From positions 2,852,001 through 2,916,000 of the forward strand of contig OX359190.1 in assembly GCA_947172415.1 (NCBI GenBank): a DNA stretch of 64,000 bases, in the 5' to 3' direction. The stretch's first letter is position 1, and each line of letters starts with the position of its first letter. Position numbers and translations under genes: made by a program. The notes beneath the pieces are model-generated. The model ran no database searches. It saw only the letters and a program-made list of their open reading frames with translations, and was not told the origin of the DNA. This document shows, in pieces, positions 1-64,000 of the stretch. The DNA comes from Chondrosia reniformis (lineage: Eukaryota > Porifera > Demospongiae > Chondrillida > Chondrillidae).

Positions 1-106
1 ATTTAACTTAGTTTGTCAAAAATAATTTCAGGTTAACACTTAACACTTTTAAGTAGAAAACTATATTAACTCTTACAAAAATGTACTTCTTATTGGATAG
101 GTGGAA

Positions 107-526
107 GACACTAGCTTGAAGGAGCAAGACAAGAAAGACACTAGCTTGAAGGAGCAAGACAAGAAAGACACTAGCTTGAAGGAGCAAGACAAGAAAGACA
201 GTAGCTTGAAGGAGCAAGACAAGAAAGACACCAGCTTGAAGGAGCAAGACAAGAAAGACACCAGCTTGAAGGAGCAAGACAAGAAAGACACTAGCTTGAA
301 GGAGCAAGACAAGAAAGACACCAGCTTGAAGGAGCAAGACAAGAAAGACAGTAGCTTGAAGGAGCAAGACAAGAAAGACACTAGCTTGAAGGAGCAAGAC
401 AAGGAAGACACCAGCTTGAAGGAGCAAGACAAGAAAGACACTAGCTTGAAGGAGCAAGACAAGAAAGACACCAGCTTGAAGGAGCAAGACAAGAAAGACA
501 GTAGCTTGAAGGAGCAAGACACCTCT
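107..526 (+). repeat. 30-bp minisatellite, coding-type, about 14 copies
   Basis: Fourteen near-identical 30-base units (core ACTAGCTTGAAGGAGCAAGA). On the plus strand one frame is open and reads DTSLKEQDKK repeated, a charged, helix-prone decapeptide; the other two plus frames hit stops in every unit. The stretch is preceded by a possible acceptor (GGATAG, ending at base 100) and could be an exon of the coiled-coil gene downstream. However, its open frame ends at TGA 527-529 without an obvious donor before it. It may be a 3' end, a decayed exon or a plain minisatellite. The minus-strand open frames across it (LLLQASVFLV-type) are its mirror image. Confidence 0.8.
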
Positions 527-811
527 TGACTTACGTAGGTAGGATCATATATAGGAATGTACAGCAAGTTAACATATATCATGTATGTAGGTGTGTATAA
601 GGAAAACACCTAAATTGTCATATATGCATTCAGGATCTTAAGATCCGGTGTTGAATGTTTGTGTTTATGTACATTATATATAGTAGGCAGCAAATTGGAT
701 TTACAGCATAAGCTAACACTGTATACAGGTTTTTATGAATTTTTTAAATCCTTCTACAAATGATATACATCTCACTTCCATTGATATATGCTCTGTTGTG
801 TGTATATACAG

Positions 812-3245
812 ACGGAAGTAGCTGATTCAAGCAGCAAAGGAACAGAGACACAACAGAAAAACAGACATCTTGAGGTATGAAGACACTGGAGAGGATTTAT
901 AATGTGTTATTTGACTTACAGGCTCTTAATATTGTAGGAGAGGATAGCTGAACTGACCAGAGAACTGAGAGACACTCAGAAAGACAATCTACAACTGAGA
1001 GAACTTATTACTGAATTAAAGGAATCCAAAAGTGAATTAAAGGATTCCATTTCAGAATTGAGGAAAATAAATTCAGATTTAAACAGCCAGACTACTGTAA
1101 GCATCACTCTTGACATGTAATCAATACTGTACATATGTTATTTAATTTACATATAAAATCTCTTAATATTGTAGGAGAGGATAGCTGAACTGACCAGAGA
1201 ACTGAGAGACACTCAGAAAGACAATCTACACCTGAAAGAACGTAATACAGATTTGAAGGAGTCCAACAACCAGTCTACTGTGAGTGTTACTCTTGAATGT
1301 AATGAACATTTTATTTGATCAATCCTCTTATATTGATGTAGGAGAAGATGGCTGAACTGACCAGAGAATTGAAAGATGCTCAAACGAATGTAGAGAAATT
1401 AGAAATTTCTAAAAAACACCTGGAACAACGTATCAATGACTTAAAGAAAACCAATTCTCTTTTGGATAAAGGCAATTCTGAATTGGAGGTAATTCATTGT
1501 TTTGATACGTAGAATTCATTTTTAATGTCTATATATATATAGAGAGATAAGTAGTATTGATAAGTGTTCTAATGAGCTAAATTAATACTGTATGTACATG
1601 TGAATATGTTATTGCATGTTAATCGATAGCACTTTGTATGTTCATGTATATGTCAGATACATTCACATCTAGTATATATAATTGATTGACAACATGTATA
1701 TGTATGGTAATATAGACTAGACTTCAGCAGCAACAGCAAAGTACAGAAAGAGTTGCAAAGTTACAAGAGGAGAACATTAAACTGAGAGAAGAGAAGGTAT
1801 TGCATTTCCCTATTACTATATATACTCTGGAGTGATTATGGGTACTTCCTTTTATTCTCAACTACCACATAATGTAAAGTGGGATTGTTTGGGACAACTC
1901 TACTATTGTCATTAGGAAAATGTTTTTCTCAAGTTTGATTGTGAAGTACATTATCCTAATTGTAATCATGTGTAAAGTAACAGGACCTTTCAGGGGGTGA
2001 TTGTAGTGGAAATATATCCAACTTAGCTATACTCCTGCAGCTGCAAACAATAATCTAATTTTCTTTGTAAATATGGATAATAAATTATAATTACATTTGA
2101 TTCCGTAATTAGTATTAGTTTGAAATTTCGCCTGACAACTAAAAAACTTGTAGTCATGGCAACAGAAGACCCTTTTATTTCCACAGGATGATGCTTGCAT
2201 GAGCCAGGTTTAATAATTACAAGAGTTGCACATCCAACGTTCACCTCAGGGAAAATTTCACATTGATATGAAGTTCATTGTAGGAGTTAGAAGTGTAATA
2301 ATTATATCCCAAATTACCCCGTGTTAACCTAAACAAACGTATGTTCACCTTTTAATATGAAACCAGTACAAGATGTAATAATGCCTATAGTAAATATATA
2401 AATTTTACCTTCCTAAAAAGGTCTAGATATTTATCCACTGTCCACATTAGTAGTAAGCATGATACGTATATATGTATGAATGACAAGAAGTGCCTATGTT
2501 GACTATGATTGTATAGATTTCATTTTTGAGCAAGATTTCCATTTTCCATTCCTACCTGTATAGAGCTTTCTTGAAGGTTCCTTGAAAGAAACGGAAGAGA
2601 GAAGGAATGCTTTGGAAGAAGAAAAAGCTAAAACCGAAAAGCAAGCTGAAGAGTTGAGGAGTAATATGTTGGGAAAGGTTGAAGGATTTGGTGCCATGTT
2701 AGAAGAAATGAAGAAATCCTTAGACGTGTTAGAAGGTTAGATTTTGTAGTGCTATTTTGCAAAAAAAGTTTAGACTTGATTTATTCAATTCCTTTCCCAT
2801 TTTAGAAAAGCAAAATAAAGACGAATTAATGAGGTGAACTATTGTATACAATTCATGCACCATGCACTATGAAAAATGGCTGATATTTCTTTATTTTATA
2901 AACCACTATTTTGATGGTTTTGAGTAAAGATATCTTTTTCACAGAACTGAAATGAAAACTAGACACATGGCTGTAGTGCAAAGAACAATTATTGATGAAG
3001 TGCCTCAGAAGTGGAAGGGAATAGCAACTTACCTTGAATTTGAACTAAACAAAATTGAGATAGTTGGAGCAAAGAAAAATGACAAGGAAAAATGTTATGA
3101 GATGTTGGCAGAGTGGTTGAAGCATGCTAAAGGATCTGGCGAGCTACCAAGGACCTTGAAATCCTTGCACAATGCTCTTGTTGATCGAGACTGTAGACCA
3201 GAGGCAGACAAACTCGTGGAAGAAGTTAAGAGAATGATGAAATGA
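812..3245 (+). CDS. Coiled-coil protein with C-terminal death domain (3' exons)
   Basis: Eight exons join in phase: 812-874, 938-1096, 1175-1279, 1342-1488, 1716-1796, 2564-2735, 2806-2833 and 2945-3245, ending at TGA. The first six are rich in Glu, Lys, Leu and Gln and should form a long coiled coil. Exons two to four each begin with the same sequence, E(R/K)(I/M)AELTREL, and look like an internally duplicated exon. The last exon, about 97 codons, matches the death-domain pattern: a Trp near helix 1 (VPQKWKGIA), then LAEWLKHA and LHNALVDRDC. Death domains bind other death domains in signalling complexes in the cytoplasm. The 5' end is not found; it may lie left of the window. The gene is outside the tandem array. 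Domain call is from pattern recognition only. Confidence 0.72.
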
Positions 3246-5206
3246 ATGATTACAGGTAAAAAAGTTTAGTTATAGTGTGATAGTTGTGTACTTTCAATTT
3301 GAATATTTAAAGTGTCTGATTTAATTTTGTTAATCCCATCCCTTCTGACACAGAGGTACAAGAGAGAGCTTCTTATAGAAAGTCTATTAGCTAACAAGTA
3401 GAAAAGACAAGAACACTACAGAAACAAATCCATCACAAATACATTCTTTTGTATATAATTTTGATACACACTTATGTACAATTCCACTTGGCACAATATG
3501 TATATGTAATTGAGATTGCATAAATAAATTCACTTCATGCTTTCTTTATGCCTTTCAATACGTGTGATATTAGGCATGACTCCAACTATGTATATAGTCA
3601 ATTCAATTATGGAAACTATTCACCCACCAAGTCAAAAATACTCCTCATGCATAATTGTCTAGTGATACATGCCACAGCTTAAATTCTTTAATAAATCTTG
3701 TCAGTTTAACAGGTTGCTAAATCGACTGGGGTTGGATAAATTAATGAAATTCCATTAACTTTGTGGACAGAGTACAAATTCTATAGTATATCCACTCATT
3801 GTTGACTGACATTGACTGATCATGAGAAAATTAATGATTAGACAGCATTTGCTAATATATGAAGTGAGTGAGTTAATTGCACTTGGTCATGTTTACCCAG
3901 CTATATACCTCTGAAGTTTCTTGTTACTCTATAATAAAGAGAGGAAAACTTATAAGCAAAATGTAAATGTGGGACAAATTCTTTGATAAATCCTCTCAGG
4001 GTTAAGTAGTGACCTGTGGCAGGACATTATCATTCCATAACTTTGTGTGTACTGTACTCAGTGCTTGCATGTATATATATATAGGCAGAGGTCTGTTTGC
4101 CAAAGACACCGTTCTCGTGGACAAGATTGCACATGACTTTGGTACCTCTTGGCTGGTTGCCTAGGGTACCGTCAATGTGCTCCAAGGCAACTATCCCACT
4201 ATCTCATACAAACTCATTTAGAATCCTTCAGTCATGTCTCACTAGTTATAAATCAATAGTATATTGTCATCAGTCACACATTCCATTCTTTAATTGTCTT
4301 GCATGTCTGTTGTGAGGTTAATGCAACTTTGCACTGTTGTTATTCAAACAACACCTCCTCTCTCGGAACTTTACAGAACTGTAATTATTAAAATGTATTT
4401 TCTTCACTTGCTTAAATAGTGTGTACATAAAGTTTGAAATTACCTTGTTTATATCATAGAGTACGGTAGTACTCTATAAGTAGGGATGGCCGAAAAAAAA
4501 CATGGCCGCCCTATTCAATGTATTATCAATTAACACCTCATAAATCAACAACGTTCAGATTTTCGGTTGCATTCGTGTGTTTGCAGTCGTTTTTGCATGC
4601 TTTTCTAAACGCCAAAACATGTTACGATGCTCTACAACCTTCGCAAAGTGGTTAAACCGAAATAGGCCAAATTCTGCAATTCCTCATTATTTTTTCTTCT
4701 TCTTCTTCTTCTTTTTTCAAATGAGCTAGCGCTAACATGCGAACTTACGCAGGTACATACAAATACTAAATCGTCATGAATGTTTCCGAACTAGGGAATA
4801 GGCTACCCTAGATTTCAACGCGCTCCAACCGAAGCGTGTTACTTTTGAAAATGCCAAATTTAGGGCCTCTTTGAACGCCATTTTTTAATTAAGTTTTAAA
4901 TTCTCTGTATATAAAATAAGTAACCCGAATGAGTAATATTTGTGGTACTGCCGTTACCCGCGATCGAATTTCTTAGTCGCTTTGCAGGGCCTATATACAG
5001 TCGTATTCTTAACGATTATGGACCCTTTAATATCCTAAACTGAATGTTAAAGAACGGTAGAAAACATCTTATCAAATTTGGGATCTTTTCGGACGCCATT
5101 TTTTAATTTAGAGCTCTCTATTATATCGTCTATTCTGCTACTTTATTTCGAGATTTCGCCAAGAAAACTTTCAAAACAAATATTAACAAGAAAAAAGGAG
5201 CAATAC
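3246..5206. other. Intergenic stretch, no gene recognised
   Basis: AT-rich sequence 3' of the death-domain gene. It contains short poly-pyrimidine runs (TTC/TCT at 4687-4715) and a GTAGGGATGGC block at 4482 that recurs in the foldback further right. A block at 4085-4160 reads as short open frames on both strands without flanking splice signals that convince me. Confidence 0.6.
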
Positions 5207-5571
5207 AAGTTAAATAAAAACATTCAAAAATGAAGTTAAAAGTAGGGATGGCACTATAACAGTGATTGGCACATCTAGAAAAAGTAACGAAACAAGAAAG
5301 TGATCATATGGTAAGGCTAACATTGCAGAAGTGGCATACTGAAACTTAACTATACACATCACTTCTATGTTTGGGCGCATCGATCCCTACTTCTAGTATA
5401 TCCATGATGCGCCCAAACATAGAAGTGATGTGTATAGTTAAGTTTCAGTATGCCACTTCTGCAATGTTAGCCTTACCATATGATCACTTTCTTGTTTCGT
5501 TACTTTTTCTAGATGTGCCAATCACTGTTATAGTGCCATCCCTACTTTTAACTTCGTTTTTATTTAACTTT
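5207..5571. repeat. Foldback with 149-base inverted arms
   Basis: Arms 5233-5381 and 5406-5554 are reverse complements of each other with essentially no mismatch seen, separated by a 24-base loop. Outside the core the pairing continues to about 5207 and 5571 with one small indel. The block GTAGGGATGGC occurs at 4482 and 5244 and inverted at 5538, so the foldback may be the right half of a larger non-autonomous transposon starting near 4480. The TA-rich border gives no clear target duplication. Confidence 0.8.
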
Positions 5572-5792
5572 ATATATATATGATGAAAACTTAAATGTTG
5601 GAGTTCCATTCATTCATATAACCTTAAGTGAAGACAATGAAGGGGTGTGTCCAGGCTGGAAGGGGTGTGTCCAGGCTAGAAGGGGTGTGTCCATGTGTAA
5701 GAGTTAGTGTCCAGGTATATACGTATGTGCATGTGTAGGTGCACAAACAAACAAATGTAAACAAATCATAATATCTAGTGTTACAGGCTTAC

Positions 5793-6624
5793 CATTGTTG
5801 GATCTGGTTTAGTTTCTTTGTCTGAAAACCTTCTTCATTTTTGTAGTGCTTTTGTTTCGTTTTTAAATCTTCCAACACATCATCCAACACTTTTTGTTGT
5901 GCCTGACTTATCTCATCCAATATGGTTCTGCACTTTGTACTAACTTCCTATGTAAACAAGAAGCATACCAAATCATCCAATCAAAAATCTCTTGGTTTAG
6001 GATTTGAAGCTGATTTGGAACTCTGACAGTAATCAATTATAGACAAAATATCTCATCATCCGCCACAACAAATATACACTGTAAGTAAGTAAGGAGCTAT
6101 ATGCTGCTAGGAAGGTGTACATTTCAAGCAAACCAGCTAACTGTATAGTACTCCAAAATTAACTTGTTCATAAAAATAATGAAATGATTAATTGGAATAT
6201 ACGTGTACACCAAGTACTATAGTTTGAAACATTTTCGTTGTTAAAATATTTTGTGCCATTGGCTCAAACTATGCTAGTGAAAAATATACGTATTAGTGAG
6301 CTCAATTTCTATATTGCGTGGGTGACATACGTATATAGAAACAATTGTATGCCCTTAGCCATATATAATCCTTTCCAAACTTGTGTTACACACATAATTG
6401 AAGATGTCCAGTACCAATTAATTTGGCAACTTTTAATACATTATTACTCCACCAAGAAAGAGATAAAGTACTTCATACATAAGAGTGTTTCTAAGAACTA
6501 AGTGCTTGTGTAAAGTTTATATATACCTCCAATTTCTTTTTCATTGTATCTTGTTCCACTGACCAATGGGTTTCCAGTTTGCGAATTCTTGCCCCCTCCT
6601 CTGCACTCTGTGGATTTTGTGAGT
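5793..6624 (-). pseudogene. STAT 5' stump: two coiled-coil exons only
   Basis: Exons 6527-6624 and 5793-5947 on the minus strand match the first two STAT exons found in units 2 and 3 (same lengths 98 and 155, same phases). They encode the STAT coiled-coil start. The following STAT exons are absent, because the unit's left edge at about 5724 falls in the next intron. With no DNA-binding or SH2 domain this cannot make a working STAT. It is direct evidence that the duplication breakpoint lies inside the gene. Confidence 0.85.
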
Positions 6625-7428
6625 CTAAAGTATACACACAAAGAGAAATGAAATACTGTTCTTTGACTGTAACTCAAAGGATAATCATGTCAGATACAGT
6701 ATACTGTACATACATTTAATGGGCCGTACATATGGTTTTCAACAGTGCAGATAATTTTCTAAATGGTCAAGTTCAGCAGACCCCAAGCCGACTACACTAG
6801 ACAGGTTTCACTCTAAGAGGCTGTGAGAATTGAAGCATTGCTATGGTATAGTAGTTTACAATTAATAGAATGTTTATATTCTACTAGTTGTAAACTGTAA
6901 ATAACTTAGGATAAGCTTGCAGATAACTAATAGACTTAACCAATCCTAGCAATGAGAACCTCTAGTACAAGACGGTCCATCTCTAGGTGTAATGACTTTA
7001 CAATTTTTAGTAAGTACGTAATTAGCTACTACACATGCATTAAAGATCAAGAAGAAGACTGAGCTAAGGGTCACTGGAGAAGGGTGTTACGGTATAGTGA
7101 CTTAGAGACAGAGGAGTGATTAGTAAGTACGTAATGGATAAGTAAGTGGTAGCAATACTGGCTATATCATTGAGCAATACTGGCTATATCATTGAGCAAT
7201 ACTGGCTATATCATTGAGCAATACTGGCTATATCATTGAGCAATACTGGCTATATCATTGAGCAATACTGGCTATATCATTGAGCAATACTGGCTATATC
7301 ATTGAGCAATACTGGCTATATCATTGAGCAATATACTGGCTATACCCTTGACCAAATCTAATATCTACATATAATCAAAGGAAAGTGTACTATACAATCT
7401 AGTATGATATATTATTTGTAAGACTTAC
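6625..7428. other. Spacer between STAT stump and collagen-like locus
   Basis: No exon recognised on either strand. It corresponds to 34658-35547 and 62284-63016. Relative to those copies it lacks about 62 bases after CATGTCAGAT (near 6693), consistent with loss between short direct repeats. It ends in a 22-bp minisatellite. Confidence 0.6.
7151..7345. repeat. 22-bp minisatellite, about 9 copies
   Basis: Tandem units of the form GCAATACTGGCTATATCATT plus GA, nearly identical to each other. The same unit occurs at 35272 and 62872 at the matching site, and also in a different STAT intron at 32982 and 60150. Confidence 0.95.
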
Positions 7429-8144
7429 AGTCTCTCCAGTGGGCCCTTGGTCACCATGGTTACCATCAAGACAAGAAGCACCACGAGCACCTTCCAGACC
7501 TCTTGTTCCCTGTACACCTCTCAGACCTTGTGCACCTGGTCTACCAGGAACACCTTCAACATCTCCATCAATTCCTCTCTCTCCTCTACCTCCAGTTGGA
7601 CCCTACAGGACAGCAAACACATTGAGGTTTCTAAAGATCACCTTCACATTTCAACACCCATAGCTACGTATGTATATATCCCTCTTCCATTGCTTCCAGC
7701 TGGACATCTGCTACCTATCCCATCCTAGAGTTGACATTAAATAATTATTTTCAAATAGATTAAAAAGTGCTTACATTTGACCTCTAAAGTGCTTATAATT
7801 ACCTTTAGTATATATACATTAGTGGAGTCCACAGTTAGTGTATATAGAGGTTTACTTACACATCACGACCTGGCAAATCATCAGCACCTCGGAAGCCTTG
7901 TGGACCCACTGGACCCATGTCACCTGGTTCTCCTTGGGCACCTTGGGGACCAGCACTTCCCACTGTTCTATCATCACCCATAGCCCTTCACCTCCAGCTA
8001 AACCAGGTCCACCCTCACTGCCCTGTACAGTAATAGGGAGAAGAGCACTCTAGTTGATGACAGTCTAATAATTATGCATCATAGAGTGTAAAAAAGATTA
8101 TTATTATTTTACAGACAATGCAACACTGTACAAGTCATCAAATA

Positions 8145-10040
8145 CAGTAGAACCTCGGTTATCCGAACCTCGATTAACCGGCTGCTCGGATTATCCGGCC
8201 TCGAAGGTCGCATACTCTTATTAACACCCATCGTTTGTTTAGTACACGTGCGAGTTCACAGCGAAGTGATGGCTAGTTCGAGTGGCTCTGCGAGGAAAGG
8301 GTAGCGCTTAGTTCTTCCCCTAGAGAGCAAGATAGCTATACTGGAGCGACTGAAGGCTGGAGCAACCCAAGCGCAGCTTGGGGAGGAGTACGGGATCGGA
8401 AGTTTGACCGTTGGCGAAATCAAAAAGAATGAGGCCAAAATAACATCGTTCGCGTCTAGGATGGACAGTATGGACATGAGCAAGAAAGGACGCAAGGTAA
8501 TGCGATTGGTTAATGATGACAAGCTCGATGAAGCTGTTTATCTTTGGTTCTCTCAAAAGCGGAGCCAAGACATGCCGGTAAGCGGACCCGTTCTGTGTGA
8601 GAAAGCTGCGTAGCTACACGAGCTGCTTCACGAGGGTAAATCTGAGCCTCCTTTCCAAGCTAGTAGGGGTTGGCTTTGGCGTTTTTGCCAACGTCATGGA
8701 ATACGGCAGCTCTCTTTGCAAGGAGAAAAGGTTTCTGCTGACACCACTAAGGTAGAGCCGTTCAAGAAGGAGCTACAGGAATTGTTAGAACGTGAGGCGC
8801 TGACTCTTGAGCAACTGTACAATTGTGATGAGACTGGGCTTTGCTACAGAATGCTTCCAAGCAAAACGCTTGCCTCTAGGTCAGAGAAAGAAGCTTCAGG
8901 CATGAAAAATCAGAAAGATCGTGTAACTCTGATGGCATGTTGTAACGCAACAGGGACGCACAGGTTACCTTTGATGTTCATTGGCAAAGCAAAAAGTCCA
9001 CGTTGCTTCAAAAATGTCAACAAGGAAGCATTGCCAGTCCACAACTGCTCTCAGAAAAATGCATGGGTAAACACAGAGATATTTATTGACTGGTTTCACA
9101 ACCAGTTCGTCCCTGCGGTGACAAAGCACTTGAAAGAGAAAGGCCTGACAGTTAAAGCATTGCTTGTGCTTGACAATGCACCTGCACATCCTAATGCAGC
9201 AAGCCTAGTTAGCCAGGATGGAAATATAAAAGCCATGTTTCTTCCGTCCAATACAACTTCTATTTTACAACCACTGGATCAAGGCATGCTGGAAGCCCTC
9301 AAGAGGAGGTATCGCAAGTCGCTGTTGCAGAAGTTGCTCCTAGAGGATCAAGAGGGAAGATCTATCATTCAATTTGTTAAGCAAATCAACATGAAGGATG
9401 TTGTCTACATGACAGCCTCAGCCTGGGATGATATTCCCCCACTGACGCTAGCAAGATCCTGGAACAAACTTCTACGTATTGATGACTCAAGTGAACCATC
9501 TTCATCACCAGAAGAAAGTGATCCAACTATTGCTGAGAAGCAATGTGAAGAACTTGCCCATCAACTTGATCCTAGTCTTCAAGATGAAGAGATCGCTAGC
9601 TGGATATATGAGGACTCAGATGACCAGGGCTATCAGTTATTAACGGATGATGACATTGTACAGCATGTGACACAGCAAGAGGAGGTTAATGATGAAAAAG
9701 ATGAAGATGAGAGTGAAGAAAGCCACAATATACCCAGCTGTGGAGACGTGAAGGACATGTTAGACAAATGCTCACTCTGGTACGAGAGGCAAGACGAAAG
9801 CACATCCACTTCATTGCTGTTGTTGAAACGTGTAAGAGACTTAGCAGCAACTAAGCGCTTCTTAAAGTTGAAGCAACTAAAACTGGACTCTTTTCTTGCT
9901 AAATCTCAGTAGTAATTATTGTGCATGTAATCTAATGAGTATTAAATTACATGTTCATATAGATGATTCACATATCCAGCCGTTTCACTTATCCGGCCAT
10001 AGCTTGGTCCCATTGACGCCGGATAACTGAGGTTCTACTG
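8145..10040 (+). mobile_element. Tigger/pogo-type DNA transposon, unit 1
   Basis: A 1896-bp element with terminal inverted repeats (CAGTAGAACCTCGGTTATCC at the left, its complement at the right) flanked by a TA target duplication (8143-8144 and 10041-10042). It encodes a pogo-type transposase. The same element fills the same site at 36262-38157, while the matching site in unit 3 (TA at 63746-63747) is empty. Insertion is in an intron of the collagen-like locus. Confidence 0.96.
8269..9912 (+). pseudogene. Tigger-type transposase with two in-frame stops
   Basis: About 547 codons counted from ATG GCT AGT. It has an N-terminal CENP-B-like helix-turn-helix region, then a DDE-superfamily catalytic core with three acidic residues in the contexts NCDETG, LVLDNAPAH and LQPLDQG, about 34 residues between the second and third. 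The frame is broken by TAG at 8302-8304, private to this copy, and TAG at 8611-8613, shared with the unit 2 copy. Downstream of the second stop the frame is open to TAG at 9910-9912. The enzyme would cut and paste the element at TA sites; this copy is most likely inactive. Confidence 0.92.
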
Positions 10041-12959
10041 TACTATCAACAATCAGCGATACATTCCACATATATACTTACAGCAGGTCCTTGTGGACCA
10101 GGGAGATCAACATTTCCTTCTATGCCCGCATCTCCAGCATCACCCAGTTCTCCAACATCTCTTGGCTCACCACACATTCCCCTAGCACCCTTAAGCCCTA
10201 TTAGACCACCATCACTACCATTAGGTCCTTGGGCTCCCACAGGTCCACCATCTCCAGACCCTCCTCTTGCACCTCCGGCTCCTTGGTGTCCCACACGTCC
10301 TGCTGCTCCATCATCTCCTGGACTTCCAGCAGGACCTTGACCTCCTGTCAGACCATACAGTCGTAGCAATAAAATTCACTTCATATAATGGACAGTCAGA
10401 CATTTTCATGATAGTACTTTGTATGTATGACAGCTTACTGGTGCACCAAGATCACATCTTATTCCCGTAGCACCAATGGACCCTCAGCTCCCTGCACCTA
10501 AAGACACAATATAGCCATGGTAACAGATTAAACACACTTGGACCTGTTTTAAGTTGCATAGTAAGTATACCTTCAGGTCTGCCATCTTTGCCACGTTGAC
10601 CCTGGTTCTCCAGTCTGACCTTTAGGACCAGTAATTCCCTGTGGACCAGCAAGACCAGCAGATTCATCAGCTCCTTGTTCACCAGCTGCACCAGTTGCAC
10701 CACAATCTCCACCTGTTCCAGGTAGACCCGTTGTCCCGAGTTACTAGGACCAACTGCAGGTCCTCTGGAGCCCAATACATATGTATACATACCCATGGTG
10801 TGATATAGGTATATAGTAATTAGATTATGCAAAACAAAAATGGAAATGTACGCTTTAAGGAATTAACGCTATCTATTATTTGATTGATAAGTTGTAAAGT
10901 TTTATAACACAATACATAGTTAGCGTGTTCTGCTACATATATAGTTGAATCACCACCAGTTCAAACGAATGCAAATTTAACATTTGCCATATTAATATAA
11001 TAGGAGACAATACTGCATGAGGTACTGTTGAGGACAATTGTAGACTCCACAGCCTAGAACTGGTCAATAAAACCAATTGTCCTGTGAAATATAGTTTATT
11101 CCCTCTAAAATGATGTCTGAGAATGATTATTTGTACTTTGATCAACACTACAGTTATTCATATAAATGCTGTACTTACTGCTGCACCTTGTGGACCAGAC
11201 GATATAGAGACTCCCTTTGCTCCCTTAATACCATCAGTACCAGAAGCTCCACTTGCACCATCACCTCCAGGAGCTCCAATGTCACCTCACTACCCCACCA
11301 GTGAATAACATACAATATCAGTAATAAATATAGTGATAGAAAACATACTCAAGATATATCTAGTCTACAGGATGCCACCTATATATGTAAGATCTTTACC
11401 AACTCTTTAACTGACCTTTTCTCCTTGATCACATTGTGCTCCAGTAGAACTTATACATCTCCCTTGGCACCTTTGGCACCTTGTGAACCAGTTGCACCAG
11501 TAAGACCACTCACACCCTACAGAGAATGAAATGCAGTCGACCAACATACAGTATGCTTCAATTGGGCCCACTCATGAGGAGAATGACTATCAGGTTCTTG
11601 AATGCATACTATAACTATAATTTACCTTACTGCTGCTCCAGCTGTTCCAGAGGGAGGATTAGTACAAGGATCCCTGTGTTTACCATGGTCACCATGGTTA
11701 CCATTGCTGCCTGGATCTCCAACAGCACATACATTACCAGGTTCTCCATCAAAACCTCTGTCTCCCCTTCCTCCCTATATATTTGTTGAATTAATCTCCA
11801 TGTGGACCAGCCTTTGACTCCATGGTTACCATGGTAACCTACCTAATTGACCCCTTTAGCTCCTTTTCCTAGTTACTCCTAGATTGACCCTTTTAGGTCC
11901 TAGATTGTCATGTTCCATTTAATCCAGGCAATCCTTGAATACCTTGAAGAAATGATCATTATCTTGAACAAATAGCACTTTTGGCTCTGATATGTAAATC
12001 CACTCACTCTGGTACCTTGTGACCCTATGGGTCCCATTTCTCCATTCTGACCATGCAAGCTTGCCTTGGTCTCCACTATGTCCAGGTCGGCCATCCACAC
12101 CATTTTCACCAGATACACCAGGATTATCAGGTGATCCATCACAGCTAGAAGTGGACCCAACACTGTTACTATATTTGAAATGATGTACAAGTAGAAGTAG
12201 GAGGTGTCATCCTTTACATTTGGTACCAGACACACTTGCACTCTAAAGGGAAGGAGAATGAATGAATAACATTATGATATGAATAATTCAATTTAAGTGC
12301 TCTCATAATGTTATTCATGGGGTTAGTACTTCCTCATTAAGATCCTATGGAATGTAGACCTCACAAAACTACTACCAGACCTTAACATGTGACCTCCACT
12401 GGCTAGAGAGACTAGTTGAGAATATACTATCTCTGAGTAATTAAGGTCCTTTAGCATAACATACAGACCAAAACAATACCTCACTAAAGCAACACTAATC
12501 CAAAGGAATATAATCATATAGGACACTTAACTAGCTAAATACTGGAAGAGCATCTACAAGTAAATTTCATACATCATATTATCAAATCAAATATAATATA
12601 TTGTACAATGTATTGTAGGTACACTTCCACAGGTGGAAAGTGGATTTCAAATGATCAGAAAATCCTCATTAATCAAGTCAATTCATGCATATAGAAAACG
12701 ATATACCTTTTATTGAAAAAGTCTTTACATCTTCTTTATACATCTTTATACACTCTTTACATAGATAGCTAGAACTAGTTCCTACGATACAGAAAACAGG
12801 ACAAGCTTTACCTTTCATAACAGCTGCATGGAGGAGAATTAAATCATTGAGGTGGTGCAGTAGATTAGATATGTGATCATACTTCAATGTGCCGCAGACA
12901 AGAAAGTACATTTGGCAGGGTCAATAAACTGGGAATCTCATTCCCTATCCTCATGTTAA

Positions 12960-13092
12960 GTACAACTTGAAGGTCAGCCATCCTTGCCATATCCTGATCT
13001 TGTTCTCCAGTCTGACCTCTGGGGACCACTACTACCAACCAATACAGGAGCTCCCTGTTCACCAGACACACCACTGCAGCACAATCTCTACC
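12960..13092 (-). pseudogene. Decayed copy of a collagen-like exon
   Basis: Minus-strand sequence resembles the exon at 10571-10772 (same order of GGTAGAGATTGTG, AACAGGGAGCTCCTG-like and GGTCAGACTGGAGAAC blocks) but has no continuous Gly-X-Y frame. Unit 2 lacks it, because about 470 bp are missing there near 40738. It is a relic of an internally duplicated exon. Confidence 0.6.
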
Positions 13093-13394
13093 TGTTACAA
13101 GTACAACAAGTTGCATGTCTTTGAATTGAAGGATGTAGTTTGGTGAGGCTTGATTGAGTCAATATAGTGTTTGCTATATAAACATTTCGAAATGTGTTGC
13201 ATACCTTACTTTATTTGGAAATGTTTTCCTCCAAGAATAGCGGGAAAACACTCAGATCTGCCGCCAATAGTTAAATAAGGAATACGGTCGTTATAGTAAC
13301 GGCATAGTAACAGTGTGGTCAGTAAAGTATTTGCTAAGTAGTTCTCGGTTTTCAAGTGTTCAGTTTTTTTCTTTTGTTTGCCTTGCTGAGGATA

Positions 13395-16300
13395 ATGAAC
13401 GTGGAGAACGTAAGTTTACTTAATAGGTCTCTTGTTAGCAGTTTATAATGTTGTAGGAGCTAGTGTTAACTATTACTGGTCCGAATTCAGTGCCAAAATT
13501 AAAACTCGCTTAGTTTGAGATAATAGCCAAACTTTAAGAAAGTAATTAGCTACAGAGTAAGTGAACCTGTCGGGACTAACTGGCATACATTCAGAGACTA
13601 GTTTCTGTTCGATTGGGTTTGTTTAGAAAGGAATACTTGGCTGGCTCGTGTACTTCAATTACAGTTGTTGGGTCCGTGTAAAACCTAAACCAAACCAGTC
13701 AACTATAGAGCGAAGAGACACACGCGATTCATATCCTTTTAGGGGACAAGTTAGAAAGCGAGAAACTGATTCGTAATCTTTCCGTAACTGAATAACCATT
13801 CTGTTACTCTACTGGTGGCAATTAGCTTGTCACTGTAAACGTTATAAAGTTTAAAATATGAGCCATGCATGCACGTTAAGAATATTTAGACAAGAAGATT
13901 TACGGCACTTACAGGCCTCAAAGTGTTCTTGCAATAAGCTGCTACAGAACTTGCTCCTTCCATGTCATTCAGTTCCTCCAAACAGTGAATATTATATTTT
14001 CTTTCTTGTCTCTAATTAGGTATTTCAAAGTGACCTCTTGACAGCTGGAGGAGGTCACTTCCTTAAATCAACTGAAATACCGGAAGTGCCAATTGCAACT
14101 CGATTTGGGAAGGCAGTTGTAATTAACGAAACAGTATTTGTCTACGGGGGATATTGTGAAAATGCAACATCTCTACGGATCGTTCAGGTATACAATATAC
14201 TAACGAAGAAATGGTCAACACTACCTCCATCTCGGTATTCTCGCAGTGGAGCCACCATCATAAAAGATCAGTTAACTCTGATAGGAGGTAGAGACACTCT
14301 TTACACTACTACAAGCAAGCTAGTGACATGGACAGGTGAAGAATGGTTAGAGCTATATCCTCCAATGCACACTGCCCGATACAGTCCAGGTGTTCTTGCT
14401 ATTGGAGACTTAGTAATTGTGTCTGGAGGAAGAGGAGCAGATCACAGAAATGTAGACACAATTGAATTCCTGGATATTAACAATAGAAAGTGGATCCAGT
14501 CGAATCTGAAACTTCCTCTACCATTATCACTACACCACATGGCATTGTGTGGTGAATACATTTACATCTACTACTACACTGGATATTTTTGGAGAATGAA
14601 TAAGAAGAATTTTATGGCTTCACTTACCAATGATGAACATCACTGGGAAGAGCTCGAGAATGCATGGGACAGTTCGCTTTTACAATACAGCACCCTACCA
14701 GTCCTAGTAGGTCCATTTGGAATCTTCATTTTCGAGAAGGAGAAGTGGACACAAATTAGTAAAGAAACGTCTTATTTCAACACCTGTACGGCTTCCCTCA
14801 ACGGAACTACGTTTCTCACCATTGGAGGAAGTGGAGTAGGAGGACAATTACAGACAAGAGCTGTACAGTACGATATTGCAGTTGAGGTTAGTAACTTATT
14901 TAATTACAAAACATTACTTTAAAGTATTACAAGTCTTGTTAACATTCGTTGCGCGCTTCGTGTGCACTTTCTCCTTCAAATAGAAACATTAGAAGGTTTT
15001 ATTTCCTTCGTTAGAGTCACCTAACTTGTGCGCTCAGTGTACACGAAGCGCGTGTCAATGTTAACAAGACTTGTATTGCTTTAAAGTTCTCGTACGAGTG
15101 TGTCCTACGAACGCTCTCACGAGTTTAAGTGTTAACTTGTTTCCACTAACGGGGACTGTTAGAAGTCTTCTTGTATCATCCGCTCTTTGTATTTGAAGGA
15201 GAAAGTAGAGTGTGTACGTTTTAAAAAAGTGCCAAATTGTAAAACGGTTTCTTGCATATAATTTGCAGAATATTAATTTCTCGTCCTGTGTACGTTTGTG
15301 TGATTAGTTATAAGATGTTGCAGGAGCGCATAATGAATAGACACAATTAATAAAATGCTAACTAAGTAACAAGAATTTGAGTAAATTGCTACAAGTTTTA
15401 TTTGGCAGCCAAAAGTCGGCCATTTTACTAGTGAAAAATAGTCGTCAACGTCTAGATCTTAGGCAGATGATTACAAAGTTCTTAAATCAGGTTCTCCTTG
15501 TTGAAGTAAGTGTAAGAGAGATAAATAAAGTCAAATAGATTGTAATGTAATTAATGTACAAGTTATGTTAACATTTGTTGTGCGCTTCGCTTTAAAATAG
15601 AAACATTAGGAGGTTTTATTTCCTATTTTCAATGTTAACAATTAAGACTTCTATTGCTTTAGATTAATGTTCTCGTACGAGTGTTTCCTACGAGTGCTGA
15701 TACGTACTTGTTTAAGTGTTTCCACTAACGAAGACTGTTAAATCTTCCTTGCTCTTTACATTTGAAGTGAGAAAGTAAAGCGCTCAAAGTGTTATCCGCT
15801 AGAATTGTTAGCTTCATTGTCTGATTACTTAGAGTGTTTATTGTCTCGTGTACGGTACATCTCGTAAAAAAGTAAACTTTCGACGGGCGTAGAACTTTAT
15901 ACGGACGGCGTACGGGTGGGGTGTAGCACGGGCGTATCTCTATTTAGCTACGGATCATCTACGGATACAGCTACGGGCGTTTTTAAAAAATAATACGGAA
16001 GCCAAAGGCAAACAAACTTACATTAGCACTTCGGGCGCAAACTTATTAAACTATGTAATTCGGTGCCTTGCAAGGTGTGACATGCGAAATCAAGATCTTG
16101 TCGGCAAGCTCACTTAAACTTGTACACGCCACCTTTTGTAGTTACGTATCCTTCCGCTGCTAAGCATTTGACGATTTCTCTCTAGAACTTCCCTAAACGA
16201 CGATGACAGAGAATTCTCTGCTTCAAATACTCTAAATACGCCATTTTTGACTTGCGCGTAGTGAATATAAAAGTTACGTAGAACGAAAACCTTAAAAACA

Positions 16301-19300
16301 ACTATAAAACACCTTGATTCGATCGAAAATGTAAGTGCAACAAGTAGGTGTTAAATATTTTTTATTAACAAACAAGCCGTTCGACATATCCGTAATTTTT
16401 AAGTACGGGCGTAGATTGCAAAACGTGCGGGTCTTACTACGGCTTACCTACGGGCGTAGCGGAAGCGTCCTACGGAATTACGACGGTAGACGGCATGGGT
16501 GGCCTACGCCCGTAGAAAGTTTACTTTTTTACGAGATGTACCGTATGTAGACCTACGTACGTATACGTATATGTTTCATCTTGAATGTTTTCTCGTCCTG
16601 TGTACGTACGAGTGATTTTTTATAGATTGTTAGTTGAGCCACTTGCCAACAGCAGAAAGGGTAAATTGCTACCAATTAAAGTTTATGCTGACAGCCATTT
16701 AGCAGTGAATATGTTGTCATAATGCTAGTCAGATCATTCGACTGAGAGAGGTACCGTATTTTTAAATCTGGTGTTCCTTGTTCAAGTAGCATAAAGGTAT
16801 AGTAAAATAGTTTGTCAGTAACATTATCATCAAGAATGTAGCATTCTTATCATTTGAGAATGATATACTACATTGTTTGTGTTGTATGATTCATTTTTAT
16901 TGAGATTGTATTTAAAAACAAATTTAACGTTTCAACCCAGAGGTCTTCATCAGCATAATAATTTATGCACCACCAAAATTCTCAAAATATTTATACGTAC
17001 GTAGACGGCCATTTTTCTAACACACTGCTTGGAAGATGTACGTACATAGCAACTAAAAGCTATCTAGTATAAGGAAACTCTTTGAATCTATGTACGTACG
17101 TACGACAGTGTGTTAGAAAAATGGCAAACAACGTATAAATATTTTGAGAATTTTGGTGGTTCATAAATTATTCAACCTCTTTTGAGGTCCATAAACACAC
17201 AATGCAATTAGCCTCCTACCAACACCTACTCACATGTGAATTGATCTGGTTGATTTGAAGAGTTACTAATAATACTGTTTCTCTAGACACTCAAAAGTCA
17301 AAGATAAACCATTATAAGAGGAGTTAGTTGCTGAATCATCATTTTATACCTATGTATGGCCTGACATGTACGTATGTATACACTGTGATTGCTACATAGC
17401 ATGTGCATTGTGTAGGGAGTAACGTGTAAAGCTCTTAGAAAAGTAGACCACGTACCCACAACTAAGATACCATTGTGCTAGCACAGCCTTCAAAGGCCAT
17501 AATGATTTAATTTATGCAGGCTATCATATTTTTACTCATTTAGACACTACTGAAAAGTCCTTATGCGTACACTTGTGGGATTGACTGAGTTGTGATAAAT
17601 GGTTACCTATTGTTCCCCAACATTCTTGTGAAGCTACTGTTTATCATAATGTGTTATTTGTCACTTGTAATGTAGACGCAACATAATTAAGAAATTAAAT
17701 TATTTCCGATAATTCCTAAAACGTATGGTATTTGCAATTGATTTGCAAACATCTCATCTTTTTGAATATTGCATGATTGAACCAAATATTCCAAAGTCCT
17801 GATCAATCCATGTTTGATAATTAGTGACCTTTTAAGTGTTTGTTTATAAACACAACTTGCACTGTGCATAAAATTATGTCCACACTGTATAGGAATAATC
17901 TGATATACCATTTCTCTTACATGCCATATCTACTTTAGGGAACTAAACATAACGAGTGTTTTGGATTAGGATACAGAGTTTCTCTTTCTCTTCTTCTCCA
18001 CTGGGGTTTTGGAACAATTGACAATTTGAGTGTTACTTTATAACGTTTATTAAGAATAAGTTGTTCAACTTGGGTCAGTTCTGTACCTTATACTAGACTG
18101 CTTTTAGTTCTATATTTGGACATCTTCCAAGTAGTGCAGTTAACGTATTAAAAGATACATTAATACAGTGGGGATTAAAAGTAGTTAGCCATGTAACATG
18201 CGTTTTCACTATAGTACTCAATTACTCGCACAAGTAAAATGCCAAAGGTGCTAATTTCAACGAAATTTATTGTTTATTTGCGCCTCTAAAGTTGATTCTT
18301 AGGTTTGAAAGTCACAGCTGAGATGGCAGCATGTTTTCTTGGCCTTTGTTTCTCTTCTGCATAGTCTTTTTAGGAGAAAACCAATCCATTAAATCAACCA
18401 TAGTTGCACTATAGTGCTGAGTGATTTTCATTCCTAAATTGATCTTGGATAGGTTGCCAATGATATGTCTGACATTAATTCGATGTATGTTGCATCGATC
18501 TTTCGATTTCAGCCACTGTATAGAGATATCTTTTCTTGGCATTCTTACGCTTGCAATCTTAAACTTCACACCAAAATATATGCACTGTTATAATATAATC
18601 GTTGTGCCAAAAGTGTTAACAATTGTGAGTAAAGATACTCGAGGAGTAGCACACGTTTAAATGGTTAGCTATACCCCACTGTACATTGCTCAAACTGATT
18701 TGGTGTAGTGCAAAATACATACGTACCTCTAAATGTTGTAATGTTGTAATATCTGTGTAGCCTGTACATTAGACTAGTCAATCTCATTCTAAATTAAAGT
18801 GTACATCCTCTACTTCATGATTGAAGTAGCTCATGACTATACATAAACTCTACAAGTGAAGTAGCACTACACTCGTAGCTATGACAATAAACAAGATATA
18901 CTGTATATAGTATTAAGAAGTTTAGAAAAGTCAGTAGAATTCATGAAAGGAAGCCTTGAAAGTTAATTTAGATAATAGAATATATTTTAACATATGATTG
19001 TTTATTGTCAAACATTAAATACAAATTCCTGTACTCCTTTTAGTGTTAGGAGCAAATGAAATATTTCTGTTACCTACCAGAGAATATGTTAAAATGAACC
19101 TATAGACTTTAGAACTGTAAATATTGAGCCAAGACAATTGTTGGAACTATGTAAATATGAAATATACAATTATAATAATTGACAATGTGTAATTTACTTC
19201 TATTTCTGATATATGATTGGTTTTGTAGTGGTATGAAGAAGCCATTAAAGGACATGGCTCAGTTGAGGTTAACATCAGTTACTGTTTCCTGACAGGAGGC

Positions 19301-22300
19301 CCTCGAGTTGGTAAAACCTCGCTGAAGCACTACCTGCTCTACAACACAGCAAGAGAAGACAAAACTAGCACTGGTATGCTGGAAGCTCCTGAAGTGGCCA
19401 CCATTGTTGAGGATGGAAACACAAACAGAACAACAGATCGGTTGGAGGAATACCAGAGAGAAGAAAACCTGAGAATGGTAGGCCAGGGGAAGGGAAGCCA
19501 GGGAGAGGAAGGCCAGGGAGAGGAGAGCCAAGGAGAGGAAGGCCAGGAGAAGGGGAGCCAGGGAGAGGAAGGCCAGGGAAAGGGGAGCCATGGAGAGGAA
19601 GGCCAGGGAAAGGGGAGCCAGGGAGAGGAAGGCCAGGGGAAGGGGAGCCAGGGAGAGGAAGAGAAGTATGATTTCATTAAATGTTCTGCAGTTGGTTCTT
19701 CCTGGAATGTTTTAACAGATGAAAAGCTAGGGCAGCTTATTTCAAAGGTTAAAATGGAGAAAAGGGAGGTCTTTCCAGGCAGCACTCTAGAAGCCCCACC
19801 TGCCTCTCCTCCACAGGCTTCATCTAATGATGCCACTTTACCTGGTGATATCACCAAGACAGCGGAGGTAGCCAGTGAGACGACCAAGCTGCCAACCGCT
19901 GTCTCCAATTCACCTTCTCCTCCTCCTAGCCATAGAGATGATACCACTGAGGCTTTAGCGGTACAAGACCCACTGGAGCTGCTGGAGCAAGCCAGGGACA
20001 GCTTCTTGCTGAAGCACAATCTCTCCACTGAAGCAGAATTTGATGAAGAGAAGTGTACGTTCGTTTACCTCCTGGACACAGGAGGCCAGCCCTCCTTTCA
20101 GAATGTCGTTCCACTCCTACTGGACTTTCCCTGCAACTTTCTGCACGTCTTTAATGCTTCAGAGAGGTTGACAGATCCGTATGTCAATGTTTTCTGTCGA
20201 GATGGAGCCACTGAAGAGAAGAGAGCCAACAGCCGTTCAACCTGGGAATTGATGAAGGAGTCCATTACAGCTGCCTACACAATGTCAATGAAGAGCAAGC
20301 GACAGTTGAAAGCATTTGACATGCCTAATGAGCCCCAACTTCGCATTTTCCTTGTTGGCACTCACCTTTCCCATCTTCCTGAAGATCCTGAAGCTAAGAG
20401 AGCTCTGCTGGACCACAACAAGAAGGTTCTAGAGGAAATGGACAACAAGCCTTATGATGGCAACAGGGTTTTCCCCCCAAAAGAGGTTGTCTACAAAGGT
20501 GCTAGTAGCTACTTTCTATTAGACAGTCAGCTACAGGGAGACAGCAAGATGAAGGATCACACTTACAAAGTAGTTAATGCCCTTCGCTCTCTGCTTGCAG
20601 ATTCCAAGAATCGGTTAGCATTGAAAGTCCCCAAAGTTTGGTTCTGCCTGCAACTTATCACATCTAGCGTAGAAAGGAAGATGTGGAAGCTCACAGAACT
20701 GAAAGAGTTTTGCCTCCGATGCCAATTCATCCAACCAGTAGATGCTGACGGACAGCTCCTTGCACTGCTGAACCTGTTTCATTGCCTTGGGTTCTATTTG
20801 TACTTTGACCTGAGTGAGTACAAAGAGCAGTGGATCTGTACAGATGCAACCTTTCTGTACAAGGAAATGTCCAAAGTGCTATCAGTCCAGTATGGCCCAA
20901 GTGAATGTCTAAGCACAGAGCTACGTATCTTCATGGAAAAAGGAGTAATTCCTGAAGCTGTTTCGGAGGCCTTGTTTCGACAGCTAGATATCAATGCCGA
21001 CATCCCAACAAGATGGCTCCTGAAGGTCTTGGTAAAAATTGGTATTGCAGCCAAAGTGAGAGAAAAGGAGACACGCTACTTCATTCCAGCAGCCCTTCCT
21101 GAGAGGCAGATCTACCTACCTGAAGCGTCTGTGGCCACTTTGGCATACACTTTCTCATTCCATTCCGTCCAAGATGAGAGGTATACCTGCATACCGACTG
21201 GTCTATTCCACAGACTGGCTGTGGACATTGCAAGTGGCAGACAAGCACTCAAGGAGGAGGAAGTGAGCCCAGTCCAGCTGAGAGGAAAGCAGTGGAGGTA
21301 CTATCACAAGCAATCAGGCTGTACACAGTTCATTTTCACACAGGAAAATGCCCACATTGCTCTTTCCCAAAAGGAAGACCTCATTCAACTCCAACTGTTG
21401 GTTCCTCAGCACTTTCCCAAGCTAAGTCTTTCCTTGACTGAGCTCTGCAGGCACATCAGAAAGGAGATGTACAAGCGCATTTGTTACGTGAGTGAGGTAG
21501 TCTTTGGTGCTGAGTTTCTTGAAGAGAAAGCCACTTTAGAGGACGGGGTCATTTGCAGTCACCAGAATTGTGAGGGCTCCAGTTTGCATCTTTTGCGATT
21601 TGAAGGTGACAACCAAAGAACAGGTCTGTGTACCAGACTGAACAAGATGACCGGACTAACTCCAAGAGAGTCTGTTTGGGTTGCTAAGGAACAGGACAGT
21701 GACACCAATGTAAGTTTTCATAATATTATTATTCAACAGATAAGTTTTTTCACGAATGTAGAACAATTTTTGACTGTACGTATATTTTGCATTCTGATCT
21801 TCTGCTACTGTCTCTATTATTGTTATTCTTTCAACACAAGTAATTATTAATTTTTATATCTGCTTCTGAATATATAGTTGAGCGTGGCTGGTAATGTGGA
21901 ATTTGATGGAGACCAGTTCCTTCTCTATAAAGACCAGTCTACCTGTACTGGAGGACCCGGAGTTGTTGGACAGCCAACACCATCTGACAACTCAGTAGAG
22001 TGTGATGGTGAGTGCGTATTCACTGTAACACTAAATAACGCACATTAAATTTTGCTTTTATGTACATTTATGTACATAATTTTGCACATAATATTGTTGA
22101 ATGACTCAGTGTTCATATTATTTTGGTACAGAGAGCTGGAAAGAAAAGCTCAAAGGCAATCACTGGGTTTACCTGTTGGGAAACCTCACTGTCGACAAGA
22201 TATGTGACCACCTCTACCAGGGAGTGGATGGAAAGTCACTGGTTACTGAAGAGGTGTATGATGAGATTGAGAATGCAAAGAGCAAAAAGGAAGCAAACAA

Positions 22301-22445
22301 AATCTTCTTAAAGCACTTACTGAATGCTGGTACGGAGGAGAGTTTGAAGCTGTTTTGTACAGTTCTTCGACAAACATCTAATGACTATCAGATTCATGAA
22401 GAGATTCTTGAGAAACTGAAAGCTGATTTCAAATTTGGAATGTAG
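13395..22445 (+). CDS. Kelch-Roc-COR-CARD protein (receptor-type GTPase), copy 1
   Basis: Five exons in phase: 13395-13409, 14020-14886, 19229-21709, 21878-22007 and 22132-22445, about 1268 residues. Exon 2 (residues about 6-294) is a Kelch beta-propeller with repeated Gly-Gly turns (VYGGYC, LIGGRD, VSGGRG, TIGGSG). Exon 3 carries a Roc-type GTPase: P-loop GGPRVGKTS near residue 317, DTGGQ near 577, VGTH near 670, then a COR-like region. Between P-loop and DTGGQ lies a long insert with a GQGKGSQGEE repeat. The last exon (about 104 residues) resembles a CARD of the death-domain fold. Roc-COR proteins are nucleotide-driven switches; CARDs recruit partners through like-like contacts. No signal peptide or membrane segment is seen, so a cytoplasmic protein is likely. 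It is head-to-head with the collagen-like locus and convergent with STAT. The tail could also be another death-fold subtype. Confidence 0.85.
14927..15075. repeat. Short inverted-repeat element in receptor intron
   Basis: Ends ACAAGTCTTGTTAACATT and its complement, about 35 bases paired, around an internal segment of about 75 bases. A related, more decayed block lies at 15559-15652. Both are kept in unit 2 near 42568 and 43193. No coding capacity; likely a MITE remnant. Confidence 0.6.
15853..16543. mobile_element. 691-bp TA-flanked MITE, unit 1 only
   Basis: Terminal inverted repeats CGGTACATCTCGTAAAAAAG (about 40 bases in all, few mismatches) with TA on both sides (15851-15852, 16544-16545). 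Internal sequence is rich in ACGGGCGTA-like motifs and has no long open frame. Unit 2 has the uninterrupted target GTGTATGTAGACC near 43487, so the insertion postdates the split of units 1 and 2. Confidence 0.9.
16930..17175. repeat. Foldback whose loop is inverted relative to unit 2
   Basis: Arms about 16962-17028 and 17105-17172 are inverted copies (TTTTTCTAACACACTG against CAGTGTGTTAGAAAAA and beyond). The roughly 80-base loop contains AACTAAAAGCTATCTAGTAT. In unit 2 (43928-44130) the same loop is present in reverse orientation. Confidence 0.88.
18166..18681. mobile_element. 516-bp TA-flanked element in receptor intron, unit 1
   Basis: Ends CAGTGGGG and CCCCACTG with TA outside both, and weaker inverted similarity further in (GTTAGCCATG against TGGTTAGCTA). 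Minus-strand frames inside (18312-18569) look protein-like, and unit 2 has a similar frame, so it may be the remnant of a transposase. Shared with unit 2 at 45233-45742, hence older than the duplication. Confidence 0.75.
19485..19662 (+). repeat. Coding 30-bp minisatellite in the receptor insert
   Basis: About six copies of a 30-base unit reading GQGKGSQGEE in the receptor frame. Unit 2 has only a single remnant (EGQGEEE), which explains why its exon 3 is 772 codons against 827 here. The insert is low-complexity and hydrophilic, between P-loop and DTGGQ. Confidence 0.92.
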
Positions 22446-24846
22446 CTTTCAAATTTATCCGTCTCTCTTGTCTCTATATTTGTAACTTGCTCAATTTTTA
22501 ACTTATTTAGTCAATCAGTTTAATTTCTATTTGTTAATTGTTAATTTATATAAAATCCTTGGACCATGGTATATTATACACACTAAATACTTCTCCCTTC
22601 ATCAGTTCATGTTTAGGGACAAAAATACGTTTTGTAAAATATATGGTGTCGACCTGTTCCAGTTGAGAGAGATGTCTCAGTGTAGATTAGAACATAAAAT
22701 GGAAGTATACATGACTACTGGTCTGTAGTCAATCATGGATTGTATAGAGGAAGCTTGTTACAGCTAGTGCAGTGAAAATCAAACCAGTTGACCCGAACAA
22801 CCTCAGAGAGGTAGACTATCTAGCTACAAGTAGCAGTGTGTAGCAAGTCCAATGAAGTATGAAACATGCTTGTAATGTCTCTGAATACAGATGCTACTGT
22901 TTCTGTTTTGTACAGTCTGCGGCTACCTCACTGTGTGTGTGTGTGTGTGTGTGTGTGCGATGGCACTGGGTCCCTTCTGGACGATACCAGCACTGCCACA
23001 TGTAATACATTCTTACATAATACATGATAAAATTTGCCAGAAAGGTATTTTGAACAACTGGTAGAGAAGGTAAATAAGCTGTGAATCTTTACAACAAGAG
23101 AGAAAAATGTATATACGTATAAGGCAATGCGGAGAAGAGTATAACCCTGTTGATATAAGTATATAATAAAGTTGATTTGTCAAATTTTGAGTAATTTTTC
23201 TGTTCCAAAATTATTTAATTACATTGTAGCCTTTTAATAGAGTAGAAACTGGTTGCCTAGTAGTATACGTACACAAATTGCAACTATCACTCTAGTATAG
23301 CATGTTCATACACTTAGCATGCCCAGTGTTTTATTTTCATATTCCATGTAGTTTGCTATGACTGATGGTCTTTGATTTAATGGAGACCAGTTCCTTCTCT
23401 ATAGAGACCAGTCTACCTAGCCTGTACTGGCATAGAAACAGCTGAGCAGGTGGGGAGAGGGGGAGCTTAAGCCCCAAAGCCCCATAACCATCTATACCCT
23501 TGACTGGAGGACCTGAAGTTGTTACACCATCTGACAACTCGGGAGAGTGTGACGGTGAGTACATATTCACTGTAACACAGCTGTTGTGTGACGTTTTCAG
23601 TTTATTGCATAATAATTTAATAATTAATGCAATAATAGTATCAAAGAAATTGCCAACCAACTCTTGCAAGGAGTGGATGGAACACAGCTAATTACAGATG
23701 CCATTTGTCGGATAATCAATACGAAATCTTTTTGGAACACTTGAGAAGTAAAATACTTCCAAGTGTTTATATTTTCTGTAAGAGACTATGTATAAACGTA
23801 CATGAAGAAGTGACTAACAGACTGGAAGGGGAGACCAGAATATGGGTAGGTCCATGGCCATACACTTTAGCAACCAACACCAACTGACAACTTGGGAGAG
23901 TGTGATGGTGATTTGAGAACTTGTATTATTGGAATACTGTCAGAGTTGCTTGTTTACAAAGTGACACATTTTGTAACATTTCATCAGTTTAGTTTGGTCT
24001 GGCCATCCTGTTTTTTCTATATAAGTTCATTTTTAAATGTCTTTATTTATGGCTATTAAATAGCCTAACATGAGGCAGAAACCATTCCTGCAGGAAATAC
24101 ACTTGTAAAACCATGCATGCAGCCTCATATATATAGATGCTTTGATGGTTATGACAATAAGCATTTTACACTAATCATTAGTCATACAAATATAAAATGG
24201 ATTATTTAGATGCAGCATACAAACAATAATGTTTAAATACATACTCTAGTAACTTCCTGTGGATTATTACATTTGTGTGTGAGTGTGTGTTTATAAAAGG
24301 AGATACACTAAGCACACATATTAGATAAGAATGGAGAGAAGGGCATGTTGAGATGCTAAGAATGTTGTCTAGGAAAGAAACAAAAATTGAAGTGGTAGTA
24401 ACAAATAGCGATTTTTGGTGGCTCGATGATTAGTGGTACAGTGATCGCCCATCAAAAGTAGAATTAAACAGTCCCTGTGCGCCTGGAGGTTGGGGAAATT
24501 CTTCATGTTCATTCTATTTGGAGGAAACATGGAAAAAATGGTAGGTATGTAAAACACTAATAAAACATGATTCTAGCAATATCATGGCAAGTGGCATTCT
24601 AATAGGATTAAATGTAACAAATACCTCAGATAAGTATGCCTTAAAACAGTGAAGATACAATTTAGAGTATTTTAACTGAATTTATTTACTAGAAATCACA
24701 TTTGTCTAATAATTTAGCATTCACTGATCTAAATACTTTCTACCTATGAAGAATTTTATATGAGTATTCTTTTTATACATACCATACTACGTACAGGATA
24801 AAAAGGAGATAGAAAACTGTAAGTTCAGAATTATAGAAAATTAAAC
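22446..24846. other. Intergenic region between convergent receptor and STAT-A
   Basis: Contains a GT microsatellite (about 22931-22957), decayed copies of receptor exons 4 and 5 (separate entry) and a weak tRNA-like stretch on the plus strand near 24411-24490 (GGCTCGATGATTAGTGGT followed by a poor B-box). Nothing else recognised. Confidence 0.6.
23369..23915 (+). pseudogene. Decayed duplicates of receptor exons 4 and 5
   Basis: Bases 23369-23553 repeat exon 4 (GATGGAGACCAGTTCCTTCT-type start, GAGAGTGTGACGGTGAGT end) with a roughly 75-base insertion. Bases 23650-23760 match the start of the CARD exon (GGAGTGGATGGAA, then stops). Bases 23866-23915 repeat the exon 4 end once more. No usable frame. 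The same relics lie in unit 2 at about 50502-51053, so the tail duplications are older than the tandem unit. Confidence 0.82.
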
Positions 24847-27800
24847 CTAGATAGCTTTGGATGAGGATACAAGAGCCTTCTTGGGCTCTTTGTTCTTCTG
24901 TTGAGATAGCTGTTTGTAAACACTTATAATATGTATTCAGTAAGTAATTATCCGTTTCTAATAAACAAGTGTGAGTATTATGCAATGACTCACTCCAAAA
25001 GGTTGCAACGGAGAGGGCTGGTTCTGTTGTAGGAAAAAGTGATCAGTTATTAACAAAGTATTGTAGTCTATTACGTATATAACAATCAAACCACAACCGT
25101 TTCATTAAAGTATTGCAAACAAATACTGGAAACCAAATCCAAAACACCACCAGTGCTATGCCAGATCAAGCTGACCTGCATTAGCCAATTTCAAGTGAGA
25201 GATCTTAAATAGTGCTGATGATGATGTAATCCTAATATGGTCATATATGTCTACTGGCTACCACAAGTCACAGTATGAATCTACATATACATGCACACAG
25301 ACACACACAAGTATGTATGCACGTGAGAGAGGCTATCTTAAGCAATGGGTTAAGATAGCCAACCAATGCGGACAATGATGTCATCTATGGGTTTTTGGCT
25401 ACCATCATCCATAGGCTAATCTGTATGTATACATGCATGTACACATGTTGGTATACACTTACATGTAACCCGTATTGTGGCATGGGGGAGGGCTGTCCAA
25501 TGCTGTCTGGCCTTATCATCGGACTGCTCGGAGGTAAGGACCTGCAACAAAGTAAGGAACACTCCATGTACAGTGGAACGGTCACCTCTCTATGACAGTC
25601 TCTACTTAAAGTGGCCATTTCAATCAAGTCCCAAAAATTCTCCTTATTATCAGTGTTTAAAATTAAACAGATACCTTAAAACACTGAACAGCTATACAAG
25701 AGGTATATAAGAGGTATACAAGAGGTACGTATACAGGAGGTATACAAGAGGTATACAACAGGTATACAAGAGGTATACAACAATTATATATACAGTGGAA
25801 CCTCCATTAACGGACACCTCCCAACGGCGGACACTTGCGATAAAACGGACACATACACAGGTCCCGAACGATATCCATTAATCTCTGTATAAAAAACCCT
25901 CCAAAAACGGACACCTCTCTAACCCGTAAAACGGACAATAAAATACTCCCCGTTTGACCGACACAATACAAAAGAACCTCTGATAACGGACACTGCGGAC
26001 GCTTGCGCTATTTTCTCGGACACGTGATTAGCACCAGTTTATTAAGAAAAAATTGCTATTTTATTTTTACGGCACGATAAGTTCTCGGAGTCTATCAATG
26101 TAGTCTTGTGTGCCATAAAATCTATATTTGCAAGGGATTTCCATGCCATATCCTGCGCCACGATTAACAGCAGCTCCAATAACTTCAACCGCGGCTTTAT
26201 TAGTGCTTCTTTTCAGAAAGTGAGATTCAGCCGGTATGATTGTGCGCAGTATATAAACTTAAACTTAAAACAAAAACCTCTGAATAAAGGACACACTCCA
26301 TATAATGGACACATGCCTCTGTCCCAATGGTGTCCGTCTTAGGGAGGTTCCACTGTACTCACATTGAAGCTTCAGTGTTTGTTCGGGATGATCCAGGAGG
26401 GTGTAGCGAGACCACCACAGTGCATCCCACATACTTAGCTGGATCTGCTGACTCATCAATAGGCTCTGAATGGACCAATAAGAAAGAGTACATAAAACCT
26501 CACTTATCCAGACAATATGAGATCCAAGGAATTAGGAGTCTCAAATTAATCTTAACAAGAACTTATGTAGGTTACTGTGACGTATACAGTTTATTATTTA
26601 ATGAACCATCAACTGATTAATAAACCACAACTATTAAAATTTTGAAGGTTTTATAAATGAGGTATATTGTATAGGCTAAGACAATAAGGTATGTAGAATA
26701 TTTCAAGAGAAATATATGCTATAGTGCATATCACCATTAGGTTGCCTATATGTAATGAGAAGATTTAAGTTGATTTAAGTTATTTAAATAGAAAATGTAA
26801 TGATAGTTCAAAATAATATTGATTAAAAAATAAACCCTCATGAGATTATTGTACAATTCAAAACATAATAAGTCACATGAAGGAGTGGTAATGAAATTAT
26901 GTATATCTGTTAATACAGACAAAGTGACATGATGCAGGTGGTAGTGTTCCAGTTGGTATATTTACTTGCATACCATTCAGGCACAACATACTGAGGGTTT
27001 ATAATATAAATCATACTAAACATACGTGGATAGAATTTTGCAAATGCTTCATTCTTCAAAACACAGGGATACAAGTAAAGCAGCTCTTCCAAATCTCTAA
27101 TTCTGAATCAAGATAAGAAAAAATCAAAGTATTAGTCAAGATGCTCGATTCTTTTCTAAAAGCCAAAGTTGAAATAGTAACCACATTGTCATTCAAAGGT
27201 AACCAATTTATTTATTCCATGAATACTATATATAAACACCATTTTCTTATTGACATGGTTGACATCAATACGAGGCTAAGATAAATATTATTAGAATAGA
27301 CTGTTTTCCTCAACTAATCACTTAGGGAATACCTACAGAGCAAGCATGGCTTAATAAATCTCAAAAAATGGCTCACAATGTAAGCAAGCAGTGTTAGAAT
27401 ACTTCATACATACACACACATACATGTCCAGTAAAGGTTGAGTGGAATCAACTGCTATAACACACAGATGCTTGGAATGTACAGTATCTGCAGTAAACAC
27501 TTGCAAGGTCTTATAATAACTAGACCAAACTCTGAAAAGTGCCTCTTTAAGGGAGGGGAGCATCTGCCTTCACTTGCTGAAAGTCAAATTGCTAATTGGC
27601 AGATTGAATGTCATTTGATACCAATTACACCATGCATACGTACCTGGCAGAGAATGGACGGACATGCTGTAAGTCATTCTTTGTCCATGGCTGAACGCTG
27701 TATACTTCTGAACCAACAATTGTATCAACGTCTAACAGAATAAACAGTCAGATGAAGTATCCACAAGTAGACATACATACCATACATGACCGTAGCTTCA

Positions 27801-30800
27801 GTAATAGAGTCATGTGACTAACAATAGGGTCGTGTGACCAACACTTGGATCATGTGACTAATAATAGGGTCGTGTGACCAACACTTGGATCACGTGACTA
27901 ATAATAGGGTCATGTGACCAATACTTGGATCATGTGACTAATAATAGGGTCATGTGACTGATAATTGAATCATGTGGCTTACTTCTTGTATAAGCAATTG
28001 ATATGCCCCCTATGCCAGAGTCACTGAATCTCATTAAAAATGTACCTGGAACACACTGTGCAAGCTTTGTGTGAGCTTCATTCTTATCAATAAAACCTTC
28101 AATCAGACTGCAGAGGAAGAGTAGATGGATGGATGGATGGATGGATGGATGGATGGATGGATGGATGGATGGATGGAAGGACGGATGGATGGATGCATAG
28201 ATGGATGAATAATTGATAAATTGAAAATTTAACAAAGTAGAGAAATGGATAAATGAACAGATAGATGGACAGAGACATGGATGGTTAAATCACCCTGCTT
28301 CCCATTCCTTTTTGAAACAAGTCACAACTAATTCCCTTGCCTGATAAAACCACGACCAGAAGGTGAACATGACACCTTTCAAAGTGTCCTTTCCCACAGC
28401 CTGCCTGCCAACCTTGTAATTGGAAGGGTCCTCATCATGCCCTGAAGAGACATGGAGCCATTTTTTCATTGGACAGGTATACAGATATATAAAGATGGCC
28501 TTCCTTCTCCCTTACCTAATGAAGGTATTAGTTTGTGTGCCAAATAGTTTAGATTGCCTGGTGTCAATCCTCTGCCAGTGGTACTTGCAAAAAATGCCTT
28601 CAAAGCTTCGGCTAACTTTGGCCAATCCACTAAATCTGGTGTTTGAAATGGATTACGATTCTATAAGGAGGCAGATATACAGAATATCTTGTGTTTGACG
28701 GATAACAGTTTATGAGTTATTAGATAGAACAGTTTATGAATACAGTATTCTTTCAGGGGGTCCTGTGTTTGTTATTGATAAATTTCATGCAATAAATTAG
28801 AATATAATTATCGTTAAATAGTAGCTGATCTCGAATAGCGGCTGAATATCTCTAATCAACACGCTGGTCAAGGTGCAAACCGATCGCGATGTCTGACCAG
28901 TTTCCGTTGCAGTAGCGATGTCAAAGCGAAAAGTCCTACGATGTCTCCTTTAAGTTGTATCGCAGCATTGATGGCTGTGGAATGTGCTGCGAATATCTAT
29001 ACCAACACCAATTTTAGCTAATATTATATAGAAGCCAGGCTCGAATAGAAGCCCTGCTCGAATTGAACCTGGGTCAAAAACGACTGGAATGAAATAGAAG
29101 CCGGGGCTTCCATTCGGACAAATACGGTATACTATTTTTATAATGTCCACTTACAGGTTCTGCAAATGAGTTGTCCCAGAAGATTGTGAATTCAGCTTGC
29201 GGTTGCTGGTTGCCATGGACAATGACCACTACAGGAAGTGACATCACTTTGATGTTTACATTAATCTCTCCACCAATATTCACTTGAGTTTGAAAGAGCA
29301 ATGTAAACTTTTCTTCCATTACTGACTAAATAGAGATATTATGAAGATATGTGATTACGTAAATATAGGGAGATGTGCGAGTGTAAAGGTAGGACCTTTG
29401 ATTACCTCATTTCCTCTTCTTTCTGGTGATCTCTTGATTTTCTTCAATTGCTACATCAAAGACATGGGAAAAGCGTGCATACTGGTTAAATGCAGCAAAG
29501 CAAAATTCATTTTACAAAGTGGAAAATCACTGCAATATTACAGAACATGATTTTTCTATGCACATCAAAGTCTTTGCACATGAATTGTACAATCAACTGG
29601 TATAATTTAATTGCCATCCATTTTGTATTCCTGTGACACGACTGTGGGTTCACACCATAAATTTGATAAAATATTGATCGAGTCGATGATGGAGAGTGCT
29701 CTCATGATGTACATGTGATGTGCATGTGATGTGCATGTGATGTGCATGTGATGTGCTCACCATGCTGTTAAATGTGCAGGCAAGGACACCAGTAGAAGGC
29801 TGCAATTCCATTGTCTTCTTATAGTTTAGTAATTCTCCACTGTTCATACTGGCATCACACCTATGTACACACGTACTGTTAGATAACGTCATTTTTGTGA
29901 CCCCATGCAAGAATAAATTACTTGAAAATTTATTGATAAACAGAGAATAAAGTTATATGAGTACAGTCTTTGACTACAAGATAGGGCAGCTGCATTGTGA
30001 ATCTAATGACTACTTTACAATGCCAACTATGGGATCTGGGTTTTCCTAAAAGAATCATGGAAACCAAGGATCCTTCATGAAAATAAAAGATTGTCAAGTG
30101 TAGGGAACTAATCTAAAAAGTGTACTTTTTAATTTTTTGCTATGTTATTGTACAGATACGTATATATAGTGTACATATGTATGTGTATATATATACTGTA
30201 TATATATGTATAGATGGGATAGCCATCCATCCATCCAGCTACCACTTCACCCATCCATCCAGCTACCACTTCACCCATCCATTGAGCTACCACTACACCC
30301 ATCCATCCAGCTACCACTTCACCCATCCATCCAGCTACCACTACACCCATCCATCCAGCTACCACTTCACCCATCCATCCAGCTACCACTACACCCATCC
30401 ATTGAGCTACCACTTCACCCATCCATCCAGCTACCACTTCACCCATCCATCCAGCTACCACTTCACCCATCCATCCAGCTACCACTTCACCCATCCATCC
30501 AGCTACCATTTCACCCATCCATCCAGCTACCACTTCACCCATCCATCCAGCTACCACTTCACCCATCCATCCAGCTACCACTTCACACATCCATCCAGCT
30601 ACCACTTCACCCATCCATCCAGCTACCACTTCCAACTGGGTGGATGACATATTAAGGAGGGGCTAACTGATTAAATGATTTCTGATTATTTCTAGACTCT
30701 CAATTAATTATTGTAAGTAATATGTAGGCATTTCCTTGATTATAGTTAATATATACAGGTATCATGTCAATTAATTAAGTACGTAATTAATTGGACTTGG

Positions 30801-33800
30801 CAACTGTTTTATTGCACGCATATATGTACGAGTACATGCATAGAGTAATTAAATAATTAATTGAATGTCCTTGGCAACCTCAGATCATATCTTTTATCAC
30901 AAGCACTGTTTCCCAGCAACTGTACCACTCCTTTTAGTGTTCAAACTTGTCAGCTACCAAATTGAACAACAGCGCAAAAGGAAATGGCCGCAGTCTTGAC
31001 CAAAGAGGTAAAGACTTGTGATTCTGTGTCCACTGGTTAAAACTGGATCTAGTACTAACTCTAACCAGCTTTACTCGCAGGGACCACCCACCTCTGTCCA
31101 CTGTCCAATAATTACATCATACCTGTTGTGTACATCATAGCCTAGTTACTGCATTGGGTCTCCCGGGAGGTTAGGGTTACTGTATCATTCAAACTGAATG
31201 GAGAGGTACTGTCCAGTCCTGGGCAGACCAGATCAACCTCTCCAGATCAGAAAGAATGGTTATGCAAGAATTGGGGTTGCTAGGTAACAATTGCCAAGTC
31301 AGCCCTTTTACCTGTCATCATTGGCTGCCAGCAACAATAGACAATTTTAAAAGCACTAAAGATTAAGCATGTTAAGGACAGTGTTTAGATGCTTGTATAC
31401 TAAATACATACCAATTAATACCAAAGTAGTTTACAATATTCTTCTGCCTAGTCACATGTCTATGAAGCCATCAATATTAGGAGTTAGTAGGCACCACTGT
31501 ACACTGATGATAAGATGTAACTGGTACAATACATAGTACACACAGAATGATTGGTATAACACATTCTTTCAAAATGCTCTAGTAATGTCATTGAGCTGAC
31601 AGACACAACTGTTAGGGTCAGGTTGATCACGTAATCACAGACTTTCAGTCTTCTTTCTGTCATGTGGACAAACCTACTACATCACCAGACAGAATTATTA
31701 GAACTTGTACCCTCAAGTAAAACACAGCTGGTCACACTAGATCAATGAAACTTAACAACAACATGGCTGCTATGGGATACAAGGATGCCATAACATAAAA
31801 AACCAATGACGTCATATTTCACACTGTACCTACCACTCTAAGGAAGTAACTAATGTCTTAAAACTAGCCTCAATTCTTCGATAGATCAGGAAATTTGAAA
31901 TAAAATGATATCACAAGAAAGGGGAAACTCAAACTGTTTTGTCATATCCTATTTTGCCTATTTTCTTAAGATCTCATTTCAATCTATATGCATAGTTTAC
32001 ACTCTAAAACCATTTGACAATATCCATGTACAACATAACTCGCTACAGAGGAGAAAACATTAGCAGTGGTTGTATACTAGACAATGTGTGCAAATTTTCA
32101 GAGGCCATTTTTTCAATATTTCCCTTCGTATTTAACTGTCACAAATTGGAAAATCAATCATATTAATGCGGTAAGCAGGCCATACTCAAAAGTGCTTCCT
32201 CTGTCTGTATGGACCTACCTCTTCTCTGGTTCCCCATGCACCTGTCTTGCTTGCTGTTCACTGAGAGAGAATAAAGGGAAGACAGTAATTAACTCATCTA
32301 AACAATAAAGAGAGACTAAACAGTCACAAGCAGTGAGGAACAACAGCACATGCACCAGTAGCTACTCCCAGGAATGGAAGCAAGCAGTGCCGTTATAATA
32401 AAATAAGGATTCCTTCAAACTGACTCAATTTGACATATTGTACATTGCAAAATTTCCGCAATTAATAATTTTCGCAAATTTCGTAAATGGAGTATATTGC
32501 ACAATGTTTATTCACAAAAATTTCTCCCCACCCATTTAGACAGCGATTCGCGATTTTTTGGTTGAGAAAATTTTGCGATGTATGGTAGCAATTGAAATCC
32601 AAATTTTTAGATGTTCAAAGAGTCAAAGGATCATTCAAAAGATAACTAAAACAGCTTGTATGGATCTCTTTAGAGACAGCGGGTAATAGTCACATTTACA
32701 CTATCAAATAACTAAACACTAGCTAAATCTTGTCATCTAATTTATACTGTTTTTATGCAGTCTCTCTACTCCAAACTCCCTGTAATGTACAGCTCACTTT
32801 ATTATTGACACGACAACCTCCGGTGGACTCATGTGGAAGTTTAACTTGTTGCCAACCAACATTCTGACAGTAGCTGAGAAACGATTGGCCGTCTTCAGCA
32901 CTTGTGGAGGTTCTCTTTCCAGCACAAAACACCTGCCAACAAGTCAAATGAACATGTAATCACATGAAACCACCCAATTCTGGCTATATCATTGAGCAAT
33001 ACTTGCTATATCATTGAGCAATACTGCATTGAGCAATACTGGCTATATTATTGAGCAATACTGGCTATACCATTGAGCAATACTGGCTATACCATTGAGC
33101 AATACTGGCGGTATCATTGAGCAATACTGGCTATACCATTGGGCAATACTGACTATACCATTGAGTAACATACTGGCTGATGATATGTATAAAACTTTCC
33201 TTTAGAAAGGACACAGGGGGTGAGCAAAATACAATAATGGCTAGGTACCAATAATCAAAGTGATAATCAAACCACAACCATTATGAAACATCATGAAGAG
33301 GGGAACACTTGGAATTGAACCCTGGGCAGTTGGCTATAATCACCAGTCCTCTGCCACTGAGTTACAATTGAATATCATACAATTTGATGATATATAACAT
33401 AATGTAATTAAATCAGTATGTGGTCAATAAAGGGTAATATTTAGATAATTCACTCACTTTTTCACTAAAGTGACTAGCAGTCGGACAGCGTACTGGTGCA
33501 TCTGCTGGGGAGAGGGGGAAGCAGTGTGCATCTGTCCATGTTGCGACATCATCGCATTCTGATAAAGGGTTTCTAACTGCTTCAGCGGGTGACAGAGCTG
33601 CCAGTTTACTTCAGCTAGAATCTCACACCTACAGACGGGATCACACAGAAACACAAGTTAACAAAGCAGATCTACAGCAGGCCTGATGCTAGTGTTCAGA
33701 AGGAGGAGAGTCGAAAGTTTAAAGTGGCAGTTTTGTTTATCATATACATGTGCATGTATAGGTGCACAAACATAAACAAATGTAAACAAATCATAATATC

Positions 33801-34657
33801 TAGTGTTACAGGCTTACCATTGTTGAATTTGGTTTAGTTTCTTTGTCTGAAAACCTTCTTCATTTTTGTAGTGCTTTTGTTTCGTTTTTAAATCTTCCAA
33901 CACATCATCCAACACTTTTTGTTGTGCCTGACCAATCTCGTCCAATATGGTTCTGCACTTTGTACTAACTTCCTATGTAAACAAGAAGCATACCAAATCA
34001 TCCAATCAAAAATCTCTTGGTTTAGGATTTGAAGCTGATTTGGAACTCTGACAGTAATCAATTATAGTTAAAATATCTCATCATCAGTCACAACAAATAT
34101 ACACTGTAAGTAAGTAAGGAGCTATATGCTGCTAGGAAGGTGTACATTTCAAGCAAACCAGCTAACTGTATAGTACTCCAAAATTAACTTGTTCATAAAA
34201 ATAATGAAATGATTAATTGGAATATACGTGTACACCAAGTACTATAGTTTGAAACATTTTCGTTGTTAAAATATTTTTTGCCATTGGTTCAAACTATGCT
34301 AGTGAAAAATATACATATTAGTTAGTGAGCTCAAATTTCTATATTGCGTGGGTGACATACGTATATAGAAACAATTGTATGCCCTTAGCCATATATAATC
34401 CTTTCCAAACTTGTGTTACACACATAATTGAAGATGTCCAATACCAATTAATTTGGCGACTTTTAATACATTATTACTCCACCAAGAAAGAGATAAAGTA
34501 CTTCATACATACGTAAGAGTGTTTCTAAGAACTAAGTGCTTGTGTAAAGTTTATTGTACCTCCAATTTCTTTTTCATTGTATCTTGTTCCACTGACCAAT
34601 GGGTTTCCAGTTTGCCAATTCTTGCCCCCTCCTCTGCACTCTGTGGATTTTGTGAGT
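24847..34657 (-). CDS. STAT transcription factor, copy A (full set of visible exons)
   Basis: Fifteen minus-strand exons, all in phase: 34560-34657, 33818-33972, 33458-33628 (coiled coil), 32798-32932, 32219-32260, 29761-29860, 29155-29325 (DNA-binding; [26 protein letters not shown]), 28516-28660 (linker; GRGLT), 28294-28441 (FTFWSWF), 27983-28107 (SH2; [11 protein letters not shown] with the phosphotyrosine-binding Arg), 27644-27731, 27026-27102, 26363-26465 ([10 protein letters not shown], the likely activating Tyr), 25463-25541, and 24847-24909 ending in TAG. The visible part is about 566 codons; STATs usually have 700-850, and I could not find the N-terminal domain or first exon. STATs are phosphorylated on the Tyr, pair through SH2 and enter the nucleus to bind DNA. 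The gene spans the unit 1/2 junction: its 5' exons belong to unit 2. Confidence 0.93.
25081..25195 (-). repeat. SINE-like element with tRNA-like head
   Basis: On the minus strand: a head with AGCACTGGTGG and a B-box-like TTTGGTTTCCAGT, then a tail ending GGTTGTGGTTTGATT. The same tail follows a better tRNA-like head at 33264-33375. Copied in unit 2 at about 52230-52336. Confidence 0.5.
25793..26355. mobile_element. 563-bp pogo/Tigger-like MITE in STAT-A intron
   Basis: Ends CAGTGGAACCTC and GAGGTTCCACTG with TA outside both. The interior has repeated ACGGACA blocks and no transposase. The right end abuts the donor of the STAT exon at 26363 (the donor occupies the seven bases between). Unit 2 keeps the empty site (ATGTATACTCACATTG near 52866). 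Confidence 0.92.
27805..27976. repeat. 40-bp repeat carrying paired E-box motifs
   Basis: About four units, each with two CANNTG-type or near-E-box sites (CATGTG, CACGTG, CGTGTG) in the contexts GGGTCATGTGAC and GGATCACGTGAC. It lies in the STAT-A intron next to the SH2 exon. Unit 2 has a shorter array at 54768-54882. Whether it binds bHLH factors is not shown by sequence alone. Confidence 0.75.
28123..28206. repeat. GGAT/GATG microsatellite
   Basis: Tetranucleotide run of GGAT on the plus strand, immediately upstream (in gene sense) of the SH2 exon acceptor of STAT-A. Shorter and interrupted in unit 2 (55028-55094). Confidence 0.9.
29697..29757. repeat. 11-bp repeat beside STAT-A exon donor
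   Basis: Units GATGTGCATGT, about four copies, directly after the donor of exon 29761-29860. Unit 2 has about two copies (56256-56282). Confidence 0.85.
30226..30635. repeat. 24-bp minisatellite in STAT-A intron, about 17 copies
   Basis: Unit AGCTACCACTTCACCCATCC plus ATCC. Because 24 is a multiple of three, several frames on both strands stay open, giving spurious peptides such as HPSSYHFT or GEVVAGWM. It lies between STAT exons and has no splice context. Unit 2 has about 10 copies at 57223-57452. Confidence 0.95.
32982..33180. repeat. 22-bp minisatellite in STAT-A intron
   Basis: About nine degenerate copies of the same 22-base unit found at 7151 and 35272, here in a STAT intron between the last coiled-coil and first DNA-binding exon. 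Expanded to about 22 copies in STAT-B (60150-60640). Confidence 0.93.
33255..33375 (-). repeat. SINE-like element with tRNA-like head, STAT-A intron
   Basis: Minus strand reads a tRNA-like A-box (AACTCAGTGGCAGAGG), an anticodon-arm-like region and a good B-box (GGGTTCAATTCC), then a body ending in GGTTGTGGTTTGATT. The anticodon loop lacks a proper U33, so this is not a working tRNA. The unit 2 copy is at 60715-60838. Confidence 0.6.
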
Positions 34658-35547
34658 CTAAAGTATACACACAAAGAGAAATGAAATACTGTTCTTTGAC
34701 TGTAACTCAAAGGATAATCATGTCAGATGGCACATTCACATAGGATCAGAAAAAGTGATTTAGATTTAATGGAGCGTTAATTGTCAGATACAGTATACTG
34801 TACGTACATTTAATGGGCCATACATATGGTTTTCAACAGTGCAGATAATTTTCTAAATGGTCAAGTTCAGCAGAACCCAAGCCGACTACACTAGACAGGG
34901 TTCACTCTAAGAGGCTGTTGAAATGAAGATTGAAGATGAGAATTGAAGCATTGCTATGGTATAGTAGTTTACAATTATTAGAATGTTTATATTTTATTAA
35001 TTGAAAACTGCAAATAACTTAGGATAAGCTTGCAGATAACTAATACACTTAACCAATCCTAGCAATGAGAACCTCTAGTACAAGACGGTACATCTCTAGG
35101 TGTAATGACTTCACAATTTTTAGTAAGTATGTAATTAGCTACCACACATGCATTAAAGATCAAGAAGAAGACTGAGCTAAGGGTCACTGGAGAAGGGTGC
35201 TATGGTATAGTGACTTAGACACAGAGGAGTGATTAGTAAGTACGTAATAGCTGGATGGATAAGTAAGTGGTAGCAATACTGGCTATATCATTGAGCAATA
35301 CTGGCTATATCATTGAGCAATACTGGCTATATCATTGAGCAATACTGGCTATATCATTGAGCAATACTGGCTATATCATTGAGCAATACTGGCTATATCA
35401 TTGAGCAATACTAGCTATATCATTGAGCAATACTGGCTATATCATTGAGCAATACTGGCTATACCCTTGACCAAATCTAATATCTCCATATAATCAAAGG
35501 AAAGTGTACTATACAATCTAGTATGATATATTATTTGTAAGACTTAC
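34658..35547. other. Spacer upstream of STAT-A first visible exon
   Basis: No STAT N-terminal exon and no collagen 3' domain recognised on the minus strand. The first visible STAT exon starts in phase after one base, so at least one more upstream exon is needed. The neighbouring collagen-like exon ends in phase 0 and cannot splice to it in frame. Confidence 0.6.
35272..35470. repeat. 22-bp minisatellite, about 9 copies, unit 2
   Basis: Same unit and site as 7151-7345 in unit 1; one unit has GCTAGCT-type variation. Reduced to about three copies in unit 3 (62872-62940). Confidence 0.95.
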
Positions 35548-36261
35548 AGTCTCTCCAGTGGGCCCTTGGTCACCATGGTTACCATCAAGACAAGAAGCAC
35601 CACGAGCACCTTCCAGACCTCTTGTTCCCTGTACACCTCTCGGGCCTTGTGCACCTGGTCTACCAGGAACACCTTCAACATCTCCATCAATTCCTCTCTC
35701 TCCCCTACCTAGAGTTGGACCCTACAGGACAGCAAACACATTGAGGTTTCTAAAGGTCACCATCACATTTCAACAACTATAGCTACGTATGTATATATCT
35801 CTTCCATTGCTTCCAGCTGGACATCTGCTACCTATCCCATCCTAGAGTTGACATTAAATAATTATTTTCAAATAGATTAAAATGTGTTTACATTTGACCT
35901 CTAAAGTGCTTATAATTACCTTTAGTATATATACATTAGTGGAGTCCACAGTTAGTGTATATAGAGGTTTACTTACACATCACGACCTGGCAAACCATCA
36001 GCACCATGGAAGCCTTGTGGTCCCACTGCACCCATGTCAACTGGTTCTCCTTGGGCACCTTGGGGACCAGCAATTCCCACTGTTCCATCATCACCCATAG
36101 CCCTTCACCTCCAGCTAAACCAGGTCCACCCTCACTGTCCTGTACAGTAACAGGGAGAAGAGCACTCTAGTTGATGACAGTCTAATAATTATGCATCATA
36201 GAGTGTAAAAAAGATTATTATTATTTTACAGACAATGCAACACTGTACAAGTCATCAAATA

Positions 36262-38157
36262 CAGTAGAACCTCGGTTATCCGAACCCCGATTATCCGGCT
36301 GCTCGGATTATCCGGCCTCGAAGGTCGCATACTCTTATTAACGCCCATCGTTTGTTTAGTACACGTGCGAGTTCACAGCGAAGTGATGGCTAGTTCGAGT
36401 GGCTCTGCGAGGAAAAGGAAGCGCTTAGTTCTTCCCCTAGAGAGCAAGATAGCTACACTGGAGCGACTGAAGGCTGGAGCAACCCAAGCGCAGCTTGCGG
36501 AGGAGTACGGGATCGGAAGTTCGACCGTTGGCGAAATCAAAAAGAATGAGGCCAAAATAACATCGTTCACGTCTAGGATGGACAGTATGGACATGAGCAA
36601 GAAAGGACGCAAGGTAATGCGATTGGTTAATGATGACAAGCTCGATGAAGCTGTTTATCTTTGGTTCTCTCAAAAGCGGAGCCAAGACATGCCGGTAAGC
36701 GGACCCGTTCTGTGTGAGAAAGCTGCGTAGCTACACGAGCTGCTTCACGAGGGTAAATCTGAGCCTCCTTTCCAAGCTAGTAGGGGTTGGCTTTGGCGTT
36801 TTTGCCAACGTCATGGAATACGGCAGCTCTCTTTGCAAGGAGAAAAGGCTTCTGCTGACACCACTAAGGTAGAGCCGTTCAAGAAGGAGCTACAGGAATT
36901 GTTAGAACGTGAGGCGCTGACTCTTGAGCAACTGTACAATTGTGATGAGACTGGGCTTTGCTACAGAATGCTTCCAAGCAAAACGCTTGCCTCTAGGTCA
37001 GAGAAAGAAGCTTCAGGCATGAAAAATCAGAAAGATCGTGTAACCCTGATGGCATGTTGTAACGCAACAGGGACACACAGGTTACCTTTGATGTTCATTG
37101 GCAAAGCAAAAAGTCCACGTTGCTTCAAAAATGTCAACAAGGAAGCATTGCCAGTCCACTACTGCTCTCAGAAAAATGCATGGGTAAACACAGAGATATT
37201 TATTGACTGGTTTCACAACCAGTTCGTCCCTGCGGTGACAAAGCACTTGAAAGAGAAAGGCCTGACAGTTAAAGCATTGCTTGTGCTTGACAATGCACCT
37301 GCGCATCCTAATGCAGCAAGCCTAGTTAGCCAGGATGGAAATATAAAAGCCATGTTTCTTCCGTCCAATACAACTTCTATTTTACAACCACTGGATCAAG
37401 GCATGCTGGAAGCCCTCAAGAGGAGGTATCGCAAGTCGCTGTTGCAGAAGTTGCTCCTAGAGGATCAAGAGGGAAGATCTATCATTCAATTTGTTAAGCA
37501 AATCAACATGAAGGATGTTGTCTACATGACAGCCTCAGCCTGGGATGATATTCCCCCACTGACGCTAGCAAGATCCTGGAACAAACTTCTACGTATTGAT
37601 GACTCAAGTGAACCATCTTCATCACCAGAAGAAAGTGATCCAACTATTGCTGAGAAGCAATGTGAAGAACTTGCCCATCAACTTGATCCTAGTCTTCAAG
37701 ATGAAGAGATCACTAGCTGGATATATGAGGACTCAGATGACCAGGGCTATCAGTTATTCACGGATGATGACATTGTACAGCATGTGACACAGCAAGAGGA
37801 GGTTAATGATGAAAAAGATGAAGATGAGAGTGAAGAAAGCCACAATATACCCAGCTGTGGAGACGTGAAGGACATGTTAGACAAATGCTCACTCTGGTAC
37901 GAGAGGCAAGACGAAAGCACATCCACTTCATTGCTGTTGTTGAAACGTGTAAGAGACTTAGCAGCAACTAAGCGCTTCTTAAAGTTGAAGCAACTAAAAC
38001 TGGACTCTTTTCTTGCTAAATCTCAGTAGTAATTATTGTGCATGTAATCTAATGAGTATTAAATTACATATTCATATAGATGATTCACATATCCGGCCGT
38101 TTCACTTATCCGGCCATAGCTTGGTCCCATTGAGGCCGGATAACTGAGGTTCTACTG
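36262..38157 (+). mobile_element. Tigger/pogo-type DNA transposon, unit 2
   Basis: Same length (1896 bp), ends and TA target (36260-36261, 38158-38159) as the unit 1 copy and at the matching site, so it was copied along with the unit and did not insert twice. It differs by scattered substitutions only. Confidence 0.96.
36386..38029 (+). pseudogene. Tigger-type transposase with one in-frame TAG
   Basis: From ATG at 36386 the frame runs 547 codons to TAG at 38027-38029, broken only by TAG at 36728-36730 (codon 115), shared with the unit 1 copy. The N-terminal region has a basic start (SARKRKR) and a helix-turn-helix (AQLAEEYGIGSSTV). The catalytic acids sit in NCDETG, LVLDNAPAH and LQPLDQG. 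The C-terminus is acidic. This copy has fewer breaks than unit 1, but the shared stop would truncate the protein before the catalytic core. Confidence 0.93.
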
Positions 38158-41015
38158 TACTATCAACAATCAGCGATACATTCCACATATATACTTACAG
38201 CAGGTCCTTGTGGACCAGGGAGACCAACATTTCCTTCTATGCCCGCATCTCCAGCATCACCCAGTTCTCCAACATCTCTTGGCTCACCACACATTCCCCT
38301 AGCACCCTTAAGTCCTATTAGACCACCATCACTACCATTAGCTCCTTGGGCTCCCGTAGGTCCACCATCTCCAGACCCTCCTCTTGCACCTCCGACTCCT
38401 TGGTGTCCCACACGTCCTGCTGCTCCATCATCTCCTGGATCTCCAGCAGGACCTTGACCTCCTGTCAGACCCTACAGTCGTAGCAATAAAATTCACTTTA
38501 TACAATGGACAGTCAGACATTTTCATGATAGTACTTTGTATGTATGACAGCTTACTGGTGCACCAAGATCACATCTTATTCCTGTAGCACCAATGGGACC
38601 CTCAGCTCCCTGCACCTGAGGACACAACATGAATTGACTTATGTATGTAGCCATGGTAACAGATTAAACACACTTGGACCTGTTTTAAGTTGCATAGTAA
38701 GTATACCTTCAGGTCTGCCATCTTTGCAACGTTGACCCTGGTTCTCCAGTCTGACCTTTAGGACCAGTAATTCCCTGTGGACCAGCAAGACCAGCAGATT
38801 CATCAGCTCCTTGTTCACCAGCTGCACCAGTTGCACCACAATCTCCACCTGTTCCAGGTAGACCCATTGTCCCGAGTTACCAGGACCAACTGCAGGTCCT
38901 CTGGAACCCTATACATATGTATACATACACATGTAGTGATATAGGTATATAGTGATTAGATTATGCAAAACAAAATGGAAATGTATGCTTCAAGGAGTTA
39001 ACGCTACCTATTATCTGATTAATAAGTTGTAAAGTTTTATAACACAATAAATAGTTAGCTTGTTCTGCTACATATATAGTTGAATCACCACCAGTTCAAA
39101 CAAGTGCAAATTTAACATTTGCCATATTAATATAATAGGACACAATACTGCATGAGGTACTGTCGAGGACAATTGTAGACTCCACAGCCTAGAACTGGTC
39201 AATAAAACCAATTGTCCTGTGAAATTAGTTTATTCCCTCTAAAATGATGTCTGAGAATGATTATTTGTACTCTGATCAACACTACAGTTATTCATATAAA
39301 TGATGTACTTACTGCTGCACCTTGTGGACCAGACGATATAGAGACTCCCTTTGCTCCCTTAATACCATCAGTACCAGAAGCTCCACTTGCACCATCACCT
39401 CTAGGAGCTCCAATGTCACCTCGCTACCCCACCAGTGAATAACATACAATATCAGTAATAAATATAGTGATAGAAAACATACTCAAGATATCTCTAGTCT
39501 ACAGGATGCCACCTATATATGTAAGATCTTTACCAACTCTTTAACTGACCTTTTCTCCTTGATCACATTGTGCCCCAGTAGAACTTATACATCTCCCTTG
39601 GCACCTTTGGCACCTTGTGAATCAGTTGCACCAGTAAGACCACTCACACCCTACAGAGAATGAAATGCAGTCGACCAACATACAGTATGCTTCAATTGGG
39701 CCCACTCATGAGGAGAATGACTATCAGGTTCTTGAATGCATACTATAACTATAATTTACCTTACTGCTGCTCCAGCTGTTCCAGAGGGAGGATTAGTACA
39801 AGGATCCCTGTGTTTACCATGGTCACCATGGTTACCATTGCTGCCTGGATCTCCAACAGCACATACATTACCAGGTTCTCCATCAAAACCTCTGTCTCCC
39901 CTTCCTCCCTATATATTTGTTGAATTAATCTCCATGTGGACCAGCCTTTGACTCCATGGTTACCATGGTAACCTTCACAATTGACCCCTTTAGCTCCTTT
40001 TTCCTAGTTACTTCTAGATTGACCCTTTTAGGTCCTAGATTGTCATGTTCCATTTAATCCAGGCAATCCTTGAATACCTTGAAGAAATATATCTTGAACA
40101 AATAGCACTTTTGGCTCTGATATGTAAATCCACTCACTCTGGTACCTTGTGACCCTATGGGTCCCATTTCTCCTTTCTGACCATGCAAGCTTTCCTTGGT
40201 CTCCACTATGTCCAGGTCTGCCATCCACACCATTTTCACCAGATACACCAGGATTATCAGGTGATCCATCAGAGCCAGAAGTGGACCCAACACTGTTACT
40301 ATATTTGAAATGATGTACAAGTAGAAGTAGGAGGTGTCATCCTTTACATTTGGCACCAGCCACACTTGCACTCTAAAGGGAAGGAGAATGAATGAATAAC
40401 ATTATGATATGAATAATTCAATTTAAGTGCTCTCATAATGTTATTCATGGGGTTAGTACTTCCTCATTAAGATCCTATGGAATGTAGACCTCACAAAACT
40501 ACTACCAGACCTGAACATGTGACCTCCACTGGCTAGAGAGACTAGTTGAGAATATACTATCTCTGAGTAATTAAGGTCCTTTAGCATAACATACAGACCA
40601 AAACAATACCTCACTAAAGCAACACTAATCCAAAGGAATATAATCATATAGGACACTTAACTAGCTAAATACTGGAAGAGCATCTACAAGTAAATTTCAT
40701 ACATCATATTATCAAATCAAATATAATATATTGTACAATCTCTACATGTTCCAAGTACAACACTTTGGATGCAGTTTGTTGAGGCTTGATTGAGTCAATA
40801 TATGCTATATAAACATTTCGAAATGTGTTGCATACCTTACTTTATTTGGAAGTGTTTTCCTCCAAGAATAGCGGGACAACACTCAGATCTGCCGCCAATA
40901 GTTAAATAAGGAATACGGTCGTTATAGTAACGGCATAGTAACAGTACGGTCAGTAAAGTACATTTGCTAAGTTTCAAGTTTTCAGTGTTTCGTTTCGTTT
41001 GCATTGCTGAGGATA

Positions 41016-44000
41016 ATGCTGAGAAGAATGGAGAACGTAAGTTTACTTAATATATCTCTTGTTAACTAATGCAGTTTATAGGAGTGTTAACTATTACTGG
41101 TCCGAATTCAGTGCCAAAATTAAAACTCGCTTAGTTTGAGATAATAGCCAAACTTAAGGAAGTAATTAGCTACAGAGTAAGTGAACCGGTCGGGACTAAT
41201 TGGCATACATTCAGAGACTAGTTTCTGTTCGATTGGGTTTGTGTAGAAAAGGAATACTTGGCTGGCTCGAGTACTTCAATTACAGTTGTTGGATCCGTGT
41301 AAAACCTAAACCAAACCAGTCAACTATAGAGCGAAGAGACATACGCGATTCATATCCTTTTAGGGGACAAGTTAGAAAGCGAAGAACTACTTCGTAATCC
41401 TTCCGTAACTGAATAACCATTCTGTTACTCTACTGGTGGCAAATAGCTTGTCACTGTAAACGTTATAAAGTTTAAAATATGAGCATTATTAAACTATGAG
41501 CCATGCATGCACGTTAAGAATATTTAGACAAGAAGATTTACGGCACTTACAAGCCTCAAAGTGTTCTTGCAATAAGCTGCTACAGAACTTGTTCCTTCCA
41601 TGTCATTCAGTTCCTCCAAACAGTGAATATTATCTTTTCTTTCTTGTCTCTAATTAGGTATTTCAAAGTGACCTCTTGACAGCTGGAGGAGGTCACTTCC
41701 TTAAATCAACTGAAATACCGGAAGCGAAAATTGGAACTCACTTAGGGAAGGCAGTTGCAATTAACGAGAGAGTATTTGTCTACGGGGGATATTGTGAAAA
41801 AGCAGCATCTGAACGGACCGTTCAGGTATACAATGTATTAACGAAGAAATGGTCAACACTACCTCCATCTCCGTATTCTCGCAGTGGAGCCACCATCATA
41901 AAAGATCAGTTAACTCTGATAGGAGGTGAAGACACTCATGGCACTACAAGCAAGCCAGTGACATGGACAGGTGAAGAATGGTTAGAGCTATATCCTCCAA
42001 TGCACACTGCCCGATACCATCCAGGTGTTCTTGCTATTGAAGACTTAGTAATTGTGTCTGGAGGAGGAGGAGCAGATCGCAGAGAAGTAGACACAATTGA
42101 ATTCCTGGATATTAACACTAAAAAGTGGATCCAGTCGAATCTGAAACTTCCTCAACGATTATTTCTACACCACATGACATTGTGTGGTGAATACATTTAC
42201 ATCTACTACTGGGCCACTGGATTTTTTTGGAGAATGAATAAGAAGAATTTTATGGCTTCACTTACCAATAATGATGTACATCACTGGGAAGAGCTCGAGA
42301 ATGCACCAGCGCTCAGTTCACTTTTACAATACAGCACCCTACCAGTCCTAGTAGGTTCAGAAGGAATCTTCATTTTCGAGAAGAAGAAGTGGACACAAAT
42401 TAGTAAAGAAACGTCTTATCACTTCAATTGTACGGCTTCCCTCAACGGAACTACGTTTCTCACCATTGGAGGAGAAGGATTAGGACAATATGAGACAAGA
42501 GCTGTACAGTACGATATTGCAGTTGAGGTTAGTAACTTATTTAATTACAAAACATTACATTAAAGTATTACAAGTCTTGTAAACATTCGTTAAGCGCTTC
42601 GCGTGCACTTTCTCCTTCAAATAGAAACATTAGAAGGTTTTATTTCCTTCGTTAGAGTCACCTAACTTGTGCGCTCAGTGTACACGAAGCGCGTGTCAAT
42701 GCTAACAAGACTTGTATTGCTTTAAAGTTCTCGTACGAGTGTGTCCTACGAATGCTCTCACGAGTTTAAGTGTTAACTTGTTTCCACTAACGGGGACTGT
42801 TAGAAGTCTTCTTGTATCAGCCGCTCTTTGTATTTGAAGGAGAAAGTAGAGTGTGTACGTTTTAAAAAAGTGCCAAATTGTAAAACGATTTCTTGCATGT
42901 AATTTGCAGAATATTAATTTCTCGTCCTGTGTACGTTCGTGTGATTAGTTATAAGATGTTGCAGGAGCGCATAATGAATAGACACAATTAATAAACTGCT
43001 AACTAAGTAACATCAATTTGAGTAAAGTGCTACAAGTTTTATTTGGCAGCCAAAAGTCGGCCATTTTACTAGTGAAAAATAGTCGTCAACGTCTAGATCT
43101 TAGGCAGATGATAGTTCTTAAATCTGGTTTACCTTGTTGAAGTAAGTGTAAGAGAGATAAATAAAGTCAAATAGATTGTAATGTAATTGCTGTACAAGTT
43201 ATGTTGACATTCGTTGCGCGCTTCGCGTACACTTTAAAATAGAAACATTAGAAGGTTTTATTTCCTATTTTCAATGTTAACATGACTTGTATTACTTTAG
43301 ATTAATGTTCTCGTACGAGTGTGTCCTACGAGCGCTGATTCGTACGTGTTTAAGTATATTCCACTAACGAAGACTGTTAAGTCTTCCTTGCTCTCTACAT
43401 TTGAAGTGAGAAAGTAAAGCGTTCAAAGTATTATCCACTAGAATTGTTAGCTTCATTGTCTGATTACTTAGAGTGTTATTGTCGCGTGTATGTAGACCTA
43501 CATACGTATGTTTCAACTTGAATGTTTTCTCGTCCTGTGTACGTACGAGTGATTAGTTATAGATTGTTAGTTGAGCCACTTGCCAACAGCAGAAAGGGTA
43601 AATTGCTACCATTTAAGTCTTTATACTGACAGCCATTTAGTAGTGAATATGTTGTCATAGTACTAGTCAGATCATTCGACTGAGAGAGGTACCGTGTTTT
43701 TAAATCTGGTGTTCCTTGTTCAAGTAAATGCATAAAGGTACAGTAAAATAGTTTTTTCAGTAACATTATTATCGAGAATGTAGAATTCTTATCATTTGAG
43801 AATGATATACTACATTGTTTGAGTGAGTATGTCTGTACGTATATGTATCCTAATTTATTGAGACTCAGCAACAATCATTAATTTTAAAAAACAAATTGAA
43901 CGTTTCAACCCAGAGGTCTTCATCAGCATAATAATTTATGCACCACCAATATTCTCAAAGTATGTAGATGGCCATTTTTCTAACACACTGTCTGTATACG

Positions 44001-47000
44001 TACATAGATTCAAAAAGAGTTTCCTTATACTAGATAGCTTTTAGTTGCTATGTACATCTTCCAAGCAGTGTGTTAGAAAAATGGCCGTCTACGTATAAAT
44101 ATTTTGAGAATTTCGGTGGTGCATAAATTAAGTATTCAACCTCTTTTGAGGTCCATAAACACACAATGTAATTAGCCTCCTGCCAACACCAACTCACATG
44201 TGAATTGATCTGATTGATTCAAAGAGTGTTACTAATACTGTTTCAATAGACACTCAAAAGTCAAAGGATAAACCATTAAAAGGATACATTAAAAGGATAC
44301 ATTGATTTAGTTGCTGAATCATCATTTGTATACCTACGTATGACCTGATATGTACGTATACACTGTGATTGCTACATAACATGTGCATTGTGTCGGGAGT
44401 AACGTGTAAAAGATCTTAGAAAAGTAGACCACGTACCCACAACTAAGATACCACTGTGCGGCACAGCCTTCAAAGGCCACAATGATTTAATTTATGCAGG
44501 CTATCAAATTTTTCCTCATTTTAACATTACTGAAAAGTCCTTATGCATACACTTGTGGAATTGACTGAGTTGTGATTAATGGTTACCTAATGTTTCCCAA
44601 CATTCTTGTGAAGCTACTGTTTATCATAAATGTGTTATGCGTCACTTTTTGGTCCTATAATGTACGTATAAGGGAAGAAATCAATTATTACTGATAGTTC
44701 CTAAAACGTATGGTATTGCAATTAATTTGAAAACATCTCGTCTTTTTGAATATTGAAGCTTACTTCTAAAATTGATTGAACCAAGTATTCCAGTTTGATA
44801 GTTAGTGATCTTTAAGTGTTTGTTTATAAACACAACTTTAAGTGGTTAGATAATTAGTGACCTTTTAAGTGTTTGTTTGTTTATTAACACAACTTGCACT
44901 GTGCATAAAATTATGTACACACTGTAGGAATAATCTAATATACCATTTCTCTTACATGCTACATCTACTTTAGAGTGAAGGCCTATAGGGAACTAAACAT
45001 AGCAAGTGTTTTGGATGAGGATACAGAGTTTCTCCTTCTCTTCTTCTCCACTGGGCAATGTACATCATGTTTTGGAACAATTGACAATTTGAGTGTATGT
45101 TACTGTATAACGTTTATTAAGAATAAGTTGTTCAACTTGGGTCAATTCTGTACCTTATACTAGACTGCTTTTAGTTTCTATATTTGGCCATCTTCCCAGC
45201 AGTATACGTACGTATTAGAAGATACATTAATACAGTGGGGATTAAAAGTAGTTAGCCATGTAACATGCGTTTTCGCTAGAGTACTCGCACGAGTAAAACG
45301 CGAAGGTACTAGTTTCAACGAAATTTATTTGCGCCTCTAAATTTGATTCTTATAGGTCTGAAAGTCACAGCTGAGATGGCAGCATGTTTTCTTGGCCTTT
45401 GTTTCTCTTCCCTGAGCATTTATAGGAGGAAACCAATCCATTAAATTGACCACAGTTGCATGATGGTGATGAGTGATTTCCAATCCTATATCAATCTTGG
45501 ATAAGTCGCCAATGATATGTATGTCTGACATTGATTCGATGTATTTTGATTCCAGCCACTGTACAGAGATACGTATCTTTTCTTGGCATTCTTACGCTTG
45601 CAATCTTAAACTTCACACCAAAATATATGTGCTGTATAATATAATCGTTGGGCCAAAGGTGTTAACGATTGTGAGTATTATATTTATTCGCACAAATACT
45701 CGAGGAGTAGCACACGTTTAAATGGTTAGCTATACCCCACTGTACATTGCTCAAACTGATTTGGTGTAGTGCAAAATATGAACGTACCTCTAAATGTTGT
45801 AATGTCTGTGTAGCCTGTACATTAGACTAGTCAATCTCATTCTAAATTAAAGTGTACATCCTCTACTTCATGATTGAAGTAGCTCATGATTATACATAAA
45901 CTCTACAAGTGAAGTAGCACCACACTCGTAGCTATGACAATAAACAAGATATACTGTTACAGTATATAGTATTAAGAAGTTTGAAAAGTCATGAAAGGAA
46001 GCCTTGAAAGTTAATTTAGATGATAGATTATTTTTTAACACATGATTGTTTATTGTCAAACATTAAATACAAATTTCTGTACTCCTTTTAGTGTTAGGAG
46101 CAAATGAAATATTTCTGTTTCCTACCAGAGAATATGTTAAAATGAACCTATAGACTTTAGAACTGTAAATATTAAGCCAAGACAATTGTTGGATCTATGT
46201 AAATATGAGATATACAATTATAATAATTGACAATGTGTAATTTACTTCTATTTCTGATATATGATTGGTTTTGTAGTGGTATGAAGAAGCCATAAAAGGA
46301 CATGGCTCAGTTGAGGTTAACATCAGTTACTGTTTCCTGACAGGAGGCCCTCGAGTTGGTAAAACCTCGCTGAAGCACTACCTGCTCCACAACACAGTAA
46401 GAGAAGGCAAAACTAGCACTGGTATGCTGGAAGCTCCTGAAGTGGCCACCATTGCTGACAATGGAGACACAAACGGAACAACAGATTGGTTGGAGGAATA
46501 CCAGGGAGAAGAAAAGCAGAGAATGGAAGGCCAGGGAGAGGAAGAGAGGTATAATTTCATTAAATGTTCTGCAGTTGGTTCTTCCTGGAAAGTTTTAACA
46601 GATGAAAAGCTAGGGCAGCTTATTTCAAAGGTTAAAATGGAGAAAAGGGAGGTCTTTCCAGGTGGCACTCTAGAGGCCCCACCTGCCTCTCTTCCACAGG
46701 CTTCATCTAATGATGCCACTTTACCTGGTGATATCACCAAGACAGCGGAGGTAGCCAGTGAGACGACCAAGCTGCCAACCGCTGTCTCCAATTCACCTTC
46801 TCCTCCTCCTAGCCATAGAGATGATACCACTGAGGCTTTAGCAGTACAAGACCCACTGGAGCTGCTACAGCAAGCCAGGGACAGCTTCCTGCTGAAACAC
46901 AATCTCTCCACCGAAGCAGAATTTGATGAAAAGAAGTGTACGTTCATTTACCTCCTGGACACAGGAGGCCAGCCCTCCTTTCAGAATGTCGTTCCACTCC

Positions 47001-49339
47001 TACTGGACTTTCCCTGCAACTTTTTGCATGTCTTTAATGCTTCAGAGAGGTTGACAGATCCGTATGTCAATGCTTTCTGTCGAGATGGAGCCACTGAAGA
47101 GAAGAGAGCCAACAGCCGTTCAACCTGGGAATTGATGAAGGAGTCCATTACAGCTGCCTACACAATGTCAATGAAGAGCAAGCGGCATTTGAAAGCATTT
47201 GACATGCCAAATGAGCCCCAACTTCGCATTTTTCTTGTTGGCACTCACCTTTCCCATCTTCCTGAAGATCCTGAAGCTAAGAGAGCTCTACTGGACCACA
47301 ACAAGAAGGTTCTAGAGGAAATGGACAACAAGCCTTATGATGGCAGCAGGGTTTTCCCCCCAAAAGCGGTTGTCTACAAAGGTGCTGATAGCTACTTCCT
47401 ATTAGATAGTCAACTACAGGGAGACAGCAAGATGAAGGATCACACTTACAAAGTAGTTAATGCCCTTCGCTCTCAGCTTGCAGATTTCAATAGTCGGTTA
47501 GCATTGAAAGTCCCCAAAGTTTGGTTCTGCCTGCAACTAATCACATCTAGCGTGGAAAAGAAGATGTGGAAGTTCACAGAAGTGAAAGAGTTCTGCCTCC
47601 GATGCCAATTCATCCAACCAGTAGATCCTGACAGACAGCTCCTTGCACTGCTGAACCTGTTTCATTGCCTTGGGTTCTATTTGTATTTTGACCTGAATGA
47701 GTACAAAGAGCAGTGGATCTGTACAGATGCAACCTTTCTGTACAAGGAAATGTCCAAAGTGCTATCAGTCCAGTATGGCCCAAGTGAATGTCCAAGTCCA
47801 GAGCTACGTAACTTCAAGGAAAAAGGAGTAATTCCTGAAGTTGTTTCAGAGGCCTTGTTTCAACAGCTAGATATCAATGCTGACATCCCAACAAGATGGC
47901 TCCTGGAGGTCTTGGTAAAAATTGGTATCGCAGCCAAAGTGAGAGAGAAGGAGACACACTACTTCATTCCAGCAGCCCTCCCTGAGAGGCAGATCCACCT
48001 ATCTGAAGCATCTGTGGCCACTTTGGGATTCACTTTCTCATTCCATTCTGTCCAATATCAGAGATATACCTGCATACCAACTGGTCTATTCCACAGACTG
48101 GCTGTGGACATTGCAAGTGGCAGACCAGCACTCAAGGAGGAGGACGTGAGCCCAGTCCAGCTGAGAGGAAGGCAGTGGAGGTACTATCACAAGCAATCAG
48201 GCTGTACACAGTTCATTTTCACACAAGAAGATGCCCACATTGCTCTTTCCCAAAAGGAAGACCTCATTCAACTCCAACTGTTGGTTCCTCAGCACTTTCC
48301 CAAGCTAGGTCTGTCCTTGACAGAGCTCTGCAAGCACATCAGAAGGGAGATGTACGAGCGCATTTGTTACGTTAGTGAGGTAGTCTTTGGTGCAGAGTTT
48401 CTTGAAGAGAAAGCCACTTTAGAGGACGGGGTCATTTGCAGTCACCAGAATTGTGAGGGCTCCAGTTTGCATCTTCTGCGATTTGAAGGTGACAACCAGA
48501 GAACAGGTCTGTGTACCAGACTGAACAAGATGACTGGACTAAATCCAAGAGTGTCTGTTTGGGTTGCTAAGGAACAGGACAGTGACACCAATGTAAGTTT
48601 GCGTAATGTTATGTATTCAACAAAATATAAACCTTTTAACAAGTATAAAAATTCTTGACTGTTGATTTTTTCATTCTGATCTTGTTGCTACTGTCTCTAT
48701 TATTGTTATTCTTTCAACACAAGTAATATATTGATTTTTATATCTGCTTCTGAATATATAGTTGAGCGTGGCTGGTAAAGTGGAATTTGATGGAGACCAG
48801 TTCCTTCTCTATAAAGACCAGTCTACCTGTATTGGAGGACCTGAAGTTGTTGGACAGCCAACACCATCTGACAACTTGGGAGAGTGTGATGGTGAGTGTG
48901 AATTCACTGTAAACCTAAATAACGTATCAATAATACGTTAAATTTTGGTATATACATTTATGTACGTACATAATTTTGCACATAATACTGTTGAATGACT
49001 CAGTGTTCATATTATTTTGGTACAGAGAGCTGGAAAGAAACACTCAAAGGCAAACACTGGGTTTACCTGTTGGGAAACCTCACTGTCGACAAGATATGTG
49101 ACCACCTCTACCAGGGAGTGGATGGAAAGTCACTGGTTACTGAAGAGGTGTATGATGAGATTGAGAATGCAAAGAGCAAAAAGGAAGCAAACAAGATCTT
49201 CTTAAAGCACTTGCTGAATGCTGGTACGAAGGAGAGTTTGAAGCTGTTTTGTACAGTTCTTCAACAAACATCTAATCACTATCAGATTCATGAAGAGATT
49301 CTTGAGAAACTGAAAACTGATTTCAAATTTGGAATGTAG
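41016..49339 (+). CDS. Kelch-Roc-COR-CARD protein (receptor-type GTPase), copy 2
   Basis: Exons 41016-41036, 41658-42527, 46277-48592, 48762-48891 and 49026-49339 join in phase to about 1216 residues. The start ATG at 41016 adds two residues relative to copy 1; ATG 41028 is an alternative. P-loop GGPRVGKTS, DTGGQ and VGTH are all kept, as is the CARD-like tail. The GQGKGSQGEE repeat is nearly gone. The Kelch exon differs strongly from copy 1 at clustered positions, with hardly any silent change, while the GTPase/COR exon shows only scattered differences. No stop, frameshift or broken splice site seen. Same neighbours as copy 1. Function as a recognition protein is inference from architecture and divergence pattern. 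Confidence 0.85.
43903..44130. repeat. Foldback, loop inverted relative to unit 1
   Basis: Counterpart of 16930-17175. Here the loop reads GATTCAAAAAGAGTTTCCTT then TAGATAGCTTTTAGTTGC, the reverse complement of the unit 1 loop, and the right arm (ATGGCCGTCTACGT) matches the inverted unit 1 left arm. Confidence 0.88.
45233..45742. mobile_element. TA-flanked element in receptor intron, unit 2
   Basis: Counterpart of 18166-18681, with ends CAGTGGGG and CCCCACTG. Shared site, so inherited with the unit. Confidence 0.75.
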
Positions 49340-49726
49340 CTTTCAAATTTATCTGTGTCTCTCGTCTCAATATTTATAACTTACTCAATTTTTAACTTAT
49401 TTAGCCCATCAGTTTAATGTCTATTTGTTAATTGTTAATTTATATAATATATCCTTGGTATATTATACACACTAACTACTTCTCCCTTCATCAGTTCATG
49501 TTTAGGGACAAAAATACGTTTTGTAAAATATGGTGTCGACCTGTTCCAGCTGAGAGAGATGTCTCAGTGTAGATTAGAACATAAAATGGAAGTATACATG
49601 ACTACTGGTCTGTAGTCAATCATGGATTGTATAGAGGAAGCTTGTTACAGCTAGTGCAGTGAAAATCAAACCAGTTGACCCGAACAACCTCAGAGAGGTA
49701 GACTATCTAGCTACAAGTAGCAGTGT

Positions 49727-50210
49727 GTAGCAAGTCCAATGAAGTATGAAACATGCTTGTAATGTCTCTGAATACAGATGCTACTGTTTCTGTTTTGTAC
49801 AGTCTGCGGCTACCTCACTGTGTGTGTGTGTGTGTGTGTGTGTGCGATGGCACTGGGTCCCTTCTGGACGATACCAGCACTGCCACATGTAATACATTCT
49901 TACATAATACATGATAAAATTTGCCAGAAAGGTATTTTGAACAACTGGTAGAGAAGGTAAATAAGCTAATGGTGTGTAGCAAGTCCAATAAAGTATAAAA
50001 CACACATGTAATGTCTCTGAATACAGATGCTACTGTTTTGTACAGTATGGTGGCTACCTACTGGGTGTGTGTGTGTGTGTGCGACGGCGCTGGGTCCCTT
50101 CTGGACAATACCAGCACTGTCACACGTAATACATCCTTACATGATACGTGATAAAATTTGCCAGAAAGGTATTTTGAACAACTGGTAGAGAAGGTAAATA
50201 AGCTTTATTT
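49727..50210. repeat. Private tandem duplication of about 245 bp
   Basis: Bases 49727-49967 are repeated, with divergence, at 49976-50210, including the GT microsatellite and the GATAAAATTTGCCAGAAAGG block. Unit 1 has a single copy (22850-23085). Confidence 0.88.
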
Positions 50211-50501
50211 GAATCTTTACAACAAGAGAGAAAAATGTATATACGTATAAGGCAATGCGGAGAAGAGTATAACCCTGTTGATATAAGTATATAATAAAGT
50301 TGATTTGTCAAATTTTGAGTAATTTTTCTGTTCCAAAATTATTTAATTACATTGTAGCCTTTTAATAGAGGAGAAACTGGTTGCCTAGTAGTGTACGTAC
50401 ACAAATTGCAACTATCACTCTAGTATATATAGCATGTTCATACACTTAGCATGCCCAGTGTTTTATTTTCATATTCCATGTAGTTTGCTATGACTGATGG
50501 T

Positions 50502-51053
50502 CTTTGATTTGATGGAGACCAGTTCCTTCTCTATAAAGACCAGTCTACCTAGCCTGTACTGGCATAGAAACAGCTGAGCAGGTGGGGAGAGGGGGGGAGC
50601 TTAAGCCCCAAAGCCCCATAACCATCTATACCCTTGACTGGAGGACCTGAAGTTGTTAGTCATATATATATACAACACCATCTGACAACTCGGGAGTGTG
50701 ATGGTGAGTACATATTCACTGTAAAACAGCTGTTGTGTGACGTTTTCAGTTTATTGCATAATAATTTAATAATTAATGCAATAATAGTATCAAAGAAATT
50801 GCCAACCAACTCTTGCAAAAAGTGGATGGAACACAGCTAATTACAGATGCCATTTGTCGGATAATCAATACAAAATCTTTTTGGAACACTTGAGAAGTAA
50901 AATACTTCCAAGTGTTTATATTTTCTGTAAGAGACTATGTATAAACGTACATGAAGAAGTGACTAACAGACTGGAAGGGGACACCAGAATATGGGTAGGT
51001 CCATACACTTTAGCAACCAACACCAACTGACAACTTGGGAGAGTGTGATGGTG
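50502..51053 (+). pseudogene. Decayed duplicates of receptor exons 4 and 5, unit 2
   Basis: Same relics as 23369-23915: an exon 4-like stretch with an insertion (50502-50704), a CARD-exon start with stops (about 50800-50905) and a second exon 4 end (about 51010-51053). A small TATATATA insertion disrupts the first. No usable frame. Confidence 0.8.
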
Positions 51054-51988
51054 ATTTGAGAACTTGTATTATTGGAATACTGTCAGAGTTGCTTGTTTAC
51101 AAAGTGACACATTTTGTAACATTTCATCAGTTTAGTTTGGTCTGGCCATCCTGTTTTTTCTATATAAGTTCATTTTTAAATGTCTTTCTTTATGGCTATT
51201 AAATAGCCTAACATGAGGCAGAAACCATTCCTGCAGGAAATGCACTTGTAAAACCATGCATGCAGCCTCATATATATAGATGCTTTGATGGTTATGACAA
51301 TAAACATTTTACACTAATCATTAGTCATACAAATATAAAATGGATTATTTAGATGCAGCATACAAACAATAATGTTTAAATACAAACTCTAGTAACTTCC
51401 TGTGGATTATTACATTTGTGTGTGAGTGTGTGTTTATAAAAGGAGATACACTAAGCACACATATTAGATAGGAATGGAGAGAAGGGCATGTTGAGATGCT
51501 AAGAATGTTGTCTAGGAAAGAAACAAAAATTGAAGTGGTAGTAACAAATAGCGATTTTTGGTGGCTCAATGATTAGTGGTAAAGTGATTGCCCATCAAAA
51601 GTAGAATTAAACAGTCCCTGTGCGCCTGGAGGTTGGGGAAATTCTTCATGTTCATTCTATTTGGAAGAAACATGAGAAAATGGTAGGTACGTAAAACACT
51701 AATAAAACATGATTCTAGCAATATCATGGCAAGTGGCATTCTAATAGGATTAAATGTAACAAATACCTCAGATAAGTATGCCTTAAAACAGTGAAGATAC
51801 AATTTAGAGTATTTTAACTGAATTTATTTACTAGAAATCACATTTGTCTAATAATTTAGCATTCACTGATCTAAATACTTTCTACCTATGAAGAATTTTA
51901 TATGAGTATTCTTTTTATACATACCATACTACGTACAGGATAAAAAGGAGAGAGAAAACTGTAAGTTCAGAATTATAGAAAATTAAAC

Positions 51989-54900
51989 CTAGATAGCTTT
52001 GGACGAGGATACAAGAGCCTTCTTGGGCTCTTTGTTCTTCTGTTGAGATAGCTGTTTTGTAAACACTTATAATATGTATTCAGTAAATAATTATCTGTTT
52101 CTAATAAACAAGTGTGAGTATTATGCAATGACTCACTCCAAAAGGTTGCAACGGAGAGGGCTGGTTCTGTGGTAGGAAAAAGTGGTCAGTTATTAACAGC
52201 AGTTAAGTAGTGTAGTCTTTACGTATATAACAATCAAACCACAACCGTTTCATTAAAATATTGCAAACAAAAACTGGAAATCAAATCCAAAACACCACCA
52301 GTGCTATGCCAGATCAAGCTGGCCTGCATTAGCCCATTTCAAGTGAGAGATCTTAAATAGTGCTGATGATGATATAATCCTAATATGGTCATAGATGTCC
52401 ACTGACTACCACAAGTCACAGTATGAATCTACATATACATGCACACAGACACACACAAGTATGTATGCATGTGAGAGAGGCTATCTTAAGCAATGGGTTA
52501 AGATAGCCAACCAATGCAGACAATGATGTCATCTATGGGTTTTTGGCTACCATCATCCATAGGCTAATCTGTATGTATACATGCATGTACACATGTTGGT
52601 ATACACGTACATGTAACCCGTATTGTGGCATGGGGGAGGGCTGTCCAATGCTGTCTGGCCTTATCATCGGACTGCTCGGAGGTAAGGACCTGCAACAAAG
52701 TAAGGAACACTCCATGTACAGTGGAACGGTCACCTCTCTATGACAGTCTCTACTTAAAGTGACCAAAAATTCTCCTTATTATCAGTGTTTAAAATTAAAC
52801 AGATACAGTACCTAAAACACTATACAAGAGGTATACAAGAGGTATACAAGAGGTATACAACAGTTATGTATACTCACATTGAAGCTTCAGTGTTTGTTCG
52901 GGATGATCCAGGAGGGTGTAGCGAGACCACCACAGTGCATCCCACATACTTAGCTGGATCTGCTGACTCATCAATAGGCTCTGAATGGACCAATAAGAAA
53001 GAGTACATAAAACCTCACTTATCCAGACAATATGAGATCCAAGGAAATAGGAGTCTCAAATTACTCTAACTGTGAATCTTAACAAGAACTTATGTAGGCT
53101 ACTGTGATGTATACAGTTTATTTAATGAACCATCAACTGATTAATAAACCACAACTATTAAAATGTTGAAGGTTATTTTTAAATGAGCTATATTGTATAG
53201 GCTAAGATGATCGGGTACGTAGAATATTTCAAGAGAAATATATGCTATGTAATGAGAAATTTAAGTTAATTATATAGAAAATGTAATGATAGTTCAAATA
53301 ATATTGATTAAAAAAGTCATAAATAAACCCAAAACATAATTGGAATAAGTCACATGAAGGAGTGGCAATGAAATTATGTATACAGTAAAACCTCTATTAA
53401 CGGACACTCCCAATAGTGGATAGTCTCCGTATAACGGACAGCATGCAATGTACCAACTTTTTTTTGTATACGATTAGTACATTAGCAACTCCCGAATAGC
53501 GGACAACCTCCGAATTCCGGATAACAGACACTCTGCCCGGACCCAAAGACTTTTTGTAATACAAAATAACTCTTTTAACGAACAAAAAGGGCCTTATCGA
53601 GTTACGGTTGCAGTCAGAAAAACTGAACGATTTCCGTACGTTACAAGGGATGCCTCTCACCGAGTTTTGATGGAGCTGTTATCGAAGTAAAAGCATCCTA
53701 TCGACTAATCTTGACTGTACTAATGAAGTAACGTACGGGCTGAACCCGTTACAGATAGCATTGTATACAGATATAAAGCTTTTATTATGAAAACCTCCCA
53801 GTAAAGGACAACCTCCGAATAGAGGACAAGTCCCTTTGCACCAACTTGTTCGTTATTGAGAGGTTTCACTGTATCTGTTAATACAGACAAAGTGACATGA
53901 TGCAGGTGGTAGTGTTCCAGTTGGTATATTTACTTGCATATCATTCAGGTACAACATACTGAGGGTTTATAATGTTAATCATACTAAACATACGTGGATA
54001 GAATTTTGCAAACGCTTCATTCTTCAAAACACAGGGATACAAGTAAAGCAGCTCTTCCAAATCTCTAATTCTGAATCAAGATAAGAAACAATCAAAGTAT
54101 TAGTCAAAATGTTCGATTCTTTTCTCTAAAAGCCAAAGTTGAAATAGTAACCACATTGTCGTTCAAAGGTAACCAATTTATTTATTCCACAAATACTATA
54201 AACACCATTTTCTTATTGACATGGTTGACATCAATACGAGGCTAAGGTAAATATTATAAGAATAGACTGTTTTCCTCAACTAATCACTTAGGGAATACCT
54301 ACAGAGCAAGCATGGCTTTATAAATCTCATAAAATGGCTCACAATGTAAGCAAGCAGTGTTAGAACACTTCATGCATACACACACATACATGTCCAGTAA
54401 AGGTTGAGCGGAGTCAACTGCTATAACATACACATGCTTGGAATGTACAGTATCTCCAGTAAACACTTGCAAGGTCTTATAATAACTAGACCAAATTCTG
54501 AAAAGTACCTCTTTAAGGGAGGGGAGCATTTAACTTCACTTGCTGAAAGTCAAATTGCCAATTGGCAGATTGAATGTCATTTGGTACCAATTACACCATA
54601 CATACGTACCTGGCAGAGAATGGACGGACATGCTGTAAGTCATTCTTTGTCCATGGCTGAACGCTGTACACTTCTGAACCAACAATTGTATCAACGTCTA
54701 ACAGAATAAACAGTCAGATGAAGTATCCACAAGTTGACATACATACCATACATGACCGCAGCTTCAGTAATAGGGCCATGTGACAAACACTTGGATCACG
54801 TGACTAACAATAGGGTCATGTGACCAACACTTGGATCATGTGACTAATAATAGGGTCATGTGACTGATAATTGAATCATGTGGCTTACTTCTTGTATAAG

Positions 54901-57900
54901 CAATTGATATGCCCCCTATGCCAGAGTCACTGAATCTCATTAAAAATGTACCTGGAACACACTGTGCAAGCTTTGTGTGAGCTTCATTCTTATCAATAAA
55001 ACCTTCAATCAGACTGCAGAGGAGGAGTAGATGGATGGACGGATGGATGGAAGAGTAAATAGATGGATGGATGGAAGGACGGATGGACGGATGAATAAAT
55101 AAATTGATAAATTGAAAATTTAACAAAGTAGAGAAATGGATAAATGAACAGATAGATGGACAGAGACATGGATGGTTAAATCACCCTGCTTCCCATTCCT
55201 TTTTGAAACAAGTCACAACTAATTCCCTTGCCTGATAAAACCACGACCAGAAGGTGAACATGACACCTTTCAAAGTGTCCTTTCCCACAGCCTGCCTGCC
55301 AACCTTGTAATTGGAAGGGTCCTCATCATGCCCTGAAGAGACATGGAGCCATTTTTTCATTGGACAGGTATACAGATATATAAAGATGGCCTTCCTTCTC
55401 CCTTACCTAGGTCAAGTCAAGGTGCAAACCGATCGCGATGTCTGACCAGTTTCCGTTGCAGTAGCGATGTCAAAGCGAAAAGTCCTACGATGTCTCCTTT
55501 AAGTTGTATCGCAGCATTGATGGCTGTGGAATGTGCTGCAAATATCTATACCAACACCAATTTTAGCTAATATTATATAGAAGCCAGGCTCGAATAGAAG
55601 CCCTGCTCGAATAGAAGCCGGGTCAAAAACGACTGGAATAAAATAGAAGCCGGGGCTTCTATTCGGACAAATACGGTATACTATTTTTATAATGTCCACT
55701 TACAGGTTCTGCAAATGAGTTGTCCCAGAAGATTGTGAATTCAGCTTGCGGTTGCTGGTTGCCATGGACAATGACCACTACAGGAAGTGACATCACTTTG
55801 ATGTTTACATTAATCTCTCCACCAATATTCACTTGAGTTTGAAAGAGCAATGTAAACTTTTCTTCCATTACTGACTAAATAGAGATATTATGAAGATATG
55901 TGATTACGTAAATATAGGGAGATGTGTGAGTGTAAAGGTAGGACCTTTGATTACCTCATTTCCTCTTCTTTCTGGTGATCTCTTGATTTTCTTCAATTGC
56001 TACAGCAAAGACATGGGAAAAGCGTGCATACTGGTTAAATGTAGCAAAGCAAAATTCATTTTATAAAGTGGAAAATCACTGGAATATTACAGGACATGAT
56101 TTTTCCATGCACATCAAAGTCTTTGCACAGGAATTGTACAATCAACTGGTATAATTTAATTGCCATCCATTTTGTATTCCTGTGACATGACTGTGGGTTC
56201 GCACCATAAATTTGATAAAATATTGAACGAGTCAATGATGGAGAACACTCTCATGATGTGCATGTGATGTGCATGTGATGTGCTCACTATGCTGTTAAAT
56301 GTGCAGGCAAGGACACCAGTAGAAGGCTGCAATTCCATTGTCTTCTTATAGTTTAGTAATTCTCCACTGTTCATACTGGCATCACACCTATGTACACACG
56401 TAAGAGCAACAATACCAGGTACTGTTAGATAACGTCATTTTTGTGACCCCATGCAAGAATAGATTACTTGAAAATTTATTGACAAACAGTGAATAAAGCT
56501 ATATGAGTACAGTCTTTGACTACAAGATAGGGCAGCTGTATTGTGAATCTAATGACTACTTTACAATGCCAACTATGGGATCTGGGTTTTCCTAAAAGAA
56601 TCATGGCAACCAAGGATCCTTCATGAAAATAAAAGATTGTCAAGTGTAGGGAACTAATCTAACAAGTATTTCGAGTTTAAAAACTCGTGGGGCTGCCGCC
56701 CCCCGAATCAACTCGAACTACTTGGCCGTATCGTTGGCATTTAATATATATATTCGTAATACTAACGATTGAGGACGCTTAAGTGTCCTGAACACTATAA
56801 ATAGCGACAGAAAAGCTTCGTTAACTAAAGCTTCCTGAACGCCGCCATTTGCAAAACGATGTATTGATGTATAAATTAAGTATTATAAAGTATTATAATA
56901 GTTGCGTATATATGAACCTGTATTAATTATATAGCGACGTATAAATAAAGTGTTATAATAGTTTCGTATCAACCCGTATTATATATATAGATATATATAT
57001 ATATATATATCTTTCCGTAACATGAAGCCATACAACGTAATCGGCAAATGAAAACAATATAAGGGGCTGCCTGTGGCAGCCCCTAAAAAGTGTACTTTTT
57101 AATTTTTAAATATTTATGCTATTTATTGCTATATACGCTATGTTATTGTACAGATACGTATATATAGTGTACATATGTATGTGTATATATGTATAGATGG
57201 ATGGAGGGATAGCCATCCATCCATCCAGCTACCACTTCACCCATCCATCCAGCTACCACTTCACCCATCCATCCAGCTACCACTTCACCCATCCATCCAG
57301 CTACCACTTCACCCATCCATCCAGCTACCACTTCACCCAACCATCCAGCTACCACTTCACCCAACCATCCAGCTACCACTTCACCCATCCATCCAGCTAC
57401 CACTTCACCCATCCATCCAGCTACCACTTCACCCATCCATCCAGCTACCACTATATATTAGGGAGGGGCTAACTGATTAAATGATTTCTGATTGTTTCTA
57501 GACTCTTCATTAATTATTGTAAGTAATATGTAGGCATTTCCTTGATTACAGCTAATATATACAGGTATCATGTCAATTAATTAAGTACGTAATTAATTGG
57601 ACTTGGCAACTGTTTTACTGCACACATATATGAACGAGTACATGCATAAAGTAATTAAATAATTAATTGAATGTCCTTGGCAACCTCAGATCATATCTTT
57701 TATCACAAGCACTGTTTCCTAGCAACTGTACCACTCCTTTTAGTGTTCAAACTTGTCAGCTACCAATTTGAACAACAGAGCAAAAGGAAATGGCCGCAGT
57801 CTCGACCAAAGAGGTAAAGACTTGTGATTCTGTGTCCACTGGTTAAAACTGGATCTAGTACTAACTCTAACCAGCTTTACTCGCAGGGACCACCCACCTC

Positions 57901-60900
57901 TGTCCACTGTCCAATAATTACATCATACCTGCCGTGTACATCATAGCCTAGTTACTGCATTGGGTCTCCCGGGAGGTGAGGGTTACTGTATCATTCAAAC
58001 TGAATGGAGAGGTACTGTCCAGTCCTGGATAGATCAGATCAACCTCTCAAGATCAGAAAGAATGATTATGCAAGAATTGGGGTTGCTAGGTAACAGTTGC
58101 CAAGTCAGCCCTTTTACCTGTCATCATTGGCTACCAGCAACAATATACAATTTTAAAAGCACTAAAAATCATCTTTAAGGTATGTAGATATGGTATGTAT
58201 GTAGATATGGTATGTATGTAGATATGGTATGTATGTAGATATGGTATGTATGTAGATATGGTATGTATGTATATAGACATGGTATGTATGTAGGTAAATA
58301 TGTAGACAATAGGTATGTAGACTAGATGACAGGGATTTTTTCTAACTGAGCCCAAAGCTATTTTTGAGATGGTTCATCTTTAGTCTTTTGAGTGTCTAGA
58401 GATGCAGTTTGTTTCTGAGAATCAGACGCTGAAGAAGACCCCCAGGGTCAAAAAGTCACTACAGAAACTAACTGCATCTGTAGACACTCAAAAGACTAAA
58501 GATTAAGCATGTTAAGGACAGTGTTTAGATGCTTGTATACTAAATACATACCAATTAATATCAAAGTAGTTTACAATATTCTTCTGCCTAGTCACATGTC
58601 TGTGAAGCCATCAATATTAGGAGTTAGTAGGCACCACTGTACACTGATGATAAGATGTAACTGGTACAATACATAGTACACACAGAATGATTGGTATAAC
58701 ACATTCTTTCAAAATGCTCTAGTAATGTCATTGAGCTGACAGACACAACTGTTAGGGGTTAGGGTCAGGTTGATTACATAATCACAGACTTTCAGTCTTC
58801 TTTCTGTCATGTGGACAAACCTACTACATCACCAGACAGAATTATTAGAACTTGTACCCTCAAGTAAAACACAGCTGGCCACACTAGATCAATGAAACTT
58901 AACAACAACATGGCTGCTATGGGATACAAGGATGCCATAACATACTAAACCAATGACGTCATATTTCACATTGTACCAGTGGTGGATTTAGGGGCGTGTT
59001 CAGGGGGATGAAGCACCTCCCTCTAGGGTCAGTTGGTAGTAGCTATATTTAAACTTTTGGCAAAATACTAGCTAAATCACCACATACCCTTTCTCTGTAT
59101 AAATTAGCACATACGTAACCTGTAAAGACCTGAGTGGTTAGGACAATTCATTCTTATTCTCTTTAAGCGCTACACTAATAAAAGTTTAAAATATACACGT
59201 ACGACCAAACATTTCAACAGCTATACAGCTGTCTTCATCAGTGGCATAATACAGGAGGAGAGGAATGAGGAGAAAAAATACACAACAGTAGGTGGGAAAG
59301 GAGGGATGGCCAAATATTTGTCAGTTACGAATTTCTAGATCTGCTCTTGTACAGGGCCCCATACCCATGTCCCTTGTCTGTCTGGACCTACCTCTTCTCT
59401 GGTTCCCCATGCACCTGTCTTGCTTGCTGTTCACTGAGAGAGAATAAAGGGAAGACAGTAATTAACTCATCTAAACAATAAAGAGAGACTAAACAGTCAC
59501 AAGCAGTGAGGAACAACAGCACATGCACCAGTAGCTACTCCCAGGAATGGAAGCAAGCAGTGCCGTTATAATAAAATAAGGATTCCTTCAAACTGACTCA
59601 ATTTGACATATTGTACATTGCAAAATTTCCGCAATTAATAATTTTCGCAAATTTCGTAAATGGAGTATATTGCACAATGTTTATTCACAAAAATTTCTGC
59701 CCACCCATTTAGACAGCGATTCGCGATTTTTTGGTTGAGAAAATTTTGCAATGTATGGTAACAATTGAAATCCAAATTTTTAGATGTTCAAAGAGTCAAA
59801 AGATCATTCAAAAGATAACTAAAACAGCTGTATGGATCACTTTAGAGACAACGGGTAATAGTCACATTTACACTATCAAATAACTAAACACTAGCTAAAT
59901 CTTGTCATCTAATTTATACTGTTTTTATGCAGTCTCTCTACTCCAAACTCCCTATAATGTACAGCTCACTTTATTATTGACACGACAATCTCCGGTGGAC
60001 TCATGTGGAAGTTTAACTTGTTGCCAACCAACATTCTGACAGTAGCTGAGAAACGATTGGCCGTCTTCAGCACTTGTGGAGGTTCTCTTTCCAGTACAAA
60101 ACACCTGTCAACAAGTCACATGAACATGTAATCACATGAAACCACCCAATATGGCTGTATCATTGAGCAATACTGACTATACCATTGAGCAATACTGACT
60201 ATATCATTGAGCAATACTGACTATATCATTGAGCAATACTGACTATATCATTGAGCAATACTGGCTATACCATTGAGCAATACTGGCTATACCATTGAGC
60301 AATACTGGCGGTATCATTGAGCAATACTGACTATACCATTGAGCAATACTGACTATACCATTGAGCAATACTGACTATACCATTGAGCAATACTGGCTAT
60401 ATCATTGAGCAATATTGGCTATACCATTGAGCAATACTGACTATACCATTGAGCAATACTGACTATACCATTGAGCAATACTGGCTGTATCATTGAGCAA
60501 TACTGGTGGTATCATTGAGCAATACTGGCTGTATCATTGAGCAATACTGGTGGTATCATTGAGCAATACTGGCTGTATCATTGAGCAATACTGGTGGTAT
60601 CATTGAGCAATACTGGCTATACATTGAGCAACATACTGGCCGATGATACAGTATAAAACATTCTTTTAGAAAGGACACAGGGGGTGAGCAAAATACAATA
60701 ATGGCTAGGTACCAATAATCAAAGTGATAATCAAACCACAACCAATAATAAAACTCATGTAGAGGGGAACACTGGGAATTGAACCCTGGGCAGTTGGCTA
60801 TAATCACCAGTCCTCTGCCACTGAGTCACAATTGAATATCATACAATTTGATGATATATAACATAATGTAATTACAACATATGAAGTCAAAGATGAAAGA

Positions 60901-62283
60901 AGGGAAAAGAAGGAAGAAAAGACTCCTGTATCCTCATCCAAAGCTCTCTTCAGGTTTAATTCCCCTATAGGCTCTTTTACAGAATAGGCATATAGCATGT
61001 AGGAAAACGGTATCTTAGATTTTTAGTATGTGGTCAATAAAGGGTGATATTTAGATAATTCACTCACTTTTTCACTAAAGTGACTAGCAGTCGGACAGCG
61101 TACTGGTGCATCTGCTGGGGAGAGGGGGAAGCAGTGTGCATCTGTCCATGTTGCGACATCATCGCATTCTGATAAAGGGTTTCTAACTGTTTCAGCGGGT
61201 GACAGAGCTGCCAGTTTACTTCAGCTAGAATCTCACACCTACAGACGGGATCACACAGAAACACAAGCTAACAAAGCAGATCTACGGCAGGCCTGATGCT
61301 AGTGTTCAAAAGGAGGAGAGTGGAAAGTTCAAAGTGGCAGTTTTGTTTATTACATACGTATTATGTACATGTGTAGGTGCACAAACATAAACAAATGTAA
61401 ACGAATCATAATATCTAGTGTTACAGGCTTACCATTGTTGAATTTGGTTTAGTTTCTTTGTCTGAAAACCTTCTTCATTTTTGTAGTGCTTTTGTTTGGT
61501 TTTTAAATCTTCCAACACATCATCCAACACTTTTTGTTGTGCCTGACCGATCTCGTCCAATATGGTTCTGCACTTTGTACTAACTTCCTATGTAAACAAG
61601 AAGCATAACAAATCATCCAGTCCAAAAAATCTCTTGGTTTAGGATTTGAAGCTGAGGATTTGAAGCTGATTTGGAACTCTGACAGTAATCAATTATAGCC
61701 AAAATATCTCATCATCCACCATAACAAATATACACTGTAAGTAAGTAAGGAGCTATATGCTTCTAGGAAGGTGTACATTTCAAGCAAACCAGTTAACTGT
61801 ATAGTACTCCAAAATTAACTTGTTCATAAAAATAATGAAATGATTAATTGGAATATACGTGTACACCAAGTACTATAGTTTGAACCATTTTCATTGTTAA
61901 AATATTTTCTTTTTTCTCTCAAACTATGTCAGTGAAAAGTATACGTATGTATTAGTGAGCTCAAATTTCTATATTGTGTGGGTGACATACGTATATAGAA
62001 ACAATTGTATGCCCTTAGCCATATATAATCCTTTCCAAACTTGTGTTACACACATAATTGAAGATGTCCAATACCAATTAATTTGGCAACTTTTAAAACA
62101 TTATTACTCCACCAAAAAAGAGATAAAGTACTTCATGCATAAAAGTGTTTCTAAGAACTAAGTGCTTGTGTAAAGTTTATTGTACCTCCAATTTCTTTTT
62201 CATTGTATCTTGTTCCACTGACCAATGAGTTTCCAGTTTGCCAATTCTTGCCCCCTCCTCTGCACTCTGTGGATTTTGTGAGT
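51989..62283 (-). CDS. STAT transcription factor, copy B, linker exon missing
   Basis: Exons matching STAT-A in length and phase: 62186-62283, 61433-61587, 61068-61238, 59970-60104, 59392-59433, 56288-56387, 55704-55874, 55185-55332, 54889-55013, 54610-54697, 53994-54070, 52878-52980, 52611-52689, 51989-52051. The 145-base linker exon of STAT-A (28516-28660) is absent: about 350 bases are missing at 55410. Since 145 is not a multiple of three, joining the flanking exons shifts the frame before SH2. Other differences are Met to Ile at the end of 56288-56387 and a weaker donor (GTACG) after 52611. Unless an unseen exon compensates, this copy makes a STAT truncated after the DNA-binding domain, or is a pseudogene. 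It spans the unit 2/3 junction. Confidence 0.85.
53383..53871. mobile_element. 489-bp pogo/Tigger-like MITE, STAT-B intron
   Basis: Ends CAGTAAAACCTC and GAGGTTTCACTG with TA outside both (53381-53382, 53872-53873). Unit 1 keeps the empty site (ATTATGTATATCTGTTAATA near 26899). Related at the ends to the MITE at 25793 but inserted elsewhere. No transposase inside. Confidence 0.92.
56661..57084. mobile_element. About 424-bp insertion with GC-rich hairpin ends
   Basis: Present in unit 2 only; unit 1 reads through CTAATCTAAAAAGTG near 30110. The left end has a hairpin CGAGTTTAAAAACTCG and GGGGCTGCCGCCCC; the right end is GGGGCTGCCTGTGGCAGCCC. It contains a TA microsatellite at about 56985-57011. 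No open frame. The family is not recognised; Helitron-like ends were considered, but the terminal CTRR is not clear. Confidence 0.7.
57223..57452. repeat. 24-bp minisatellite in STAT-B intron, about 10 copies
   Basis: Same unit as 30226-30635 with fewer copies and two CCAACC variants. Confidence 0.95.
58166..58505. mobile_element. About 340-bp insertion with a long hairpin, unit 2 only
   Basis: Unit 1 reads AAGCACTAAAGATTAAGC without it (31351-31368). It contains a 17-bp tandem repeat (GATATGGTATGTATGTA, about five copies, 58185-58290) and a hairpin whose arms are ATCTTTAGTCTTTTGAGTGT (58376-) and the complement ending near 58503. Between the arms is a CTGAAGA-stem-AAAA block resembling a decayed hammerhead core. 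Confidence 0.7.
58977..59378. other. Segment replaced relative to unit 1
   Basis: Between matching flanks (GACGTCATATTTCACA on the left, GGACCTACCTCTTCTC on the right) unit 2 has about 400 bases unrelated to the 380 bases of unit 1 (31829-32205). It starts CAGTGGTGGATTTAGGGGCG, a transposon-like end, and includes a hammerhead-like core on the minus strand (59212-59241). No exon seen. Confidence 0.65.
60150..60640. repeat. 22-bp minisatellite in STAT-B intron, about 22 copies
   Basis: Expanded version of 32982-33180, with higher-order alternation of GGCTGTATC and GGTGGTATC units at its right end. Confidence 0.93.
60715..60838 (-). repeat. SINE-like element with tRNA-like head, STAT-B intron
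   Basis: Counterpart of 33255-33375. The B-box region reads GGGTTCAATTCCCAGTG, closer to a tRNA T-arm than the unit 1/2-junction copy. Tail GGTTGTGGTTTGATT. Confidence 0.6.
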
Positions 62284-62871
62284 CTAAAGTATACACACAA
62301 AGAGAAATGAAATACTGTTCTTTGACTGTAACTCAAAGGATAATCATGTCAGATGGCACATTCACATAGGATCAGAAAAAGTGATTTAGATTTAATGGAG
62401 CGTTAATTGTCAGATACAGTATACTGTACGTACATTTAATGGGCCATACATATGGTTTTCAACAGTGCAGATAATTTTCTAAATGGTCAAGTTCAGCAGA
62501 ACCCAAGCCGACTACACTAGACAGGTTTCACTCTAAGAGGCTGTGAGAATTGAAGCATTGCTATGGTATAGTAGTTTACAATTAATAGAATGTTTATATT
62601 TTATTAATTGAAAACTGCAAATAACTTAGGATAAGCTTGCAGATAACTAATACACTTAACCAATCCTAGCAATGAGAACCTCTAGTACAAGACGGTACAT
62701 CTCTTGGTGTAACGAACTCACAATGTTTTAGTAAGTACGTATGTAATGAGCTACTACACATGCATTACAGATCAAGAAGACTCAGCTAAGGGTCACTGGA
62801 GAAGGGTGCTATGGTATAGTGACTTAGAGACAGAGGAGTGATTAGTAAGTACGTAATGGATAAGTAAGTGG

Positions 62872-62940
62872 TAGCAATACTGGCTATATCATTGAGCAAT
62901 ACTGGCTATATCATTGAGCAATACTGGCTATACCCTTGAC
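62872..62940. repeat. 22-bp minisatellite, about 3 copies, unit 3
   Basis: Short version of the arrays at 7151 and 35272 at the matching site. Confidence 0.9.
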
Positions 62941-63016
62941 CAAATCTAATATCTACATATAATCAAAGGAAAGTGTACTATACAATCTAGTATGATATAT
63001 TATTTGTAAGACTTAC

Positions 63017-64000
63017 AGTCTCTCCAGTGGGCCCTTGGTCACCATGGAGACCATCAAGACAAGAAGCACCACGAGCACCTTCCAGACCTCTTGTTCCCTG
63101 TACACCTCTCAGGCCTTGTGCACCTGGTCTACCAGGAACACCTTCAACACCAGGATCTCCAACATCTCCATCAATTCCTCTCTCTCCCCTACCTCCAGTT
63201 GGACCCTACAGGACAGCAAACACATTGAGGTTTCTAAAGATCACCATCACATTTCAACAACTATAGCTACGTATGTATATATCTCTCTTCCATTGCTTCC
63301 AGCTGGACATCTGCTACCTACCCCATAATAGAGTTGACATTAAATAATTATTTTCAAATAGATTAAAAAGTGTTTACATTTGACCTCTAAAGTGCTTATA
63401 ATTACCTTTAGTATATATACATTAGTGGAGTCCACAGTTAGTGTATATAGAGGTTTACTTACACATCATGACCTGGCAAACCATCAGCACCATGGAAGCC
63501 TTGTGGACCCACTGGACCCATGTCACCTGGTTCTCCTTGGGCACCTTGGGGACCAGCACTTCCCACTGTTCCATCATCACCCATAGCCCTTCACCTCCAG
63601 CTAAACCAGGTCCACCCTCACTGTCCTGTACAGTAACAGGGAGAAGAGCACTCTAGCTGATGACAGTCTAATAATTATGCATCATAGAGTGTAAAAAAGA
63701 ATATCAATATTTTACAGAGTGTGCAACACTGTACAAGTCATCAAATACTATCAACAATCAGCAATACATTCCACACATATAATTACAGCAGGTCCTTGTG
63801 GACCAGGGAGACCAACATTTCCTTCTATGCCCACATCTCCAGCATCACCCAGTTCTCCAACATCTCCTGGCTCACCACACATTCCCCTAGCACCCTTAAG
63901 CCCTATTAGACCACCATCACTACCATTAGGTCCTTGGGCTCCAGTAGGTCCACCATCTCCAGACCCTCCTCTTGCACCTCCGGCTCCTTGGTGTCCCTCA
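63017..64000 (-). pseudogene. Collagen-like Gly-X-Y locus, unit 3 (cut by window edge)
   Basis: Exons 63017-63205, 63465-63625 and 63787 onward. The first is 189 bases, 15 longer than in units 1 and 2, and its extra codons (GDPGV region) keep a perfect Gly-X-Y register. The third reads GEPGDV where units 1 and 2 have GEPRDV. The 161-base exon has the same frameshift as the other units (after GGEGL), and one donor is GTAAT instead of GTAAG. It is the least decayed of the three over this stretch. The empty Tigger target lies between the second and third exons at 63746-63747. Confidence 0.78.

Follow-up and report, generated by a model that had tools for sequence, protein, structure and literature searches.

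To our knowledge, it is still poorly understood how a sponge distinguishes between its many symbionts, other microbes and fellow sponges. A 64,000-nt stretch of the Chondrosia reniformis genome (chromosome 2, 2852001-2916000; hereafter the window) holds a Kelch exon and a paralogue of it that differ mainly in codons that change the amino acid. What kind of protein does this exon encode, and what keeps changing it? The assembly (GCA_947172415.1; chromosome 2 of 10.29 Mb, genome of 117.38 Mb) is described in the genome paper as PacBio-based with a consensus quality of 69.8 (PMC12181767). Our analysis makes it likely that this exon encodes the sensor part of a receptor with three parts, apparently intracellular, whose family is large and arranged mostly in tandem; the family would form a germline repertoire of non-self sensors.

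Results

The Kelch exon belongs to a predicted five-exon gene

Five exons, predicted from the genome sequence by splice signals, open frames and conservation, join in frame to encode 1,268 residues with one terminal stop. They are listed below in window coordinates, followed by their counterparts in the second repeat unit.

13395-13409, plus strand: exon 1 (MNVEN), phase 0, ATG AAC GTG GAG AAC and then gtaagt, joining in frame
14020-14886, plus strand: exon 2, Kelch propeller domain of 289 aa, with Pfam Kelch_1, PF24681 and KLHL12 profile matches
19229-21709, plus strand: exon 3, Roc/COR-like GTPase, with GGPRVGKT, DTGGQP and THLSH motifs and COR-A and Roc matches
21878-22007, plus strand: exon 4, conserved linker, AG/GT bounded and in frame
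22132-22445, plus strand: exon 5, with the stop codon and a CARD-like domain that scores 20.1 bits for Pfam CARD (cut-off 23.9)
41658-42527, plus strand: unit 2 Kelch exon, paralogue of exon 2
46277-48592, plus strand: unit 2 Roc/COR-like exon, counterpart of exon 3
48762-48891, plus strand: unit 2 linker exon, counterpart of exon 4
49026-49339, plus strand: unit 2 CARD-like exon, counterpart of exon 5

Exon 2 scores over the Pfam cut-offs for Kelch_1 (53.5 bits against 20.1) and PF24681 (56.2 against 50), and the Kelch family profile matches KLHL12 in the PDB at 9.4e-18. The 20-base string made up of exon 1 and its donor occurs exactly in 9 of 20 fetched upstream regions and as a variant in another 9, two of which (L019, L026) are without this ATG; it was not found in the remaining 2. 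Since a first exon of five residues leaves no room for a signal peptide, the predicted protein is probably cytosolic, and the label "receptor-type" given to the gene by an earlier sequence-only reading is therefore to be taken as an intracellular receptor.

In exon 3, we take GGPRVGKT to be the P-loop and DTGGQP and THLSH to be GTPase motifs, so that the encoded domain may act as a GTPase. COR-A and Roc were matched in all six members scanned (best 4.9e-5 and 0.0033), with scores under the Pfam cut-offs in the members whose scores were shown; the domain order and the P-loop fit ROCO proteins. A profile search of the PDB with this exon gave no match at E up to 0.01. The open frame of exon 3 continues past the gtaagt donor into a TM-like tail, which is not the same in unit 2; we therefore dismissed this tail as read-through into the intron. 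The unit 1 exon also holds a GQGEE-type repeat stretch (about 19480-19670, plus strand) that is missing from unit 2, and the two exons differ by 55 codons in length.

The exon 4 linker is 86% identical in the two distant paralogues compared. Exon 5 was matched by Pfam CARD at E up to 1 in six of nine paralogues scanned (best 3.9e-4), and SCAPER_N matches it as often (6/9 members, best 4.8e-5). A profile search of the PDB returned no CARD, its six matches at E 0.3-0.5 being non-CARD and at chance level. As the exon scores 20.1 bits against a cut-off of 23.9, the label CARD-like is provisional, and CARD-type signalling by this part is correspondingly tentative. Genome-wide, exon 5 has 150 matches, some of them partial or with stops. 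A second pair of linker and CARD-like exons, its pieces in different frames, lies downstream of the gene (23340-23890) and is similar to the version carried by the same two distant paralogues.

Neither BTB nor BACK was found in scans of exons 2, 3 and 5 and of the ORF over exon 4, exon 1 being five residues long. No NACHT was matched at E up to 0.1 in the exon 3 copies of units 1 and 2, nor was it among the families listed for six exon-3 members at E up to 0.5, one of these members giving a weak nSTAND3 match (0.17). The scanned exons contained no LRR, the sensor being Kelch, and no kinase match.

The exon is one of about a hundred in a chromosomal array

A genome search with the Kelch exon gave at least 136 matches. 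At least 97 are full-length (at least 280 of 289 residues, identity of at least 60%), with 93 on chromosome 2, 3 on C5 and 1 on C13; 90 of the chromosome 2 exons lie between 0.77 and 4.0 Mb at a median spacing of 16 kb, and the other 3 near 8.2 Mb. Eighty were fetched, 17 of the 97 staying outside the set. AG..GT flanks were present in 79 of the 80 and the frame was open in 78; the two with one stop each (L024 and L044) were left out of the selection tests, which thus used 78 sequences.

The window itself spans two large units in tandem, with 83-96% identity between them in the longer aligned blocks. A third unit begins before the window ends, and its collagen-like part alone lies inside (61-64 kb). 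The third-unit Kelch copy that the sequence-only reading proposed to align is not in the window: the next one found by the genome search starts at chr2:2920059, about 4 kb beyond it.

Several other elements accompany the units. Collagen-like (Gly-X-Y) stretches occur on the minus strand of each (7474-11286, 35593-40249 and 63062-63996). DDE_1 transposase ORFs, presumably Tigger/pogo-like by name, lie on the plus strand at 8614-9912 (the domain-scanned copy) and 36731-38029; they agree at 429 of 433 translated positions, stop counted, and being near-identical were carried along by duplication. A STAT-like gene in unit 1 (27930-29325, minus strand) shows STAT DNA-binding, linker and SH2 matches. 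Six STAT linker exons were found in the genome (chr2:2827240, 2880523, 2947637, 3012425, 3474626 and 3544212), and as all lie within the span of the receptor array, this suggests that a STAT-type transcription factor was co-duplicated with some receptor units. In intron 2, a stretch of about 200 bases (16959-17172) matches its unit 2 counterpart (43930-44130) on the opposite strand; because the sequence itself looks palindromic, the cause may be an inverted-repeat element and not an inversion. Positions 30117-30647 are a block of short tandem repeats in which both strands carry long open frames; its counterpart in unit 2, near 57.1-57.5 kb, is shorter.

Most of a more distant set of Kelch exons (34-40% identity) resides on C7 and C14, and C2, C4, C11 and C12 have one member each. 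The set includes further arrays at C7:6.02-6.12 Mb and C14:0.60-1.08 Mb. Four weak CARD-like matches lie among the C7 exons, so the pairing of Kelch with CARD may be wider than the chromosome 2 array.

Replacement changes exceed silent changes in the Kelch exon

Both Kelch exons of the window are open and AG..GT-bounded. The sequence-only reading had counted, by eye, some 38 replacement codons against about three silent ones and had taken this for diversifying selection. Our codon alignment gives 43 replacement and 3 silent-only codons with 5 gained or lost; 18 of the 46 changed codons differ at two or three bases, as had been said of many, and the clusters of change coincide with ours after subtraction of five residues (exon 1, MNVEN). 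By the NG86 method, the pair has Nd 60.6 and Sd 5.4, with dN 0.099, dS 0.027 and a ratio of 3.7. The GTPase exon was said to carry few differences, which does not hold (60 replacement and 39 silent codons of 763); its ratio is nevertheless lower, as proposed (0.46, with dN 0.036 and dS 0.077).

The excess extends to the family. The global omega of the 78 Kelch sequences is 1.23. For single sites we used our own FUBAR-style implementation, in which an MG94-type codon model is combined with a rate grid for silent and replacement change. When no replacement rate was allowed to exceed its silent rate, the fit worsened by 2dlnL 523, against 2.9 and 10.0 in two null simulations, both on the same tree and neither with recombination. 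At P>0.9, 58 of 289 sites were positively selected in the data and 0 and 4 in the simulations, for which reason we rejected a bias of our own test as their source; purifying selection reached the same level at 57 of 289 sites. Subsets of 27 and 39 sequences gave 2dlnL 212 and 218.

Recombination among copies could mimic an omega above 1. The signal persists, however, when each of six segments has its own tree (2dlnL 343, with 54 sites passing P>0.95 and 45 passing P>0.99; omega between 0.70, in segment 1-49, and 1.96) and in tree-free, independent pairs. Specifically, pN exceeds pS in 23 of 24 independent close pairs. Their overall pN/pS is 1.70; it rises to 4.67 when the 45 selected codons, which were picked from these same data, are taken alone, and drops to 0.87 for the remaining 244. 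Over all 3,003 Kelch pairs the median dN/dS is 0.76 and 20% exceed 1, the ratio of means falling with divergence from 2.11 at dS <0.05 to 0.62 at dS 0.3-0.5. We attribute this fading of the excess in distant pairs to a probable saturation of a fixed set of sites.

Both exons could be compared in 11 genes, drawn from 20 ten-kb loci after 8 that gave no Roc start by pattern and the broken L023 had been dropped; L015, L017, L020 and L022 have no Roc start by pattern yet have Roc matches, and L016 is cut at its end. Among the 55 pairs, dN exceeds dS in 50 for Kelch (means 0.102 and 0.075) and in 1 for Roc (0.050 and 0.131). Omega is 1.67 for the Kelch exon and 0.53 for the Roc/COR-like exon, with 2dlnL of 72 and 9.3, respectively. 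In the Roc exon 27 of 768 sites stand at P>0.9, but its 2dlnL of 9.3 does not exceed that of one null simulation. Thus, the per-exon comparison bears out the positive selection proposed for the Kelch exon, and the adjacent GTPase-like exon is constrained.

Non-coding flanks gave a further yardstick, with an upper limit of 0.15 on flank divergence that set aside 19 of the 55 pairs for intron 2 and 9 of the 55 for the upstream flank. Kelch dN is larger than the divergence of the first 600 bases of intron 2 in all 36 alignable pairs (means 0.100 and 0.047), and larger than that of the 1-kb upstream flank in 35 of 46 (means 0.099 and 0.076). Replacement change hence appears to outrun adjacent non-coding change, clearly for intron 2 and less clearly upstream.

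Relaxed constraint yields an omega near 1. As an account of the diversity, it would make these exons decaying duplicates, and it can point to the stop in 2 of 80 Kelch exons and to the in-frame stops in 23 of 57 long Roc matches; 21 of these 23 run past the end of the exon, as the query itself did. The pN/pS of 4.67 at particular sites, the 57 sites under purifying selection and the Roc omega of 0.53 all speak against decay. For the 78 open copies taken together this account is refuted, and we give it next to no credence, although single members may be decaying.

Selected sites map mostly to the loops of one predicted propeller face

The loop limits were set mechanically, with GG as the start of a BC loop and W as the start of strand D. 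We placed these anchors ourselves and assigned six blades from the sequence, blades 4 and 5 being without a clean GG. Anchors and selection test together give the following loops.

14086-14106, plus strand: DA loop before blade 1, residues 23-29, with selected sites 25, 26, 28 and 29
14152-14181, plus strand: BC loop of blade 1, residues 45-54, after GG43-44; site 45 shows 13 amino acids in 57 ungapped sequences
14239-14244, plus strand: DA loop 1-2, residues 74-75
14290-14316, plus strand: BC loop of blade 2, residues 91-99, containing codon 95
14380-14385, plus strand: DA loop 2-3, residues 121-122
14431-14454, plus strand: BC loop of blade 3, residues 138-145
14518-14532, plus strand: DA loop 3-4, residues 167-171
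14572-14580, plus strand: BC loop of blade 4, residues 185-187
14650-14670, plus strand: DA loop 4-5, residues 211-217, containing codon 216
14713-14718, plus strand: short BC loop of blade 5, residues 232-233
14776-14781, plus strand: DA loop 5-6, residues 253-254
14830-14853, plus strand: BC loop of blade 6, residues 271-278

The BC/DA loops account for 87 of the 289 positions and take in 37 of the 45 sites that reach P>0.99 (Fisher p 2.6e-15); the site set from a single tree gives 29 of 35. Four of the eight outliers (122, 171, 185 and 214) lie one residue outside the mechanical limits. As judged from these anchors, the selected sites are thus mostly on one propeller face, where the sequence-only reading had also expected them. 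Single positions, namely 45, 122, 138, 144 and 171, show as many as 13 different amino acids when up to 78 sequences are compared. In KLHL20, the surface that meets the substrate is shaped by the BC and DA loops (PMC6720452), and in KEAP1 these loops carry the Nrf2-binding residues (PMC10146909), as those papers describe them; the sponge loops may frame a comparable pocket.

Three C7 Kelch exons, 35-37% identical to the window exon, differ mutually at 30 positions in window-exon numbering. Seventeen of the 30 are in the same mechanical BC/DA sets, including 29, 45, 49, 73-75, 91, 96, 99, 121 and 144. Their dN/dS values are 1.29, 0.61 and 1.54, from too few sequences for a test. The C7 array is suggestive of a partial replicate of the loop variation.

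Third bases are restrained and copies recombine

In the selected codons, base diversity is 0.464 at the first position, 0.463 at the second and 0.247 at the third, and the third base varies less than the first and second in 35 of the 45 (p 1.3e-9). Codon 95 reads NNC in 75 of 75 sequences and encodes 10 amino acids; codon 216 reads NNG in 76 of 77 and encodes 11. All three bases vary in codons 28, 45 and 49. The restraint of the third base argues against a mutator blind to codon phase and fits repeated selection on the amino acid.

Recombination among the Kelch copies is evident from our own PHI test, in which none of 500 permutations reached the observed value. Two members (L021 and L027) differ at 11 positions in the Roc exon and at 61 in the Kelch exon, which implies separate histories of sensor and switch exons. 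Association among selected sites is weak and hardly distance-dependent (excess mutual information 0.03-0.09). Together with the separate exon histories, this would fit exchange between copies followed by selection.

One could then suppose that targeted hypermutation, or another codon-blind mutational process, or gene conversion alone created the diversity, since recombination is real and the variation is concentrated in short clusters. Gene conversion by itself, however, cannot raise dN over dS, and a codon-blind mutator is at odds with the quiet third bases and the invariant C of codon 95. This explanation is largely refuted, and we regard it as very improbable.

Discussion

The present study describes an array of Kelch exons in which replacement outruns silent change on the BC/DA face and the companion GTPase-like exon is under constraint. 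Considering the predicted parts together, the N-terminal Kelch propeller would read the ligand, the Roc/COR-like GTPase would be the switch and the C-terminal CARD-like domain would signal. New copies would arise by tandem duplication, at the median spacing of 16 kb, and exchange between them would shuffle the Kelch exons. Positive selection would keep changing some 45-54 residues, mostly on the BC/DA face with which KEAP1 and KLHL20 grip peptides, and the strands would be conserved. Ligands of such receptors would be non-self, either microbial products or allogeneic molecules, and on this footing we infer an immune receptor role for the family.

By the domains detected, the chromosome 2 family is not an NLR family, although it appears NLR-like in design. 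ROCO proteins, of the DAPK1 and LRRK2 type, resemble exon 3 in the Roc-like P-loop followed by a COR-A-like match, but exon 3 scores under the Pfam cut-offs and no kinase was matched in the scanned exons. Tachylectin-2 is a propeller lectin that is not known to carry a GTPase. Its coral form is likewise described as a putative invertebrate immune protein, highly diverse in its amino acids and under positive selection, but was studied as 244 alleles in Oculina (PMC2880987). Animal NLRs, which are reported as expanded in sponges (126 NACHT+LRR genes in Dysidea avara), also form a large receptor family with a sensor, an NTPase and in part a CARD (PMC12909245). Unlike them, the scanned Chondrosia exons contained neither NACHT nor LRR; the word Kelch is absent from the main text of that paper. 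BTB-Kelch proteins such as KEAP1 and KLHL20 share Kelch BC/DA loops as the substrate face (PMC6720452, PMC10146909). BTB and BACK were, however, not found here, where GTPase-like and CARD-like parts take their place, and the loops described as conserved within each KLHL protein (PMC10146909) are hypervariable in the sponge array.

The nearest analogue in design is, by comparison of architecture, the fungal HNWD family (het-d, het-e and het-r of Podospora), described as having a propeller sensor with hypervariable selected codons, a nucleotide-binding switch, an effector and homogenising recombination (PMC12222747). Four codon positions per WD40 repeat are reported there to be under diversifying selection on a predicted interaction surface (PMC12222747). 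The differences are also plain. HNWD proteins have WD40 rather than Kelch, NACHT rather than Roc/COR-like, and a HET effector at the N-terminus, so that the order of domains is reversed relative to the sponge gene; furthermore, their variation lies among repeats and alleles, and that of the sponge among about 100 paralogues.

This likeness lends itself to another reading, namely that the array serves allorecognition rather than microbe sensing and separates self from non-self sponge tissue, as HNWD does in hyphae. The common design, in which a nucleotide-binding switch and an effector are joined to a propeller sensor that has a small number of selected codons in each repeat, would suit that role (PMC12222747). 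On the other hand, about 100 paralogues, with 93 of 97 on one chromosome, suggest many targets and not one compatibility locus. We therefore think allorecognition unlikely as the main function, if a serious contender.

Division of labour after duplication would be expected to end in purifying selection. This matters for a further alternative, in which the proteins are substrate adaptors for many internal or symbiont-derived proteins and have no defence role: close pairs still show a pN/pS of 4.67 at the selected sites, sites that were chosen on the same data. In its favour, Kelch loops are described as substrate-specific across KLHL proteins (PMC10146909), and the abstract of the Chondrosia reniformis genome paper gives 53 bacterial bins, typical of a high-microbial-abundance sponge (PMC12181767). 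We consider such adaptors improbable, more so than allorecognition.

A repertoire of non-self sensors thus remains our preferred reading. In two other sponges, unnamed Kelch-motif genes are reported to go down after exposure to microbial patterns (PMC6208332), which by analogy is a weak hint of a defence role. Among the matches listed, titles and abstract openings of the open-licence PMC literature contained no Kelch-Roc-CARD family and no hypervariable Kelch array. With somewhat more confidence than doubt, we propose that the family represents a new class of intracellular recognition receptors in animals (Kelch, Roc/COR-like, CARD-like), with a germline repertoire of about 100 genes and a rim of about 45 nearly independently varying residues shuffled between copies, in which peptide recognition would have arisen separately from the LRR, Ig and WD40 systems. 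If so, the sensor-switch-effector design would have been reached with a Kelch propeller, in parallel to the fungal WD40 and animal LRR receptors. For the sponge, the array provides a concrete candidate for recognition: about 100 genes in one chromosomal array, whose likely specificity residues are defined.
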